A DNA stretch of 64,000 bases from positions 310,001 through 374,000 of the forward strand of contig AZIN01000001.1 of NCBI GenBank assembly GCA_000511875.1. Direction: 5' to 3'. Both the position numbers and the translations under genes were made by a program. Below the pieces are notes generated by a model, which saw only the letters and a list, made by a program, of their open reading frames with translations, was not told the origin of the DNA and searched no databases. Below are positions 1-64,000 of this stretch, in pieces. Source of the DNA: Gammaproteobacteria bacterium MOLA455 (GTDB lineage: Bacteria > Pseudomonadota > Gammaproteobacteria > Pseudomonadales > Porticoccaceae). The number at the start of each line of letters is the position of its first letter. Position 1 is the stretch's first letter.

Positions 1-1
1 A

Positions 2-301
2 AAGCAACGAGTTGCCATCGCCAGAACCATTCTTAAGCGACCACCTATTCTGCTGTTTGATGAGGCCACCTCCTCTCTAGACAGCAACTCCGAACGCTCT
101 ATATTGGTCGCACTGGAAGAGATCGCTGAGGGCCACACCAGCTTGGTTATTGCCCACCGCTTGTCGACCATTGTTGATGCGGACAAGATTGTGGTGCTCG
201 ATCAGGGCTCCATTGTGGAGCAGGGAAATCATGAGCAATTGCTTGCATTAAATGGCCGCTACGCTGAACTCTGGTCCACGCAGCTTAAATCACGCCGCTA
301 A
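2..301 (+). CDS. ABC exporter ATP-binding domain, C-terminal fragment
   Basis: Only the last 99 residues are in the window; the gene begins upstream. The visible part starts inside the ABC signature region (KQRVAIAR), followed by Walker B and the D-loop ([12 protein letters not shown]) and the H-loop (IAHRLSTI), then the usual C-terminal helix ending YAELWSTQ. This arrangement and tail match the fused permease-ATPase exporters of the Atm1/MsbA group in the inner membrane. The tail with LW and Q resembles Atm1-type (heavy-metal or glutathione-conjugate) exporters, but the permease part that would decide the substrate is outside the window. No ORF runs on downstream; 179 bases separate it from the next gene. 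Confidence 0.85.
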
Positions 302-480
302 GCTCGCAACAACTTAAGCTTGAGCCATAGCGCGGTCTGAACCGCTGCTGGTTCAACTATTAGTGTTAACCAGTTCGCACAATTCACGCCAGCCGGTTGC
401 GGTACTTTGGCCAGAGCATAAAATCGCCACAATCGTAATCAATAAGTGTTGGCATGGAGCTGACAGGGAGCTTAAACGGA

Positions 481-1158
481 ATGGGCATCAACATAAAAAA
501 CATCACTCGATTAATCACTGGCGCCGCACTCATTCTTCTTGGCACTGCAGCTATCGCCGCGCCAGTGGAGATAAGCTATCAGGGTGCTGGCACATCAACC
601 TCCCTTAACACGATGACAAATGGCTCAGTGAATGCTGGGCTTAGCGCAATAACCGTCGACGGCACAAATAGCCTAGCGCTGAATACCTCCAATAGCACTA
701 TGGCTGGCACCTGGTCAGCGACAGCTAATAGCTACACAGATATTCAAAATGGCGCAGGGAAATATAATCGCGGGCGCAACGGTGCCGAAAAATACGCCAA
801 AGCCGGATATCTGTTTAGCCTACTGGATAATTCCGAGAGCCTCAGCGACACCGCGGCAAAATTCAACGCACTAGTTAACTATGTTATCTGGGACATCATG
901 GGTAGCGTTCCCGAACTCAAAGACAAGCGCGAAAAGACTTTGGTCAAAGATCTTAAGAAAAGAGCCGACAGAAACAAACGATTTGATTGGTCAACCACAA
1001 TGGAAGTCTATAGCGCCAATGATCGCGGTATCACCAGAGAGTTTTTTGCAGTACTGCCGCCCATTGCAACACCGATCCCCAGTGCACTGTTTTTGTTTGG
1101 CTCAATGGCCCTTGGCTTGTTTGGCATAGTGACACGCAAGCGGGCAGCCAGCACTTAG
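481..1158 (+). CDS. PEP-CTERM (VPLPA-like) sorted exported protein
   Basis: This 225-residue protein starts with a clear Sec signal (MGINIKNITRLITG, a hydrophobic core and a likely cut after AIAA). It ends with a sorting tail: TPIPS near residue 196, a hydrophobic stretch LFLFGSMALGLFGIV at about 201-215, then the basic cluster TRKR. That three-part tail is the hallmark of PEP-CTERM/VPLPA-CTERM proteins, which are processed by an exosortase and linked to exopolysaccharide or biofilm matrix. The middle contains YLFSLL and YVIWDIMG, segments I associate with other PEP-CTERM proteins. I chose the ATG at 481, preceded by GGGAG at good spacing, over the one at 454. No exosortase gene is visible here. 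The molecular function is unknown. Confidence 0.75.
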   Translation: MGINIKNITRLITGAALILLGTAAIAAPVEISYQGAGTSTSLNTMTNGSVNAGLSAITVDGTNSLALNTSNSTMAGTWSATANSYTDIQNGAGKYNRGRNGAEKYAKAGYLFSLLDNSESLSDTAAKFNALVNYVIWDIMGSVPELKDKREKTLVKDLKKRADRNKRFDWSTTMEVYSANDRGITREFFAVLPPIATPIPSALFLFGSMALGLFGIVTRKRAAST

Positions 1159-1275
1159 GATAGCTGCCCAATCAGCGCCCTCGCCCATCTGCTCGGCTGC
1201 GAAGGTTCCCCCTAACAGATAGGTGGGAGATTTTTTAATCTATGGCGTTTACCTTCGGCATACACCACCAACTAT

Positions 1276-2058
1276 TTACCGCGCCACTGAACAAACAAAG
1301 TGGATATAGCGCCCCAACCATTTAAACGGTTCCTCCACTGAGTACCGCAACTCCATATCTATGACTGCGCCGGCATCCTCATGACCACCACGCTGAGTGG
1401 TGACATAGTCATGAAAAACTCTTATCCCTGCACTGTAATCGGTTGTCAGCCCAGCCTGCTCTACCCACTGCTGCACAGCATTCGGTTGCAGCGGTGCGCC
1501 AGGGGTAAGGCTTTTCGGATGTGCGGAGAACTCTCCTTGCAAAACATTGAAGTTACCGCGAATTAAATTGCGATAAACCAGCGCACTTTGATTGTAAAAC
1601 GTCAACGATAAGAGGCCTTTAGGTAGTAGATAGTTTTGCACATCTGCAATCAATAACTCTGGCTCAGCCAACCATTCGATCAATGCGTGACTCATTACCA
1701 GATCAAATTTACCTAGATTTTCACTTTTAAGGGTTTGATAAGGCTGCTGATACCAGCTAATTTGATCCACTACCCCCGCTTCCTGCGCGAGCTTCTGCGC
1801 CGCCTCGAGCATCTGTTGAGAGAGATCGTTATAGACTACCTGATGGCCCAGTTTGGCTAGCGCTACAGTCAACTGCCCCAAACCACCGCCAATATCGAGA
1901 ATACGCAATGGCGTCTGCGTTTCTAAATCGGGCAGCACTGCCAACAGATCGCGCCAGATAATTGCCAGGCGTATATCCCCTTTTAGTCCCCCATAGACTT
2001 TCCGTGCAAACTTCTCGCTCAGATCATCAAAATTTCTATCGACAGTATTTTTGCTCAA
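1276..2058 (-). CDS. cmoM: tRNA 5-carboxymethoxyuridine methyltransferase CmoM
   Basis: A 260-residue class I SAM-dependent methyltransferase. The N-terminal DRNFDDLSEKFARKVYG and the SAM motif I ILDIGGGLGQL (residues 53-63) match E. coli CmoM (formerly SmtA) closely. So do the acidic motif at NDLSQQM, the HALIEWL segment and the C-terminal RVFHDY and LGRYIH, and the length (E. coli 261). CmoM methylates the carboxyl group of cmo5U at the wobble position of tRNA to give mcmo5U. The gene is divergent from dapE with a 132-base gap, so it probably has its own promoter. Close residue matches along the whole length make the assignment firm. Confidence 0.9.
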   Translation of the reverse strand: MSKNTVDRNFDDLSEKFARKVYGGLKGDIRLAIIWRDLLAVLPDLETQTPLRILDIGGGLGQLTVALAKLGHQVVYNDLSQQMLEAAQKLAQEAGVVDQISWYQQPYQTLKSENLGKFDLVMSHALIEWLAEPELLIADVQNYLLPKGLLSLTFYNQSALVYRNLIRGNFNVLQGEFSAHPKSLTPGAPLQPNAVQQWVEQAGLTTDYSAGIRVFHDYVTTQRGGHEDAGAVIDMELRYSVEEPFKWLGRYIHFVCSVAR

Positions 2059-2190
2059 GCCAGTGCTCGCAGAGTCATATAATGGGTAGTACAGAATAAA
2101 TGACAGATGTTAACCGGAATCTGGCTCGGCAGATATAGCGGAGCATGCATTTGCCCTTTACAATAAGCGCTTAATCAAAAGGTCCCTCTT

Positions 2191-3372
2191 ATGTCCCAAC
2201 CCACCACTTCGGCAACCCCAGCATCTCAACGACCAGCTGCTCATCAAACGGAAACCGTGCTGCTTACCCAAGAGCTTATTCGTCGTCGCTCCGTAACCCC
2301 GGATGACTGTGGCTGCCAGGAAGTCATGATTGAGCGCCTCAGCGCCATCGGCTTTAAAATCGAGCGTCTGCGCTTTGGCGATGTGGATAATTTCTGGGCA
2401 GTTCACGGCGAGTCGGGACCAACCCTTTGCTTTGCCGGACACACAGATGTAGTTCCCACAGGACCAGAGCAAAATTGGCGCCAGGCGCCGTTCGACGCAA
2501 CCATAGTTGATGGTCATGTAGTCGGCCGTGGCGCTGCGGATATGAAAGGGTCCCTGGCGGCCATGGTTGTGGCCTGCGAACGCTTTGTTGCCATCAACCC
2601 TAATCACAGTGGCCGTATCGCCTTCCTGATCACCAGCGATGAAGAAGGCATTGCCATCGACGGCACCGTTAAAGTGATTAACCTGCTCAAAGAGCGCGAC
2701 GAATTGCCAGAATGGTGCCTGATTGGTGAGCCCTCCAGCACAGCACAATGTGGCGATGTGGTTAAAAATGGTCGCCGCGGCTCACTGGGCTGTACCCTTA
2801 CCGTGCATGGTCAGCAGGGCCATGTGGCCTACCCTCACCTTGCGGATAACCCGGTTCACCGTGCTGCTCCGGCTCTCGCTGCTCTGGCTAGCGAAGTTTG
2901 GGACAACGGCAATGAATTCTTCCCTGCCACCAGCTTTCAGATTTCCAATATTCAAGCCGGCACTGGTGCAACCAATGTGATTCCAGGACAAATGCAGGTG
3001 GTGTTTAATTTTCGTTTTTCGACCGAGTTGACCGAGCAGCAAATTATTCAGCGGGCAGAAAGCATTCTCGATCAGCATGCAGTCAAGTATTCCGCTAACT
3101 GGCATCTCAGTGGCCATCCGTTTCTAACCCCAAGTGGAGAATTGGTCAGCGCCACAGTTGAAAGCATCGCGGAAGTCACAGGACTTGCGACGGAACTGTC
3201 GACGGCCGGAGGCACCTCGGATGGGCGCTTTATCGCGCCACTTGGTGTGCAGGTAATTGAACTGGGACCAGTGAACGAAAGTATTCACAAGATTGATGAA
3301 AATACTAATATAGATGATCTCAACTCTCTCACTGACATTTACCAGACTATTCTAAGCAAGCTACTGCCGTGA
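2191..3372 (+). CDS. dapE: Succinyl-diaminopimelate desuccinylase
   Basis: This M20-family metallohydrolase of 393 residues removes succinate from N-succinyl-LL-diaminopimelate in the lysine/peptidoglycan pathway. Visible features are the first metal motif [11 protein letters not shown] (His84, Asp86), the bridging Asp118 in GRGAADMKG, the catalytic pair Glu151-Glu152 in TSDEEG, the GEPSST motif and the late metal histidine in [10 protein letters not shown]. It is about 18 residues longer than E. coli DapE because of a Ser/Thr/Ala/Pro-rich N-terminal leader, so a start further inside is possible, although the ATG at 2191 has an AAAAGG sequence upstream. dapA lies 6 kb away on the other strand. 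Confidence 0.95.
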
Positions 3373-3385
3373 AACTCATAGCGGT

Positions 3386-4294
3386 GTGTGCGCATTGAGC
3401 CCTCTCAATAGTGGTCTCTATCTCGCAACCATACTAATCTGGGGTTCGACCTGGCTGGCGATCACCTACCAGCTAGGCGAAGTCGATCCCCTAGTGTCAG
3501 TAATTTACCGTATGGCACTGGCATCTGGACTGTTATTTGTCTGGTGCTGGCTGAGACAGATAGCGCTGGGTCTGAGCCTGAGGGATCATCGTTTTATGGC
3601 GGCCCAAGGTTGCTTTCTGTTTGGCTTAAATTACTGGACTATCTACTGGTCCGAGGTCTATCTGCCCAGTGGCTTAGTGGCGGTGATTTTTTCACTGTTA
3701 GTCTTTTTTAATATCATCAATGGCAGGATCTTTCTCAAACATCCAGTTACATTACCAACCGTTGTTGGCGGTATGGTCGGCCTGACGGGGATCTGCATGC
3801 TGTTCTACCCAGAGCTCGCCTTGCTCTCTGGCGCAGATTCCAGTCCTGAATCAAACCCAAATGACCCTCTTTTTGGTTTTGGGTTGGCGTTTGCCGCTGT
3901 AGTGTTTGCCTCGCTAGGCAATATTGTAGCGACGCGAAATGGCAATACAGGGATATCAGTGTGGGCAATCAATGCCTGGTCTATATTTTATGGCACGGCG
4001 ATTTTAACCTTAATTGCCCTAGTCACTGGTGCCGAGTTTTCTTATGGATCGACCCTCGAGTATAGCCTCTCACTACTCTATCTTTCGGTATTTGGCACTA
4101 TTCTGGCCTTTGGTGCCTATTTGAAACTACTTATTAATATAGGCCCAAGTCGCGCCGGCTACACCTCGCTGATCATCCCCTTTGTAGCGATTATTCTGTC
4201 GACTCTGTTTGAGGATTATCAGTGGACTCTGCTTGCAGCAGCAGGCTTTGTGCTGGTAGCTCTAGGTAACTATATGGTGCTTAAACGACGCTGA
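3386..4294 (+). CDS. EamA/DMT-family inner-membrane transporter
   Basis: The 302-residue protein is almost wholly hydrophobic with about ten membrane segments in two halves, the layout of the drug/metabolite transporter (EamA, RhaT-like) family. The first half opens with the typical ATILIWGSTWLAI. The second half contains the family-typical LGNIVATRN, FGTILAFGAYLKLL and PFVAIILSTLFEDY. The start is a GTG only 13 bases after the dapE stop, so it is probably co-transcribed with dapE. Substrates in this family range from amino acids to drugs and the sequence does not settle which applies here. The next gene is convergent. Confidence 0.85.
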   Translation: MCALSPLNSGLYLATILIWGSTWLAITYQLGEVDPLVSVIYRMALASGLLFVWCWLRQIALGLSLRDHRFMAAQGCFLFGLNYWTIYWSEVYLPSGLVAVIFSLLVFFNIINGRIFLKHPVTLPTVVGGMVGLTGICMLFYPELALLSGADSSPESNPNDPLFGFGLAFAAVVFASLGNIVATRNGNTGISVWAINAWSIFYGTAILTLIALVTGAEFSYGSTLEYSLSLLYLSVFGTILAFGAYLKLLINIGPSRAGYTSLIIPFVAIILSTLFEDYQWTLLAAAGFVLVALGNYMVLKRR

Positions 4295-4331
4295 GGGCTT
4301 ACGCAGAGCCAAAGGTGACCAAGGTTGAGCA

Positions 4332-5204
4332 TTAACCGGGAAGCTTCTTAAGCGCATAAATATCATAGCGCGTTGACTTACCTTCTAGAGAATAGTTCGG
4401 CTTAGTCTCAGCCAAAAACCCAGCCCCAGTGGGACGCTTTACCACTACTCGATATCTAGCGATTGCCAGCGCGTTGGCCAGCAGCGCATCGGCATCCGGA
4501 TCTGTTCCAACAATGGCATGAAAAGCCTGCATTTGCTTTTTCACCTTGGCAGATTTTTTACGCAGTGGAAACATCGGGTCCACATAGACAACATCTGGAC
4601 GCCAACCGTTGCTGTCTGGTTGTTGTAATTGCCCTTCGCCCTCGGTTTCGATCCGAGCCAGTTTAGCCACCAGGTCATTTAGATAGGTGGCGGCATCAGC
4701 TTCGAGCAGACCAAGCCTGTTAATAACCATACTCAGTTCATCATCCCCCTGCTCAAGCCCCTCCAGCCCCGCCTCTGTGCCTCGTCTAAGACCATCGGCA
4801 AGCAGGCTGTGGACAATCGGATTGCGCTCCAACAGTCGGACAGTGCAGCCCAGAGAAGCCAGCACAAAGCCATCGCCGCCGAGCCCAGCAGTAAGATCCA
4901 ATACCTGAGGGGCAAACTTACCGGAGACTCCTACGGCTTTGGCGATTGCCTGTCCGTTGCCGCCGCCATAACGACGCCGGTGACTGTGCTCAGCACTGGC
5001 AAAATCGCAGATAATTGACCCATAGCCCTTGTCGGCAGACGGGCGCAACACTAGGCCCTGCTGGGTGAACTCGAGAAGGTAATCATAGGCAGCAGTCTCA
5101 GCCTGAACTGCTAGCGAAAGCTTTTCCGCGAGGGCCTCGGCCTGAGACTTAAAGCTGTTCGACTCGAAGGCGACGCGAATGATCGGTAGGCTGTCTGCAG
5201 GCAT
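4332..5204 (-). CDS. rsmJ: 16S rRNA (guanine1516-N2)-methyltransferase RsmJ
   Basis: The protein of 290 residues carries the RsmJ signature: a SAM motif VLDLTAGLGGDGF at 101-113, followed by LGCTVRLLERNP and the catalytic-type motif YVDPMFP near residue 212. RsmJ (YhiQ) methylates N2 of G1516 in helix 45 of 16S rRNA. The protein is about 40 residues longer than the E. coli enzyme, the extra length including a glycine-rich stretch after residue 77 (RRRYGGGNG) and an insertion before the catalytic motif. It converges on the transporter gene 37 bases away and diverges from the lipoprotein gene on the other side. Confidence 0.9.
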   Translation of the reverse strand: MPADSLPIIRVAFESNSFKSQAEALAEKLSLAVQAETAAYDYLLEFTQQGLVLRPSADKGYGSIICDFASAEHSHRRRYGGGNGQAIAKAVGVSGKFAPQVLDLTAGLGGDGFVLASLGCTVRLLERNPIVHSLLADGLRRGTEAGLEGLEQGDDELSMVINRLGLLEADAATYLNDLVAKLARIETEGEGQLQQPDSNGWRPDVVYVDPMFPLRKKSAKVKKQMQAFHAIVGTDPDADALLANALAIARYRVVVKRPTGAGFLAETKPNYSLEGKSTRYDIYALKKLPG

Positions 5205-5415
5205 CTGAACGTTCCAAGGTTTATAGAACCCAAGTCTACAGTTATTGCTGTAACCAGTGGATTATTTGATGCTTGTGATTATAACGTTACAGCGATGCAA
5301 TCGGGCACCTATAATGCAGCAGTCTTTAAGTTACCTTTGTCGCCCACCCAAAGTTGCCTTTGCGGAGTATTTTATGTGTTTCAGTAATAACCTTTTTGCT
5401 CGCCGTGCCTTGATA

Positions 5416-5880
5416 ATGGGTCCAGTAAAGTGCTTGATAAAGGCTCGAACCATGGGGCTTATTTTGAGCTTGTTTCTAGTGACAGGATGCGATCGCTATG
5501 CGGTAACGCTCAATCAGCAGCCGATTTATACGCCAAAAGCAATCTATAGTGGTTATCAGATTACCGATCCGGCTCTGGCGAGCTGCGTCAAACTCACCTT
5601 AGGCGAAACAAAGATCACCCAGCCTGAGCAGCTAGAGGCACTAAACTGCAGTTTTGCTGGCATCACTGACCTCTCTGGAATTGAGCGCTTTTCACAGCTG
5701 AAAACGGTCAATTTAAGCAACAATCAACTCACTGATATAAAAGCCTTGCTATTCTTAGGAGAGTTGCGACAAGTCAATCTCTCTGGTAACCCATCACTCA
5801 GCTGTGTCGATGTGAAGGCTTTGGCTGAATTACTCTCTGATGCATCCATTGCAGCACCAGTCTGTAACAAACATTTGTGA
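5416..5880 (+). CDS. Small leucine-rich-repeat lipoprotein
   Basis: From the ATG at 5416 the protein has 154 residues with a lipoprotein signal: basic start, hydrophobic LILSLFLV and lipobox VTGC, with the lipidated cysteine at residue 25. The mature part holds about three leucine-rich repeats, visible as ITDLSGIERF, LKTVNLSNNQLTDIKAL and LRQVNLSGNPSLSC, resembling bacterial internalin-type repeats. The function is unknown; such domains usually bind proteins. The start is uncertain. ATG 5374 has GGAG just upstream, ATG 5452 has AAAGG but leaves no basic residue before the hydrophobic core, and the frame stays open to 5257. Cysteines in the repeat part could form disulphides in the periplasm. 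Confidence 0.6.
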   Translation: MGPVKCLIKARTMGLILSLFLVTGCDRYAVTLNQQPIYTPKAIYSGYQITDPALASCVKLTLGETKITQPEQLEALNCSFAGITDLSGIERFSQLKTVNLSNNQLTDIKALLFLGELRQVNLSGNPSLSCVDVKALAELLSDASIAAPVCNKHL

Positions 5881-6340
5881 CCGGAGAGTTACCACCCCAT
5901 TACGGTGCAATAAAGATACCCACAAAACCTGTGGATAACTTTGTGGATGAAATGCCTTATGGGCCTACTAAAGGCCCCAAAAGTGGGCCTGACTGTTAGA
6001 TTGATCATTTTTTGATCAGATAATAATAGGCATATAAATCAATGGGTTACGCTTTTGCGTATCAGAAATCAATGGCTTACGGTGTTTTTTTAAAATTATT
6101 TGGAGAAACCGAAGCTATCTGTGGAAAAAAACCGAAAATAGTTTTCATAATCAGCCAATTAATTATTGCAGTGTAGAAAAAAATGTTTTAAGGAAGGTAG
6201 ACATACGGGACGTTTTCCCGACAATTACACCAGCTGACTCAAAACGTCTACAAGAAAGCTGGTTCAAAACCGCGTTGTAGGGCACGACTTTTTACCCCAA
6301 TATTGCCCTTTGTCAAATGAGACAAGAGCGCGAACGCCGG
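5881..6340. other. AT-rich gene-free gap with DnaA-box-like sites and direct repeats
   Basis: No gene is visible in these 460 bases. The stretch holds a perfect DnaA-box sequence (TGTGGATAA, 5930-5938, the reverse of TTATCCACA), a one-mismatch copy TGTGGATGA at 5942-5950 and a TGTGGAAAA at 6120-6128. Between them lie a block where AGGCCC (5972-5977) can pair with GGGCCT on either side (5961-5966 or 5985-5990), two TGATCA palindromes in a hairpin (6002-6018), and two 16-base direct repeats AAATCAATGGGTTACG / AAATCAATGGCTTACG (6036-6051, 6066-6081) 30 bases apart. A small hairpin CGGGA/TCCCG sits at 6206-6220. Binding of DnaA is a prediction only. Confidence 0.5.
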
Positions 6341-7102
6341 CTAGTTCAGTTCCAGCCAATCAAACCCCTGTTGCTGACAGGCATAATGCAGATTGCCGCC
6401 GCCACGGATCACGCCTTCAACGGCACTTTTCACTTTTTCCAGGCAGTTGTTCTTTTCACTGATATGACCAATCACTAACTGTTGCATGCGCTGTTGATCG
6501 AGAACTGATAATAGCTGCGCCGTCTGCTGGTTGTTGAGATGACCCCAGGGCCCAGCGACTCTATCTTTTAGAAATTCAGGGTAACTACCGGCATATAACA
6601 TATCGAGATCATGATTGGCTTCAATTAACAGGCCATCGCAGTTAGCGTACGCAGACTCTATATGCGGCGTTAGCGAGCCGACATCGGTAAGTATGCCAAG
6701 TTGATGCTGTTCGCTGTGAAACAGGAACTGAACAGGCTCTCGAGCGTCGTGGGGAACAGGCACAGGAGTGACCTGAAGATCACCGATCTGAAATGCTTGA
6801 TGGCTGTCAATAATTTTGAATGGGTAGTCTTTGCCGCGAGCTTTTTTGCTGCGCATACAGCCCGCAGTGACGTAGACGTCGATGGCGAACTTTGATGCCA
6901 GGGGCACTACCCCTTTCCAGTGATCACTGTGTTCATGGGTGACCAATATTGCATCAATATTATCTGGAGTCTTACCGAGTTTGGCGAGCCTCTGAGTTGT
7001 GTCACGGATCGAGAAGCCACAATCGATCATCAGACAGGTATCGCGCCATTCGACCAGTGTCGAATTACCTTTACTGCCACTGCCGAGGGACGCGAAGCGC
7101 AT
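6341..7102 (-). CDS. YycJ/WalJ-like metallo-beta-lactamase-fold hydrolase
   Basis: This cytoplasmic metallo-hydrolase of 253 residues begins MRFASLGSGSKGNSTLV, a start shared by the YycJ/WalJ group. It carries the metal-binding motif THEHSDH (His56, His58, Asp60, His61), later histidines in VPHDAR and GILTDVG, and GHLNNQQT near the C-terminus. Members are predicted nucleases or phosphodiesterases. The Bacillus protein YycJ has been linked to mismatch repair, but the role in gammaproteobacteria is not settled. It lies in a co-directional run with bamC (90 bases downstream of it). Confidence 0.8.
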   Translation of the reverse strand: MRFASLGSGSKGNSTLVEWRDTCLMIDCGFSIRDTTQRLAKLGKTPDNIDAILVTHEHSDHWKGVVPLASKFAIDVYVTAGCMRSKKARGKDYPFKIIDSHQAFQIGDLQVTPVPVPHDAREPVQFLFHSEQHQLGILTDVGSLTPHIESAYANCDGLLIEANHDLDMLYAGSYPEFLKDRVAGPWGHLNNQQTAQLLSVLDQQRMQQLVIGHISEKNNCLEKVKSAVEGVIRGGGNLHYACQQQGFDWLELN

Positions 7103-7192
7103 ATTATTGACAACCTTTTACGAACAAGCTTTTAAAAAACTTTTAAGGAGCTCAAGACAGCGACCTACTGCCAAGAGCTGTGTAAAAGGCCG

Positions 7193-8215
7193 TTAGGACA
7201 TATTACTGCGCAGGATTTTAAGTAAACGAAGCGTTTCGGCTTTGTTTAGCCCCTGACCCTCAGATCCTACAATACGAATCTCAACATTGGCGCCGACAGC
7301 CTCAACCAAAATGCGGTAGTTGGCCTCAAGAATCTCCTCACTGCCGCTGAACAGGCGGGCAAAGAAGCCTGGTTCCTCTGTTGATTCAGGGGTGTAGTTG
7401 ACAAAAACAACGCCTGCAGAACGATTCTGGTCAACAATAACAAAGCCACCGCGATCGGCTGAATAGAGCATTGACGCCCAGGTTCTATCGAAACTCAGCT
7501 TGGCCAGAATAAATGGATCCGAGACCTCAGGAGTGACCACCTCGACTTTCGCGTCGCCGCCAATATCTTGGGCGAGCAACGATACAGATGCGTAATCGGC
7601 ACTGGCGGCCAGATCATTGGCTAACAGAGAGAGCATGTCCTTTTCCCGCTGATCATCATCCGATGACTTTGGCCACTGGGCCTGATCTTCCTGAGAGCGT
7701 GCGGCCTGATTGTGCACTGCGGATATCTCAGCACTGTCTAACTGCACACCGGGAGAGATCTGAAAGCGAAAGCGATGTGAGTTTTCCTCGTCGGAGTTAA
7801 ATTTCACCCAAACAGTTTCAATAATACCCTCAGACCCATCAGCCAGCGCGGCCGGCACGCCGTTGCGATTGAGCACATTACGCACCCGCGGCCACACCTC
7901 ACTGGGGGGCACATTGATCAACACCCAGCGACGACCTTCGAGGCTCTGAATTTTAACTGACTGTTCGAAGGTGTTCACCGAAGCAGGTTGTGGACGAGGT
8001 ACATCAAATTCCACTAACTCAACACTGGTTACTGGAATCTGAGGGATTGGGTAGATCTGTCCGAGAACCGCATTGTCTAGGCCCTGAGGCACAACAGTCA
8101 CTGCCGTTTCTTCAGCTAACAGGTAGTCATCGCTGCGATCGCGCAGACCCAACCAACCACAGCCCGTCAAACTTAGAATAACAACTACATTCAGTGCGCT
8201 AATCAATCGTTTCAT
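7193..8215 (-). CDS. bamC: Outer-membrane assembly lipoprotein BamC
   Basis: The 340-residue lipoprotein has the signal MKRLISALNVVVILSLTGC with the lipidated Cys at 19. Directly after it comes the extended, Asp/Tyr-rich segment characteristic of BamC (DDYLLAEE), which lies on BamD in the Bam complex. Two helix-grip domains follow, seen as EVWPRVRNVL near residue 110 and a C-terminal half ending in LRLLKILRSNMS. BamC is an accessory part of the machine that inserts beta-barrel proteins in the outer membrane. I preferred the ATG at 8215 over 8227 because it gives a normal signal peptide. It lies directly after dapA, the same neighbour as in E. coli (nlpB/dapX), which supports the call. Confidence 0.92.
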   Translation of the reverse strand: MKRLISALNVVVILSLTGCGWLGLRDRSDDYLLAEETAVTVVPQGLDNAVLGQIYPIPQIPVTSVELVEFDVPRPQPASVNTFEQSVKIQSLEGRRWVLINVPPSEVWPRVRNVLNRNGVPAALADGSEGIIETVWVKFNSDEENSHRFRFQISPGVQLDSAEISAVHNQAARSQEDQAQWPKSSDDDQREKDMLSLLANDLAASADYASVSLLAQDIGGDAKVEVVTPEVSDPFILAKLSFDRTWASMLYSADRGGFVIVDQNRSAGVVFVNYTPESTEEPGFFARLFSGSEEILEANYRILVEAVGANVEIRIVGSEGQGLNKAETLRLLKILRSNMS

Positions 8216-8286
8216 CGTTATTGGCAACCCATCAATTTGGTAAAAATCAGTTTCAATTCAATTTAATATTAAGTCTAAAAACAGCT

Positions 8287-9165
8287 TTATAAAATCTCGG
8301 CACTGCGCATTGCAGATCGAACCAGCTCATGGTGCTCTGCACTCAAGGGCGTCATCGGCAGTCGCAAGACGTTTTCCTGCAACCCCAACTCAGCCACTGC
8401 CCACTTCACCGGGATCGGGTTAGCTTCAACAAATAGATCGCGGTGCAGTGCTTCCAGCTTGCTATCTATTTCAGCTGCCGCGGCCGCATCTCCAGCCAGC
8501 GCTGCCGAACACATCTGTGACATTAACTTTGGTGCAACATTGGCAGTGACTGAGATATCGCCGTCACCACCCAATAGTATTAGTTCTCTCGCTGTGGCAT
8601 CGTCACCAGAGTAAATTGCAAAGCCCTGTGGACGTTGGGCAATTAGCGCTGCAGCGCGTTCAAGATCGCCGGTGGCTTCTTTAATCCCAACAATATTGTC
8701 AATCGCGCTTAAACGCATAACCGTCTCAGGCTGCATATCACAGGCAGTGCGACCGGGAACGTTGTACAAAATCTGGTCTATAGCAACGGCTTCGGCAATG
8801 GCTTTATGGTGCAGATAAAGACCTTCCTGAGTCGGCTTATTGTAGTAAGGCGTGACCAATAAGCAGGCATCGGCCCCTGAGTCTGCTGCAGCTTGGGTTA
8901 GTACAATTGCCTCACTGGTGGAGTTGGCGCCGGTGCCGGCAATAATCGGCACGCGACCAGCGGCCTGCTCGACTATGACGCGGATAACCTGAGCGTGCTC
9001 AGCGACACTCAAGGTGGCCGATTCACCGGTGGTGCCCACCGCCACTATACTATTGGTGCCCTGCTCTATATGCCAATCAACCAAGTGTTTTAACGCTGAC
9101 CAATCAACCTCTTGGGTCTCTCGATCCATGGGCGTGACCATGGCAACAATGCTTCCGCGAATCAT
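8287..9165 (-). CDS. dapA: 4-hydroxy-tetrahydrodipicolinate synthase
   Basis: A 292-residue TIM-barrel lyase that condenses pyruvate and aspartate semialdehyde in the first committed step of lysine and diaminopimelate synthesis. The family marks are all present: GTTGESATL at 44-52 (Thr45/46 of the triad), YYNKPTQEG at 107-115, Tyr134 in LYNVPGRT and the Schiff-base lysine Lys162 in GIKEATGD. The length equals that of E. coli DapA. It is transcribed in the same direction as bamC, 71 bases upstream of it. Together with dapE in this window it serves the diaminopimelate pathway, but the two genes are on opposite strands. Confidence 0.97.
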
Positions 9166-9294
9166 TTACTACTTCCTTTACTTCAATGGGTAAAACCACA
9201 TCATGGTACTGATGGCCACAGAGCGACACAAGCTAAACCTTTGCTTATGGCTAGAGCGTTGCAGACGGCCTTAAAGCCAGTCTTAGAGCCAGCC

Positions 9295-10263
9295 TTAAAC
9301 CTCACGGCGACGGGGCTTTCGCGCCGGCAAATTATATAAGTCGTCCTCGCCCTCTGGTCGGTTTTTAAAGCGCCGATGAACCCATAGATATTGGTCCGGC
9401 TGCAGGCGAATAAACTTTTCAACAAGCCGATTAATCCTGGTGGCGTCGACGAGGTCATCGCCCGAAGGAAAATCTTCAAGGGCTGGGTACACGGTTATCT
9501 TGTAACCCTGAGATCCAGGAAGGCGAATATGGCTAAAGGGCACAACCGCTGCACCAGTCTTTTCGGCAAAGCGTGCCGTGGCATAAACCGTGGCCGCCTG
9601 CACAGAAAAAAACGGGGCGAACAGGCCCTGACGTAAACCGTAGTCCTGATCCGGCCCATACCAGAGAGAATGGCCGTTTTTTAACGCCTTCATGGTGCCA
9701 CGGACATCACGACGCTCGAACACAGAATTGTCGCCAATCGATTGATTGAGTCGTCCTCGGGCCTGCAAAAAATCGTAGACAGCATTGCCATGAGCCCGAT
9801 ACATGCCATCCATTTTCCACTTCGATGACAGGGCTGCCGCCCCCACCTCCAAGCTGGTGTAGTGAATGCCCAGGACCATGACGCCACGATCCTTTACTGC
9901 CTCAAGATGCTCTAAGCCTTCAAACTGCATCAGTCTGCTAAAACGCTTTTTCGACCACCACCAGGCAATACCCACTTCCATCACCGCAATACCGGTGCTG
10001 ATAAAGTTGGCTCTCAATAAGGCTTCGCGCTCGGTGTCACTGAGTTCAGGGAAACAGATTTCAATGTTGCGCTGAGCAATAATTTTACGGCGGCTGGGAA
10101 TAGCGTGAAAAATCAGCCCTATGCCCTTGCCGATAACCAGTAATACAGAAAATGGCAGCACCGTAATCAGCCGCCAAATGCCAAACGCAAACCAAATCAG
10201 CCAGTAGCGCGGATGCAATAAAACAGGTCTAAATTGGGTCGCTTTTGAGCTCATAGGGTGCAC
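9295..10263 (-). CDS. Lipid A biosynthesis lauroyl/palmitoleoyl-type acyltransferase (LpxL family)
   Basis: This 322-residue inner-membrane acyltransferase has one N-terminal membrane segment (about residues 20-52). It has the HX4E catalytic motif of late lipid A acyltransferases at His134-Glu139 (HYTSLE), and further on RNGHSLWYGPDQDYG-like and DATRINRLVEKFIR segments, with the closing DQYLWVHRRFKNRP typical of LpxL/LpxP. It adds a secondary acyl chain to the Kdo2-lipid A precursor. Sequence alone does not tell LpxL from LpxP. ATG 10254 is an alternative start. The neighbours dapA and fabV are co-directional but separated by over 50 bases. Confidence 0.85.
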   Translation of the reverse strand: MHPMSSKATQFRPVLLHPRYWLIWFAFGIWRLITVLPFSVLLVIGKGIGLIFHAIPSRRKIIAQRNIEICFPELSDTEREALLRANFISTGIAVMEVGIAWWWSKKRFSRLMQFEGLEHLEAVKDRGVMVLGIHYTSLEVGAAALSSKWKMDGMYRAHGNAVYDFLQARGRLNQSIGDNSVFERRDVRGTMKALKNGHSLWYGPDQDYGLRQGLFAPFFSVQAATVYATARFAEKTGAAVVPFSHIRLPGSQGYKITVYPALEDFPSGDDLVDATRINRLVEKFIRLQPDQYLWVHRRFKNRPEGEDDLYNLPARKPRRREV

Positions 10264-10317
10264 GAATTCCAGTGGAATTGGGTCGGTTTATGGTTTAGTA
10301 GTCAGTGTATGTATCTG

Positions 10318-11505
10318 CTACACCAGGTTGCTGATAGGCACATCAGTGGCCACATCAGCCTGATAATCGACGCCATCGAGACCAAAGCCAAACAGGGCTA
10401 AAAACTCTTCTTTGTAGCCGGCAAAATCGGTCAGCTGAGCCAGGTTTTCCGTGCTAATTTTGGCCCAGGCGTCCGCTACTGCTGCCTGTATCTCAGGTCG
10501 CAATTCGAGCTCATCACAGCGCAAACGACCTTCTTCATCAGTGCGCGGATCGGGGCTGTAGAGGCATTCGGTATACAAACGGTAGAGCTGTTCAATACAG
10601 CCCTCATGACTGCCATCGCGCTTCATCTCTCTAAACAGCATGGCCAGATACAGAGGCATAATCGGGATCGCTGAACTGGCCTGAGTCACCACAGCCTTGA
10701 GCACCGATACTCGAGCATCGCCAGCTTTAGCCGCAAGCTTGTCGCGAATCGACAACACGCGCTTATCCAGATCTTTTTTGGCCTGACCTATGGTGCCATC
10801 CCAGTAGAGATCCCAGGTCATCTTCTCGCCAATATAGGTAAAGGCCGTGGTCTTAGCGCCTTCGGCCAGGACACCAGCATCATCCAAAGCGTCGATCCAC
10901 ATCTGCCAGTCTTCGCCGCCCATCACTGCAACCGTGTCAGAAATTTCCTGCTCATTGGCGGCTGTCAGACTAAATTCTTGAATAGTCTCTTTGTCGGTAT
11001 TAATACCGCGCATAGTGATATCTTTACCCACTGGCTTGAGCGTGGAGTTAAATATTTCCCCGGTTTTCGGATGCTGACGACGGGGCGCAGCAAGACTGTA
11101 AATCACCAGATCAATCTGGCCTAGGTCCTGCTTAATAGTTTCAATAGTCTTAGCTTTTATCTCATCGGAAAAGGCATCGCCATTTATGCTTTTGGCATAG
11201 AGGCCGTCCTGCTCGGCATATTTGTGGAATGCCGCTGAGTTATACCAGCCGGCAGTGCCGGGCTTGGTTTCAGTCCCCGGCTTTTCAAAGAAGATACCCA
11301 GTGTCGAAGCACCACTACCAAAGGCGGCGGCAATCCGTGCGGCCAGACCATATCCAGTTGAAGAGCCAATAACCAAAACACGCTTAGGGGCTTCAATAGC
11401 AGGCTGAGCTTTAATGAAGTCGATTTGGTTTTTAACATTGGCTTCGCAGCCGACAGGATGGCTGGTAATACACATAAAGCCGCGGACGCGGGGTTTAATT
11501 ATCAT
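10318..11505 (-). CDS. fabV: Trans-2-enoyl-ACP/CoA reductase FabV
   Basis: The 395-residue NADH-dependent enoyl reductase of the last step of fatty acid elongation, triclosan-tolerant in characterised members. It starts [11 protein letters not shown], has the nucleotide-binding motif [11 protein letters not shown] at about 43-53, the FabV-specific YSLAAPRR segment, and the catalytic Y-X8-K motif in [10 protein letters not shown] at about 235-244. Length and order match the family (about 400 residues). It stands alone with a 196-base upstream gap shared with the divergent gene at 11702. No fabI is visible in this window, which fits FabV being a full replacement, but one could exist elsewhere. 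Confidence 0.95.
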
Positions 11506-11701
11506 TCTAGAGTCTCCGTACTGAGGTGAATCGAATTTTTAAGGGCGCAATGATACCCTACTGGCAATCTTTACCCAAAAAAAATCCGCTTTAATACCGT
11601 TTCGGCACTCTGCTAGCTTATATACCAAGGGCTGACATTTTTGATCATGTTTAGCGGCGACCCCGTACAATGAAAACACCTAGCCCACTTGAGTAAACAC
11701 T

Positions 11702-12877
11702 TTGAATCACACCGCCCTCAGCTACCCCTTTCTGCGCCATGAATTTCTCCAGGCACTTGAAGATAGTGGCAGCGCCTGTGATGCCAGCGGCTGGTATCCG
11801 ATTCACCTCTCGCTGCAACGTGACAGCGGTACAGACGCCAATCTGACAGAGTCCAAAGTGACAGAGCCCGATGCTAAAAATACTCAAGTTAGAGAGATTG
11901 AGATTGCCGCTGGAAAAAGCGCTGCACTGATGCCGTTGTATTTAAAAGACCACTCTATGGGCGAATATGTTTTCGATCACGCCTGGGCCAATGCCTATCA
12001 CCAGAATGGTCTCGAATATTATCCCAAGCTGGTCACCTCGATTCCCTTTACTCCATCTACCGGACCGCGAGTCCGTTCGGAGCAACCCCTAAGCCAAGCT
12101 GAGTGCACTCAATTCGTCGATGAGGTGCTCTCGGTCGCCGAACAGACCGGCGCTTCAAGCTGGCACTTTTTATTTCCCTCAGCTGAACATCGCCAGCTGT
12201 TTGATGATCCGCGCCTCTTGCAGCGCAGCGGTGTGCAATATCACTGGCACAACCGCGACTATCAGCAGTTCGATGATTTTCTCGCGACGATGAACTCTCG
12301 CAAGCGCAAGATGGTGCGCAAAGAGCGCGCTGATGTTGCAGCTCAGGGTATTCGTGTCAGTGTGGAAATGGGTGCAGATATCAGCCCCGAACTCTGGAGC
12401 CTGTTCTACCAACTCTATGAGCGCACCTATGCCAAGCGCAACGGCAGTCGCGGCTATTTAAGCGAGGAATTTTTCACCCAGATCGCCCAGACCATGCCAG
12501 AGCAAATAGCCATGGCAGTAGCCTGGCACAATGATCAGCCCATAGCCTGCGCACTGTACTTTTTTGATCATGAAACCCTCTATGGACGTTACTGGGGCAG
12601 TGTCGGAGAATTTTCCTACCTGCACTTTGAACTCTGCTATTACACCGGTATTGAGTTTGCTATCAGCCGCGGCATAAAGCGTTATGACGCCGGCGCTCAG
12701 GGAGAGCATAAGATTGTTCGGGGTTTTGAGCCAATCGAAACGCATTCGCTGCACTGGATTAAACATCCGGGGTTTCGCGATGCTATTGCGCGGTTTTTAG
12801 TCGAGGAGAAAGGCGGCATTGCGCGGCATATTGAGCAGGCAAACAGTATGTTGCCCTATAAAAAAGCTGACCAATAA
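11702..12877 (+). CDS. GNAT-fold peptidogalycan-biosynthesis-type protein (COG3146)
   Basis: The 391-residue protein starts at a TTG, the only usual start codon between the in-frame stop at 11690 and the conserved N-terminal segment YPFLRHEFLQALEDSG. The family (FemAB-related, double acetyltransferase fold) also shows LPLYLKDHSMGEYVFDHAW-like sequence around residue 80. In the second half it has RKRKMVRKER, ERTYAKRNGSRGYL, YFFDHETLYGRYWGS and YDAGAQGEHK. All are characteristic of this widespread but unassigned group, where the name comes from a proposed role in cell-wall precursor modification. No experiment I know of fixes the substrate. There is a weak GAG ribosome-binding element before the TTG. 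It is divergent from fabV and convergent with gloA. Confidence 0.75.
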   Translation: MNHTALSYPFLRHEFLQALEDSGSACDASGWYPIHLSLQRDSGTDANLTESKVTEPDAKNTQVREIEIAAGKSAALMPLYLKDHSMGEYVFDHAWANAYHQNGLEYYPKLVTSIPFTPSTGPRVRSEQPLSQAECTQFVDEVLSVAEQTGASSWHFLFPSAEHRQLFDDPRLLQRSGVQYHWHNRDYQQFDDFLATMNSRKRKMVRKERADVAAQGIRVSVEMGADISPELWSLFYQLYERTYAKRNGSRGYLSEEFFTQIAQTMPEQIAMAVAWHNDQPIACALYFFDHETLYGRYWGSVGEFSYLHFELCYYTGIEFAISRGIKRYDAGAQGEHKIVRGFEPIETHSLHWIKHPGFRDAIARFLVEEKGGIARHIEQANSMLPYKKADQ

Positions 12878-12921
12878 GCGACTCTGCCATCCGCTAACTT
12901 TTACTAACGGCTAATTACAGG

Positions 12922-13377
12922 CTACCAACTACCCACGTTTTCCATCGAAGCCCAGGGCTCCTGAGCAGGCAGTCGCTCGCCCTCTTGCAGGAGCTCTATG
13001 GAGATATTGTCCGGAGAGCGCACGAAGGCCATGTGGCCATCTCGCGGCGGACGATTGATCACCACACCGGCGTCCATAAGTTGCTGACAGGTAGCGTAAA
13101 TGTCATCTACCTTATAAGCCAGGTGGCCAAAGTTGCGGCCTGCCTCATACTGCTCTGGTTCACCCTCTTCCGGGGGCCAGTTATAGGTCAACTCAATTAG
13201 TGGGGCTTTGGTCTCCTGGGCATTTTCAGCATCGCCCGGCGCGGCGAGAAAAACCAAGGTAAAACGACCTTTGGGGACTTCGTATCTATAGAGTTCTGAG
13301 AGTCCAAGAGCGGTGCAGTAAAAATCGAGGGATTTGTCTAAGTCAGTGACTCGAACCATGCTGTGTACAAATCGCAT
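12922..13377 (-). CDS. gloA: Lactoylglutathione lyase (glyoxalase I)
   Basis: A 151-residue vicinal-oxygen-chelate protein that converts the methylglyoxal-glutathione hemithioacetal to S-lactoylglutathione. The four metal ligands line up with those of E. coli GloA: His5 (MRFVHSM), Glu62 (LIELTYNW), His85 (NFGHLAYKV) and Glu128 (SIELLQ). The short length and sequence fit the Ni-dependent bacterial type. It lies 75 bases downstream of aceF on the same strand and may be read through from the aceEF operon, which would place methylglyoxal detoxification next to pyruvate metabolism, but this linkage is only positional. Confidence 0.95.
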   Translation of the reverse strand: MRFVHSMVRVTDLDKSLDFYCTALGLSELYRYEVPKGRFTLVFLAAPGDAENAQETKAPLIELTYNWPPEEGEPEQYEAGRNFGHLAYKVDDIYATCQQLMDAGVVINRPPRDGHMAFVRSPDNISIELLQEGERLPAQEPWASMENVGSW

Positions 13378-13452
13378 TACCTAATCCCTCTCTTTTTTTT
13401 GGCTGCTAAAGCGTTTTTATGCGTCGCTCTATAAGGCTATTTACACGACTCT

Positions 13453-15162
13453 TTACAGGGCCAAGTAACGAATATCACTCAGCAGCTTGACCAGATGGGT
13501 CATAAAGCGCCCTGCATCGCCACCGTTAATTGCGCGATGATCATAGGACAAAGCCATGGGCAACAGCAAGCGTGGAACAAATTCAGCGCCATCCCAAACC
13601 GGCTTGATCTGTGATTTAGAGACACCGAGAATACCGACTTCTGGGGCATTCACTATGGGCGTGAAGCCATTGCCACCAATTGCACCCAAGCTTGATAGGG
13701 TGAAGCAACCGCCCTGCATCTCAGCAGGCTTCAATTTGCCGTCACGGGCCTTGCCAGCCAACAGGCTGATTTCAGCTGAAATATCCCAGATGCCCTTTTC
13801 GTTCACGTCACGAATAACCGGCACCATCAAACCACGAGGCGTGTCCACTGCCATGCCTATATGACAGTAATGCTTCTGAATCAGGTTCTGGCCATCAGCA
13901 GCCAGTGAACGATTAAATTCTGGATTGGCTTGCAGTGCCGCAGCGATCGCTTTGATCAGGAACGCGACAGGCGTAACACGTACACCACGCTTTTCACCCT
14001 CAGCTTTTAGGCCTTTGCGGAATGCTTCCAACTCAGTGATGTCGGCATCGTCGAACTGTGTGACATGGGGAACATTCAACCAGTTGCGCTGCATGTTAGC
14101 CGCCGTGAGACGTTGAATCTTGCTCATAGCCAGCTCTTCGATCTCACCAAACTGGCTAAAGTCGATAGCGGGAACGGTTGGAATACCACTGCCGCCAGTT
14201 GCTGCTGCAGCTGGCGCATCTTTATTCTTTATTAATTGCTTAACAAAATTATTCACATCGTCTTTGAGAATACGTCCGCGTGGGCCACTGCCAGATACTT
14301 CGCTGAGTGACACACCTAATTCACGGGCAATTAAACGCACCGCGGGACCAGCGTAAATACTGGCTCCGGCAGTTGCTGCAACCGGCTCGGCGGCGACAGG
14401 TGCAGGCTGGGCTGGCTGACCGGGAGCAGATTGAATAGCATCGGTTGAAGTATCCACTGGGGCAGCTTTAGCAGCTGGCTTCTCAGTGACAGGCTCTTCA
14501 ACAACGGCCTTTTCAACAACAGCCTCTTCAACAACCGCAGCGCTGGCGTCAGCAACCACTTCAAACAGTGCAACCGCATCGCCGGTGCCAAGCTTAGCGC
14601 CCTCGGCAACAAGAATTTTTAATACCTTACCGGAATGAGTCGAAGGCACGTCCATGGTGGCTTTGTCAGATTCGAGTACGACTAAAGTGTCGCCTTCAGC
14701 AACTTCGTCACCTACAGCAATAGAAATTTCAATCAGTTCAACTTTATCGTCACTGCCAATATCCGGAACCAGAATAAGCTGCTCGGCGGAGTTGCTAGCA
14801 GCTGCCGCAACTGCACTGGCTTCTGGCTGACTCACAGTCTCGACGTCTGCAACGACCTTGGCAGCTGGTTCATGGGCCACTTGCTCGACTTCTTCAACCT
14901 CAGGCGTCTCTGCAGCAGCATTACCTGCAATCTCGATCTCGGCAATCGGATCACCTACTTTAACCGTGGCGCCCTCGGCAACCAGATACTTAACCAGCGC
15001 GCCGGCAGCGGGACTCGGGATATCCATAGTGGCTTTGTCAGATTCCAAAACCAACAGCGAATCTTCAACCTCAATACTATCACCGGGGCTTAGGCCAAGC
15101 TCGATAACCTCTACGGTCTCTGCACCACCAAGGTCTGGAACTACTATTGTCTGTATTGTCAC
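13453..15162 (-). CDS. aceF: Pyruvate dehydrogenase E2, dihydrolipoamide acetyltransferase
   Basis: The 569-residue E2 core of the pyruvate dehydrogenase complex. It has two N-terminal lipoyl domains, each with the ESDKATMD motif (lipoylated Lys43 and Lys167), joined by Ala/Pro/Val/Glu-rich linkers. The E1/E3-binding domain is at about 271-307 (AGPAVRLIARELGVS, then GSGPRGRILKDDV). The catalytic domain ends with SYDHRAINGGDAGRF, giving His542 and Asn546, the form seen in Azotobacter E2p rather than the His/Asp pair of E. coli. Two lipoyl domains instead of three is common outside enterics. It follows aceE by 78 bases. The E3 gene (lpd) is not in the window. Confidence 0.96.
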   Translation of the reverse strand: MTIQTIVVPDLGGAETVEVIELGLSPGDSIEVEDSLLVLESDKATMDIPSPAAGALVKYLVAEGATVKVGDPIAEIEIAGNAAAETPEVEEVEQVAHEPAAKVVADVETVSQPEASAVAAAASNSAEQLILVPDIGSDDKVELIEISIAVGDEVAEGDTLVVLESDKATMDVPSTHSGKVLKILVAEGAKLGTGDAVALFEVVADASAAVVEEAVVEKAVVEEPVTEKPAAKAAPVDTSTDAIQSAPGQPAQPAPVAAEPVAATAGASIYAGPAVRLIARELGVSLSEVSGSGPRGRILKDDVNNFVKQLIKNKDAPAAAATGGSGIPTVPAIDFSQFGEIEELAMSKIQRLTAANMQRNWLNVPHVTQFDDADITELEAFRKGLKAEGEKRGVRVTPVAFLIKAIAAALQANPEFNRSLAADGQNLIQKHYCHIGMAVDTPRGLMVPVIRDVNEKGIWDISAEISLLAGKARDGKLKPAEMQGGCFTLSSLGAIGGNGFTPIVNAPEVGILGVSKSQIKPVWDGAEFVPRLLLPMALSYDHRAINGGDAGRFMTHLVKLLSDIRYLAL

Positions 15163-15240
15163 ATTGATTCCTTATTCGTATTTTCCACAATCGCTTAGTA
15201 TCTGTGCCCGGGCTCTGTTTAGCCGAGCTAAAACCACGAT

Positions 15241-17889
15241 TTAAACAAACAGTGGATTAGCCTTCTCCGGATCTATACCAAACGATTTAATCGCGTCGCT
15301 TACTACCGATTGCTTAATTGAACCCTGATCTGCCAGAGCTTTCAGAGCGGCAACAGTAATAAAGTAACGGTCCACTTCAAAAAAGCTGCGCAACGCCTCG
15401 CGACTGTCACTGCGACCAAAGCCATCGGTGCCCAGAACAGTCAATGGCTGATCAATATACTTACGCATCTGCTCAGCATAGTTTTTCATGTAATCGGTTG
15501 CGATCACAACTGGGCCTTCGGCGCCATCGAGCTGCTCGGTCAGATAGGCTCTCTTCGGCTTGCTCTCCGGATGCAGTAGATTCCAGCGATCAACCTGCTG
15601 ACCTTCACGGGTTAATTCGTTGACACTGGTTAGACTCCAGATATCCGACTCAACCGAGTAAGTCTCTTTCAGCATCTTCGCCGCTTCACGGACTTCATTG
15701 AGAATCGTACCAGCGCCCATCAGCTGCAGACGCAACTTAGCCTTGCCGCCCTGGGAGAACTTGTAGATACCTTTAATAATGCCGTCTTCAGCCCCTTTGG
15801 GCATAGCTGGCTGCTTGTAATTTTCGTTCATCGTGGTGAGGTAATAGAAACAGTTCTCTTTGTCCTCAAACATGCGCTTAACACCGTCTTGCACAATTAC
15901 CGCTAACTCGTAGCTGTAAGTGGCATCGTAGCTGCGACAGTTCGGCACAGTATTGGCAAGGATATGACTGTGGCCATCCTGATGCTGCAAGCCTTCGCCG
16001 TTCAGTGTAGTGCGACCGGCAGTGGCACCAATCAAGAAACCGCGCGCCTGACTGTCACCAGCGGCCCAGGCCAGATCACCTATACGTTGAAAGCCGAACA
16101 TTGAATAGAAAATATAGAACGGAATCATTGGACAGCTGCTGGTGCTATAGGCCGTGGCCAATGCGATCCAGGCTGACATGGCACCGGCTTCATTGATTCC
16201 CTCTTCGAGAATCACACCTTTCTTATCTTCTTTGTAGTACATAATCTGCTGGTGGTCGTGAGGCACATACTTCTGCCCTTCCGAGGTGTAGATACCGAGC
16301 TGACGGAACATTCCTTCCATACCAAAGGTGCGAGCTTCGTCCGGCACAATAGGCACTACCGAGCTGCCAATGGTTTTGTCTTTGACTAGCGTCGACAGCA
16401 CGCGAACAAACGCCATGGTGGTGGAGATTTCTCTCTCGCCACTGCTCTCCAACTGCTTTTTAAAGGCTGAAAGCTCAGGCACCTTCATTGCCGTGAAGTC
16501 TGCTTTACGGGCTGGCAGTGAGCCACCCAGAGAAGCACGACGCCTGCGCATGTACTCAAGCTCGGGGCTGTCTTCCGGTGGGCGATAGTAAGGGACATTT
16601 TCCAGCTGATCATCGGAGACAGGAATACCAAAGCGATCGCGGAAACCGCGCAGACTGTCGATATCGAGTTTCTTCACCGAGTGAGTGTCGTTGGCAGCTT
16701 CACCTGCACCGCCAAGACCGTAGCCTTTAACTGTGTGGGCCAGAATAACCGTTGGCTGACCTTTGTGAGCAGAGGCTTCAGCATAGGCAGCATAAACTTT
16801 GTAGGGATCGTGACCACCGCGATTCAGATACATAATCTGTTCATCAGTCATATCCGCAACCAGTTCCAGCAGCTCCGGGTACTTGCCGAAGAAATGCTCG
16901 CGGGTATAGGCGCCACCATTAAATTTATAGTTTTGCAGCTCGCCGTCGCAGACTTCGTCCATTCGCTTGATCAGCAGACCAGTGGTGTCTTTCTCAATCA
17001 GACGATCCCAGTGACGCCCCCAAACAACTTTGATCACGTTCCAGCCAGCACCACGGAACACGCCTTCCAGTTCCTGCATAATTTTACCGTTACCACGCAC
17101 AGGGCCATCGAGGCGCTGGAGGTTACAGTTAACCACAAAGGTCAGATTCTCAAGCTGCTCGCGACCGGCGAGAGAGATGGCGCCCAAGCTTTCCGGCTCG
17201 TCACACTCGCCGTCACCGAGGAATGCCCAGACCTTGCGATCGCCACGTGGCACCATGCCGCGAGCAGAGAGGTAGCGCATGACGTGTGCTTGATAGATTG
17301 CCTGAATCGGGCCAAGGCCCATAGAGACAGTCGGAAACTGCCAGTAGTCCGGCATCAACCAGGGGTGTGGGTAAGACGAAAGACCGCCGCCATCAACCTC
17401 GCGACGAAAGTTATCCATCTGATCTGTAGACAAACGGCCCTCTAAGAAGGAGCGTGCGTACATACCAGGAGCACTGTGTCCCTGGAAAAACACCAGGTCA
17501 CCGAGATCATCGCCCTCGGGACCGCGGAAGAAGTAGTTAAAGCCGACATCATAAAGCGTCGCAGCGGATGCAAAGCTGGCAATATGGCCGCCAATGCCTT
17601 CACTTTTCTTATTCGCGCGCATCACCATGGCCAATGCGTTCCAACGAATCAACGAGCGAATGCGGCGCTCCATAAACAGATCGCCAGGCATGCGCTTTTC
17701 GCGGTGAGAAGAGATAGTATTACGGAAGGGAGTGGTGACCGATGGGGGTAATTTTATACCCTGGTCACTGGCGTGTGACTGGAGCTGGCTGAGAAGAAAG
17801 TTAGCTCTCTCATCGCCATGTATCTTGTGCACTGCGTCGAAGGCTTCAAGCCATTCCTGAGTTTCAAACGGATCTAAATCCTTAGTCAT
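15241..17889 (-). CDS. aceE: Pyruvate dehydrogenase E1 (homodimeric)
   Basis: The 882-residue thiamine diphosphate enzyme that decarboxylates pyruvate and acetylates E2. The length matches E. coli AceE (887). The thiamine-binding motif is visible as GDGECDEPES followed about 25 residues later by NCNLQRLDGPVRGNGK. HSVKKLD, EEGINEAGAMSAWIA (with the catalytic glutamate) and LQHQDGHSHI are further AceE signatures. The N-terminus (DPFETQEWLEAF) is the E2-contacting region. It is the first gene of the aceEF pair, with a 246-base upstream gap that should carry the promoter. Confidence 0.97.
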   Translation of the reverse strand: MTKDLDPFETQEWLEAFDAVHKIHGDERANFLLSQLQSHASDQGIKLPPSVTTPFRNTISSHREKRMPGDLFMERRIRSLIRWNALAMVMRANKKSEGIGGHIASFASAATLYDVGFNYFFRGPEGDDLGDLVFFQGHSAPGMYARSFLEGRLSTDQMDNFRREVDGGGLSSYPHPWLMPDYWQFPTVSMGLGPIQAIYQAHVMRYLSARGMVPRGDRKVWAFLGDGECDEPESLGAISLAGREQLENLTFVVNCNLQRLDGPVRGNGKIMQELEGVFRGAGWNVIKVVWGRHWDRLIEKDTTGLLIKRMDEVCDGELQNYKFNGGAYTREHFFGKYPELLELVADMTDEQIMYLNRGGHDPYKVYAAYAEASAHKGQPTVILAHTVKGYGLGGAGEAANDTHSVKKLDIDSLRGFRDRFGIPVSDDQLENVPYYRPPEDSPELEYMRRRRASLGGSLPARKADFTAMKVPELSAFKKQLESSGEREISTTMAFVRVLSTLVKDKTIGSSVVPIVPDEARTFGMEGMFRQLGIYTSEGQKYVPHDHQQIMYYKEDKKGVILEEGINEAGAMSAWIALATAYSTSSCPMIPFYIFYSMFGFQRIGDLAWAAGDSQARGFLIGATAGRTTLNGEGLQHQDGHSHILANTVPNCRSYDATYSYELAVIVQDGVKRMFEDKENCFYYLTTMNENYKQPAMPKGAEDGIIKGIYKFSQGGKAKLRLQLMGAGTILNEVREAAKMLKETYSVESDIWSLTSVNELTREGQQVDRWNLLHPESKPKRAYLTEQLDGAEGPVVIATDYMKNYAEQMRKYIDQPLTVLGTDGFGRSDSREALRSFFEVDRYFITVAALKALADQGSIKQSVVSDAIKSFGIDPEKANPLFV

Positions 17890-17978
17890 TCATCACCAAC
17901 CAGTTATCAATTAAACGGCTATTTGCGAAAGATTCAGAGCCCATTTTAGAATGAGTCAAGAGACGCAAAAACATGCGC

Positions 17979-18002
17979 GTAATTTTAATGTAGTTAAATT
18001 AC
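17979..18002. promoter_or_regulatory. Imperfect inverted repeat upstream of aceE
   Basis: GTAATTTTAA and TTAAATTAC face each other across a 5-base centre (one extra T in the left arm), about 90-113 bases before the aceE start. It could be an operator for the pyruvate dehydrogenase operon, but it does not match the PdhR consensus and AT-rich inverted repeats arise by chance. Another GTAANNTTAC occurs at 18114-18123. Weak evidence. Confidence 0.25.
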
Positions 18003-18135
18003 GAAATCAATGCCCTTGCCGGCGCCTCGATCAACGGCTTATTTCAGCAGCGCCAGGTGCAAAAAATATAAGTACTTGTTAAATAATATATTTTTTCCAA
18101 TAAAGCTAAGTTAGTAAAATTACAAAATGACCAAT

Positions 18136-20970
18136 TTATCGAAATTCATACTCATAAACCGTTCCCAACTTACGTAAATCCACAAGAGCACTCGCTTTAT
18201 CTGCGTCAATCGTCTCCACCACCAGCCCCCTAAGCTGATCAGTGGTCACCGCACCATAGGCATTACTGAGACTTTCAAGCGTTACTGATGCGATCTCCAG
18301 CGACAACTGCTGACGGAAATCAAACGCACTGTAACCCAGCCCTAGCGACTCCATAAACCGACCATTGAGCTCACCGAGATTTTTCGGCTTCTCTTCAAGG
18401 CCACTTAATACCGAGGCTTTATAACGCTTTAAATCGGCATCTGTGAGAGCCGCCACCTGGTCTCTAAAGGACGTTAAAAATCCTGTCATTTCTGCCTTGA
18501 TAGTTGCTTCATCAACACTTGGAGACTGCACAATCATGGCTAGACCCGGGACCCGCAGATGGTTGCTGGCAAAGGCTGAGACCACGTAACCAAGCTGCTT
18601 TTCAGTGCGCAAGCTAGTGTAAAACGGCGACGCTAGCATCTCCCCAATTAGCAACATATGGGCGCGCTCACTCAGGCTATCGTCTCGACCCTGAAGATAG
18701 AGCATCAAAGCCGCGTCGCTGTGGTCCACCGGCACCTGCACTCGCTGCTCACCTTTAGCTAGCTTGGCCACCGACTGGGTCACGCTAGTCTGCTGCAACT
18801 CTGTCCAAGAACTTAATCTGGACAGCAACTGCATGGCCGAAGCCTGATCATGATTGCCACTAATTAACACCTCGAGCTCTAGACTTTCGAGTAGTTTGCC
18901 AGCAAACAGCTTTAACTCAGGCAGGGATAACCGCTCTACCCCGTCGACTTTCTGCGGTGGTGTCCACTGACCTTTGATAACAGCGTTGAAGCTTGCTATC
19001 ACTTGGCGGAACGGATACTGCTGAGCAAAGTTGCTCATATCCCGCGCCAGTGTTTGCTGAATACGCTCAAAGCGCGCGCTATCCCAATCCGGGTTTAATA
19101 GCGCATTGAGAATGTCGCCCAGGAGAACCGCCTGCTTATCCGAATAGCCACCCACTACGATGGCGATACCGCGGTCACTGGGTTGCAGAGAAAAACTTAA
19201 CCCGGCTTCGCGGGCGGGATAGACCGCTGCACTGAGTTGGTCATTGACATAGGCGAGATACAATTCCAGCGCAGCAAACGCCTCTGGCGAATCAATCCCC
19301 GGAGTCTGTAGAGACGCAATAATATGGGCCTTGGGCACACCGAAGCGCGTATCCGGAAAGTGCCAGGCAGTGACCTGCTTACTGTCGAGGATCAACTGAG
19401 GTGCCGGTAAATTCTTATTCCTAACAAGCAAGCTGAGGTCATCTGGAATATAAGGATTGGCCTTGGGTAACGCCAGAGCATCAAACTTGTCAGGCGAACG
19501 CCACTTGGCGAGATCAGCATCAGCTATTTTTGCGACAGCATAAGGGGTCTGGTACATCAGACTGGATTTATCCGCATCCACCTCTGGTGCGGTGAGGGAC
19601 AGCAACATATTATCCGGCGTTAGGCGCGCCGCCACGCTACTCAGCAGCTCCGCATCAAATTCATTCATCACATAGTTGGCATGGAGCACTTCCTGAATCG
19701 GATAGAGCTGCATTTTCGATGCCAGCATAGATACATAGCCCATAGGATTTTGCTTTTCTTGAAACTCAAAGGCGATCTCACTGAGTTGCGCGATTTCCCT
19801 ATAGCGCCATTTATTTATGCCCTGCTGAGCAATCAGCTCCACTGTGGCAAAGAACATCTCAACAATCTCTGTCTGATGAGCGAGACCAGCAGGAGTCAGG
19901 GAAATATCCACATAAAACAGCGCGCCGCCGCGATCTTCGAGACCGGTTCCAGCAGACAGCCCCTCAGCCCAACCGCGGACCTTTAGCGCTTCGAGCAAGC
20001 TGCCCTCTCCTTCATGGCCCAGCAGTGCCGCCAGATAGTTAGCCGGCTTTTTTTGCCAGTGAGGAGACATGTTTGGCAGTGGAAAGTTTAAGCTTAACGA
20101 GCGGGAGTTTTGCAATGGCACAATGAATAGCTGCTTTGGCAGTTGGTCGGCAGCAAATAGGGGCGCCGCTGGCGCATCCACTACTACTTGGCTATTGACC
20201 ACCGGATTGAAGCGCGGCTCGACCATGGCTTGCAGCCTATCGAGACTCTGATTGCCAAGCACAACCAGCTTCATGATATTCGCGGAGTAGTATTTTTGAT
20301 AGATTGCCAGTAGCTCGGGACGCAGTGGACGACCATCCAAGTCTGCCAGTGTATCCAGATTGCCAACAGTGAATTTACTCAGTGGATGTTGCGGATTAAC
20401 CTGTTCCTGAAGTACGTCCTGACCACGGCGACCATCGTCTCTAAGTTTCAGCCGATACTCCGACTCCACGGCGTTGCGCTCACGGTCCACATACTTTGCG
20501 TCAAAGTTCGGCGCCGAAAAAAACTGGGCAAAGCGATCCAGAGCTGGCTCCAAATGGGCCGCATCTATATCGAAAAAATAGTTGGTGTTCTCTAAACCGG
20601 TACCGGCGTTATGACTACCGCCGTGCTCGCTAATAAAACTCTGGTACTCACCGGGTTCTGGATATTTTTCGGTCCCCAAAAACAGCATGTGTTCGAGAAA
20701 ATGGACCAACCCAGCGCGGTCCTGGGGATTCTGATAACTGCCCACATAGACATCGAGAGAGGCAGCAGCTTTATCGCTGCTGGGATCTGAAATCAGCAGC
20801 ACGTCCATGTTGTTGGCCAAGCGCAGATGGCGGTATTCACGACTATCATTGGGGCTAACAACAATACCCTGGGGATGGGCCACATTATCTGGTGCTGAAC
20901 AGCCCTGCTGTAAGCCGGCGACAATAGCTAATGATAGTAGAAGCCATAAAGTACTTGTTCTGTTGCCCAT
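18136..20970 (-). CDS. M16 insulinase-family zinc peptidase, pitrilysin-like lipoprotein
   Basis: A 944-residue inverzincin close to pitrilysin (E. coli Ptr, 962). It has the inverted zinc motif HFLEH (His90, Glu93, His94) in LVHFLEHMLFLGTEKYP, and the distal ligand Glu171 in RNAVESEYRLKL, exactly 77 residues after the second histidine. An inactive second half follows, ending RTEKQLGYVVSAF and KPKNL. It cleaves peptides in the periplasm. Unlike Ptr it has a lipobox (LQQGCSAP, Cys24), so I infer membrane anchoring. The gene is monocistronic in appearance, with gaps of 120 bases or more on either side. Confidence 0.9.
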   Translation of the reverse strand: MGNRTSTLWLLLSLAIVAGLQQGCSAPDNVAHPQGIVVSPNDSREYRHLRLANNMDVLLISDPSSDKAAASLDVYVGSYQNPQDRAGLVHFLEHMLFLGTEKYPEPGEYQSFISEHGGSHNAGTGLENTNYFFDIDAAHLEPALDRFAQFFSAPNFDAKYVDRERNAVESEYRLKLRDDGRRGQDVLQEQVNPQHPLSKFTVGNLDTLADLDGRPLRPELLAIYQKYYSANIMKLVVLGNQSLDRLQAMVEPRFNPVVNSQVVVDAPAAPLFAADQLPKQLFIVPLQNSRSLSLNFPLPNMSPHWQKKPANYLAALLGHEGEGSLLEALKVRGWAEGLSAGTGLEDRGGALFYVDISLTPAGLAHQTEIVEMFFATVELIAQQGINKWRYREIAQLSEIAFEFQEKQNPMGYVSMLASKMQLYPIQEVLHANYVMNEFDAELLSSVAARLTPDNMLLSLTAPEVDADKSSLMYQTPYAVAKIADADLAKWRSPDKFDALALPKANPYIPDDLSLLVRNKNLPAPQLILDSKQVTAWHFPDTRFGVPKAHIIASLQTPGIDSPEAFAALELYLAYVNDQLSAAVYPAREAGLSFSLQPSDRGIAIVVGGYSDKQAVLLGDILNALLNPDWDSARFERIQQTLARDMSNFAQQYPFRQVIASFNAVIKGQWTPPQKVDGVERLSLPELKLFAGKLLESLELEVLISGNHDQASAMQLLSRLSSWTELQQTSVTQSVAKLAKGEQRVQVPVDHSDAALMLYLQGRDDSLSERAHMLLIGEMLASPFYTSLRTEKQLGYVVSAFASNHLRVPGLAMIVQSPSVDEATIKAEMTGFLTSFRDQVAALTDADLKRYKASVLSGLEEKPKNLGELNGRFMESLGLGYSAFDFRQQLSLEIASVTLESLSNAYGAVTTDQLRGLVVETIDADKASALVDLRKLGTVYEYEFR

Positions 20971-21093
20971 GGACAGTTCCTTTTGTGTGTATCTGCTTTA
21001 CGTTTGAGGTTGTTTTCCTAGATTGCCTGTTAAGGACATCACTGGGCTGTTGGTGCTGCCTATCCAAGCCTCGATCAGCACCTAAGCGCCGAG

Positions 21094-22203
21094 CTAAGCC
21101 TGATTATCGTTCTCGGCCGCCAAATCTAGGGGCGGCTGCAAACTGAGCTCCTGCTGCGCCCGCCTAGGCCAAGCATTAAAAACAGCTTTCACTAGTGTGG
21201 CCAGTGGAATAGCAAAGAACACACCCCAGAATCCCCAAATACCGCCAAATAATAGGACCGAAACAATAATAGCCACCGGATGCAAATTAACCACTTCGGA
21301 AAATAGCAGCGGTACCAATAAATTGCCGTCGAGAAACTGAATCACACCATAGGCGCCGAATAGCCAAAAGAAATCATTGCTGAAACCCCACTGCATATAG
21401 CCCACCAAGAGCACTGGTATGGTTACCACCGTGGCACCTATATAGGGCACTAACACGGAGAGGCCTACTAGTAGCGCCAGCAGTGCAGCGTAGTTAACGC
21501 CGAGCCAGAGGAATACGGCGTAGGAGACCAGACCAATAATTAAAATTTCTATGGCCTTGCCGCGCACATAGTTGGTGAATTGCATATCCATTTCATTCCA
21601 GATGGTTCGCATCACCGAACGCTCTTCTGGCAGCAGATTGCTCAAGAACAGCAGCAACTGATCCTTATCTTTAAGCATAAACATAACTAGTAGGGGGACC
21701 AATACCAGATAGATCATCACCCCGATAATGCCGGGAAAGCTGCTGATGGAAAACGACAGAGCCTGCTCTAATAGTCGCCCCACTTCCTCTGACAGGCGCT
21801 GAGTAATCGACTGAAACTGTTCCGGACTAACATATTCAGCGTAGCGCTCAGGGAGGGCCACGGCTAAATCCCGAAGTCCGGCGATCATTTTTGGCAGCTC
21901 GCCAATCAACAGCGATGTTTGGCGACCGATAATTGGAATTAAGCCGACAATCACCGAGACAAAGCCTGCGACAAACAATAGATAGGTACTCACCAGGGCC
22001 ATAACTCGCGGGACACCATAGCGCACCAGCATGTTGACCATGCCTTGGAGCAGAAAAGATAGAATTAAGGCCGCGAACACTGGTCCGAGGACCGCACCCA
22101 GAGTGGCAAAGACAACCAGCGAGACAATTAAAATAATCGTCAACAGCAGAGCCTCTTCAGTGCCGAAATAGCGTTCAATCCACTTGTGAAGAATCTTTTT
22201 CAT
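21094..22203 (-). CDS. AI-2E family (PerM-like) permease
   Basis: The protein has 369 residues from the ATG at 22203, which is preceded by AGAGGA at good spacing; the frame stays open 38 codons further up but those residues look non-coding. It shows about eight membrane segments, a large soluble stretch at about 100-180 and the family-typical second half with YLVLVPLLVMFMLKDKD, GLSVLVPYIGA and GGIWGFWGVFFAIPLATL. The family was named for autoinducer-2 export, but members also include ion transporters and most are unassigned. The substrate here is not known. Confidence 0.85.
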   Translation of the reverse strand: MKKILHKWIERYFGTEEALLLTIILIVSLVVFATLGAVLGPVFAALILSFLLQGMVNMLVRYGVPRVMALVSTYLLFVAGFVSVIVGLIPIIGRQTSLLIGELPKMIAGLRDLAVALPERYAEYVSPEQFQSITQRLSEEVGRLLEQALSFSISSFPGIIGVMIYLVLVPLLVMFMLKDKDQLLLFLSNLLPEERSVMRTIWNEMDMQFTNYVRGKAIEILIIGLVSYAVFLWLGVNYAALLALLVGLSVLVPYIGATVVTIPVLLVGYMQWGFSNDFFWLFGAYGVIQFLDGNLLVPLLFSEVVNLHPVAIIVSVLLFGGIWGFWGVFFAIPLATLVKAVFNAWPRRAQQELSLQPPLDLAAENDNQA

Positions 22204-22420
22204 CCATTTCCTCTCGAAACTGCTCTGGCAAAATTGTACTGGGCCGGGATATGACCCAGTAGGCGCATTAGTGTGTCGCTCTGTAGGAGAGCTATCTGAC
22301 CTGAAACTTGTCAACATTTCAACTGTCGAACTGTGCAGAATTTTCCGCTACAGTAATGCTAGCGGCGCAGGCCTAATATACTGTGCTGCGTTGTATCAAC
22401 GGCTTTAGACAAGCTTTACT

Positions 22421-22450
22421 CAAGATTAAGTCAAGATTAAGTCAAGAAGG
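22421..22450 (+). repeat. 11-base direct repeat just before bepA
   Basis: CAAGATTAAGT occurs at 22421-22431 and 22432-22442 in perfect tandem and a third partial copy (CAAGA) begins at 22443. The partial copy runs into AGAAGG, the best ribosome-binding sequence before bepA. It may be simple slippage; an effect on translation is conceivable. Confidence 0.6.
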
Positions 22451-22465
22451 ATCACCGCGATTATT

Positions 22466-23917
22466 TTGTCACTGCCAAAGCGTATTAGAAGCCTTATGCT
22501 CTGCTGCCTATTGTGGCCTCTCAGCAGCGCGCTGTCGGCCAATGAAATAGAGCTCCCGGTGCTTGGTGATGCTTCCTCGGGAATGATCTCAAAAAACCAA
22601 GAATATGAGCTCGGCCGCATTTGGCTAAAAATCTTTCGCAGCCGCGTGCGCGCCTATGATGATCCACTGATGCAGCTCTATTTGGAACAGCTGCTGTACA
22701 ACCTCGCGACTTACAGCGAGCTGGAAGATCCCCGCCTGGAGTTGGTGATAGTAAAAAACCCTACGATGAATGCCTTCGCCGTACCCGGTGGCGTGGTTGG
22801 ATTTCACACCGGCGTATTTGCCTTCGCCGAGAATGAGGATCAAATGGTCTCAGTGCTGGCTCACGAACTGGCGCACCTCAGTCAACGGCACTTCTCCCGT
22901 GGTACTGAGGCCCAGAAAAAGAACTCAATGATTACCATGGCGGGGCTGCTTGCCACCGTGGTGCTCGCCGCCACTGCCGGGGGCGATGCGGCATCAGCGG
23001 CAATGATTACCTCTCAAGCGCTGTCCATGGATAGCCAGCTGCGCTACAGCCGTGCCAATGAGCAGGAGGCCGACCGAGTGGGCCTGTCTACTATGGAACG
23101 TGCCAATCGCGACCCAGGCGCAGTCGCCGATATGTTTGCCACCTTACTCAAGGGCACTCGCTATACAGGCAGTCGACCGCCAGAATTTTTGCTTACTCAC
23201 CCGATTACTGAGAAGCGTATCGGGGATGCGCGCAATCGTTCCATGGGCTCATCCATGCGCCAATACGCGCAAAATCCTGAGTTCTATCTGATGCGAGCAC
23301 GCGCGTTGGTCGCTATGGACCAAACCACTACAGTCAGCATCAACCGCTTTAATGGTGAAATTGAGGCTAACAGCCTCAAGTCAGACGCGGCCCACTACGG
23401 CCTTGCCCTCGCCTACTTAAAAGCCAACCAACTGCATGAAGCCCGACAGCACATGTTGCAACTGCTGAGTCGCCAGCCGACTAATTTGATATTTTTGTAC
23501 ACCGATATTGAAATCGATATAGCCGCCCAAAAATATTCTACCGCCCTCAAAAGACTCAATCGCGGTCTGGTGGTTAATCAAAACAACTATCCGTTAATGG
23601 TACTTAAGTCAGAGGCCCTTTGGCAGGCGCGTAATTACGATGCTGCGGATACGGTGCTCACAGCCCTATCGCGAATGCGTCCTCAGGATCCTATGATCTG
23701 GTATCGCCTGGCTGAAGTGCGTGGTTTGGCAGGAAATATTTCCGGACTACATCAGGCTCGGGCCGAGTACTTTATTTTGATCGGTGTCTTCGATAAGGCT
23801 CGAAACCAGTTAGGCCTGGCGGCGAAGATGGTTAAAGAGGACTTTAAACAGTCGGCAATTATTCGCCAGCGACTGCGAGACCTTGCGGCCATGGAGGATC
23901 GAGCTGAACGGCTGTGA
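22466..23917 (+). CDS. bepA: Periplasmic M48 metalloprotease/chaperone BepA-like
   Basis: The 483-residue exported protein has a signal peptide at 1-25 and an M48 zinc protease domain with HELAH (His133, Glu134, His137) and the third ligand in RANEQEADRVGL. A TPR-containing C-terminal half (about 290-480) follows, for example AHYGLALAYLKANQLHEARQ and AQKYSTALKRLNRGL. The domain order and size match E. coli BepA (YfgC, 487), which helps LptD assembly and degrades misassembled outer-membrane proteins. It starts at a TTG with AGAAGG some 15 bases upstream; ATG 22496 would cut into the signal peptide. bamC elsewhere in the window serves the same envelope system. Confidence 0.85.
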   Translation: MSLPKRIRSLMLCCLLWPLSSALSANEIELPVLGDASSGMISKNQEYELGRIWLKIFRSRVRAYDDPLMQLYLEQLLYNLATYSELEDPRLELVIVKNPTMNAFAVPGGVVGFHTGVFAFAENEDQMVSVLAHELAHLSQRHFSRGTEAQKKNSMITMAGLLATVVLAATAGGDAASAAMITSQALSMDSQLRYSRANEQEADRVGLSTMERANRDPGAVADMFATLLKGTRYTGSRPPEFLLTHPITEKRIGDARNRSMGSSMRQYAQNPEFYLMRARALVAMDQTTTVSINRFNGEIEANSLKSDAAHYGLALAYLKANQLHEARQHMLQLLSRQPTNLIFLYTDIEIDIAAQKYSTALKRLNRGLVVNQNNYPLMVLKSEALWQARNYDAADTVLTALSRMRPQDPMIWYRLAEVRGLAGNISGLHQARAEYFILIGVFDKARNQLGLAAKMVKEDFKQSAIIRQRLRDLAAMEDRAERL

Positions 23918-23960
23918 TCGTTTTACTCAAACTAACAGTAGTGACAAGGTCTCTGGCACA

Positions 23961-24136
23961 GAGCCCTCAGCGCCGATATTAAGAGCCCTCAGCGGCAACA
24001 CTAAGAGCCCTCAGCGCCGACATTAAGAGCCCTCAGCGGCAACAATAGAAGCCCTCAGCGGTAATATCAAAAGCCCTCAGCCGCAACATTAAAAGCCCTC
24101 GGCGGTAATATCAAAAGCCCTCAGCCTTTGACATCA
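23961..24136. repeat. Eight-copy 22-base tandem repeat array
   Basis: Eight consecutive 22-base units of the form (G/A)AGCCCTCAGCGGCAACATTAA fill the space between bepA and nadA, at 23961, 23983, 24005, 24027, 24049, 24071, 24093 and 24115. They alternate in type: units 1 and 3 have CGCCGAYATT, units 2 and 4 have CGGCAACA, units 5 and 7 share CGGTAATATC. This implies that 44-base dimers were duplicated. The last unit overlaps the nadA stop codon (24134-24136). The period is not a multiple of three and no ORF runs through it. There are no unique spacers, so it is not CRISPR. Confidence 0.9.
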
Positions 24137-25198
24137 AGCGCCCTGCTGCTCGCGGAATTCAATCATCCGAGCCAGTGACTTCATCGCTTCAGTCGCGATT
24201 TCAGGGTCGACGAAGACCTCATTACTACCCTGCTCTAAGGCCGCCAGAAGGTTTTCCAAATCATTCATTCCCATCCACGGACAGCTGGCGCAGCTGCGGC
24301 AAGTTGCACCGCTGCCGCCGGTCGGGGCTACCAGCAGCTGCTTCTCAGGAACCGCTTGCTGCATCTTAAAGAAGATACCCTGATCTGTAGCCACAATCAT
24401 TTTGGACTGAGGCAAGCTAGCCGCTGCAGCAATTAGCTGCGAGGTTGAGCCCACAGCATCGGCAATATCAATTACCGACTGGGGAGACTCCGGATGAACT
24501 AGCACTGCAGCATCAGGGTGGACCTTTTTTAAATCGGCAATACCCTGAGCTTTAAATTCTTCATGGACTATACAGGCACCATCCCAGAGCAACATATCGG
24601 CGCCGGTCTGCTTCTGCACATAGCTTCCCAGATATTTATCCGGTGCCCAGAGTATTTTCTCACCAAGACTGTCTAGGTAATCGACAACCTCGAGCGCAAT
24701 ACTGGATGTCACCACCCAGTCCGCTCTGGCCTTCACCGCTGCTGAGGTATTGGCGTAAACCACCACAGTGCGGTCTGTGTGCGCGTCGCAAAACGCGGCA
24801 AATTCATCCGCTGGACAGCCCACATCTAGAGAACAGGTAGCCTCTAGTGTCGGCATCAAAACACGTTTTTCGGGCGTTAAAATCTTTGCCGTCTCGCCCA
24901 TAAATTTAACCCCAGCGACCACCAAGGTCTGGGCGCTGTGGGTTTTGCCAAAGCGTGCCATCTCCAGGGAATCGGAGACCACACCGCCAGTGTCCTCGGC
25001 AAGGGCTTGAATCAGTGGGTCTGTATAGTAGTGGGCAATGAGCACAGCATCTTTTTCGACCAAAAGCTGCTTGATGCGCTGCTGCAACTCGATGACCCGC
25101 GCGGCACTAATTTCAGACTCAGGCTGCACACGGCTGAGGTAGTCTTCAACCACCTGACGTTGGCTGAGATTTTCCACTAACTGAAGTTTTGCGCTCAT
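24134..25198 (-). CDS. nadA: Quinolinate synthase A
   Basis: A 354-residue iron-sulfur enzyme that makes quinolinate from iminoaspartate and dihydroxyacetone phosphate for NAD synthesis. The three 4Fe-4S cysteines sit in [12 protein letters not shown], in [11 protein letters not shown] and in [13 protein letters not shown] near the C-terminus. [15 protein letters not shown] and the late [10 protein letters not shown] are family marks. Length fits E. coli NadA (347). I chose the ATG at 25198; a TTG at 25231 would add 11 residues that are not typical. Neither start has a strong ribosome-binding site. Its stop codon lies inside the tandem repeat array. Confidence 0.95.
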
Positions 25199-25234
25199 AG
25201 CGTTTGACCCATAGCGTTCAAAAACCGGCAATAA

Positions 25235-25372
25235 TTACAGGCTAGATAACCAGTAGACGACGGTAACAATAATAATAGTCAAAACGGCAACTGATGCAAT
25301 GGCGTCCGCCTTACTGTTATCTTGACCGTCTTTATCGTTTACGTCTTGGACTGGGGTGTTGTTGTCACTCAT
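25235..25372 (-). CDS. Small single-pass membrane protein (45 residues)
   Basis: A short frame runs from ATG 25372 to TAA at 25235. It encodes a hydrophilic, Asp/Asn-rich head (MSDNNTPVQDVNDKDGQDNS), then KADA and one hydrophobic segment IASVAVLTIIIVTVVYWLSSL to the end. The ATG has AAAGG nine bases upstream. A ribosome-binding site, an acidic N-terminal head and one clean membrane segment together look like a real small protein. It lies 36 bases upstream of nadA on the same strand and may be co-transcribed with it. The function is not known. Confidence 0.65.
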   Translation of the reverse strand: MSDNNTPVQDVNDKDGQDNSKADAIASVAVLTIIIVTVVYWLSSL

Positions 25373-25728
25373 ATTGGATGCCTTTTAATCGGTCTATTTA
25401 GCCTCTATACATAGGGCTGGGAAATTTAAGCGCGCATTCTAGCAAGAGCTTTCTCAGCTGTCGCCTGTTTACAGACGCCATAACCTCGCTTTGTATAGGT
25501 AATGTCCCTGAGGTGATCCGCAAGTAATAACGCCTCTATGCAGCAGATATTCCGGAAACTGAATCTGATATGTCCAAATAGTAATTTAAAAGCGGCCTCT
25601 GTGAAGCTATCATGTCGCCCCTGAAAGCCTGGGGACATCTGTTTTGCTCAATATTTGCAGAGACTCAGGCTACCCAGCTCGCTGTTCAATGCTGTTTGGA
25701 CTTGCTAATAAGGTTTAAAAAAACACCT
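25373..25728. promoter_or_regulatory. Divergent upstream region of nadA block and cysI
   Basis: These 356 bases hold no convincing gene. The frame upstream of cysI stays open back to an ATG at 25612, but those 39 codons do not resemble the sulfite reductase N-terminus. A hairpin with arms TGTCGCCCC and GGGGACA (25613-25637) lies in the presumed cysI leader, followed by TAAGG near 25709. Sulfur control by a CysB-type activator would be expected here but I could not identify a site. Confidence 0.35.
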
Positions 25729-27405
25729 ATGTATATCTACGATCAATACGATCAAAAACTCGTCGATGAACGAGTTGAGCAATATCGTGACCAGACTAAA
25801 CGCTACTTGGATGGCAAGATCAGCGAAGAAGAGTTTCTGCCCCTGCGCCTGCAAAATGGCCTCTATGTTCAGCGCCTCGCACCTATGCTACGGATCGCCG
25901 TACCCTATGGCCTTATGTCGAGCAATCAGGTGCGCAAAATAGCTGCGATCGCGCGCAAGTTTGACAAAGGTTATGTGCACTTCACCACACGCCAGAATAT
26001 TCAATTGAACTGGCCGCGCCTGGAAGAAGTTCCGGACATTCTCGCCGAATTGGCCAGCGTGCAGATGCACGCTATTCAAACCAGCGGCAACTGCATCCGC
26101 AACACCACCACAGACCAGTTTGCCGGCGTTGCCGCAGACGAGATTGAAGACCCCCGCCCCTGGTGTGAAATTATCCGTCAGTGGTCGACTATTCACCCAG
26201 AGTTCGCATTCCTGCCGCGTAAATTTAAAATTGCTGTCTGTGGCTCAGAAGAGGATCGCGCAGCATTTTTACTCCACGATATTGGCATTCAACTGGTCAA
26301 AAATAAAGCTGGCGAAACAGGCTTCCATGTCTTTGTTGGCGGCGGACTAGGTCGCACCCCAGTGATAGCCTCCTCGATTAAGCAATTCTTGCCCAAGCAG
26401 CACTTGCTAACCTATTTAGATGCAGTTCTGCGAGTCTACAATCGCTACGGCAACCGCAATAATAAGTACAAGGCGAGAATTAAGATTTTGGTCAAGGCCT
26501 GGACTCCGGCGGTCTTCGCCGAGCGAGTGGAAACTGAGTGGGCGCAAATTTTAGCCCGTGATGTAGATGGTGTCGCCCAGCTCACTGAGCATGAAATTGA
26601 GCGAGTTAAAACGTTCTTCCCATTACCTGAATATCAGGCTGTGAACGAGACAGTTGCGAATGCCGCGCTTCAGGCTCAGGCCGCTGATAGCCTGGCCTTT
26701 GCCCGCTGGCTAGAGCGTAATGTACGCGATCAGAAGCAGCCGGGCTACTCGGCAGTGACGCTGTCACTAAAACCTGCAGGTGTAGCACCGGGAGATGTTA
26801 CCGACGGCCAGTTAGAAAGTATTGCCAACCTAGCCGATCAGTTTTCCAACGGCGAACTGCGCACCACCCACAATCAAAATATCGTTATTGCCGACGTGCC
26901 AAAGAGTCAGTTATTTGAATTCTGGCAATTAGCCAAGGCGGATGGCTTAGCGACACCTACCATAGGCACTATTAACGATATGATCTGCTGTCCCGGCGGC
27001 GACTACTGCTCGCTGGCCAATGCCAAGTCGATTCCAGTCGCAGAAGCCATTCAACGACGATTTGAGGACCTAGACTATGTCTATGATCTCGGTGATCTGG
27101 AACTCAATATTTCCGGTTGTATGAACGCTTGCGGTCATCATCATATTGGTCATATTGGCATTCTCGGGGTCGATAAAAAGGGTCAGGAGTGGTATCAGAT
27201 TCAGCTTGGTGGCAGCGCTAATAAAAACGCGGCGCTGGCCAAGGTGCTGGGCCCTTCGCTATCGCGGGATGAGGTGGTCGATGGTATTGAAAAACTCCTC
27301 CACGTCTATGTTGAAAACCGCCTCGAGGGCGAAGCATTCCTCGGCACCTACCAGCGTATTGGTATGGATAAGTTTAAGGAGCGTGTTTATGCAAAAGATG
27401 CTTAG
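25729..27405 (+). CDS. cysI: Sulfite reductase hemoprotein-type subunit (COG0155)
   Basis: The 558-residue siroheme/4Fe-4S reductase has two ferredoxin-like halves and the cluster motif ICCPGGDYC...GCMNAC, giving cysteines 421, 427, 464 and 468. The first half carries YVHFTTRQNIQLNW and QTSGNCIRN, the siroheme-contact segments. It reduces sulfite to sulfide in cysteine synthesis; a nitrite reductase of the same fold is the alternative. The pairing with a DUF934 gene that overlaps its end by 17 bases is the arrangement found in Pseudomonas sulfite reductase loci and favours sulfite. ATG 25729 begins the conserved MYIYDQYDQ start. No flavoprotein subunit (cysJ) is nearby, so electrons probably come from ferredoxin or another donor. 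Confidence 0.88.
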   Translation: MYIYDQYDQKLVDERVEQYRDQTKRYLDGKISEEEFLPLRLQNGLYVQRLAPMLRIAVPYGLMSSNQVRKIAAIARKFDKGYVHFTTRQNIQLNWPRLEEVPDILAELASVQMHAIQTSGNCIRNTTTDQFAGVAADEIEDPRPWCEIIRQWSTIHPEFAFLPRKFKIAVCGSEEDRAAFLLHDIGIQLVKNKAGETGFHVFVGGGLGRTPVIASSIKQFLPKQHLLTYLDAVLRVYNRYGNRNNKYKARIKILVKAWTPAVFAERVETEWAQILARDVDGVAQLTEHEIERVKTFFPLPEYQAVNETVANAALQAQAADSLAFARWLERNVRDQKQPGYSAVTLSLKPAGVAPGDVTDGQLESIANLADQFSNGELRTTHNQNIVIADVPKSQLFEFWQLAKADGLATPTIGTINDMICCPGGDYCSLANAKSIPVAEAIQRRFEDLDYVYDLGDLELNISGCMNACGHHHIGHIGILGVDKKGQEWYQIQLGGSANKNAALAKVLGPSLSRDEVVDGIEKLLHVYVENRLEGEAFLGTYQRIGMDKFKERVYAKDA

Positions 27406-27880
27406 TCACGGAACAGTTGTCGAGAATGACTGGACAGTGCTGCAGATGCCGGTGGAATCCGTTCCCCAGGGTAATATTTTGCTGCCATTGAAGTATTGGC
27501 TGGAAAATGGCGCCGAGTTCGATCAGCAGCCTGGTTTAGTGGGTGTTTGGCTTGACAGTGACGAAGAGGTTGAAGCACTGGCCGATGATCTACCTCAGCT
27601 TCCAGTCGTGGCACTTAATTTCCCCAAGTTTGCCGATGGCCGTGGCTTTTCCAGTGCTCGCTTATTACGTGATCGCTTTGATTATCGTGGCGAGATTAGA
27701 GCCATAGGCAATGTTATCCAGGATCAGCTGTTTATGTTGCAGCGCTGCGGCTTTAGCCAGTTTTGTCTGGCTGATGATGTTGACCTAGAGGCGGCGGCAA
27801 AGTCCCTAAATGATTTTTCTGATGGTTATCAGACGGCTGCCGATCAGGCTCAGCCACTGTTTAAACGCCTTCGCGGGTAA
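27389..27880 (+). CDS. DUF934 protein, sulfite reductase partner
   Basis: The protein of 163 residues overlaps the end of cysI by 17 bases, so the two are translationally linked. It contains the DUF934 segments VALNFPKFADGRGFSSARLL, YRGEIRAIGNVIQDQLF and MLQRCGFSQFCL. The family is found almost only beside COG0155 reductases in proteobacteria and is annotated as probably involved in sulfite reduction. The mechanism is unknown; a role in electron delivery or enzyme maturation is a guess from context. Confidence 0.85.
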   Translation: MQKMLSHGTVVENDWTVLQMPVESVPQGNILLPLKYWLENGAEFDQQPGLVGVWLDSDEEVEALADDLPQLPVVALNFPKFADGRGFSSARLLRDRFDYRGEIRAIGNVIQDQLFMLQRCGFSQFCLADDVDLEAAAKSLNDFSDGYQTAADQAQPLFKRLRG

Positions 27881-27978
27881 TTCTCTATCACCTGATAGTG
27901 CAATAGTCCTGGCGCGATAGTTTACAATAAAGTCACTGGGCCATTGCACATTGGTGCTGGCTGTATTGGAATAGCGCC

Positions 27979-29145
27979 ATGGAACATCATCTAATACAAA
28001 TCTTTTTCCTGATCTTTACCGGTGCAGCTGTGGTTGCCTCGCTGGCGTTATTTGGCCGCCAACCGCTGTTGGTTGTCTACATCCTGCTCGGTGCTGCCAT
28101 GGGCCCCCATGGCCTGGCCTGGGTGACCGATGTGCAGCTGATTGCAGAGATCGCCAGTATTGGCATTATCTTTCTGCTGTTTTTGCTTGGCCTAGATATG
28201 CAGCCTCAGGCCCTGCTGCGCGTGTTTCGTCAGGTTACCCATGTCACCCTTATTAGCTCATTAATATTTGCCCTGGCTGGATATGGCATTGGCTATCTAT
28301 TTGGTTTCTCGGCTACAGAAAACCTGATTATTGGCACCTCAATGATGTTCTCTAGCACCATTATTGGTATCAAACTGCTGCCCACAACAGTGTTACACCA
28401 CCGCCACTCCGGTGAGCTGATGGTCGGCATGTTATTAATGCAGGATTTTCTCGCCATTTTTTTCCTCCTGATGCTGATATCTGCAGCCTCAGGGGGCGAC
28501 AGTTCCATGCGCTTTGCCGTGAGTCTGATTTCTCTGCCTCTGCTAATTGCCGGCGCGGTGCTAATGGTACGCTACGTATTGCAGCCACTGTTTGCTCGCT
28601 TTGATCGCATTGGGGAGTATGTATTCCTGCTCGCTATCGGCTGGTGCCTGGGGGTTGCAGAACTGGCGGAATACGGCGGATTATCACGGGAGATCGGGGC
28701 CTTTATTGCCGGCATCTCCATCGCCACCAGCCCCATCGCACCCTATATAGCCCTTAACCTAAAACCGCTGCGGGATTTCTTTTTGATCCTGTTTTTCTTT
28801 GCCCTCGGCGGCGGATTCGATCTATCGCTGATTCCCCAAATTGCCCTGCCGGCGACCATACTGGCGATCATTATGCTATGCCTCAAGCCAGTGGTGTATC
28901 ACTGGCTGCTGCGCAACCAGAGCGAAAGTCATAGCCTGGCATGGGATATAGGTCTGCGCCTGGGCCAGAACAGCGAGTTCTCGCTATTAATTGCCTATGT
29001 CGCCTTTAACACCAGTCTAATTAGCAATAGTGCGTCACATTTGATTCAAGCCGCCGCGATCGTTACTTTCCTGGTTTCGAGCTACATAGTAGTCTTCAAT
29101 CTGACTAATCCGATCGCTTTGAAAGACAAACTGCGCAGGGATTAA
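27979..29145 (+). CDS. CPA2-family cation:proton antiporter without RCK domain
   Basis: A 388-residue membrane protein with about 12 hydrophobic segments. It resembles the membrane half of KefB/KefC: LLGAAMGPHGLAW, FLLFLLGLDMQP, an IIGTSMMFSSTIIGIKLL segment, LMQDFLAI and GAFIAGISIATSPIA. It ends right after the membrane domain, so the TrkA-N nucleotide-binding domain and glutathione control of true Kef proteins are absent. K+/H+ or Na+/H+ exchange across the inner membrane is expected; the ion cannot be read from the sequence. It starts 98 bases after the DUF934 gene. Confidence 0.82.
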   Translation: MEHHLIQIFFLIFTGAAVVASLALFGRQPLLVVYILLGAAMGPHGLAWVTDVQLIAEIASIGIIFLLFLLGLDMQPQALLRVFRQVTHVTLISSLIFALAGYGIGYLFGFSATENLIIGTSMMFSSTIIGIKLLPTTVLHHRHSGELMVGMLLMQDFLAIFFLLMLISAASGGDSSMRFAVSLISLPLLIAGAVLMVRYVLQPLFARFDRIGEYVFLLAIGWCLGVAELAEYGGLSREIGAFIAGISIATSPIAPYIALNLKPLRDFFLILFFFALGGGFDLSLIPQIALPATILAIIMLCLKPVVYHWLLRNQSESHSLAWDIGLRLGQNSEFSLLIAYVAFNTSLISNSASHLIQAAAIVTFLVSSYIVVFNLTNPIALKDKLRRD

Positions 29146-29217
29146 ACTGCAGAAACCATAAACAGCGTCCATAATTACTCGAGGACAGGGAAATGTACGG
29201 CTGTTTATCAGCGCTTT

Positions 29218-29277
29218 GCTTTGGCTAACTTGAGAGCTAAATTGAGAGCTAAATTGAGAGCTAACTTAAGGGCTCAT
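29218..29277 (+). repeat. 12-base tandem repeat before the HD-GYP gene
   Basis: TTGAGAGCTAAA is repeated at 29230-29241 and 29242-29253 and with one change (TTGAGAGCTAAC) at 29254-29265. Degenerate units flank it at 29218 and 29266. The array lies 47-106 bases before the TTG start of the HD-GYP gene, in the leader or promoter region. Confidence 0.8.
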
Positions 29278-29323
29278 AAGAAAGGTCAGCGCTGCACAAC
29301 AAGGATGTTAAGGAGCTACAGGT

Positions 29324-30577
29324 TTGGGACAGCTACAGAGTAAAAAAGTCTATATCCAAGATCTCCAGCCGGGTATGTACGTCTCTGGCTTAGATCGACC
29401 CTGGCTCGAGACACCCTTTAGTCTTCAAGGCTTTATGGTTCGCAATCAAGCAGAGGTGAAAAAGCTCGGATTTTATTGCGACTATGTGTATATCGACAGC
29501 AGCAAAAGCCTCGCCAATCTCATTGTTGACACTACCCCTACATCGCCCAATAAAAGATCTCAGAATGTAGCAGCGCGCCCCTTTAAGGGCGAGATTGCCA
29601 CACATCAACCAGTCAGCTACAGAGAGCAGAGCTCGGTCAGCCAAGAGATCCCTGTGGCTCAGGTTGCCTATCAAAATATTCGCGCTGAATTCGACAGTAT
29701 GGTCAGCCGTATTGGTAGTGGTAAGACTATCAAGATTACCCAGCTCAGCGAGGCGATAAACCCTTTAGTCGACAGTATTTCCCGCAACCCTGGTGCCAGT
29801 ATTTGGTTGGCACGACTCAAATCTCAGGACTCCTACACCTACAGTCACTGTATTGCCGTGGCTATCTGGTGCACGGTGATCGGACGCCAAATTGGCCTGC
29901 CGAAAAAAGATCTGTCATTGCTGGCAATGGGCGGCATGCTGTTGGATATAGGCAAGCTCAAAATTCCGTCGTCGATCCTCAATAAAAAACAGCAGCTCTC
30001 CGAGCGCGAGTTTGAACTGATTAAAAAGCATGTGGATCTCAGTTTAAAGATGGCCAAGGACTCATCCCGAGTGATGCCCCAGGCGGTAATTGATATGATT
30101 GCCTCACACCACGAACGCTTTAATGGCAGTGGCTATCCAGAGGCTATTAAAGGCACCCAAATTCCTCTCTATTCGCGTATCGCTGCCATAGCCGATTGCT
30201 ACGATGCCATTACTAGCCAGCGTGTCTATGCCAAACCTATTACCCATGCCCAGGCAATCAAACAGATGTATGAATGGCGCGGCTATGACTTTCAACCTGA
30301 ATTAATTGAAGCCTTTATCCAAGCAGTGGGAGTCTATCCCACTGGCACCCTAGTCGAATTAACCTCCGGTGAAGTGGGCATTGTAGTCAAGGAAAACCCA
30401 GGTAAGCGTCTGCGGCCACAGGTGCTTGTGATACTGGATTCGGATAAACAGCAGCGCGCCGACTTTATCGAAATGGACTTGTCTGCCGCCACGGAAACTG
30501 GAAACCAAAATATCGAAATCGCAAAAACGCTAGAACCTGGTGCCTTTGGTCTGGATCCAGAAACCCTGTATATCTGA
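29324..30577 (+). CDS. DUF3391/HD-GYP domain protein with altered HD motif
   Basis: The 417-residue protein starts at a TTG with a perfect AAGGAG eight bases upstream. Residues 7-65 form a DUF3391 domain (VYIQDLQPGMYVSGLDRPW). Residues 160-340 form an HD-GYP domain, the cyclic-di-GMP phosphodiesterase fold: His175 (YSHCIAVAIW), LLDIGK at 206-211, KKHVDLS, HHERFNGSGYP at 262-272 and ADCYDAIT. The canonical HDIGK motif reads LDIGK, so the first metal histidine is replaced by Leu207 while most other positions remain. Activity may be lost or changed, making it a possible cyclic-di-GMP sensor. Two bases separate it from the next, GGDEF-EAL gene. Confidence 0.85.
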   Translation: MGQLQSKKVYIQDLQPGMYVSGLDRPWLETPFSLQGFMVRNQAEVKKLGFYCDYVYIDSSKSLANLIVDTTPTSPNKRSQNVAARPFKGEIATHQPVSYREQSSVSQEIPVAQVAYQNIRAEFDSMVSRIGSGKTIKITQLSEAINPLVDSISRNPGASIWLARLKSQDSYTYSHCIAVAIWCTVIGRQIGLPKKDLSLLAMGGMLLDIGKLKIPSSILNKKQQLSEREFELIKKHVDLSLKMAKDSSRVMPQAVIDMIASHHERFNGSGYPEAIKGTQIPLYSRIAAIADCYDAITSQRVYAKPITHAQAIKQMYEWRGYDFQPELIEAFIQAVGVYPTGTLVELTSGEVGIVVKENPGKRLRPQVLVILDSDKQQRADFIEMDLSAATETGNQNIEIAKTLEPGAFGLDPETLYI

Positions 30578-30579
30578 AA

Positions 30580-31890
30580 ATGATTGAGCACCCACGAACC
30601 CATTCACCCTACTCCGCAATTGACCGTCAAGCGCTACTCGGGGCTCTGGAGGGCTGTCTCAGTAGCTCTTTAGACAGCTCTCTAGACAGTGACCAACTCA
30701 CCGTTTTGGCATTGATTGATCTTCGGCAGTTTAGTCATGTCAACCAGCGAGTTGGCTATCTAGCCGGTGACCTTGTGCTCGGCGAACTGCAACAGCGCCT
30801 TGCATCAATCCCAAAGCACCCACTGGGTTGCCGCAGAACCGACGGCGATAAGTTTGCCCTGATTATCTCTCCACTGCTCAATGCTCAGTTGATTCCTCTG
30901 CTAGCGAACAAAATTATTCATGCAGTCAGCAGTCCATTCACTGTTGGCACTGAGTCCTTAAACTTGGAGGCCCATGTAGGCTTTGCCACTATCACTGACT
31001 CTAAGCACCCAGCTTCAGATGCTGAAAAGCTGCTGCAGAGTGCTGAGGCAGCAGCCAAGCAGGCCCGGCATTTACGCCGTGCCTATGTTATCGACGAGGC
31101 TTCCGCACGCCATCGAGCCCGGCATAAAATAGCAGTTGAAAAGAAGGCTTTGGATGCTCTCAACGAGAATAGCTTTGAGCTCTTTTATCAGCCCCAGATC
31201 CGTCTTGCCGATGGCCATACCCATGGTGCAGAAGGCCTTATTCGGTGGAATGATAGGAACCACGGCATCAATCCGGAACAGCTGGTGGTCATTATCGAAG
31301 AGTCCGGGCGCATGGATGATTTTTTTGCCTGGACTCTGCAAACTGCGATCAGGGAATCGGCCAATTGGCGTGGTCAAAATATTACTACTGCAATCAATCT
31401 CTCGGCGTCCTGTCTACAGTCTCCGCAGTTATTTGAGACCATCGAATCCAGCCTTAACCTATGGGGTGCCGAGCCCTCGGATCTCTGCATCGAGGTCACT
31501 GAATCGACCATTCAACAAGATTTGGATCAGGGCTTTCAAGCGCTGCAAAAGATTAAGGAACTTGGCGTCAGGATCGCTATTGATGACTTTGGTACCGGCT
31601 ATTCATCTCTGGAATATTTTAAATTTATTCCAGCAACCGAACTGAAAATCGACAAGTCGTTTATTTCAAATATGCGCAATAATCTAATCGACTTGGATAT
31701 AGTCAAACTGATTCTCGACTGGGGCAAGCGCTTCCAGATGGAAACCGTAGCTGAGGGTGTTGAAGATGCAGAGACCATGGCACTCCTGACAGAGCTGGGC
31801 TGCACCTATGCCCAGGGCTATCATATAGGTAAAGCTATGCCCGCCGACCAGTTCAGCCAGTGGCTTACTGGTAAGCCCGGTTGGCAGTAA
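30580..31890 (+). CDS. Degenerate GGDEF / intact EAL protein, probable cyclic-di-GMP phosphodiesterase
   Basis: The 436 residues comprise an N-terminal GGDEF-like domain (about 40-170) and a C-terminal EAL domain (about 185-430). No sensor or membrane segment precedes them. The GGDEF motif is degraded to TDGDKF (87-92), so cyclase activity is unlikely. The EAL domain keeps its catalytic set: EGLIR (Glu218, Arg222), NLSASCLQ, EVTEST, IDDFGTGYSSL, LKIDKSFI, ETVAEGVED and QGYHIGKAMP. It should hydrolyse cyclic-di-GMP to pGpG. The start codon lies two bases after the HD-GYP gene, so the two are co-translated. A SSLDSSLDS repeat near residue 29 comes from a short DNA repeat. Confidence 0.88.
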   Translation: MIEHPRTHSPYSAIDRQALLGALEGCLSSSLDSSLDSDQLTVLALIDLRQFSHVNQRVGYLAGDLVLGELQQRLASIPKHPLGCRRTDGDKFALIISPLLNAQLIPLLANKIIHAVSSPFTVGTESLNLEAHVGFATITDSKHPASDAEKLLQSAEAAAKQARHLRRAYVIDEASARHRARHKIAVEKKALDALNENSFELFYQPQIRLADGHTHGAEGLIRWNDRNHGINPEQLVVIIEESGRMDDFFAWTLQTAIRESANWRGQNITTAINLSASCLQSPQLFETIESSLNLWGAEPSDLCIEVTESTIQQDLDQGFQALQKIKELGVRIAIDDFGTGYSSLEYFKFIPATELKIDKSFISNMRNNLIDLDIVKLILDWGKRFQMETVAEGVEDAETMALLTELGCTYAQGYHIGKAMPADQFSQWLTGKPGWQ

Positions 31891-32147
31891 GCTGAATTGT
31901 GGAGTGCTTGATGTCAATGCTTCTTGGATAGCCTGGCCCCTGTGGCTAGGCCGTGACAGCAGTAGCAAAACCCACTGAGCGGGGATATTTGCAGTCTGCG
32001 CCCATGGAATTTTCTGCTATTCTTTTTCTGAGCCTTATTCTGATTACCGGGGCTGCTTAAATAAGTTGACTATACAGCTCACAATATGCCGACAGATGCC
32101 GGGATACAACAGGATCCGTAAACCCAAAACAGGATGTTACCAGCACC

Positions 32148-33182
32148 ATGAATCAGTCTATTACACCGCCAGATACTGTAGACCAGCCAAGAATCAACAC
32201 CCTGCCACTCAACCATGAGCTGATGAACCGCGCTGGCGGTGACTATAAAATTAGCACCGATATCTCATCGGAACTGCGGGTTGCCACCCTGGCCTACCTG
32301 AGTATTCAGCAAGAGTTCAATCGCATTGGCAAGACGGTTAAACATTATCAGCGACCGGATCTTAAACGCCTCGAGCCCTTTCTTGAGGCGATGCTAGAGA
32401 GCATCATCCGCAACCCTGCAGCGGCCGTTTGGCTGGCCAGGCTTAAAAGTAAAAGTAGCTACGCCTATCGCCACTCGATTTCCTGCGCAATCCTCTGTTG
32501 CGTGATGGGTCGGCAATTAAATCTAGATAAAAAGGAGCTCTTCCAGCTGACCTTATCAGGCTTGTTAATGGATATTGGCAAGCTTCACCTGGCGGAATCC
32601 CTGCTGCGTAAAAGCACCGAGCTGAATAGCCAGGAGCGAGCTGAAACCCGCAGCCATATAGAGCATGGACTCGCTATTTTGGCGGATAGCAATCTTTCCT
32701 CCGAGGTTATAGACGCAGTTCAATACCACCATGAGCGCTTTAATGGCTGTGGCTACCCCAAGCAGCTCAGTGGTACTGACATCCCACTCTACGCGCGAAT
32801 CGCCGGGATAGTGGACTGCTATGACGCCATGACTAGCCCGCGCTATTATGCGACGCCAATCCCCCATTCAGAGGCCATCCTCAAACTCGCCGGCTGGCGC
32901 GCTCGATTGTTTCAAAAGGAGCTGGTTGATACCTTTATTCAAGCAATCGGTCTCTATCCGCCGGGTTCACTGGTTGAGCTGACCAACGGTGAGGTAGCTG
33001 TGGTCAGCGACTACAAAGCGGGAATGGGCAGGAAGCCGAAATTGACTGTGATTCTGGATGTGAATAAACGCCGATTGGCAAAAAAGAAGGTAGTTTCAAT
33101 CACTGGCAAGGAGGGCTCCATCGATATAGCCCGCAACCTGCCGCCGGATGCCTATAACTTGGATCCCGAAGCTCTGTTTTAG
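32148..33182 (+). CDS. HD-GYP domain protein, paralogue with altered HD motif
   Basis: This 344-residue protein is a paralogue of the protein encoded at 29324. The two share PAAAVWLARLKS / PGASIWLARLKS, the HD-GYP core with HHERFNGCGYP, and a matching C-terminal end (YNLDPEALF against FGLDPETLY). The DUF3391 domain is missing. The HD motif again lacks its histidine, here MDIGK (Met141-Asp142), so both copies share this loss. His109 and the GYP motif are kept. It lies 257 bases after the EAL gene and probably has its own promoter. A regulatory cyclic-di-GMP binding role is more likely than full phosphodiesterase activity, but this is inference. Confidence 0.83.
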   Translation: MNQSITPPDTVDQPRINTLPLNHELMNRAGGDYKISTDISSELRVATLAYLSIQQEFNRIGKTVKHYQRPDLKRLEPFLEAMLESIIRNPAAAVWLARLKSKSSYAYRHSISCAILCCVMGRQLNLDKKELFQLTLSGLLMDIGKLHLAESLLRKSTELNSQERAETRSHIEHGLAILADSNLSSEVIDAVQYHHERFNGCGYPKQLSGTDIPLYARIAGIVDCYDAMTSPRYYATPIPHSEAILKLAGWRARLFQKELVDTFIQAIGLYPPGSLVELTNGEVAVVSDYKAGMGRKPKLTVILDVNKRRLAKKKVVSITGKEGSIDIARNLPPDAYNLDPEALF

Positions 33183-33215
33183 AGAGTCCTTTTTTACAGA
33201 CGCGTGCTTTGCAGA

Positions 33216-33245
33216 CCTGTGATTTAGAGGCCTGTGATTTAGAAA
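33216..33245 (+). repeat. 15-base direct repeat
   Basis: CCTGTGATTTAGA followed by GG or AA is repeated in tandem at 33216-33230 and 33231-33245, in the convergent gap after the HD-GYP gene. No function is evident. Confidence 0.7.
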
Positions 33246-33270
33246 GCACTTTAAAACGAGCTCCCTTGAG

Positions 33271-33297
33271 AAAAAAGCGCTTGCCTTAACAAGCGCT
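33271..33297 (-). terminator. Rho-independent terminator of sohB
   Basis: On the minus strand the arms AGCGCTTG and CAAGCGCT (33290-33297 and 33276-33283) enclose a 6-base loop and are followed by a run of T (the A run at 33271-33275 and on as read on the plus strand). It stands 25 bases after the sohB stop codon. Confidence 0.85.
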
Positions 33298-33321
33298 CTA
33301 CCCACACTACATAAAAGAGGT

Positions 33322-34413
33322 CTAGGTCATACGCTCAGTATTATTGGTCAGACGCTCCCACCAGCGCAGCATTACCCGATCTGCGCTCTCCTCCGCCGCC
33401 AGGCCCAAACGTTGATGAAGCTTCTTCTTCACGACAAAAGTAATCTCATATACATCGGCTTCCTGGGCACGAGCAACCAGATATTCATCGCTAGTTTGCA
33501 AATCATCTACCAGTGCCACAGCCAGAGCGCGAGTACCAAACCAGACCTCACCCGTCGCTATAAGGTCTATATCCAGCTGCGGTCTGCGCTCCTGGACGAA
33601 CTCTTTAAAGAGACTGTGAGTATCTTCCAACTCTTCGAGAAACTTCTCCCGGCCGCTATCTGTATTTTCACCAAACATGGTCAGGGTACGCTTGTGCTCA
33701 CCGGCAGTCAGCAGCTCAAACTCCACATCATGCTTTTTTAACACTTTGTGGAAGTTGGGCAGCTGAGCAACCACGCCAATAGAGCCCAAAATAGCAAAGG
33801 GTGCGGCGATAATTTTATCGGCGACACAGGCCATCATATAGCCGCCGCTGGCAGCAACCTTGTCAACACAGACTGTAAGCGGAATCTTGCGCTTGCGGAT
33901 ACGATCCAACTGGCTGGAGGCCAGTCCATAACTGTGGACCATTCCGCCGCCACTCTCCAGACGCACCACCACTTCATCATTGGTGCTTGCCTGAGAGAGT
34001 ATCGCGGTCACCTCTTCACGGAGATTAGTGACTGCAGAGGCACTGATATTGCCATGGAAATTCACTACAAATACGCGGGGCTTTGTCACAGGTAGCTCGG
34101 CGTCCGGATTTTTAGCTGCTTTCTTGCTGGCTTTCTGGAGTTCCTTGGCCTTTTTCTGTTTATCTTTCTGCAGGCGTTTGTCCTCGGCCTTGTGCAGAGA
34201 CTCATCCATCACGGCGAATTTAATCGCATCACTCATATCGTCAAACATTTCATTCAACGGGGTGATTTCCAGGTGACCTTTGCTACCACTGTGACGATTT
34301 TTTTGGCTCAGCCCCACAGCAATACTCACTATAACCACTAAGGCGACCACAGCTGTAACCACTTTGGCTAAAAACAAACCGTATTCAAAAAGAAAATCCA
34401 AAACAAACTCCAT
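33322..34413 (-). CDS. sohB: Inner-membrane S49 peptidase SohB
   Basis: A 363-residue protease (E. coli SohB 349). It has an N-terminal membrane anchor at about 12-34, a highly charged linker rich in Lys/Ala (75-105) and the S49 peptidase domain with the catalytic serine Ser189 in DKVAASGGYMMA. The following FAILGSIGVVAQLPN and a lysine in GEHKRTLTMFGEN complete the Ser-Lys dyad region. It acts at the periplasmic face on unknown substrates. It is transcribed alone, diverging from no gene but following nudC by 33 bases on the same strand, and it has a strong terminator downstream. Confidence 0.92.
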   Translation of the reverse strand: MEFVLDFLFEYGLFLAKVVTAVVALVVIVSIAVGLSQKNRHSGSKGHLEITPLNEMFDDMSDAIKFAVMDESLHKAEDKRLQKDKQKKAKELQKASKKAAKNPDAELPVTKPRVFVVNFHGNISASAVTNLREEVTAILSQASTNDEVVVRLESGGGMVHSYGLASSQLDRIRKRKIPLTVCVDKVAASGGYMMACVADKIIAAPFAILGSIGVVAQLPNFHKVLKKHDVEFELLTAGEHKRTLTMFGENTDSGREKFLEELEDTHSLFKEFVQERRPQLDIDLIATGEVWFGTRALAVALVDDLQTSDEYLVARAQEADVYEITFVVKKKLHQRLGLAAEESADRVMLRWWERLTNNTERMT

Positions 34414-34446
34414 TTATTGGCAGATAAAACGTTGATTATAGACGGC

Positions 34447-35280
34447 TTAGGCGCCGTTGACCTCTTCGACGAAGCGCGCGATCAAGCGCCCCGACATACT
34501 GCTGAGCGGGGGCAAGGTGGCTGGCAACTCTTTATAGTGCCACCAGTGGGCTTCGGCAATCTCTACCCCGTCGACATTAATCTCGGTAGTCACTGCATCG
34601 GCGATAAAACCAAGCATTAGCTGACCGGGAAATGGCCAGGCCTGACTGCCGACATAGCGGATGTTCTCAATCTGCACGCCGGACTCCTCGAAGACTTCAC
34701 GGTGAAGCGCCTGCTCAGCACTCTCGCCGGCTTCGAGAAAGCCAGCCAAAGCACTAAAGCGCCCTTCAGGCCAGTTGACTGAGCGTCCCAGCAAACAGCG
34801 TTCGCCGTCTCGAACCACAACTATTATGCAGGGTGAAATTCTTGGATAGAGGCTTAAATCACAGCTGACACAGCGCAGAGCATGATCATTCGTCGCGCTT
34901 TCAGTGGATCCACCACAGGCGCCGCAAAAGCGGTGATTCTTTCGCCACTCAAGCATCTGCACCGCGCGGCTCGCCAGTGAAAATTGCTCGTCGCTACTAG
35001 CGAGTAAGACCGAGCGCAGCTCCATCACCGAGAAGCCCTCCATGGCGCGGCACTCTGGGGATAGATCCCAGACCTCGCAGTCAACGCCGTTCCACTGCCC
35101 AAGCACCAAGCGCTGCTGGCAGAAAAACTTCATCACGTCAGCCTGCTCGCGATCGATAACCAAATCACGGCTACCCAATGCCACCAAAATATCGCGCCCC
35201 ACTACGGCAACAACCACGAGTTTATCAGTACCAGTCAGAGAGTTAGCAGGAAAAAATCCTTCAAGGGCGGGAGGAAGCAT
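34447..35280 (-). CDS. nudC: NAD+ diphosphatase / NAD-RNA decapping hydrolase NudC
   Basis: The 277-residue Nudix enzyme has the four-cysteine zinc motif (FCGACGG and LRCVSCD, about residues 116-137) and then the NudC segment YPRISPCIIV. The Nudix box GFLEAGESAEQALHREVFEE follows, then the SQAWPFPGQLMLGF motif that specifies NADH/NAD. It cleaves NAD(H) to NMN(H) and AMP and can remove NAD caps from RNA. It lies upstream of sohB on the same strand and diverges from nhaB with a 155-base gap. Confidence 0.94.
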   Translation of the reverse strand: MLPPALEGFFPANSLTGTDKLVVVAVVGRDILVALGSRDLVIDREQADVMKFFCQQRLVLGQWNGVDCEVWDLSPECRAMEGFSVMELRSVLLASSDEQFSLASRAVQMLEWRKNHRFCGACGGSTESATNDHALRCVSCDLSLYPRISPCIIVVVRDGERCLLGRSVNWPEGRFSALAGFLEAGESAEQALHREVFEESGVQIENIRYVGSQAWPFPGQLMLGFIADAVTTEINVDGVEIAEAHWWHYKELPATLPPLSSMSGRLIARFVEEVNGA

Positions 35281-35435
35281 GCGGCGGTAATTACCTTGTG
35301 ATTATTTTTTAATAAGCCTCCACTAAGAGGCTGCGGTGGAGCTTGCATATTGCGGATTCAACCGCTACTGTTTGCGCCTCAAAAAGTAAGTTTACCATGA
35401 TTTATTTTCAGACTAGATAATAATAAGGAACTACC

Positions 35436-36941
35436 ATGCAGCCGACGATGTATCAGGCGTTTCAAAAAAACTTTCTGGGCAATTCCCCAGGTTGGTATGA
35501 GAAGGCGATCATTGCGTTTCTGATTATCAACCCTATAGCACTTTGGGCTTTTGGTCCTTTTGTGACCGGTTGGATGCTGATTGCTGAATTCATTTTAACC
35601 CTTGCTATGGCGCTTAAATGCTACCCATTGCAGCCCGGTGGCCTGCTCGCCATCGAGGCAATCTTGCTCGGCATGGCTTCACCTGAAGCTGTCTATCAAG
35701 AGACAGTATCGAATTTTCAAGTGATCCTGCTGCTGATGTTTATGGTCGCTGGCATCTACTTTATGCGCGATATGTTGCTGTTTGTTTTCACCAATATCCT
35801 GCTCAAGGTGAAATCAAAAACGACTCTATCCTTTTTGTTCTGTTTTGCCGGTGCATTTCTCTCCGCATTCCTCGACGCGCTGACGGTTACAGCAGTACTG
35901 ATTACTATCTCGGTGGGTTTCTATTCGGTGTTCCACAAGGTCGCATCGGGCAAAAAGATTGTCGATGACGGCCATGATCACAGTACAGACGAAGCACTTC
36001 ACGGAAATCACCGTGAAAACCTCGAGCAGTTCCGCGCCTTTTTGCGCAGTTTGATCATGCACGGCGCCGTGGGTACTGCCCTGGGTGGTGTGACCACTGT
36101 AGTAGGCGAACCGCAGAATCTGCTGATCGCTGAAAAAGCCGGCTGGGAATTTATTGAATTCTTTATGACGATGGCGCCAGTGACTATGCCCGTCCTGGTC
36201 TGTGGTTTGGCTACCTGCATTATTCTCGAGAAAACTAAAATTCTTGGTTACGGCACAGAGATGCCCGAAGAGGTCCGAGTGATTCTGCAAGCCTCCAGTG
36301 ACCACGACAACTCACGCCGCACGCAATACGATAAAGCTGCACTGATTGTTCAGGTTGTCGTCTCATTGATTTTGGTATTGGGTCTGGCCTTTCACTGGGC
36401 TCCCGTAGGCTTGATTGGTTTGATGGTTATCGTATTGCTAACGGCGTTTAACGGCGTTACCGAAGAGCACCGCATTGGTCACGCTTTTGAAGAGGCCCTG
36501 CCCTTTACCGCGCTTTTAGTCGTGTTCTTTGCCATTGTGGCAGTGATTCACGAACAGCACCTGTTCTCTCCGGTTATCGCTTGGGTACTGGCAATGGATG
36601 AAGCTGTGCAGCCGGGCATGTTCTTCCTGGCCAACGGCGTGCTGTCGATGATCAGTGACAATGTCTTCGTGGCAACGGTTTACATCAACGAGGTCAGAGC
36701 CGTATTAGACGCTGGTACTATCAGCCGTGAGCACTTCGACAAGCTGGTTATTGCGATCAACACTGGTACCAACCTGCCAAGTGTCGCAACGCCCAATGGT
36801 CAGGCCGCGTTCCTCTTCCTGTTGACCTCAGCTATTGCTCCGCTGATCCGCCTCTCCTATATGCGCATGGTTATAATGGCTCTGCCATACACCTTAGTGC
36901 TGACGGCAGTGGGTTTGTGGGGTGTTGTGTATATGGTCTAA
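35436..36941 (+). CDS. nhaB: Na+/H+ antiporter NhaB
   Basis: A 501-residue inner-membrane antiporter (E. coli NhaB 513). The start [16 protein letters not shown] is the NhaB signature, followed by about 12 membrane segments. These include [42 protein letters not shown] and [17 protein letters not shown], the conserved ion-path segments. It expels sodium at the expense of the proton gradient and fits a marine or alkaline habitat. An AATAAGGA sequence upstream of ATG 35436 is the ribosome-binding site. A bidirectional terminator follows. Confidence 0.95.
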
Positions 36942-36990
36942 CCAGCTCAAATACTGAGACTAGATCTAGCAGCACTACCAAGAGAAGTAC

Positions 36991-37026
36991 AAAAAAGGCC
37001 GGACTTGCAACAAGTCCGGCCTTTTT
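36991..37026. terminator. Bidirectional Rho-independent terminator between nhaB and fadD
   Basis: An 11-base perfect stem (GGCCGGACTTG at 36997-37007, CAAGTCCGGCC at 37011-37021) with a CAA loop is preceded by six A and followed by five T, so it can end transcription from both the plus-strand nhaB and the minus-strand fadD. Confidence 0.93.
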
Positions 37027-37077
37027 ATTGGTTCTTATTATGGCGCCTAACGTTTATTAGCCATTGATCTAGACGCT

Positions 37078-38793
37078 TTAGATTTCAGCCTCGAGCTTCG
37101 CCTGTTCTTCGGCCTTCAACTCTTTGCGCAACACTTTACCCACATTGCTCTTCGGCAGATCATCACGGAACTCGACATACTTAGGAACTTTGTAGCCAGC
37201 CATATGCTGTTTGCAAAATTCAATGACCTGTTCAGCGGTTAAACTGGCATTGCTGGCAACCACAAACATCTTCACCACTTCACCGGCCTTGGAGTCGGCT
37301 AGGCCAATAGCGGCACATTCGCTGACATCAGGATGCAAGGTTAAGGCTTGCTCAAGCTCATTAGGGTAAACATTAAACCCAGAGACAATAATCATATCTT
37401 TCAAACGATCGACAATTTTGATGTAACCATGCTCATCTACCGCAACTATATCCCCGGTATGCAACCAGCCATCGACTATCACTTCATCGGTCTGCGCGTC
37501 GCGCTGCCAATAACCTTTCATCACCTGTGCACCGCGGACACAGAGCTCACCAACACCGCCAACCTGTTGCTCAACACCGTTTTCATCAACCACTTTGATC
37601 TCTGTGCCAGAAAGTGGAATTCCCGCAGTACCGATCTTTTCAGAGCCCGAGGGATTCATGGAAATCACTGGCGAAGACTCGGTCATGCCATAGCCTTCAC
37701 TGACCACGCAGCCTGTGGCCTCGTGCCACTGGTGAGCCACAGCATCCATTAAGGCCATGCCGCCAGAAAGCGTAATCTGTAAGCTTGAGAAATCGAGCTT
37801 CTGAAACTTACTGTCCTGTAGCAGCGCGACAAACAGTGAGTTTAAGCCACAGAAAATTTCAAACTTCAGGGACTTGATGGCGCCGACAAACATCGGAATA
37901 TTGCGTGGATCAGGAATAAGTACGCTGTGTCCGCGAGTCGCCGGCATAAGGCCCATATTCAGCATCCAAGCGTAGATGTGATAGAGCGGCAGCGGCGACA
38001 CAGTGGTGAAATGCTGCACCGAGCGACCACCGGCACTGATCATAGCCAGGGTTTGCGCCACATTACTCATCAGTGATCCCTGAGTGAGCATTACCCCTTT
38101 GGATACGCCGGTGGTACCACCGGTATATTGCAGTGCACAAATATCCTCGTATACAGGCGTATGGGAAGGATAAGTGCTCTGCAATGCAAGCATATCCGTA
38201 AAGCCAATAATGCCATCAGCGGGCAAGCTAGGACGCTTGCCTAGCACTTTAGTCACTGCTGCCAGTAGTGATTTCTTTGGCTGTGGCAGCAGATCTATTG
38301 CTCGAGTGACTACCACATGCTCTATACCAGTCTCGGGCAAGGCAGCCTGCAATATGCCATAGAATTGATCCAGCACTACCACTGCTTTGGCACCTGAGTC
38401 ATTAAACTGATGTACCAATTCGCGATGGGTATACATAGGATTGGTGTTAACTATCACCAATCCCAGCTTCCAAGCGGCCACCACCACTATAGGATACTGC
38501 AGCAAATTGGGCAGCTGTATGGCCAATCGGTCGCCGGCAACAAGCTTTAACTGGGTATGGAAATACCCGGCGATACGCTCGGCTAATTGATCAATCTCGG
38601 CGTAGGAAAGTGTCTGCCCCAGGCAGGTAAAGGCTGGGCGTTCGCCGGAATCAGTAACCGCCTGCTGCCACATAGCCAATAGAGAGTCAGCTGGCAGACT
38701 AGGTTGGTCAATGGGCAGTCCTATAGCTAGTTGCGCTTGCACCGCTGCGTCTTGAACATCCATACTCGTACTCACACCCATATCCGTAACCAT
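37078..38793 (-). CDS. fadD: Long-chain acyl-CoA synthetase
   Basis: The 571-residue AMP-forming ligase activates fatty acids with CoA. The P-loop-like motif QYTGGTTGVSKGVML (about 223-237), GYGMTESSP, the WLHTGDI motif, DRLKDMIIVSGFNVYPNELE and the C-terminal catalytic lysine region SNVGKVLRKEL are all in place. Size and motifs match E. coli FadD (561). The start is uncertain within the first 11 residues, which contain three Met codons. It is a single gene between a terminator and the CoxE-like gene, which follows after 57 bases. Confidence 0.92.
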   Translation of the reverse strand: MVTDMGVSTSMDVQDAAVQAQLAIGLPIDQPSLPADSLLAMWQQAVTDSGERPAFTCLGQTLSYAEIDQLAERIAGYFHTQLKLVAGDRLAIQLPNLLQYPIVVVAAWKLGLVIVNTNPMYTHRELVHQFNDSGAKAVVVLDQFYGILQAALPETGIEHVVVTRAIDLLPQPKKSLLAAVTKVLGKRPSLPADGIIGFTDMLALQSTYPSHTPVYEDICALQYTGGTTGVSKGVMLTQGSLMSNVAQTLAMISAGGRSVQHFTTVSPLPLYHIYAWMLNMGLMPATRGHSVLIPDPRNIPMFVGAIKSLKFEIFCGLNSLFVALLQDSKFQKLDFSSLQITLSGGMALMDAVAHQWHEATGCVVSEGYGMTESSPVISMNPSGSEKIGTAGIPLSGTEIKVVDENGVEQQVGGVGELCVRGAQVMKGYWQRDAQTDEVIVDGWLHTGDIVAVDEHGYIKIVDRLKDMIIVSGFNVYPNELEQALTLHPDVSECAAIGLADSKAGEVVKMFVVASNASLTAEQVIEFCKQHMAGYKVPKYVEFRDDLPKSNVGKVLRKELKAEEQAKLEAEI

Positions 38794-38850
38794 ACCCTTC
38801 CCCTATCTTTTTGCTCATTTTTATTGGGGACTAAACCGCGCTGAGATGCT

Positions 38851-40026
38851 TTATTTCGACAGCAGTTTCATACCCTTTTCGAGACCGCCAAGGGTCAGTG
38901 GAAACATTTTCCCCTCAACCAGTTCACGCAGCATAAGAATCGACGGCGTGTAATCCCAGTACTGTTCCTGCACCGGATTCAACCAGACCAACTTATCAAA
39001 GGTCTTAGCCATGCGGTCCATCCACACAGTGCCAGGTTCTGCATTGTGGTATTCGACACTACCACCGGGGCTGTTGATTTCATAGGGTGCCATTGAGGCG
39101 TCGCCGACAAAAATCACTTTGTACTCTGAGGAGTATTTATTCAGCACATCCTGAGTCGACATCTGCTCTTCGCGTCGACGATGATTATCCTTCCATACAT
39201 AGTCATAGAGACAGTTATGGAAATAGAAATATTCCAAATGTTTGAATTCAGTTTTTGCCGCGGAAAACAGTTCTTCACAGAGACGCACATAGGGATCCAT
39301 GGAGCCACCAATATCAAAAAAGATAAGTACCTTGACCGCATTGCGGCGCTCGGCAACCATCTTGATATCGAGCATGCCGGCATTGCGTGCGGTGCTGCGA
39401 ATGGTATCGGCGAGATCTAACTGATCTTCAGAGCCCTCACGGGCAAACTTGCGCAGGCGCCGCAGCGCCACTTTGATATTGCGCGTGCCAATCTGCACCG
39501 AATCATCGAGATCTTTAAATTGACGATCTTCCCAGACCTTAACCGCACTGCCCTGCCCGCCTTCACCGCCGACACGAATGCCTTCCGGGTTAAAGCCGCC
39601 ATTGCCAAAGGGTGAAGTACCGCCAGTGCCAATCCACTTATTACCGCCTTCGTGGCGCTCTTTTTGCTCTTCGAGGCGCTTCTTAAACTCTTCGATTAGC
39701 TTCTCTAGCCCGCCGAGACTCTCAATTTTGGCTTTTTCTTCCGCGCTAAGATTTTTTTCAAACTCTTTGCGCAACCAGTCTTCGGGAATCAGTGCTTCGA
39801 TAATATCATCGAGGTTTTCAAGATTCTTAAAGTAGGCGCCAAAGGCTCGATCAAAGCGGTCATAGTATTTCTCATCTTTGACCATAACCGTACGCGCTAA
39901 CAGATAAAACTCATCTATCGAGGCAAAGGCCAGATTCTCTTCCAGAGCCGCGAGTAGATCCAGCAGCTCTCTAATCGAAACCGGCACATTGGCTTTTTTT
40001 AAGGTGAAAAAAAAGTTAATCAGCAT
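38851..40026 (-). CDS. CoxE-like VWA-domain protein
   Basis: The 391 residues begin with a helical N-terminal region (FFFTLKKANVPVSIRELLDLL). A Lys/Glu-rich segment and a Gly-rich stretch (GTGGTSPFGNGGFNPEG) follow at about 133-160. The C-terminal von Willebrand A-like domain carries the metal site as FFDIGGSMDP, a DxGxS form in place of DxSxS. CoxE-like VWA proteins act with MoxR AAA+ ATPases in metal-cofactor insertion or protein-complex remodelling. Its MoxR partner lies 12 bases upstream, so the two form a classical pair. The client is unknown; no cox dehydrogenase genes are in the window. Confidence 0.85.
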   Translation of the reverse strand: MLINFFFTLKKANVPVSIRELLDLLAALEENLAFASIDEFYLLARTVMVKDEKYYDRFDRAFGAYFKNLENLDDIIEALIPEDWLRKEFEKNLSAEEKAKIESLGGLEKLIEEFKKRLEEQKERHEGGNKWIGTGGTSPFGNGGFNPEGIRVGGEGGQGSAVKVWEDRQFKDLDDSVQIGTRNIKVALRRLRKFAREGSEDQLDLADTIRSTARNAGMLDIKMVAERRNAVKVLIFFDIGGSMDPYVRLCEELFSAAKTEFKHLEYFYFHNCLYDYVWKDNHRRREEQMSTQDVLNKYSSEYKVIFVGDASMAPYEINSPGGSVEYHNAEPGTVWMDRMAKTFDKLVWLNPVQEQYWDYTPSILMLRELVEGKMFPLTLGGLEKGMKLLSK

Positions 40027-40038
40027 GAGTGATAAACC

Positions 40039-40899
40039 TTATCGGGCTTCACGCCGAGTCATAAATGCCAGACGCTCGAGTAGATGAACGTCCTGCTCAT
40101 TCTTCAAAAGAGCACCGTAAAGCGGTGGAATCGCTTTAGTGGGATCGCGGTTGGTGAGAATATCCTCGGGAATATCGTCAGACATGACTAGCTTCAGCCA
40201 ATCCACCAACTCTGAGGTAGAGGGCTTTTTCTTTAGCCCGGGAATCTTGCGCACATCAAAGAAAATATCCAGAGCCTCGTCCACCAGTGTCTTTTTGATC
40301 ACTGGAAAGTGAACGTCGACAATGCGTTTCATGGTGCTGCGGTCTGGGAAGCTAATAAAGTGGAAAAAACAGCGGCGCAAAAAAGCATCCGGCAGTTCTT
40401 TCTCGTTGTTACTGGTAATAATCACTATGGGGCGCTGAACCGCTTTAACCGTTTCGCCAGTCTCATAGACATGGAACTCCATGCGATCTAATTCCAGCAG
40501 CAGATCGTTAGGGAATTCAATGTCTGCCTTATCGATCTCGTCGATCAACAGCACAACCTGCTCGTCAGCAGTAAACGCCTGCCATAGCTTGCCTTTATCT
40601 ATGTAGTTGCTGATATCCTGAACTTTGTCGCTACCCAACTGGGAGTCACGGAGACGCGAAACCGCATCGTATTCATAGAGACCCTGCTGAGCTTTGGTGG
40701 TGGACTTGATATGCCAAGAGATAAGTCGTTTGCCCAGTGACTTGGCCACTTCTTCTGCAAGCAGTGTCTTGCCGGTTCCGGGCTCGCCCTTAATCAACAA
40801 TGGACGCTGTAATGTCACCGCGGCGTTCACTGCCATCTGCAGCTCTTCAGTGGCTACGTAGTTATCTGTACCTTCAAATTTCATAGAATCTAAATCCAC
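40039..40899 (-). CDS. MoxR-family AAA+ ATPase
   Basis: A 286-residue ATPase with Walker A GEPGTGKTLL (about 37-46), Walker B VVLLIDEIDKAD, sensor 1 IVIITSNNEKELPDAFLRRC with the arginine finger, and a C-terminal helical lid. This type of MoxR (MoxR/CoxD-like) works as a chaperone with VWA proteins, as supported by the CoxE-like gene 12 bases downstream. The pair probably forms an operon with a promoter in the long gap to the right. Confidence 0.9.
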   Translation of the reverse strand: MDLDSMKFEGTDNYVATEELQMAVNAAVTLQRPLLIKGEPGTGKTLLAEEVAKSLGKRLISWHIKSTTKAQQGLYEYDAVSRLRDSQLGSDKVQDISNYIDKGKLWQAFTADEQVVLLIDEIDKADIEFPNDLLLELDRMEFHVYETGETVKAVQRPIVIITSNNEKELPDAFLRRCFFHFISFPDRSTMKRIVDVHFPVIKKTLVDEALDIFFDVRKIPGLKKKPSTSELVDWLKLVMSDDIPEDILTNRDPTKAIPPLYGALLKNEQDVHLLERLAFMTRREAR

Positions 40900-41545
40900 A
40901 CTTTTAATGTTAAATGAGCTAGTCGAGCATAATAAGCTAAAAGCCTATTAAAAAATGCTTGAACTAATGAATCCAAATAGTCAGTCACGGCATCTTTCCT
41001 GAGAAACTATTTTTTCCGGGACCATGGTGCCGCTGTTGAGGCACTGGCGACAAGTGAATCTGCGGTTAACTATGACCGCGGAGTACCCAAGGCAGCAACT
41101 ATTCCCTCAGCGCAACCGCAAGTAGCGCGACGCCTTAGTCGTGAAACCTATCAGCCAACAAAATGGCCCCTATGGGCTAGTCATATGGCACGCTAGCCAA
41201 GATGAAACGACTTACCAAGGTTTGCGAGAACCAACCAGTGTGATGGCACAATAAGACAGTCCCTGTTGCAGGAAACCTGACCATCTCAAAGGCCGAATAT
41301 ACCAAAGCAACCTCACCATGGAGGCCCTTTAGGATCAATCAGGCGGCGCTTGTGGATTTGTTATGTTCGGATTAGAGGGAGCACTTGTTTAAGCGTTGGC
41401 CAGTTGTGGAAACGCTGACAATCATCGATCCATGGGGAAGATCGCAAAGGGTCTCCATGGCTTCGCCCACACCGCAGCCCCACCGCCGTTGAGCTCTGCC
41501 GGAATGACAATTCAGCGATTCAAGGCAAGAATAACAACAGATCGA
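40900..41545. other. 646-base gap without a recognisable gene
   Basis: I see no convincing gene, RNA family or repeat here. The composition beyond 41000 is as GC-rich as coding DNA, which is unusual for a spacer of this size. One plus-strand frame stays open from 40981 to a TAG at 41194-41196 (71 codons) but contains no ATG at its beginning and I do not recognise its product. The first about 90 bases are AT-rich and should carry the moxR promoter. It may be a decayed gene or an unrecognised RNA. Confidence 0.4.
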
Positions 41546-41968
41546 TTAGCTAACAGAGTCAGATGACGCATCAGAACGACCATCGGCGTCAACCTCAACG
41601 GCAGCACCTGCAGCAGCCAGCGACTTAGCGCCAAACAGCTTGGCCCAAATCAAGCGCCCAACCCCATAGATCAAAAAGGCAAACACCAGCACCGCAATAA
41701 TCGGCACCAAGCCGCGCTGGAACCCATCATCGGCCCCTGAGAGCAAAACACCTTCATAGAGACTGACAAAAAACGCCGGAGCCAAGTGTGCGTCATCGCG
41801 ATAAGCCGTCACCGGCGTAAATAAAAAGGCTGCAAAGGTGAGCATGACAATATGACGCACAGCCCCATAGCCAATGTTACGCAGCAGATACCAAAGACAA
41901 AATAGTAATAATAGCCCACCAATCGAATAGGCGATCCAGCCCTGCAGATAATCATCAGCGGTGTACAT
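41546..41968 (-). CDS. Small three-helix membrane protein of unknown function
   Basis: The 140-residue protein has three likely membrane segments: about 13-30 (YSIGGLLLLFCLWYLL), 38-53 and 86-106 (LVPIIAVLVFAFLIYGVGRL). A Ser/Asp-rich tail (DADGRSDASSDSVS) follows. It starts two bases after the ycgN stop codon, so it is the last gene of the rnd-ycgL-ycgN run. I do not recognise the family. It looks conserved in style (balanced loops, conserved-looking Pro/Trp/Tyr) rather than a random frame. Confidence 0.7.
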   Translation of the reverse strand: MYTADDYLQGWIAYSIGGLLLLFCLWYLLRNIGYGAVRHIVMLTFAAFLFTPVTAYRDDAHLAPAFFVSLYEGVLLSGADDGFQRGLVPIIAVLVFAFLIYGVGRLIWAKLFGAKSLAAAGAAVEVDADGRSDASSDSVS

Positions 41969-41970
41969 AG

Positions 41971-42414
41971 TTAGTTAATCCATCTAATAATATGGTCTTC
42001 AATATCATCGTCATGCACATGTAACTCGGAGGTCACCTTACCGCGCAACGAGGCGCCATAACTGTGCATAGTCTCGCGATCACCTGTAACCAGATGATGC
42101 CAATCCGGCAGTGACTGTCCGGCGGCAATCAGCCGATAAGAACAGCTCTGCGGCAGCCACTCCAACTCATTCACATTACTGCGATCAAGCTTTAGACAAT
42201 CGCCGACTATTCCGTGACGCCCGTCATAGTTCGCACAGCGGCAGGACTCGGTATCCAGTAGCTGACAGCTAACGTTAGTGTAATAGATCTCTTCAGTATC
42301 GGCATCTTCGAGCTTTACCAAGCAGCATTTTGCACAGCCATCACAGAGTGACTCCCACTCACTATTATTCATCTCGGCGAGGGATTTGGTCTGCCACCAG
42401 GGTTGACTCGCCAT
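41971..42414 (-). CDS. ycgN: YcgN-family cysteine-cluster protein (UPF0260)
   Basis: A 147-residue cytoplasmic protein with the YcgN pattern: WWQTKSLAEM, then LCDGCAKCCLVKLED, CQLLDTESCRCANY, DCLKL and LPQSCSYRL. The eight or so conserved cysteines suggest a metal or iron-sulfur site of the YkgJ type. The function is unknown. Its start codon overlaps the ycgL stop by one base (TAATG). The rnd-ycgL-ycgN order occurs in other gammaproteobacteria. Confidence 0.92.
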   Translation of the reverse strand: MASQPWWQTKSLAEMNNSEWESLCDGCAKCCLVKLEDADTEEIYYTNVSCQLLDTESCRCANYDGRHGIVGDCLKLDRSNVNELEWLPQSCSYRLIAAGQSLPDWHHLVTGDRETMHSYGASLRGKVTSELHVHDDDIEDHIIRWIN

Positions 42415-42686
42415 TAGAGCTGCTCTGTCGGTGGGATTGGCGGCGGCGGCATCTGCAGGTAAAAACCCTGCCGAACAATATCATCCATCACCTTGATAAC
42501 ATCTGCCCGAGCCAGCTTTTTCGTGGCGGCCAGCAGCATGGTCGTGACCAACACCGGCTTGCCAAACTGATTTAGCAGTGCATCGGGAACCCGCTTGAAA
42601 CCATCATCACGAGACAGGTAGAGATACATCTCTTCCTTAGTCGCAGTTTTGTAGATATCGCAGAGAATCTTGCCGGCAATGTTCAT
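42414..42686 (-). CDS. ycgL: YcgL-domain protein
   Basis: The protein has 90 residues with the YcgL domain: CDIYKTATKEEMYLYLSRDD near the start, VPDALLNQFGKPVLVTTMLL, then a proline-rich end (QMPPPPIPP) typical of the family. It lies between rnd (four-base overlap) and ycgN (one-base overlap) and is certainly co-transcribed. The biochemical role is not established. Confidence 0.92.
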   Translation of the reverse strand: MNIAGKILCDIYKTATKEEMYLYLSRDDGFKRVPDALLNQFGKPVLVTTMLLAATKKLARADVIKVMDDIVRQGFYLQMPPPPIPPTEQL

Positions 42687-43807
42687 AATACATCACTGCC
42701 ATCTATGACCAGTTGCAGAGCCGGGATCACCAGACTGCTCCGCCATCCATCAAGTAATCTTGCCGGCCACTGACATTCCCCCTCGGAGGCGCTGCGCAGA
42801 ATAAACTCTAACTCTTTCTTATTGCACATCAGCTCTTTTGGAATGGCCTGTTGTTCGGCCACCTCACTGATACTGAGGCGCATCTTTTTCATAACATCGC
42901 TCACCGCGCGAGACAGGGGCTGCGGCAGTTCACTGGGTAAATTGTTATGGTCAACATCGGCAATTTCTTTGAGCACCTGCTCGCCAAAACGTTTTACCGA
43001 ACGGGAGTACCAATCATCGAGCTGATGCAGCTGGCTCATCTGGGTCGGCTTAATATTAGCCAGATCCAGCAACACATTGTCTTTCACTATATGCGAACGC
43101 GGCTTGTCCAGTGCTCGTGCAACCTTCTCGCGCCATTCACAGAGACGCTTTAAAACCGCCAAAGACAGGGGGTTAAGGCGCCAGGCACCTTTAACGCGCA
43201 AATAGTAATCCAGAGCCTCGCGACGATCTGCGGCGATACGCTGAAGATCCCGCATCTCTTCTGCAAACCAGCTGTGACGCTGCTGTTGATCAAGTAATTC
43301 GAGCAGCAGCTTATAAATTTTAAACAGATACAAGACATCATCAGCGGCATAGAGCTTTTGACGATCGCTGAGGGGCCGTGCCAACCAATCGGAACGGGTA
43401 TCTTCCTTGCCCAGCTCGATCTGCAGCATATTTTCCACAAGACGGGCATAGCCCACGGAATAGCCAATATTGACAATTCCAGCGGCAACCTGCGAGTCAA
43501 AGAGTTTCTTGGGACGTACCGAAAGCACTTGATCAAGCACTTCCAGGTCCTCACCACAGGAGTGAAATACAAGAGTTAGCTGCGACTTGTTGAGTAATTC
43601 TGTGAGCGGCTGCAATTCATCGATAGCAGGTGTATCAATCAGCCAGCACTGCTCGCCATCGGAGAGTTGAATCAGCGCCAGCTTGGCAAAAAAGGTATCG
43701 CTGCGCATAAATTCTGTATCAATTGCCAGCTCGGTGGCATCGCTCAGCTGCTCGCAGAGTTCGGCGAGCTGTTGGCTATTGTCGATCCAGTGATTATTTG
43801 TTGTCAT
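42683..43807 (-). CDS. rnd: Ribonuclease D
   Basis: The 374-residue 3'-to-5' exoribonuclease trims tRNA precursors. The DEDD exonuclease motifs are ELAIDTEFMRSDTFF (Exo I), FHSCGEDLEVL (Exo II) and KLYAADDVLYLF (Exo III). An HRDC domain follows at about 210-290 (LKRLCEWREKVARALDKPR), and a second helical region ends the protein. The length equals that of E. coli Rnd (375). It stands downstream of recR by 63 bases. Confidence 0.95.
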   Translation of the reverse strand: MTTNNHWIDNSQQLAELCEQLSDATELAIDTEFMRSDTFFAKLALIQLSDGEQCWLIDTPAIDELQPLTELLNKSQLTLVFHSCGEDLEVLDQVLSVRPKKLFDSQVAAGIVNIGYSVGYARLVENMLQIELGKEDTRSDWLARPLSDRQKLYAADDVLYLFKIYKLLLELLDQQQRHSWFAEEMRDLQRIAADRREALDYYLRVKGAWRLNPLSLAVLKRLCEWREKVARALDKPRSHIVKDNVLLDLANIKPTQMSQLHQLDDWYSRSVKRFGEQVLKEIADVDHNNLPSELPQPLSRAVSDVMKKMRLSISEVAEQQAIPKELMCNKKELEFILRSASEGECQWPARLLDGWRSSLVIPALQLVIDGSDVL

Positions 43808-43870
43808 TATGATTATGAAATCCGTGATCTATGGTTCTTATTCAAGAATTCTTATTCCAGAATTCTTATT

Positions 43871-44464
43871 CTAGAGTGATTTACGGCTCTGCAAGGCCAT
43901 ATTCAATGTGCCGCCATCAACATATTCCAACTCGCCGCCCATGGGCACACCATAGGCAATTCTCGATACCTCGACACCCAAGGCCTTGGCCTTATCGGCA
44001 ATAAAGTGAGCTGTGGCCTCACCTTCAACGGTTAAATTGGTCGCCAGTATAAGCTCCTTAATGGCGCCAGTTTTAAGGCGTTCCATCAACTGGTCTATGC
44101 CCAGCTGCTCAGGGCCTATGCCGTCAATCGGCGACAGATGGCCAAGCAGGACAAAGTACTTGCCGCGGAAACTACCGGCCTGTTCTATGGCATATAGATC
44201 CGCAGGGCTTTCCACCACGCAGATCTGATCGGAAAGCCTGCGCTCGTTGCGACAGGTCGCGCAGACCTCCTGTTCTGTAAGGGTGCGACACTGACCGCAG
44301 CGCCCGACTTTTTCCACGGCTTCCACAAGTGACTCCGCAAGGCGCGTTGCACCGTTGCGGTCACGTTCCAATAGATGCAGCGCCATGCGCTGGGCAGATT
44401 TATTGCCAACACCGGGCAATACCCGCAGTGCGTCAATCAGTTGATCAATTACATTACCGTACAC
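43871..44464 (-). CDS. recR: Recombination mediator RecR
   Basis: A 197-residue protein of the RecFOR pathway that loads RecA on single-stranded gaps. It has the helix-hairpin-helix [20 protein letters not shown] at 13-32, the four-cysteine zinc finger [16 protein letters not shown] and a Toprim domain with [12 protein letters not shown] and the C-terminal Walker-like [13 protein letters not shown]. The dnaX-ybaB-recR order is conserved widely in bacteria. Confidence 0.97.
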
Positions 44465-44509
44465 AGCCTGACCTTATAATTATGGGTTTCGCTAAACTAA
44501 CTAGAATGT

Positions 44510-44827
44510 TTAAAAAGGCATCTTAAAGCCGGCGGGCAGGTTCATACCGCCGGTCATCTTACCCAGAGCATCGGCACTCTGCGCCTCGACTTTGCGCACA
44601 GCGTCATTCACCGCAGCGGCGAGCAAATCCTCGAGAAATTCCTTGTCTTCCTGCATCAGCGACGGGTCCAGAGTGACTTTGCGCACATCGTGACGGCCGG
44701 TCATGGTGACCTTAACCATGCCCGCACCAGACTCGCCGGTGACTTCAACATTGGCAGCTTGCTCTTGCATCTCGGCCATCTTGCCCTGCATCTGCTGGGC
44801 CTGCTTCATTAACTCATTAATATCCAT
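44510..44827 (-). CDS. ybaB: Nucleoid-associated protein YbaB/EbfC
   Basis: A 105-residue small DNA-binding protein. It begins [21 protein letters not shown], continues with [20 protein letters not shown] and has a Gly/Met-rich end ([15 protein letters not shown]), as expected for the family. It forms dimers that bind DNA like tweezers. It lies between dnaX (40 bases upstream) and recR (45 bases downstream). Confidence 0.95.
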
Positions 44828-44867
44828 AAGACTCTCTTCACAACCCTACCTTTTAACCATAGATATG

Positions 44868-46769
44868 CTAATCAATTGGACGTACGGAACTCTCATCAAG
44901 TACGCCATCGAAAAGCTGTTTAAATTTTACCACCGCTGGATCCTGGTTAAGACTCTCTACGGCCTCAACCAAGCGCTCGGCCTTCTCTCTAGTGGTCGCC
45001 GCGCGAGGCGTTTCCTTCTCAGCCACACCCAGGGTGATTGCAACCGTCACCGGCTGCTGAAAGTAATCACTCAGGGCTTCACTAAACTGCTGCTGGTGCG
45101 GATCGTCATAGAGACTATTGTGATCGCTATCGATCAGAAAATTTAGCTGCTGGCCGCTGCGCCCCAAGTAGAGGCAGTGGCTGGCAATCTCGCCCAGAGA
45201 GGCGCCAATACTCAACTGGCGGCGCAACTGAATCCAGTTTTCTGGGGTAAAATGCGCCAGAGGTATAGGCGCTGGCGCAGAGTGCTCCACTGAGTTTTGC
45301 GTTTGCTGTGAAGCCGCTTGTCGATACTGCTCTAAAGGTTCCGCAACCGCTGCTTGAGCCAAAGGTTGAGTCAAAGGTTGAGCGATAAATTCAGTTACTG
45401 GCTCAACGACTGACTCGATTGCCGGTGCGGCCGCAGCCTGTATAACTGGGGCTTGTTCTACAACGGCGGCTTGTTCTGAAACAACAGTCTGTTCAACAGC
45501 CTGCATCTGAGGTTCCCATGGCGGCCTGTCATCGACAACCGCCGAGACTACCGCTTCAGACTTTTTTGCGCTGGGCTCCACCTCCGGCGGAGATGTTAAT
45601 GCTGAGGAGCTGCCAGTACTAGCTGGCGAAGAACTGCTGACTGCCACAGCAGTCGGCGACGGCACAGATGCAACCCGCGCCGAGGACTGTGGGCGAAACG
45701 CCAGTGCACGCAACATAACCATTTCAAAGCCAGACTTGGCGTCCGGAGATAGCTGTAAATCTTTGCGCCCCAAGAGACAAATCTGATAAAACAGTTGGGT
45801 ATCTTCACGACTCACCGCCGCGGCCAAGGCCAACAGTTCACTGTAGTTTGACACGCCTTTATCCAACGCCTCGGGAACCGTCTGCACAATAGCCACCTGA
45901 TGCCAGACCGACAGTATATCGGTTAAGGCCGCATCATAGTCTGGCGCCTGCTCAGCCATACGGCCAATGGCGGCGAGCAACTCTGTACCAGACCCTGACA
46001 TCAATGCCTGGCAGATATCCACCACAAAACTGCGCTCAATGGTGCCCAGCATGGCACTCACTTCGCCTTCGTTCACCTGACCACCGCCGTGACCAATAGC
46101 CTGGTCTGTAAGGCTCAGAGCATCGCGCATACTGCCATCGGCAGCTCGCGCCAACGACCAGAGTGCAGCATCTTCAAAGGGCACCTGCTCTTCACCGAGA
46201 ACAAACTGCAGATGCTCGGTAATACGCTCGGCACTGAGATTTTTCAAATTGAATTGCAGACATCGAGACAACACCGTGATCGGCAACTTTTGCGGATCCG
46301 TCGTGGCGAACAAAAACTTCACATGTGGCGGTGGCTCTTCAAGGGTTTTTAACAGCGCAGCAAAACTCGACTTGGAGAGCATATGCACTTCATCGATAAG
46401 ATAGATCTTGTAACGCCCGCGGGATGGCGCGTACTGAACATTGTCCAGCAGCTCGCGCATATCGTCTACACCAGTGCGGGATGCCGCATCCACCTCAATC
46501 AGATCAATAAAACGCCCTTCACTGATCTCAGTGCACGAGGCGCACTCACCACAGGGAACTGAACTGACACCGGCTTCACAGTTGAGGCATTTCGACAGGA
46601 TCCGCGCAATGGTTGTTTTACCCACTCCCCGGGTTCCGGTAAACAGATAGGCGTGGTGCAGACGATCATGATCCAGGGCATTAATCAGCGCCTGTAAGAC
46701 ATGTTGCTGGCCAGCCATTTCGGCAAAAATACGCGGGCGCCATTTGCGGGCAAGTACTTGGTAACTCAT
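44868..46769 (-). CDS. dnaX: DNA polymerase III subunits tau and gamma
   Basis: The full 633-residue product is tau, the clamp-loader ATPase and polymerase organiser. Domain order: AAA+ with Walker A GTRGVGKTT (about 45-53), zinc finger CLNCEAG...CGECASC, Walker B IYLIDEVHML and the SRC motif in LSRCLQF. Domain III runs to about 350, followed by a Pro/Ala/Ser/Val/Gln-rich linker to about 490 and the tau-specific end that binds DnaB and the polymerase core. A programmed -1 frameshift site in the linker (see separate entry) would give a gamma form of about 404 residues. Confidence 0.96.
   Translation of the reverse strand: MSYQVLARKWRPRIFAEMAGQQHVLQALINALDHDRLHHAYLFTGTRGVGKTTIARILSKCLNCEAGVSSVPCGECASCTEISEGRFIDLIEVDAASRTGVDDMRELLDNVQYAPSRGRYKIYLIDEVHMLSKSSFAALLKTLEEPPPHVKFLFATTDPQKLPITVLSRCLQFNLKNLSAERITEHLQFVLGEEQVPFEDAALWSLARAADGSMRDALSLTDQAIGHGGGQVNEGEVSAMLGTIERSFVVDICQALMSGSGTELLAAIGRMAEQAPDYDAALTDILSVWHQVAIVQTVPEALDKGVSNYSELLALAAAVSREDTQLFYQICLLGRKDLQLSPDAKSGFEMVMLRALAFRPQSSARVASVPSPTAVAVSSSSPASTGSSSALTSPPEVEPSAKKSEAVVSAVVDDRPPWEPQMQAVEQTVVSEQAAVVEQAPVIQAAAAPAIESVVEPVTEFIAQPLTQPLAQAAVAEPLEQYRQAASQQTQNSVEHSAPAPIPLAHFTPENWIQLRRQLSIGASLGEIASHCLYLGRSGQQLNFLIDSDHNSLYDDPHQQQFSEALSDYFQQPVTVAITLGVAEKETPRAATTREKAERLVEAVESLNQDPAVVKFKQLFDGVLDESSVRPID
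45556..45592 (-). promoter_or_regulatory. dnaX programmed -1 frameshift signal (gamma subunit)
   Basis: On the minus strand the heptamer A AAA AAG (45567 to 45561) is read in frame as GCA AAA AAG, the same slip site as in E. coli dnaX. After a -1 slip the next codons are GTC and the stop TGA (45558-45556), giving a protein of 404 residues. Upstream, GGAGGTGGAG (about 8-18 bases before the heptamer) is a strong internal Shine-Dalgarno-like stimulator. Downstream, GGCGG and CCGCC can form a stem about 17 bases after it. Confidence 0.85.
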
Positions 46770-46881
46770 AGTAGCGACGGCTTAGAAGTCAAAGACGCCA
46801 TTATAAGGAGATAAGGGGCATATAAACAGAGCTCATGGCGAGACAGTGACCATAAGTCAGTCGCCCCAGAGCCATAACAAA

Positions 46882-47517
46882 TCAACCTTGCTCTATGCGA
46901 CAGCCAAACTCCCCACCGGCATCCAATAACCACTGGGCCAGATAATCAGCAAAACTGCGCCTAATCACCAGGTCATAGGAGCCATCCGACCTGTTACTAA
47001 CCGCCGCCGAGGCCTTGGCAAAGGTAGTTTGCACCACTGACCCAGAGTTTGCCGTAGCCCCATCCCAGCCTTCAAAATCATAAACGCTGGATTTTTTCAG
47101 CACCGTGGCAGCAGCAGTACCGCGCAAATTAATGCAGGTCTGGCCACCACTGACATCAACAATCGAAATATGGCCCGTTAAAGATTCCCTCAATGCCGCT
47201 TCCAGGCTGGCTGGATCAGCGCCCTCTTGCACAATCAGCCACTCACTGGGCCCCAGCCAATAAATACTGCTACCGCCATTGCGCTGATAAGTGCCAGGTT
47301 GCAATGGCAACGACACATCCAAGACCTCAGCTACTGCAGCACAAAAGTTGCGGTCATTGGCATCCCCACGCAAATTCAAGTGGGCACTGAGGGGCGCTTC
47401 TTTAATCACCAAATCACAGTCGACTTGATTGTTAAATAGACTGTCTGAGGCACTGCTTTTATTGAATGATCCGTGAAAATAATTCAGCGGCGATTCAACC
47501 TTAATGGCATTAGACAT
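46882..47517 (-). CDS. soxG: Sarcosine oxidase subunit gamma
   Basis: A 211-residue subunit from ATG 47517, whose first eight bases overlap the end of soxA; the frame is open 14 codons further but those lie deep in soxA. It shows the gamma-family segments VESPLNYFHG at the start, LQPGTYQRNGGSSIYWLGPSEWLIV in the middle (a GcvT-like fold) and DVSGGQTCINLRG. The C-terminal half carries VVQTTFAKASAAV and ends with RSFADYLAQWLLDA. It is required for the assembled alpha-beta-gamma-delta enzyme although it has no cofactor. Last gene of soxBDAG. Confidence 0.9.
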   Translation of the reverse strand: MSNAIKVESPLNYFHGSFNKSSASDSLFNNQVDCDLVIKEAPLSAHLNLRGDANDRNFCAAVAEVLDVSLPLQPGTYQRNGGSSIYWLGPSEWLIVQEGADPASLEAALRESLTGHISIVDVSGGQTCINLRGTAAATVLKKSSVYDFEGWDGATANSGSVVQTTFAKASAAVSNRSDGSYDLVIRRSFADYLAQWLLDAGGEFGCRIEQG

Positions 47518-50512
47518 GGTGACGCTCTCCCTTGGGATCGTAAAACACCGAACTGACAATTTCTGCTGCTATAGTGTGGCCATCGGCCAAGGGGCAATGG
47601 ACTATCTGTCCGAGTCGACTATGGCCCCCTTTGACCACCGCGAGAGCGATGGCATGACCCAAATTGGCACTGTAATAGCTCGAGGTCACATGACCCTGCA
47701 TGGACATAGGAATTGCCTGTTTGGCATCGAACACAACCTGTGCCCCCTCGGGCAACACAGTTTTGGCCTCAAGGGTTTTGAGTCCCACCAGCTGCTTGCG
47801 ATTTTCCCGCAACATATCGCTGCGCCGAAGAGATCGCTTGCCAATAAAACTAAAGGTTTTTTTCTTGCCCACCACCCAATCCATATTCATATCCGCGGGG
47901 GTCATGGAGCCGTCTGTGTCTTGACCAACAATAATAAAGCCCTTCTCGGCACGCAGTATATGCATGGTTTCGGTGCCGTAGGGGGTGATATCAAATTCTT
48001 CACCGGCGGCTATTAACGCCTCCCAAACATGGCGACCATAATGGGCTGGCACATTGACTTCGTAGCACAGTTCACCGGTAAAGCTAATACGGAAAACTCT
48101 CGCCTTAATACCCGCCACAGTGCCATCCCGCCAATCCATAAACGGGAATGCCTCATTGGACAGGTCTATGTCGCTACAGACCTTGGCAATCACCTTGCGC
48201 GCATTGGGCCCGGTAACAGTGGCCGTGGTCCAGTGATCAGTAACCGAGGTAAAATACACCTGCAACTCTGGCCACTCTGTTTGCTGCCAGAGTTCGAGCC
48301 ATGCCAATACCCCAGCGGCACCGCCAGTAGTGGTAAACATCAAATAATGATTGTCTCCCAGACAGGCGCAAACACCGTCATCGAAAATCATGCCATCTTC
48401 CTTGAGCATCACCCCGTAGCGACATTTGCCCGGAGCTAATTTTAGATAGGAATTGCTGTATATGCGGCTAATAAACTCGGCGGCATCCGGGCCCTGAATA
48501 TCAATCTTGCCCAGGGTCGTGGCATCCAAAATACCCACACTGTTGCGCACTGCGAGGCCCTCCCGGTCAACCGCATCCTGCATGCTCTCGCCCTGATGCG
48601 GGAAGTACCAAGGGCGCTTCCACTGGCCGACATTTTCAAACTCGGCACCCTGCTCCATATGCCAGCGATGCATAGCGGTATAGCGTTCAGGGTCAAATAG
48701 ATTATTCACGTCACGCCCAGCGATAGCGCCAAACGTGGTTGGCGTGTAAGAGGGACGGAAAATTGTGGTGCCGGTCTCAGCAATACTCTGATTCAGCGCA
48801 TTAGCCAAAATAGCCATACCGTTAATATTGCCCAGCTTGCCCTGATCTGTGCCAAAACCGAGCGCGGTGTAACGCTTCACATGCTCAACCGATTCAAAGC
48901 CTTCACGGACTGCAAGCTCAATCGCACTGGCACTGACATCCAACTGGAAATCGACAAATTGGCTCGGCGCTCGGCTGGTACTTTTAGAATGAGGCACCAA
49001 AAAAAGTGCCTGCTGTGGCTGCTCTTCAAACGCCTCAACAGCGCACATGGGGAATTGAGTACTGCCCTCTCCGTGACCAGAGCAATTAGCTGCATCGGCG
49101 CCGGCAGTAGCACCCTCAGCCAGACAGCCCGCGAGATCAAAAGTGCCTCTGCAGGCTCCAGCAGAACGTTCCTGCTGCTTTGACTCTCCAGGTCTAAAGC
49201 CAACAATATTCTCATCCCATACCGGTTTGGCGCCTGTATGAGAACTCAAGTGAATCGCTGGACTCCAGCCACCAGAACAGGCGATCAAGTCGCAGTCTAG
49301 AACTCTCACCGCACCGATCACTTCAGTGCCAGCCTCATTGATCGGCGCAATCAGGGCGCGCTTAACGCGCTTGTTACCCTGAGCTTCTATAACGCCATGG
49401 CCAGCAATCACATCTATACCCAGGGCTTTCACTGCGACCACCATGTCGCCGCATGGATCTCTGCGTGTATCTATGACTGCAACCACGTCGCGACCAGTCT
49501 GATGCCAATCTAAGGCAGTTTGATAGGCATTGTCATTGGTGGTGAAAAGCACTAGCTTATTGCCGGGAGCCACGCCATAGCGATTGACATAGGTGGACAC
49601 TGACGAGGCCAGCATAACACCGGGAATATCGTTGTGGGCAAACACCAGGGGGCGCTCAAAGGCGCCGGTTGCCAGGACTACCTGAGCCGCTCTAACTCTG
49701 TGCATGCGCTGACGCACCTGATGAGCCGAGGTCAATCCCAGATGATCTGTGCGGCGCTCTAAAATGGTTAAAAAGTTGTGGTCGTAATAGCCAAATACAG
49801 TGCTTCGCGGCAGCATCTGGACATTGCTATAGGCCCCGAGTTCAGCCACCAGACTGGCGACCCAATCCCTGGCGATAAGTCCATCAATAGACTGCTTTGA
49901 GGCCAGCAAGCTGCCGCCAAACTCAGACTGCTCGTCAGCAATAATAACTCGTGCGCCAGTGCGTGCGGCTTCACGGGCAGCGACTAAACCTGCCGGACCT
50001 GCTCCCACCACTAGCACATCACAGTGCTGATTAAGTCGGTCATAGCTGTCGGGATCGTCTTTCACTGGGGTAGCACCCAAGCCTGCGGCCTTGCGAATAA
50101 AATGCTCGTAAGTCATCCAGAGCTTTTTGGGGTACATAAAGGTTTTGTAATAAAACCCCGGTGGCATCAGCCGACCAAAGGCGCCGATTATGCCCATAAT
50201 ATCGACGTCGACACTGGGCCAGCCATTGACACTGAATGCTTCAAGACCCTGATAGAGCTCTACCTGAGTGGCCTTAAGATTGGGCACAGTCCCGGCCCCT
50301 GAGCCCAGCTGAATAATACCATTGGGCTCTTCGGCACCATGGCCAAAGATTCCTCGCGGTCGGGCATATTTAAAACTGCGACCCACCACATCAACCCCAT
50401 TGGCTAGAAGTGCAGAGGCCAATGTGTCACCGGCGATGCCCTTTAGGGCTCTGCCATTAAAGGTAAAATCAATAGTGGCTCCGGTATGAGTCGGCAAACG
50501 ATTAGCGCTCAT
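47510..50512 (-). CDS. soxA: Sarcosine oxidase subunit alpha
   Basis: The 1000-residue large subunit of heterotetrameric sarcosine oxidase. Residues 1-100 form the 2Fe-2S-ferredoxin-like domain (IDFTFNGRALKGIAGDTLASAL), which lacks a cluster in known members. The NAD-binding domain has VLVVGAGPAGLVAAREAA at 167-184. The C-terminal third (about 610-990) is the GcvT-like tetrahydrofolate domain (EHVG-type start AVRNSVGILDATTLGKIDI, later GELCYEVNVPAHYG). The enzyme oxidises sarcosine to glycine and passes the C1 unit to tetrahydrofolate as methylene-THF, with H2O2 formed. Overlaps soxD by four bases. Confidence 0.96.
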   Translation of the reverse strand: MSANRLPTHTGATIDFTFNGRALKGIAGDTLASALLANGVDVVGRSFKYARPRGIFGHGAEEPNGIIQLGSGAGTVPNLKATQVELYQGLEAFSVNGWPSVDVDIMGIIGAFGRLMPPGFYYKTFMYPKKLWMTYEHFIRKAAGLGATPVKDDPDSYDRLNQHCDVLVVGAGPAGLVAAREAARTGARVIIADEQSEFGGSLLASKQSIDGLIARDWVASLVAELGAYSNVQMLPRSTVFGYYDHNFLTILERRTDHLGLTSAHQVRQRMHRVRAAQVVLATGAFERPLVFAHNDIPGVMLASSVSTYVNRYGVAPGNKLVLFTTNDNAYQTALDWHQTGRDVVAVIDTRRDPCGDMVVAVKALGIDVIAGHGVIEAQGNKRVKRALIAPINEAGTEVIGAVRVLDCDLIACSGGWSPAIHLSSHTGAKPVWDENIVGFRPGESKQQERSAGACRGTFDLAGCLAEGATAGADAANCSGHGEGSTQFPMCAVEAFEEQPQQALFLVPHSKSTSRAPSQFVDFQLDVSASAIELAVREGFESVEHVKRYTALGFGTDQGKLGNINGMAILANALNQSIAETGTTIFRPSYTPTTFGAIAGRDVNNLFDPERYTAMHRWHMEQGAEFENVGQWKRPWYFPHQGESMQDAVDREGLAVRNSVGILDATTLGKIDIQGPDAAEFISRIYSNSYLKLAPGKCRYGVMLKEDGMIFDDGVCACLGDNHYLMFTTTGGAAGVLAWLELWQQTEWPELQVYFTSVTDHWTTATVTGPNARKVIAKVCSDIDLSNEAFPFMDWRDGTVAGIKARVFRISFTGELCYEVNVPAHYGRHVWEALIAAGEEFDITPYGTETMHILRAEKGFIIVGQDTDGSMTPADMNMDWVVGKKKTFSFIGKRSLRRSDMLRENRKQLVGLKTLEAKTVLPEGAQVVFDAKQAIPMSMQGHVTSSYYSANLGHAIALAVVKGGHSRLGQIVHCPLADGHTIAAEIVSSVFYDPKGERHHV

Positions 50513-50799
50513 TGCTTGGCTCCCACAATAGTTGGCTGAGTACCAGTTTTATAGGTTTCTAGAATCTCATAGGTGACTGTGTTGCGGGTGGCATTGAAAT
50601 AGCGTCGACAACCCACAGCGTGATACCACATCTCATGATGTACACCGCGAGAATTGGTGCGAAAAAACAGGTAGTCGCCCCACTCTTGGTCGTTTAGTGC
50701 TTCAGGCTCCAGAGGGCGGACTATGTGAGCTTCGCCGCCATAGCTAAACTCTTCCTCGTCGCGATATTCGAGACAGTGGGGGCAATGGATCAGTAACAT
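50509..50799 (-). CDS. soxD: Sarcosine oxidase subunit delta
   Basis: The 96-residue zinc-binding subunit. The ligands Cys6, Cys9, His60 and Cys64 (LLIHCPHCLEYRDE and MWYHAVGCRRYF) match the Cys6/Cys9/His59/Cys63 site of the characterised enzymes. EEFSYGGEAHIVRP and RGVHHEMWYH are family signatures. It lies between soxB (43 bases upstream) and soxA (ATGA overlap). Confidence 0.96.
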   Translation of the reverse strand: MLLIHCPHCLEYRDEEEFSYGGEAHIVRPLEPEALNDQEWGDYLFFRTNSRGVHHEMWYHAVGCRRYFNATRNTVTYEILETYKTGTQPTIVGAKQ

Positions 50800-50842
50800 A
50801 TTTTTCTCATGATTTTAGACAGTTTATTGTCAGCTAGGATAA

Positions 50843-52093
50843 TTAATGAGCCACGCCAGCAGCGCCATGTTCATCGATCAGCGCGCCGCTATTAAAACGG
50901 TCGATAGTAAATGCCGCTGCCAGCGGATGAGGACGATCATTGGCCACGGTGTCAGCAAACACATAGCCAGACCCTGGGGTCGCCTTAAAGCCGCCAGTGC
51001 CCCAGCCACAATTAAAGTAGAGCCCGTCGACAGAAGTCTTACTGATAATTGGGCAGGCATCCGGACAGGTATCGACAATGCCGCCCCACTGGCGATTCAT
51101 GCGTACCCGACTAAAGGCGGGAAACAGTTCGCAGATGGCTTGAATAGTATGTTCAACAACATGAAAAGAACCGCGCTGACCATAGCCGTTGTAATTGTCG
51201 ACGCCGGCACCAATTACTAGATCCCCTTTGTCGGACTGACTAATATAACCGTGTACCGCGTTAGACATCACCACTGTATCTAGGCAGGGTTTAACTGGTT
51301 CAGATACTAAGGCCTGCAATGGCCGCGACTCTACCGGCAATCGCAAACCCGCCATGGCCGCCACCACACTTGAATTACCGGCGGTCACAGAGGCCACTTT
51401 ACGCGCACCTATAAAGCCTCCGGTAGTTTCAACACCGACTACAGCACCGTCTTTGCGACGGATACCTGTGACTTCAGTTTGCTGAATCAAATCTACACCC
51501 AGGGCATCTGCACCACGGGCATAGCCCCAGGCCACGGCGTCGTGACGGGCAGTGCCGCCGCGAGGCTGCCACGAGGCGCCCAGTATCGGATAGCGACTGT
51601 CAGAGGAAATATTGATTAATGGCGCGATCTCTTTAATGCGCTCGGGGCTAACCACTTCGCCATCTATGCCATTGAGACGATTGGCATTAACCCGCCGCTC
51701 TATATCGCGCATGTCCTGGAGGTTGTGGCCCAGATTGAGTACCCCACGCTGACTGAACATGACATTGTAATTAAGCTCTTGGCTCAAACCCTCCCACAGC
51801 TTTAACGACAGATCATAGAGCTGCGCCGCTTCATCCCAGAGATAATTGGATCGAATAATGGTGGTGTTTCGGGCTGTATTGCCACCACCCAAGTAGCCTT
51901 TTTCGATCACCGCAATATTGGTAACACCATGGACTTTGGCCAAATAGTAGGCCGTGGCTAACCCATGTCCACCGCCGCCCACAACAATCACGTCGTACTC
52001 TTTTTTCGGAGTGGGACTGCGCCAGACTTTCTGCCAGTTTTCGTGATAACTCAGTGCATTTTTGAAGAGGCTGAAGGCGGAATATTTTTTCAT
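50843..52093 (-). CDS. soxB: Sarcosine oxidase subunit beta
   Basis: The 416-residue flavoprotein subunit carries covalent FMN and FAD in known enzymes and oxidises sarcosine. The dinucleotide motif [20 protein letters not shown] lies at about 33-52. The SoxB start ([11 protein letters not shown]), [14 protein letters not shown], the histidine-containing [19 protein letters not shown] and the closing [17 protein letters not shown] agree with heterotetrameric SoxB. I chose the ATG at 52093; the frame extends to a TTG at 52111. It is the first gene of the sox operon, divergent from the regulator at 52319. Confidence 0.95.
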
Positions 52094-52138
52094 TATTATT
52101 GGTCTACCCAATAGCGATTAACAGCTGACATTGGAGCA

Positions 52139-52175
52139 AGTTGCAGGCACTGGCAACTAGAAGAAAACTGACAAC
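52139..52175. promoter_or_regulatory. Candidate regulator site upstream of soxB
   Basis: A perfect inverted repeat AGTTGC-N8-GCAACT lies at 52139-52158, and the direct repeat ACTGGCAAC / ACTGACAAC at 52149-52157 and 52167-52175 has an 18-base spacing. AraC-family activators often bind two direct half-sites about two helix turns apart upstream of -35. The block is 46-82 bases before the soxB ATG and 144 or more before the divergent regulator gene, so it could serve either. No binding is proven. Confidence 0.4.
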
Positions 52176-52318
52176 CTCAGGGCCTAAAAACGACAAATAG
52201 CCTTAAAACCCCAATAATGGCAGTTTAATTCAAGCTAAAAGACAGATCTGTTGAATATAAATGCCGTCGACCCTACACTGCAGAGAGCCAAAATAATTAA
52301 AAAAATAGGCCTCTCAGT

Positions 52319-53296
52319 ATGTCTAAAAAAGCCAACCAACATAAAACATCTCCAAGCTTATCGGTGGGCTTCGTGCTTATGCCGAGCTTTACTCTGCTGC
52401 CCTTTTCCGCCTTTCTTGATGCGCTTCGTTTGGCTGCAGATGAGGGGGATCAGAGCCAGCAAGTAAACTGTCAATGGACAGTAATGGGGCCCAACCTTGA
52501 GCCGATTTCTTCCAGCTCTGGGGTCCAGGTTAAGCCCTGGGAAACCTATCGCGATCCAGAGGAGTTTAACTACATAGTGGTGGTCGGTGGACTACTGCAA
52601 AAAACTCTGCATGGCAGCCAGCATGTGATCGATTATTTACAACAGGCAGACCGCGCCCATGTGCCGATTGTGGGCCTCTGCACAGGCTCCTTCGCGATGA
52701 TTCGTGCCGGACTAATGGATCGGCGCCGCTGTTGTGTCAGCTGGTTTCACTACAAGGATCTCGCCGACCATTACAGCGAGGTTATTCCGGTGGCAGAGCA
52801 GCTATTTGTCGACGATGGCGATCGCATTACCTGCGCCGGTGGTGCAGTGGCAGCGGACCTTGCGGGCTATATTATCGAGCGTCATCTGGGACAGAGCTGG
52901 GCACGCAAAAGTCTACGTATTCTACAGATGGATAATCCGCGCCCGGCCAATGCGCCGCAGCCGCAACCGGCATCGGATTACCCAGTCGATAACAAGTGGG
53001 TTGCACGGGCTCTATTACTGCTCGAACAAAATCTTAGTCGACCTCTCTCTACAGATGAAATTGCCCAGCGACTGAGTATTTCAAAACGCCAACTTGAGCG
53101 TTTATTTATCAGTGAAACCGGTGATAGCTTACAAAAGTTTTATCGCAAGATTCGCCTCAATTATGGGCTTTGGCTACTGCAGAATACTCAACGGTTAATC
53201 ACCGACATTGCTCAGGAAACTGGCTTCGCTGATACAGCTCATTTCTCTCGTGCGTTTCGCGCGAATTTTGCTAAGAAACCTACAGAATGTCGTTGA
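52319..53296 (+). CDS. GlxA-type AraC-family transcriptional regulator A
   Basis: The 325-residue regulator has a DJ-1/PfpI-like domain at about 15-190 (SVGFVLMPSFTLLPF, VVGGLLQKTL, VGLCTGSFAMIRAGL, ITCAGGAVAADLAGY). A C-terminal AraC helix-turn-helix pair follows at about 220-320 (PLSTDEIAQRLSISKRQLERLF and ITDIAQETGFADTAHFSRAF). Relatives such as GbdR and CdhR sense glycine betaine, dimethylglycine or carnitine and switch on their catabolism. It is divergent from soxB, which points to control of the sox operon. The ligand is not known. Confidence 0.9.
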   Translation: MSKKANQHKTSPSLSVGFVLMPSFTLLPFSAFLDALRLAADEGDQSQQVNCQWTVMGPNLEPISSSSGVQVKPWETYRDPEEFNYIVVVGGLLQKTLHGSQHVIDYLQQADRAHVPIVGLCTGSFAMIRAGLMDRRRCCVSWFHYKDLADHYSEVIPVAEQLFVDDGDRITCAGGAVAADLAGYIIERHLGQSWARKSLRILQMDNPRPANAPQPQPASDYPVDNKWVARALLLLEQNLSRPLSTDEIAQRLSISKRQLERLFISETGDSLQKFYRKIRLNYGLWLLQNTQRLITDIAQETGFADTAHFSRAFRANFAKKPTECR

Positions 53297-53373
53297 TCAA
53301 AGCCCTATTACAAACAGCTCTATTTCAAACAGCCCAATAACAAAGGATTCTGAAATAAAAAACTACCAGCATT

Positions 53374-54357
53374 TTAGTCCCTCATACTGCGCTCATTGCT
53401 CGGCGGTTTGCCATAGAGTTCGCTGTAGCAGCGGCTAAAATGCGGCGCGGTTGAGAAGCCACAGCTAATGGCCACATCGATCACGGGGATTGAAGTTTGC
53501 AGCAACAATAGACGCGCCCTAGATAGACGAAGTTCGAGATAATAACGCGAGGGCGCACAGTGTAAATAGCGATTAAATAAACGTTCTAACTGACGACGTG
53601 AAATACCAACATAGTTTGCCACCTCATCGAGCGATAGTGGCTCTTCAACATTGCTTTCCATCAGGGTTACAGCGTCCACCAGGCGCGGTTGGCTGCCACC
53701 AATCAAATACTGCAGTGGCGCTCGCTGGGCATCCTTTTCAGTGCGCACGCGATCACAGGTAAACTGTTCAGAGATCTGCTGCACTAACTGATGGCCGTGA
53801 ATACTGGCAACCAAGTTAAGCATCAGATCAATGGAGCTGATGCCACCAGAGCAGGTGTAGCGATCTCGGTCTATCGCAAAAAGACTGGATGATAATTGCA
53901 GTTTGGGGAATTCCTCACGCATGCTGGCAAGGTTTTCCCAATGAATCGTACAGCGATAACCATCTAACAAACCGGCATTGGCTAGCGCGTAGGTTCCGGT
54001 GCACAGAGCACCCAAGGGGATTTTATTCTTGGCAAAACCACGCAGACAATCGCTGAGTAATTTGGTGCAATGCTGTTTAATATTGTAGCCGCCACAGACC
54101 ATTAATATCTTTAACTCGGTAGCGCTATCGAGGACGCCATCAGGTCTAATTTCCAGCCCAGAGCTCGACAACACTGCCTCACCAGTCAGGCTATGGGTTG
54201 ACCAGCGATACAGTTCACGGCCACTAATACGGTTGGCCATACGCAATATACCCACGGCGTTAGCAAAGGTACTGAGGGTAAATTCGGGCATTAACAGAAA
54301 CCCAATACTCAGGGTAACTACAGGCTCAGCTTGATCTACAGACATATCATCGGACAT
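53374..54357 (-). CDS. GlxA-type AraC-family transcriptional regulator B (GbdR-like)
   Basis: The 327 residues show the same two-domain layout as the neighbour at 52319. The N-terminal half is SIGFLLMPEFTLSTFANAVGILRMANRISGRELYRW, LMVCGGY, ALCTGTYALANAGLLDGYR and CSGGISSIDLML. The helix-turn-helix end is PLSLDEVANYVGISRRQLERLF and VIDVAISCGFSTAPHFSRCY. The ANRISGRELYRW segment resembles GbdR, the activator of glycine betaine and dimethylglycine catabolism in Pseudomonas. It faces the other regulator tail to tail (77 bases) and lies downstream of the corrinoid methyltransferase run on the same strand, so it may close that operon or have its own promoter in the 126-base gap. Confidence 0.9.
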   Translation of the reverse strand: MSDDMSVDQAEPVVTLSIGFLLMPEFTLSTFANAVGILRMANRISGRELYRWSTHSLTGEAVLSSSGLEIRPDGVLDSATELKILMVCGGYNIKQHCTKLLSDCLRGFAKNKIPLGALCTGTYALANAGLLDGYRCTIHWENLASMREEFPKLQLSSSLFAIDRDRYTCSGGISSIDLMLNLVASIHGHQLVQQISEQFTCDRVRTEKDAQRAPLQYLIGGSQPRLVDAVTLMESNVEEPLSLDEVANYVGISRRQLERLFNRYLHCAPSRYYLELRLSRARLLLLQTSIPVIDVAISCGFSTAPHFSRCYSELYGKPPSNERSMRD

Positions 54358-54483
54358 TTTTAAAACGCCTTCTTCTGATTGCCTCTTCTTGTGAGTGGCA
54401 TTGATCGAGTATAGATCAACAAGCTTATTTTTAAGAAGGGTTTTTAAACTAAAAACATCTCTTTTTTGTAAAAAAGATAAGTC

Positions 54484-56520
54484 TTAGCGCCGTCGACGCT
54501 TTCTGCCTCCAGCGTTATCCACAACCTCTTTTACTGCAGGTCTAGTTACCAGAGAAAATAGATTAGGAAAGGGATCGGTTTTGTTGGGAAAGGCCATAGC
54601 ATCGACAAAATAATTCTGAAATTTTGGCTCGAGCGCGGTTTCAATTTTTTCAATATTTTTAACTAGGGTTTCAATTACATCGCGAGACTGACGGTTTAAC
54701 AGGGCAATACGTGCACCGGTTCCCGCGGCATTGCCCGCAGAGGAAACCTCATCTAATACACAGTCGGGAATAAGACCCAAGACCATGGCATGTTGCACAT
54801 TAATATGACTGCCAAAGGCCCCAGCCAAACGAATACGCTCGACCCTGTCAGTACCAATATGATCCATCAATAATTTTACACCGGCATAGAGGGCGGCTTT
54901 GGCCAACTGAATTTGGCGGATATCATTTTGTGTTACCAGAATCTGGGCTTCATCGCTTACAGGAGAGTGCAGAACGTAGCACCAGGTACGATCGTTTTGC
55001 ACCATTCTATCGGTGCGATTAACCAGCTCACCGTTGACAATACCGTCCACAGTCACTATGCCGGCCAGATACATCTCGGCCACCACTTCAATAATACCCG
55101 AACCGCAGATACCGGTGACGCCATGACTCTCAATCGCGGCACTAAAGCCCTCTTCGTCAGACCAGAGGTCGGAGCCGATCACTTTAAAGCGTGGCTCCAA
55201 CGTTTCTGGGTTTATCCGCACTCGCTCAATAGCGCCAATCGCGGCGCGTTGACCGCAACTAATTTGGGCTCCTTCAAAGGCTGGCCCTGTGGGACTGGAG
55301 CAGGCCAGTAGGCGCTGGCGATTGCCCAGTACAATTTCTGCATTGGTGCCCACATCCACCAGCAAGGTCATCTGATCCTGTTCCTGAGGCTCTTCCGAGA
55401 GAATCATGCCGGCGGTATCGGCGCCCACATGGCCTGCGATGCAGGGCAAAATATAGATTCGTCCACCGGGATTAATCCTTAGTTCCAACTCCGCAGCTGG
55501 CACTTCAACGGCGCCGTCAGTGGCCAGGGCAAAGGGTGCTCCGCCCAACTCCACTGGGCTAATGCCGAGTAGGATATGATGCATTATCGGGTTGGCCACC
55601 AGGGTAATTTCGAGAATATCCTCAACCCTGCCGTCGATTGTCTCGGCCACTTCTGCAAAAAGACTGTTTAATGCCGCGCGGATCACCAGGGTCATTTCGT
55701 CCGCCCCTTCCGGGTACATCATCACGTAGGATACGCGACTCATTAAGTCTTCGCCAAAGCGAATCTGCGGGTTCATCAAACTGGCACTGGCCAACACGTC
55801 GCCACTGGAGAGATCACAGAGATGAGCGGCGATGGTGGTTGAGCCCACGTCTACAGCTACGCCATAGGCTCTATCGCGAAAGCCGGGCCAGAGGGCAATA
55901 ATTTGTCGACTGTTATAGACCGCCACTGTGACAGCGCGTTTACCTTTTGCGAGAACCGGCTGTAATGTTTTCAGTAGCCGATTGTCACAGCTCAGGTTGG
56001 GCAACTGCCACTGACCCTCAAGGGCCTCGATAAGGCGCTGCGCATCCCCTATGGGCACATGCATATCCGCCTCATCAACCTGCACATAGTAGAGCCGTAT
56101 CGCCGGATCGAGATGGATATCTCGGTACTCCGCGTGTTTGCGCACAATCTGTCTGTGCACCTGGCTTTCCGCTGGCACATCAATCACCACATCGTCGAGC
56201 AATAATGTATGACAGCTTAGGCGACGGCCATTGGCGAGAGCTGTTTTGCGTTCGCCATATTTTATTTCTGTGGCGCAAACCGGCGACAGATGACTACTCT
56301 GTGAGTCGATTTGGTGCTTCGGAAACGACCCTTCGGCACAGATAATTTGACAGCGACCACAGAGGCCGCGACCACCGCAGACTGAATCAATATCCACGCC
56401 CAACACTCGCGCTGCATGTAACAGCGGCGTATTAACCGGAAAGCTGCCGCGACGTCCAGAGGGTGTAAAAACCACCTTCACCTGAGCAACCGTTTTATCC
56501 GTTTTGTCGATAGGATCCAC
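54484..56520 (-). CDS. ASKHA/2Fe-2S corrinoid-activating protein (RACo/RamQ-like, DUF4445)
   Basis: The 678 residues begin with a plant-type 2Fe-2S domain at about 10-115 (VCGGRGLCGRC, with the last cysteine in RLSCHT). A linker follows, then an acetate/sugar kinase-Hsc70-actin fold with AVDVGSTTIAAHLCD near 225 and LLVDVGTNAEIVLG near 390, and GICGSGIIEVVAEM and RIRLAGAFGSHIN. Such proteins (RACo, RamQ) use ATP to re-reduce Co(II) corrinoid that has been oxidised by accident, restoring Co(I). It lies six bases after the methyl-THF methyltransferase gene. The C-terminus is a basic tail (GGRKRRRR). Confidence 0.9.
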   Translation of the reverse strand: MDPIDKTDKTVAQVKVVFTPSGRRGSFPVNTPLLHAARVLGVDIDSVCGGRGLCGRCQIICAEGSFPKHQIDSQSSHLSPVCATEIKYGERKTALANGRRLSCHTLLLDDVVIDVPAESQVHRQIVRKHAEYRDIHLDPAIRLYYVQVDEADMHVPIGDAQRLIEALEGQWQLPNLSCDNRLLKTLQPVLAKGKRAVTVAVYNSRQIIALWPGFRDRAYGVAVDVGSTTIAAHLCDLSSGDVLASASLMNPQIRFGEDLMSRVSYVMMYPEGADEMTLVIRAALNSLFAEVAETIDGRVEDILEITLVANPIMHHILLGISPVELGGAPFALATDGAVEVPAAELELRINPGGRIYILPCIAGHVGADTAGMILSEEPQEQDQMTLLVDVGTNAEIVLGNRQRLLACSSPTGPAFEGAQISCGQRAAIGAIERVRINPETLEPRFKVIGSDLWSDEEGFSAAIESHGVTGICGSGIIEVVAEMYLAGIVTVDGIVNGELVNRTDRMVQNDRTWCYVLHSPVSDEAQILVTQNDIRQIQLAKAALYAGVKLLMDHIGTDRVERIRLAGAFGSHINVQHAMVLGLIPDCVLDEVSSAGNAAGTGARIALLNRQSRDVIETLVKNIEKIETALEPKFQNYFVDAMAFPNKTDPFPNLFSLVTRPAVKEVVDNAGGRKRRRR

Positions 56521-56526
56521 AGCTAT

Positions 56527-57420
56527 CTAGGCCCTTTTTCTACGGCCACCACGAACCCGACCTTCCCCTTCGGGAGCCGGTTCGCGATAGGCTTTAATCC
56601 AGTTGGCACAGTTGGGATCATTGCCCATCATCACGTCGCCACCGCGCACTGCCGCCATCACTTCTGCGTGCAGCGGGCTGGTGATAGCGGAGGTCATTCC
56701 CGCGCCCATTGCCATCGTTAAAAAAGCACTGTTAATGCCATTGCGATTGGGCAGTCCAAAGCTGACATTGGATGCGCCACAGGTGGTGTTCACTTTAAGC
56801 TCTTCTCGGAGGCGACGCACTATATGCATCACCTGCAGACCGGCGGTATTAACCGCGCCAATCGGCATAACCAAGGGATCAACAATCACATCGCTGAAGG
56901 GAATACCGTAATCCGCAGCCCGTTCGATAATCTTTTTGGCCACGTCAAAACGCTCATTGGGATCTTCTGAGATGCCAGTTTCGTCGTTGGATATAGCGAC
57001 CACGGCAGCACCGTATTTGGCCACCAGAGGCAGCACTCGCTCCAATACTTCGTCTTCGCCGGTTACAGAGTTGACCAAGGCTTTACCCTGATAGACCGCA
57101 AGACCGGCTTCCAGTGCTTCGATAATCGAGGAGTCGATGCTCAGGGGCACATCACTAATCGACTGCACTAGCTGAATGGCTTCAGCCAAAATACGTGGCT
57201 CGTCGGCCAGCGGAATACCAGCGTTAATGTCCAGCATCTGCGCACCAGCAGCAATCTGAGCCAGGGCATCGGCTTCGACGCGGCTATAGTCACCGACTTT
57301 CATTTCGGCGGCGAGAATTTTCCGCCCGGTAGGATTTATGCGTTCGCCAATAATGACAAAGGGCTGATCAAAGCCGATTTTGACTTCTCGCGTGGCGGAA
57401 CTAATCGTCGTAATGGTCAT
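56527..57420 (-). CDS. Methyl-corrinoid:tetrahydrofolate methyltransferase (MtgA/AcsE-like)
   Basis: The 297-residue pterin-binding TIM barrel (dihydropteroate-synthase-like) has GERINPTGRK near residue 24 and DINAGIPLADEP near 67, followed by LSIDSSIIEALEAGL and LVNSVTGED. The THF-contact segment AAVVAISNDETG and NTTCGASNVSFGLPNRN complete the set. Relatives AcsE and MtgA move a methyl group between corrinoid protein and tetrahydrofolate. In this operon it should take the methyl from the corrinoid protein and give 5-methyl-THF. I chose ATG 57420 with GGAG six bases upstream. The C-terminus is Arg/Gly-rich (GRVRGGRRKRA). Confidence 0.9.
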   Translation of the reverse strand: MTITTISSATREVKIGFDQPFVIIGERINPTGRKILAAEMKVGDYSRVEADALAQIAAGAQMLDINAGIPLADEPRILAEAIQLVQSISDVPLSIDSSIIEALEAGLAVYQGKALVNSVTGEDEVLERVLPLVAKYGAAVVAISNDETGISEDPNERFDVAKKIIERAADYGIPFSDVIVDPLVMPIGAVNTAGLQVMHIVRRLREELKVNTTCGASNVSFGLPNRNGINSAFLTMAMGAGMTSAITSPLHAEVMAAVRGGDVMMGNDPNCANWIKAYREPAPEGEGRVRGGRRKRA

Positions 57421-57435
57421 GCCGTTCTCCAAAAA

Positions 57436-58422
57436 TTATTGTTGTGGCCGCCAGGGGGTTCGACCTCCCAGCACCTGTGTTTTTTCTACAATTTCAGCGA
57501 TCCGCTCTTCCTGACGATAGGCCATAATATGCACCCCGCTAACACCTTCAATCTGGCGAATCTCACTGATCATATCGATGCAAATATTGACCCCTTCCTG
57601 CTTCTGATCTTGGGCGCCGGCTAGGCGTTTAATAATCCCATCTGGAATATGCACACCGGCGACATTATTGCGGATCCATTCGGCAGACTTGGCCGATGCT
57701 AACGGGCCGACACCGGGCAAAATAAAGACTTTTTTATGCAGCCCCAAATCGCGAACTTTCGCCATATAGGTCTTGAGCATGTCGATATCAAAGCAGTACT
57801 GGGTCTGAATAAACTGAGCACCAGCAGCGACCTTTTTGGCCAGTCGCAGAGGACGATAATCAAACGGCGGCGCAAAGGGATTGGCCGCCGCACCTAAAAA
57901 TACCGGTGGTGGCGAAGCGATTTTTCGGCCACTGAGAAATTGGCCCTGGTCGCGCATACCTTTGAGCATTTGCAGGCTGGTCATACAGTCCATATCAAAT
58001 ACCGGTTTCGCCTCTGGATGGTCGCCAGACTGCACTCCGTCACCGGTTAAGCAGAGAATATTGGATACGCCCATGGCCGAGGCGCCGAGCACATCTCCCT
58101 GTATGGCAATGCGGTTTTTATCGCGACAGGAGATCTGCATAATCATCGAGTAGCCGCGACGTGTTAACAGCGCACACATACCGACACTGGACATATGGCA
58201 GTTGGCACCGGAGCCATCGGTGGCATTAATCGCATCCACATAGCCATCAAATTGCGCGGCGCGATCAAACACGTCTTGAGGGTCAGCGGAGTCCGGTGGT
58301 GCTATCTCTGCTGTCACGGCAAAGTGACCGGCGCGCAACACGCGTTCAAAGCGACCGGGGGAATCGTGCCCCGGCAGCATTGGCAGGTTCTCGCCCGCGA
58401 GGGGTTCGTCCTCAAACATCAC
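57436..58422 (-). CDS. Methylenetetrahydrofolate reductase, MetF-like
   Basis: A 328-residue TIM-barrel flavoprotein of the MTHFR family. FAVTAEIAPPDSADPQDVF near residue 35, CRDKNRIAIQGDVLGASAMG, LCLTGDGVQSGDHPEAK, FIQTQYCFDIDMLKTYM and LPGVGPLASAKSAEWI are the MetF-type motifs (flavin and folate contacts). In this cluster the useful direction is oxidation of 5-methyl-THF to methylene-THF, which would feed serine and formate or CO2 formation. It overlaps the cysteine-rich metV-like gene by four bases, the MetF-MetV pairing of acetogens, rather than a stand-alone biosynthetic metF. No gene symbol is assigned because the role differs from methionine synthesis. Confidence 0.9.
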   Translation of the reverse strand: MMFEDEPLAGENLPMLPGHDSPGRFERVLRAGHFAVTAEIAPPDSADPQDVFDRAAQFDGYVDAINATDGSGANCHMSSVGMCALLTRRGYSMIMQISCRDKNRIAIQGDVLGASAMGVSNILCLTGDGVQSGDHPEAKPVFDMDCMTSLQMLKGMRDQGQFLSGRKIASPPPVFLGAAANPFAPPFDYRPLRLAKKVAAGAQFIQTQYCFDIDMLKTYMAKVRDLGLHKKVFILPGVGPLASAKSAEWIRNNVAGVHIPDGIIKRLAGAQDQKQEGVNICIDMISEIRQIEGVSGVHIMAYRQEERIAEIVEKTQVLGGRTPWRPQQ

Positions 58423-58889
58423 AATGTCTCTCTCCCTGCCGCACTCAATTTTTTACGCACAGCACGGAGCCAGGCACTGGTGCCTTTAAGCCGCACATCC
58501 ACAGGAGCTTGAATCACCTGAATAGTGGACTCTAGATCACCAACCCGCTTGCTGCCCTCCCAGGAGGTCACCCAGACGCAGAGCATGCTCGCGTCAACCT
58601 CACAGTTACCGTTACTACGGACGCCCCCACAGGGACCATTACGGAGGGTTTTCGGGCAGTTCATAGGACAGGCCATACCGGTTTCGCCGAGAGTGCACTG
58701 ACCACAGGATTGCGAGTCGAACAAAAAGCCCTTGATGTATTTTTCAATCGCGGCAAAACCACGATCAAGGCGCTGATAGCCGAGACGGTTAAAGATAGGA
58801 TGCAGTGCCATCAGGCCCCTTTCTAGTCCCTGATAGATGCAGCGCAACCAACGGGCATTCTCAACCGACCAGTAGCGAACCCTTTTCAA
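58419..58889 (-). CDS. MetV-like cysteine-rich MTHFR partner (MTHFR_C domain)
   Basis: The 156-residue protein has the MTHFR_C cysteine pattern: SCGQCTLGETGMACPMNCPK, then NGPCGGVRSNGNCEV and MLCVW, about nine cysteines in all. Such proteins, called MetV in acetogens, form a complex with MetF and are thought to carry iron-sulfur clusters or zinc for electron transfer. Here it lies next to metF with four-base overlaps on both sides, so the three genes are translationally coupled. The N-terminal half (Trp/Tyr/Arg-rich) is unlike the usual MetV and is about 70 residues long. Confidence 0.8.
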   Translation of the reverse strand: MKRVRYWSVENARWLRCIYQGLERGLMALHPIFNRLGYQRLDRGFAAIEKYIKGFLFDSQSCGQCTLGETGMACPMNCPKTLRNGPCGGVRSNGNCEVDASMLCVWVTSWEGSKRVGDLESTIQVIQAPVDVRLKGTSAWLRAVRKKLSAAGRETL

Positions 58890-59194
58890 GCGCTCGCTAC
58901 CCTGAGGCCCTTGGCCGCGACTAGCTGCTTAATATCGGCATCCGAATAAGCGGCTTCGACAGCGTCGGCAAACTGTTGCGCCAACGCCTGGGGACTGCCC
59001 TCGCCTTCGATTGTACTGGTGACACGGCGCCAGTCTTGCAAATAGTCGTCACTGCTACCTTTGCCGGCACGCATAGCGGCGCGATCGATGGCGGCCTGAA
59101 AACGATGAGTCAGAAGCACCTTGCCACGGACTCGGCCACTTTTGACCAGAATCTGAGCTGGGATGTCGCGCCAAAATACTTCAATTTTTTGCAT
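58886..59194 (-). CDS. PF13769-type (virulence factor domain) protein in methyltransferase operon
   Basis: The 102-residue protein starts MQKIEVFWRDIPAQILVK and contains RGKVLLTHRFQAAIDRAAMR and DYLQDWRR, which I recognise as the small domain called Virulence_fact. The name is historical and gives no function. It overlaps the metV-like gene by four bases and follows the DUF1638 gene by 59 bases. Its place in the run argues for a role in corrinoid or C1 transfer, but nothing in the sequence shows a catalytic site or metal motif. Confidence 0.75.
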   Translation of the reverse strand: MQKIEVFWRDIPAQILVKSGRVRGKVLLTHRFQAAIDRAAMRAGKGSSDDYLQDWRRVTSTIEGEGSPQALAQQFADAVEAAYSDADIKQLVAAKGLRVASA

Positions 59195-59253
59195 CCGGTT
59201 TCTCTCTTTACAGGACCTTTACAGACGCTCTTTAATGGCGCTGTTTTTTATTT

Positions 59254-59892
59254 TTATAGCATTTTAAGAATCTGTTTTTGAAGACTTTTCTCTAGATCTC
59301 CATAACCAGTTTGCTCATGACGAAAGTCCAAGCCTAAAAATTCTGCCGCTGCCTTTGCTCGAACCAGCAGGCCAGAGTCCTCTCGCTGCGACAGATACAC
59401 CACCAACTTGTAGTTGCCGAAGAATTGATGCCGAAGCTCTGGATGGCTATCCAGTTTTAACCCTCTAATCACCAATCGATCAAAGTGCTCAACCAAAAAA
59501 TCGGTCAAATAAAAAGTCCCTAACTCCGCTTCGGCAATCTCAGTAAAGCGCGCTTCGCCTGCATAAAAGGCATAACAGTGAGCACCGGGCAGTCGCTCCA
59601 CAGAGTCTCCAGCCTCTGCCAAAACTCGATCAATCTCACCACCGCTACCGCAGTCGCCATAGGCCACAAAAATACGCTCATAATGACTGCGATGTTGAGC
59701 AATTTTTTCGCGCAATTTCTGCGGGATTTTTTTCGGCCTGTTATGTAACTCGGCATTCAAACATTGCAGGTCAATCGCGTCCCATCCATTGAGCTTTTGC
59801 AGCCAGACTATCTCGCGAGCCAGAGCACCGCAGGCAATCACCAATAACTTTTCCGCTACGCCGGAGTCTGTTATTAGACTGCCTGCAGTCAT
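59254..59892 (-). CDS. DUF1638 protein
   Basis: A 212-residue protein with the DUF1638 segments LLVIACGALAREI near the start, LQCLNAELHNRPKKIPQKLRE, IFVAYGDCGSGGEID (with a cysteine-glycine core) and HCYAFYAGEARF. The family is found near MttB-type methyltransferases and corrinoid proteins in bacteria and archaea. Function unknown; the conserved Cys and His residues suggest metal or corrinoid handling (inference). It begins with ATG overlapping the corrinoid protein stop (TAATG). Confidence 0.85.
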   Translation of the reverse strand: MTAGSLITDSGVAEKLLVIACGALAREIVWLQKLNGWDAIDLQCLNAELHNRPKKIPQKLREKIAQHRSHYERIFVAYGDCGSGGEIDRVLAEAGDSVERLPGAHCYAFYAGEARFTEIAEAELGTFYLTDFLVEHFDRLVIRGLKLDSHPELRHQFFGNYKLVVYLSQREDSGLLVRAKAAAEFLGLDFRHEQTGYGDLEKSLQKQILKML

Positions 59893-60590
59893 TAGGCGGC
59901 CTCTAAAGCTCTGCGCTCCTGAACCAAACGAATCGCTGTGGTGGCTGCGTCCGCCGCATCGCGACAGTAGGCATCAGCGCCTACCGCAGTGCCAAATTCT
60001 TCATTCAGCGGCGCACCGCCGACCATCACAATATATTTATCTCGCAGGCCCTGATCTTTTAACGCATCAATCACTACCTTCATGTATGGCATAGTGGTTG
60101 TGAGCAGCGCGGACATGCCCAAAATATCGGGTTTGTGGCGTTCTAGCGCAGCGATATATTCTTCGACACTATTGTTGATACCCATATCGTGCACTTCGAA
60201 ACCTGCGCCTTCCATCATCATCGCCACTAAGTTTTTGCCGATATCATGGATATCGCCTTTTACCGTGCCAATCACCATGGTGCCAACGGGCTTGGCCCCG
60301 GTCTCAGCTAAAAGCGGTTTGAGAATGCTCATGCCACCTTTCATGGCGTTAGCCGCCAGCAGTACTTCCGGGACAAACAAAATGCCGTCGCGAAAATCTA
60401 CACCCACTACGGTCATACCGTCCACCAGAGCCTCACCTAAGACGCGCTCTGGAGACCAGCCTCGATCCAAGAGAATCTGAGTGCCCTCTTCGATCTCTTC
60501 TTTTAAGCCGTCGTAGAGATCGTCGTGCATCTGCAAAACCAGATCTGCATCGGATAACTCAGCTAGTACAATATCGTCTTCTTCAGACAT
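59892..60590 (-). CDS. Corrinoid (B12-binding) methyl-carrier protein, MttC/MtgC-like
   Basis: The 232-residue protein has the two-domain layout of methanogen/acetogen methyl carriers: a helical cap at about 10-105 (VLGEALVDGMTVVGVDFRDG, FVPEVLLAANAMKGGM) and a Rossmann B12-binding domain at about 110-225. The latter has the cobalt-ligand motif in VKGDIHDIGKNLV (DxHxxG) and later GMSALLTTTMPYM and MVGGAPLNEEFG. The histidine coordinates cobalt from below. It would accept the methyl group from the MttB-like enzyme. It follows that gene by 37 bases. Confidence 0.94.
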   Translation of the reverse strand: MSEEDDIVLAELSDADLVLQMHDDLYDGLKEEIEEGTQILLDRGWSPERVLGEALVDGMTVVGVDFRDGILFVPEVLLAANAMKGGMSILKPLLAETGAKPVGTMVIGTVKGDIHDIGKNLVAMMMEGAGFEVHDMGINNSVEEYIAALERHKPDILGMSALLTTTMPYMKVVIDALKDQGLRDKYIVMVGGAPLNEEFGTAVGADAYCRDAADAATTAIRLVQERRALEAA

Positions 60591-60627
60591 GATGTTTGTT
60601 CCTCAAAAATCCTGTTGTTAGACTTGC

Positions 60628-62181
60628 TTAATAGTCGCGATCGGCAAAAGAGCCTTTGCGACGGGCCATAAAATCAATCAATGCTTCATCAATCGCTGGG
60701 TCAAATGTCGGAGCCTGATAATCATTGAGCATCTTTTTCCACAGAACATTAGCGCGCTGGGCAGTGTCCAGAGAACCGTCTACCTGCCACTGCTCATAGC
60801 TATTATTATCAGCTACAGTGGAGCGGTAGAATGCGCTTTCAAAGTTCTTTAAGGTGTGGGCGGAACCAAGGTAATGTTTGCCGGGACCCACTTCGCGGAC
60901 AGCATCCAGAGCCTGGCCATTTTCAGACATATCCATACCCGACAGCAGCACTGAAATCATGCTCGCCTGATCGCAGTCCATAATAAATTTCTCATAACCC
61001 ATAGCCAGACCACCTTCTAACCAACCGGCGGTATGCAACATAAAGTGCACGCCGGCTAGGGCTGCGGTTTGCAACGTGTTGGCGGATTCATAGGCGGCCT
61101 GCGCATCGGGCAATTTGGAGCCGGTGAGACCACCTCCGCTTCTAAAGGGCACGCCCAGTCGCCGAGCCAATGCAGCAGCAGCGTAGATAATTTGGCTTGG
61201 CTCTGGAGTACCAAAGGTGGGAGCGCCGGTGGCCATAGATACGGCCGCGGCGAAGGTGCCAAAGATGACCGGGGCCCCGGGACGGCAGAGCTGAGTAAAG
61301 GCGATACCCGCCAGCGCTTCGGCCAATATCTGGGTCACAGTGCCAGCCGCAGTCACCGGAGACATGGCACCGGCAAGAATAAAGGGTGAGACGACTGTGG
61401 CCTGATTATTTCGCGCATAGACCTTGAGTGAGCCAAGCATGGTGGCATCATAAGTCATGGGTGAGTTGACGTTAATCAGGCTAGTGAGAACACAGTTTTG
61501 GTCGACAAATTCGTCACCAAATACCAGCTTGGCCATGTCCACAGTGTCTTGCGCGCGCTCGTGGTGGGTGACAGAGCCCATCAGAGGCTTGTCACTGTAT
61601 TTAAAGTGACTGTACACCATGTCGAAGTGGCGTTTATTAACCGGCAGATCCACTGGCTCACAGATAGTACCGCCGGAATGATGAATTCCCGGTGCCATAT
61701 AGGCCAGCTTTACAAAGTTTTGAAAGTCTTCAATGGTGGCGTAGCGGCGCCCCTTGTCTATATCGTGAACAAAGGGTGAGCCATAGGCGGGAACTAGGAC
61801 AGTGCGCTTGCCGCCAATAATGACGTTCCGCTCTGGATTGCGTGCGTGCTGAACGAATTCACTGGGTGCTGTGGCCTGAATAATTGAGCGACAGAGACCT
61901 TTGGGGAAATGCACGCGAGAGCCACGCACATCAGCGCCGGCTTCTTTCCACATAGCCAACGCCTCGGGATCATCGAGAAAATCTATGCCGATCTCTTCAA
62001 GCAAGATATCCGCGTTATCTTCAATCAGCTGCAGATTTTCTTCGCTGAGATAGTCAAAATAGGGAATTTTGCGCTCGATAAACGGCGCGGCTTTGACCAC
62101 GGCTTTGCCACGAGCTTCGCGGCGCCCATCGCGGCCACCACCCTCTCGACCTGCTCTTCTGCGCCCAGTTTTTTCAGTCAT
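60628..62181 (-). CDS. MttB-superfamily methyltransferase without pyrrolysine (glycine betaine-type candidate)
   Basis: The 517 residues from ATG 62181, with GGAAGAG upstream, begin with a basic Gly/Arg-rich leader (TEKTGRRRAGREGGGRDGRR). The MttB barrel follows, with ERKIPYFDYLSEENLQLIED, PAYGSPFVHDIDKGRR, GGTICEPVDLPVNKRHFD and GAPVIFGTFAAAVSMATGAPTFGTPE. The reading frame has no UAG; the stop is TAA, so this is not the pyrrolysine trimethylamine enzyme. Non-Pyl relatives include MtgB (glycine betaine), MtpB (proline betaine) and MtcB (carnitine). Dimethylglycine dehydrogenase-like and sarcosine oxidase genes nearby make glycine betaine the simplest substrate. Confidence 0.85.
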   Translation of the reverse strand: MTEKTGRRRAGREGGGRDGRREARGKAVVKAAPFIERKIPYFDYLSEENLQLIEDNADILLEEIGIDFLDDPEALAMWKEAGADVRGSRVHFPKGLCRSIIQATAPSEFVQHARNPERNVIIGGKRTVLVPAYGSPFVHDIDKGRRYATIEDFQNFVKLAYMAPGIHHSGGTICEPVDLPVNKRHFDMVYSHFKYSDKPLMGSVTHHERAQDTVDMAKLVFGDEFVDQNCVLTSLINVNSPMTYDATMLGSLKVYARNNQATVVSPFILAGAMSPVTAAGTVTQILAEALAGIAFTQLCRPGAPVIFGTFAAAVSMATGAPTFGTPEPSQIIYAAAALARRLGVPFRSGGGLTGSKLPDAQAAYESANTLQTAALAGVHFMLHTAGWLEGGLAMGYEKFIMDCDQASMISVLLSGMDMSENGQALDAVREVGPGKHYLGSAHTLKNFESAFYRSTVADNNSYEQWQVDGSLDTAQRANVLWKKMLNDYQAPTFDPAIDEALIDFMARRKGSFADRDY

Positions 62182-62309
62182 AATGGCTCTTCCGTTGGAG
62201 AATTTTTCTCGCTTTTGATGAATCTTTACTGATCGCATTCTGTGCCTGTTTAAGCACCGCCGCATCTGCTTTTGCGACCTGCAAATACCAGTTTGCGACG
62301 CAACTAAAA

Positions 62310-64000
62310 CTAACTTCGCAGGCAGCTATTTTCACCGTCAAAGGGAGACTCTTCGATCACGGTCACCGGATAGCGCTGACCCAGTATTTCAATCTCTAAT
62401 TCAGTGCCTATGGCACCGAAAGCGGCCTTGACCAATCCCAGCGCCAAAGACTTGTTGGTGCGAAAGCCAAAACCGCCAGATGTGGCACGACCGACCAGCA
62501 CACCATCTTTGTAGAGGCCTTCTGAACCTCGCGCATCGGCATCGGTGACGCCATGAACCTCAAGTGTGGCAAAGCAGTTATCAAAGCCCTTTTCCTGCCA
62601 GGCAATAAGCGCGTCTTTGCCGACAAAATCGCACTCTTTATCGAGTTTCACAAAACGCTCTAATCCGGATTCTAGTGCCGAGTACTCGATCGACATCTCA
62701 CGCGGAATCAAACGGTAGGATTTTTCGATACGCATACTGTCCAGAGCGCGAATACCAAAGGGCTTAATATTGAACTCAGCCCCCGCCTTCATCAGCTCAT
62801 CGAAGATATAGTTTTGCATTTCAATAGGATGGTGCAGCTCCCAACCCAGCTCGCCAACAAAGTTGACCCGCAGCGCCTCGGCCTGGGCATAGCCAATATT
62901 GATTGACTTGCCGGTGAGCCACTTAAAGTTCTCTTTCGACATATCAGTGTCAGTGAGTTTTTGCAGCAGATCTCGAGACTTGGGACCGGCGACGACCAAC
63001 ACTCCCATCTGGGTAGTGATTTTTTGCAGATTAACCGAGCCATCTCGCGGGGCTAACTTGGTTAAATAATCCCAATCGTGACGCTCTTGCGAACCGGCAA
63101 ACACCAGGTAATAACTATTTCTGGCGCGTTTATAAACCGTAAACTCGGCGCGCACACCACCGCTTTGAGAGAGCATATGGCAGAGACCGATGCGCCCTAC
63201 TGTCTTGGGAATGCTGTTCGCTAAAATGCTATTGAGCCAGGCCTCTGAACCATGGCCAGTGACTGTGCACTTAGAGAAGGCTGACATGTCCAACACGCCA
63301 ACATGCTCATTTACGTGACGGCATTCCTGGCCAACAAAATCGAAGTAGTTGGAGCGACGGAAGGAGTTTTTTTCCACAATACGGCCATCGGCCAGAGCAT
63401 TAGAGTGGTTTTTATTCCACAGGGTATCTGACTTATCCAGGTCCGCATGGGACAGGGAATATCCAGGAGGGGCAAACCAGTTAGGTCGCTCCCAGCCATA
63501 GACCGAGCCAAACACTGCACCCAGAGCTTTCATGCGATCGTAGCAAGGAGTGGTTTTTAACGGCCGCGCCGCACTGCGCTCTTCATCTGGATAGTGATTT
63601 TTAAACACATGGTCATAGGCTTCTTCATTTTTACTGCGCAGATAGCCTCGACTGGCGTAGGGACCAAAACGACGGGGGTCAACGCCCATCATATCCACAG
63701 TGGGTTCACCGTCGACAATCCACTCCGCCAGCTGCCAACCGGCACCGCCTGCTGCGGTAATACCAAAGCTGTGACCTTCATTGAGCCAAAGGTTCTTTAA
63801 ACCCCAGGCTGGCCCGACTATGGGATTGCCGTCTGGCGTATAGGCAATAGCTCCGTTGTAAACGGTTTTAACACCGACCTCGGCAAAGGCCGGAACCCTT
63901 GTCATACAGGCTTCAATATGGGGCATCAGGCGGTCGAGATCAGCATTGAACAGCTCGTATTCGGACTGATCGCTGGGACCATCCACATAGCAGCAGGGAG
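62310..64000 (-). CDS. Dimethylglycine/sarcosine dehydrogenase-like flavoprotein, C-terminal part
   Basis: The window shows the last 563 codons; the start lies beyond the right edge. The visible protein begins in the FAD-oxidoreductase C-terminal region (GNPIVGPAWGLKNLWLNEG, then SFGITAAGGAGWQLAEWI). Next come the FAO_M middle domain (RRFGPYASRGYLRSKNEE) and a GcvT-like folate-binding domain from about 215 (VGVLDMSAFSKCTVTG, GELGWELHHPIEMQNY, KPFGIRALDSMRIEKSY), ending with the GcvT C-terminal barrel. This order matches mammalian-type dimethylglycine and sarcosine dehydrogenases, usually over 800 residues, so about 260 are missing. It would demethylate dimethylglycine to sarcosine with C1 transfer to THF. 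Confidence 0.9.
   Translation of the reverse strand, partial: PCCYVDGPSDQSEYELFNADLDRLMPHIEACMTRVPAFAEVGVKTVYNGAIAYTPDGNPIVGPAWGLKNLWLNEGHSFGITAAGGAGWQLAEWIVDGEPTVDMMGVDPRRFGPYASRGYLRSKNEEAYDHVFKNHYPDEERSAARPLKTTPCYDRMKALGAVFGSVYGWERPNWFAPPGYSLSHADLDKSDTLWNKNHSNALADGRIVEKNSFRRSNYFDFVGQECRHVNEHVGVLDMSAFSKCTVTGHGSEAWLNSILANSIPKTVGRIGLCHMLSQSGGVRAEFTVYKRARNSYYLVFAGSQERHDWDYLTKLAPRDGSVNLQKITTQMGVLVVAGPKSRDLLQKLTDTDMSKENFKWLTGKSINIGYAQAEALRVNFVGELGWELHHPIEMQNYIFDELMKAGAEFNIKPFGIRALDSMRIEKSYRLIPREMSIEYSALESGLERFVKLDKECDFVGKDALIAWQEKGFDNCFATLEVHGVTDADARGSEGLYKDGVLVGRATSGGFGFRTNKSLALGLVKAAFGAIGTELEIEILGQRYPVTVIEESPFDGENSCLRS

What the first reader, a model, noticed from the sequence alone, without database searches (positions are those of the whole stretch)
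54484..64000. Corrinoid-dependent demethylation system in a respiring gammaproteobacterium
Seen: consecutive minus-strand genes for a non-Pyl MttB-type methyltransferase, a corrinoid carrier with the DIHDIG motif, a THF methyltransferase, MetF- and MetV-like proteins and an ASKHA/2Fe-2S activator, beside a dimethylglycine dehydrogenase-like protein and soxBDAG. Known: MtgB/MtgA-type systems demethylate glycine betaine in anaerobes, with RACo/RamQ-type proteins re-reducing the corrinoid. Inferred: a complete betaine-to-glycine route in which the first methyl is taken by cobalamin rather than by betaine-homocysteine methyltransferase, and all three methyls end up on tetrahydrofolate. An oxygen-exposed corrinoid would need constant reactivation, which explains the activator.
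Basis: partly seen in the sequence, partly recalled or inferred. Interest (0 to 1): 0.9.

Follow-up and report, generated by a model that had tools for sequence, protein, structure and literature searches.

The report
Vitamin-B12 betaine demethylation operon, marine bacterium
A marine SAR92-clade bacterium carries a gene set that very probably strips the first methyl group from the osmolyte glycine betaine with vitamin B12, a route already published for related sea bacteria; a small neighbouring protein mislabelled 'virulence factor' appears to be an overlooked part of it.

Summary
A nine-gene minus-strand operon (dimethylglycine dehydrogenase, mtgB, mtgC, DUF1638, PF13769, metV, metF2, mtgD, ramA) lies at 54484-64000 and runs past the window edge. 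A GbdR-like regulator and soxBDAG lie beside it. The genome is SAR92-clade (MtgC 98% identical to HTCC2207). No stand-alone betaine/homocysteine methyltransferase and no GbcA-grade oxygenase was found. The genome has a complete MetH with its own activation domain, so this copy looks dedicated to demethylation, unlike the dual-use set of R. pomeroyi. Beyond the papers seen: the 102-residue protein between DUF1638 and metV (Pfam 'Virulence_fact') occurs in the same 15 of 274 gammaproteobacterial genomes as MttB-type methyltransferases, and in 28 of 29 MttB-positive genomes among 299 Proteobacteria (22 of those 28 from two families). It stays when metVF is replaced by an unrelated reductase-like gene, and is absent from three RamA-corrinoid-DUF1638 genomes without MttB. 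It is probably an unrecognised component of the aerobic demethylase; one apparently complete operon lacks it.

The parts
62310..64000 (-). dimethylglycine dehydrogenase-like FAD oxidoreductase with GCV_T domains (3' part; gene continues beyond the window, 839 aa in all)
60628..62265 (-). mtgB: non-pyrrolysine MttB-superfamily quaternary amine:corrinoid methyltransferase; true start may be an internal ATG
   Evidence: PF06253 752.8 bits; phmmer hits 4yyc, 2qne and 9yce; trees; pocket residues
59892..60590 (-). mtgC: corrinoid carrier protein with DIHDIG
   Evidence: PF02310, PF02607; alignment A1
59254..59892 (-). DUF1638 protein, probable corrinoid reactivation partner; invariant C21, H50, C81, H105, C106
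   Evidence: PF07796; alignment A3; model pLDDT 94.1
58886..59194 (-). PF13769 'Virulence_fact' protein, 102 aa: proposed unrecognised component of the aerobic demethylase
58419..58889 (-). metV-like MTHFR C-terminal protein (DUF5981), 8 Cys
   Evidence: PF12225, Cys list
57436..58422 (-). metF2: methylenetetrahydrofolate reductase, proposed to oxidise methyl-THF
   Evidence: PF02219 132.8 bits
56527..57432 (-). mtgD: tetrahydrofolate:corrinoid methyltransferase (pterin-binding)
   Evidence: PF00809; NF005719 362.1 bits over cut-off 259
54484..56520 (-). ramA/RACo-like 2Fe-2S ASKHA corrinoid activase
   Evidence: PF14574, PF17651, PF17650, PF00111
53374..54357 (-). GbdR-like AraC/GlxA regulator, 126 bases downstream of ramA
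   Evidence: NF052371 438.7 bits, cut-off 480
52319..53296 (+). second AraC/GlxA-type regulator, between the GbdR-like gene and soxB
   Evidence: NF052371 177.6 bits, cut-off 480
50843..52111 (-). soxB, sarcosine oxidase beta
   Evidence: TIGR01373 723.6 bits
50509..50799 (-). soxD, sarcosine oxidase delta
   Evidence: TIGR01374 121.5 bits over 116.5
47510..50512 (-). soxA, sarcosine oxidase alpha
   Evidence: TIGR01372 1467.3 bits
46882..47559 (-). soxG, sarcosine oxidase gamma (below model cut-off)
   Evidence: TIGR01375 103.1 bits, cut-off 143.95

Best explanation
This is a betaine-induced catabolic operon of the aerobic MtgBCD type. MtgB takes one methyl from glycine betaine and puts it on cob(I)alamin held by MtgC, leaving dimethylglycine. 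MtgD moves the methyl from MtgC to tetrahydrofolate. MetF2 with MetV oxidises methyl-THF to methylene-THF. RamA and DUF1638 re-reduce corrinoid that slips to cob(II). The dehydrogenase and SoxBDAG then take dimethylglycine to glycine. Because the genome has a complete self-activating MetH and no MtgE, this MtgC/MtgD pair serves demethylation only, unlike the dual-use pair of R. pomeroyi. The PF13769 protein is most likely a small accessory of the MtgB-MtgC step or of corrinoid upkeep under oxygen. Shown here: genes, order, absence of the alternatives tested, co-occurrence. Shown by others in R. pomeroyi: need for MtgC and MtgD. Inferred: substrate, direction, induction, and the PF13769 role.
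For: Gene content and spacing. No stand-alone PF02574 protein; one complete MetH with activation domain. The three Rieske proteins found score 87-117 bits against the GbcA cut-off of 670. GbdR-like neighbour. Same operon in HTCC2207 and other SAR92/Porticoccaceae genomes with dehydrogenase and sox genes, some with another reductase in place of metVF. In Azoarcus sp. KH32C the operon sits near betaine ABC transporter, purU and ETF genes. MtgB belongs to a one-per-genome group: 13 of the 14 other gammaproteobacterial MttB genomes examined have exactly one scored row at least 65% identical to it, the next best being 57%. All 26 rows at least 62% identical to it, itself included, keep the Tyr, Asn, Arg and His proposed for betaine, while 25 of the 41 other rows have Ala, Ser, Gly, Thr or Cys in place of the Tyr. 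Genetics in R. pomeroyi.
Against: No activity or expression data here. The betaine-contacting residues come from docking in the cited paper, not from a bound structure; a fifth one (Phe353) is Gly here, and 7 less similar rows keep the same four residues. MtgC scores 199.8 and 169.0 bits against the anaerobic MtgC models (cut-offs 370 and 310), so it is not that family. The GbdR-like regulator is under its model's cut-off. The Azoarcus stretch has no mtgB. Direction of MetF2 is assumed. The PF13769 role rests on co-occurrence and position only; Bacillus subtilis has a PF13769 match without MttB and Methanosarcina acetivorans has MttB without PF13769 (controls); locus L104 has mtgC, DUF1638, mtgD, ramA and mtgB but its genome (G582) shows no PF13769 match.
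Confidence: 0.85

Rival explanations
1. The operon demethylates another quaternary or methylated compound (carnitine, choline, proline betaine, DMSP or similar) and betaine is not the main substrate.
For: MttB-superfamily members with other substrates are known, and most of the MttB-carrying genomes have several PF06253 genes. Phe353 of the betaine enzyme is Gly here.
Against: This genome has a single PF06253 gene, beside dimethylglycine and sarcosine genes and a GbdR-like regulator; it belongs to the one-per-genome group found in 13 of 14 other gammaproteobacterial MttB genomes.
Confidence: 0.12
2. MtgC and MtgD here also form a split methionine synthase, as in R. pomeroyi and Phaeobacter inhibens.
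For: Homologues do so by genetics.
Against: A complete MetH including activation domain lies about 28 kb away (1222 aa); no separate homocysteine-binding MtgE was found.
Confidence: 0.05
3. The PF13769 protein is an accessory of MetV/MetF2 (methyl-THF oxidation), not of the corrinoid step.
For: It overlaps metV by 4 bases in the window and is next to metV in S. meliloti and Azoarcus.
Against: Of 42 loci with PF13769 near mtgC, 20 have metF2, 9 have a hit to an unrelated MTHFR-like protein (6 of them in the same slot) and 13 have neither; some of those contigs are short.
Confidence: 0.2
4. The PF13769 gene is a passenger or regulator with no role in demethylation.
For: No biochemical evidence; no fold match in the PDB; genome G582 has the rest of the operon without a detectable PF13769.
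Against: Same 15 of 274 genomes as MttB; 28 of 29 MttB genomes in a second sample of 299; 36 of 38 genomes where it is not near mtgC still have it elsewhere.
Confidence: 0.15

Closest known systems
MtgBCD(E) of Ruegeria pomeroyi DSS-3 and relatives (Mausz et al. 2025, PMC12478193; text parts 1-4 of 6 read plus term searches; figures and supplements not seen)
   Same: PF06253 + corrinoid protein + pterin methyltransferase + MetF2 + RamA + DUF1638; co-located with later demethylation genes in marine Alpha-, Gamma- and Deltaproteobacteria
   Different: Here one operon, MetH present and MtgE absent, so apparently dedicated to demethylation (in the paper 28 of 239 metH genomes had mtgBCD); the words virulence, MetV, GbdR and SAR92 do not occur in its main text
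Split methionine synthase of Phaeobacter inhibens with RamA-like and DUF1638 proteins (Price et al. 2018, PMC5764234; passages read)
   Same: corrinoid protein, pterin protein, RamA-like and DUF1638 genes
   Different: No separate homocysteine-binding subunit here; MetH is there for that job; 'virulence factor' does not occur in its main text
MtgABC of Desulfitobacterium hafniense (structures 2qne, 9yce)
   Same: MttB superfamily; four proposed betaine residues conserved
   Different: Anaerobe; corrinoid protein of another subgroup
Betaine-homocysteine methyltransferase; betaine monooxygenase GbcAB
   Same: same net first demethylation
   Different: neither found in this genome

Membership tests
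Aerobic MtgBCD glycine betaine demethylase | PF06253 methyltransferase without in-frame pyrrolysine codon | tested here: met
   752.8 bits, no internal stop
Aerobic MtgBCD glycine betaine demethylase | separate corrinoid protein (PF02310/PF02607) and pterin methyltransferase (PF00809) | tested here: met
Aerobic MtgBCD glycine betaine demethylase | RamA-like and DUF1638 reactivation genes and a MetF paralogue | tested here: met
Aerobic MtgBCD glycine betaine demethylase | activity on glycine betaine | not testable with these tools
   indirect only:
Dual-function MtgBCDE (split methionine synthase) | stand-alone homocysteine-binding MtgE, MetH usually absent | tested here: not met
   single PF02574 protein is a complete MetH
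Anaerobic MtgC (NF047995/NF047996) | score over curated cut-off | tested here: not met
   169.0 vs 310 and 199.8 vs 370 bits
Betaine-homocysteine methyltransferase | stand-alone PF02574 protein | tested here: not met
   repeated
GbcAB betaine monooxygenase | GbcA over NF058607 cut-off 670 | tested here: not met
   three Rieske proteins at 107.7, 116.9, 87.2 bits
GbdR regulator | NF052371 over cut-off 480 | tested here: inconclusive
   438.7 bits, E 1.5e-131

The most novel reading that the evidence does not exclude
The Pfam family PF13769, named 'Virulence factor', is in Proteobacteria a dedicated small component of the oxygen-tolerant MttB-type corrinoid demethylases: a fold without a detected PDB match that lets MtgB hand methyls to, or keeps reduced, a corrinoid protein in respiring cells. 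It would be a piece that separates the aerobic from the anaerobic systems.
Probability: 0.5. Interest if true: 0.65.

Novelty: new member of a known kind. Interest (0 to 1): 0.45.

Why it matters
The operon puts the SAR92 clade among the marine bacteria with a probable B12-dependent betaine sink, with MetH kept apart, so the two roles that share subunits in R. pomeroyi can be studied separately. The PF13769 link turns a misleading 'virulence factor' label into a testable metabolic hypothesis covering many marine and rhizobial genomes, and bears on how a corrinoid demethylase works in air.

Tried and rejected
Fold searches gave no function: PF13769 model best Foldseek E 0.31; DUF1638 model best E 3.7e-3 with low TM-scores. 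Sequence searches of the PDB with PF13769, DUF1638 and MetV found nothing under E 0.4. A paper search for CvfC/YpgR/IPR025989, names I recalled for PF13769 proteins of Firmicutes, gave a listing in which I read nothing. A paper on SAR92 in an Antarctic polynya (PMC6383258, passages) defers betaine use to a supplement I did not see.

Rejected: betaine-homocysteine methyltransferase carrying the flux; GbcAB; dual use as methionine synthase; PF13769 as a MetVF subunit (weakened).

Counts and rows left out: the PF13769 match in G210 (20.9 bits, under cut-off, in a 632-aa frame; no MttB) is not counted among the 15. The phylum exception G351 has only a 57-bit MttB fragment, profile positions 1-73. 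The class and phylum samples share some genomes (at least G000, G007, G162, G272). Related genomes are not independent: 22 of the 28 positives of the phylum sample come from families f204 and f208. The chance values ignore this and are only a guide. DUF1638 alignment: 47 of 61 non-redundant rows (70 before reduction; one of 71, L097, skipped) plus the window. MttB rows: the first tree (58 rows) held 46 of the 56 matches listed; on checking I fetched the other ten and rebuilt it with 55 of 56, one 137-aa fragment left out (67 rows). In the first tree the window's clade (22 rows, 92/84) held G155 and G266; in the second (21 rows, 94/86) their rows fall just outside at an unresolved fork, and G195 is inside. 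Neither clade is strongly supported, so I rest the claim on identity. One search scored at most 5 candidates per genome, so paralogues are undercounted; G214 (5 of 13 scored) shows no close row. Twelve loci had MTHFR-like hits; six lie in the PF13769-mtgD slot (L044, L045, L047, L055, L083, L085).
Full report
What is there. The minus strand from beyond the window edge to 54484 carries nine genes with gaps of -4 to +59 bases: a dimethylglycine-dehydrogenase-like gene (839 aa in full), mtgB, mtgC, DUF1638, PF13769, metV, metF2, mtgD and ramA. A GbdR-like AraC regulator follows after 126 bases (438.7 bits, model cut-off 480). After a second regulator on the other strand comes soxBDAG. A formate-THF ligase gene starts divergently upstream of the dehydrogenase.

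Whose genome. The window lies in a 2.6-Mb genome, 97.8% complete. MtgC is 98% identical to that of strain HTCC2207 and of a Porticoccaceae MAG; that HTCC2207 belongs to the SAR92 clade is recalled. These relatives hold the same operon with the dehydrogenase upstream and sox genes downstream.

Which route. The genome's only PF02574 protein is a complete 1222-aa MetH with the B12 activation domain. No betaine-homocysteine methyltransferase and no MtgE was found. Among 16 MttB-carrying genomes searched with PF02574, this one and G349 had a single match, of MetH-like frame length (1230 and 1249 aa); G051 and G060 had a single short one, G195 (58% complete) none, and the other 11 two or more. Three Rieske oxygenases score 87-117 bits against the GbcA cut-off of 670. 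The genome has a single PF06253 gene. So the first demethylation, if it happens, most likely goes through MtgB-MtgC-MtgD. Transport and B12 synthesis genes were not examined.

Substrate. Of the 14 other gammaproteobacterial MttB genomes, 13 have exactly one scored row at least 65% identical to the window protein; the next best is 57%, and G214's best of five scored rows is 54%. In two trees these rows gather around the window protein, with modest support (92/84 and 94/86) and small differences in membership. Docking on the Desulfitobacterium enzyme proposed Tyr94, Asn199, Arg309 and His345 as betaine contacts (PMC6855144, passages read). All four are present here (Y161, N265, R375, H411) and in all 26 rows at least 62% identical to the window protein, itself included. 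Of the other 41 rows, 25 keep Asn, Arg and His but have Ala, Ser, Gly, Thr or Cys for the Tyr; 7 keep all four; one has Trp with Arg changed, one has His changed, two are truncated at the Tyr, and 5 distant rows keep none. Phe353 is Gly. On the Azoarcus sp. KH32C plasmid the same operon, with no mtgB in the 22 kb seen, lies among glycine betaine ABC transporter genes, purU, a GlxA-family regulator and an electron transfer flavoprotein gene.

What is known. Mausz et al. 2025 (PMC12478193; text parts 1-4 of 6 read) showed that R. pomeroyi mutants of mtgC and mtgD are methionine auxotrophs and do not grow on betaine even with methionine, proposed MetF2 as methyl-THF oxidase, and reported co-located mtgBCD genes, even operons, in marine Alpha-, Gamma- and Deltaproteobacteria. 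Price et al. [quoted passage not shown] The present operon is therefore a new member of a known kind, of the type with MetH kept.

What appears new: PF13769. In 274 gammaproteobacterial genomes PF13769 passes its cut-off in 15 and PF06253 in 15, and they are the same 15, from 11 families. DUF1638 is in 23, including those 15. In 299 Proteobacteria PF13769 is in 28 and PF06253 in 29, with 28 shared; the exception has an MttB fragment only. Those 28 come from 8 families, 22 of them from two. Of 16 PF13769 copies over the cut-off in the first sample, 14 lie beside DUF1638 and mtgC; of the other two, one follows a dehydrogenase-like gene. Of 80 mtgC loci 42 have it nearby; of the 38 genomes whose locus lacks it, 36 have it elsewhere and all 38 have MttB (completeness not told). 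The two without are G558 (1.4 Mb) and G582 (4.1 Mb); the G582 locus (L104) has the rest of the operon, so it is a real exception unless its PF13769 is too diverged or missing from the assembly. Three genomes with strong DUF1638 matches but no MttB (G249, G116, G213) have a RamA-like protein, a corrinoid protein and DUF1638 side by side, but no PF13769; in G249 the cluster also holds a URO-D family protein. So DUF1638 goes with RamA-corrinoid systems more widely, and PF13769 with the MttB type. PF13769 is kept when metVF is replaced: 20 of 80 loci have MetF2, 12 have a hit to an unrelated MTHFR-like protein, none has both. The AlphaFold model is confident (pLDDT 93.0) and has no PDB match (best Foldseek E 0.31). 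W8-R9-D10, P12, F32 and W55 are among nine invariant residues in 43 sequences. Controls: B. subtilis has PF13769 without MttB and M. acetivorans MttB without PF13769, so the link was seen in Proteobacteria (and beside mtgC in some Actinomycetota and Chloroflexi loci) and is not universal.

In print? A full-text search for PF13769 found no paper. 'Virulence' is absent from the Mausz main text and 'virulence factor' from Price 2018. A combined search listed seven of eight papers, none relevant by title and abstract start. Subscription papers, supplements and figures were not searched.

DUF1638. The model is confident (pLDDT 94.1) and C21, H50, C81, H105 and C106 are invariant in 48 sequences, which would suit a metal or redox site; this is inference, and no fold match supports it.

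Noticed in passing
L044:11725-12687, L045, L047, L055, L083 and the G051/G060/G190/G195 loci (L027, L033, L034, L029): metV-metF2 is replaced in the same operon slot by an unrelated MTHFR-like protein (Pfam MTHFR 19.7 bits, under cut-off), also inside the SAR92/Porticoccaceae group; MetF2 and this type never occur together in the 80 loci.
   Followed up: partly
L176:6263-10355 (G249), L177 (G116), L178 (G213): A different corrinoid cluster in Gammaproteobacteria: RamA-like protein, corrinoid protein and DUF1638, with a URO-D family protein seen in G249, there beside sensor kinase and GGDEF genes; no MttB match in these genomes.
   Followed up: partly
L175 (Azoarcus sp. KH32C plasmid pAZKH): The operon lies on a plasmid typed as mobilizable, among betaine transporter genes.
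   Followed up: no
window 59254-59892: DUF1638: five invariant Cys/His residues suggest a metal or redox site.
   Followed up: partly
L054 and L063 (genomes of 1.4-1.5 Mb): Small gammaproteobacterial genomes with mtgB-mtgC but no DUF1638 or PF13769 hit within 10 kb; one (G558) shows no PF13769 at all.
   Followed up: partly
L104 (G582): mtgC-DUF1638-mtgD-ramA with mtgB but no PF13769 in the locus or genome: the clearest exception to the co-occurrence.
   Followed up: no
window 454-1158: 234-aa plus-strand ORF without any Pfam match at E 1e-5.
   Followed up: no
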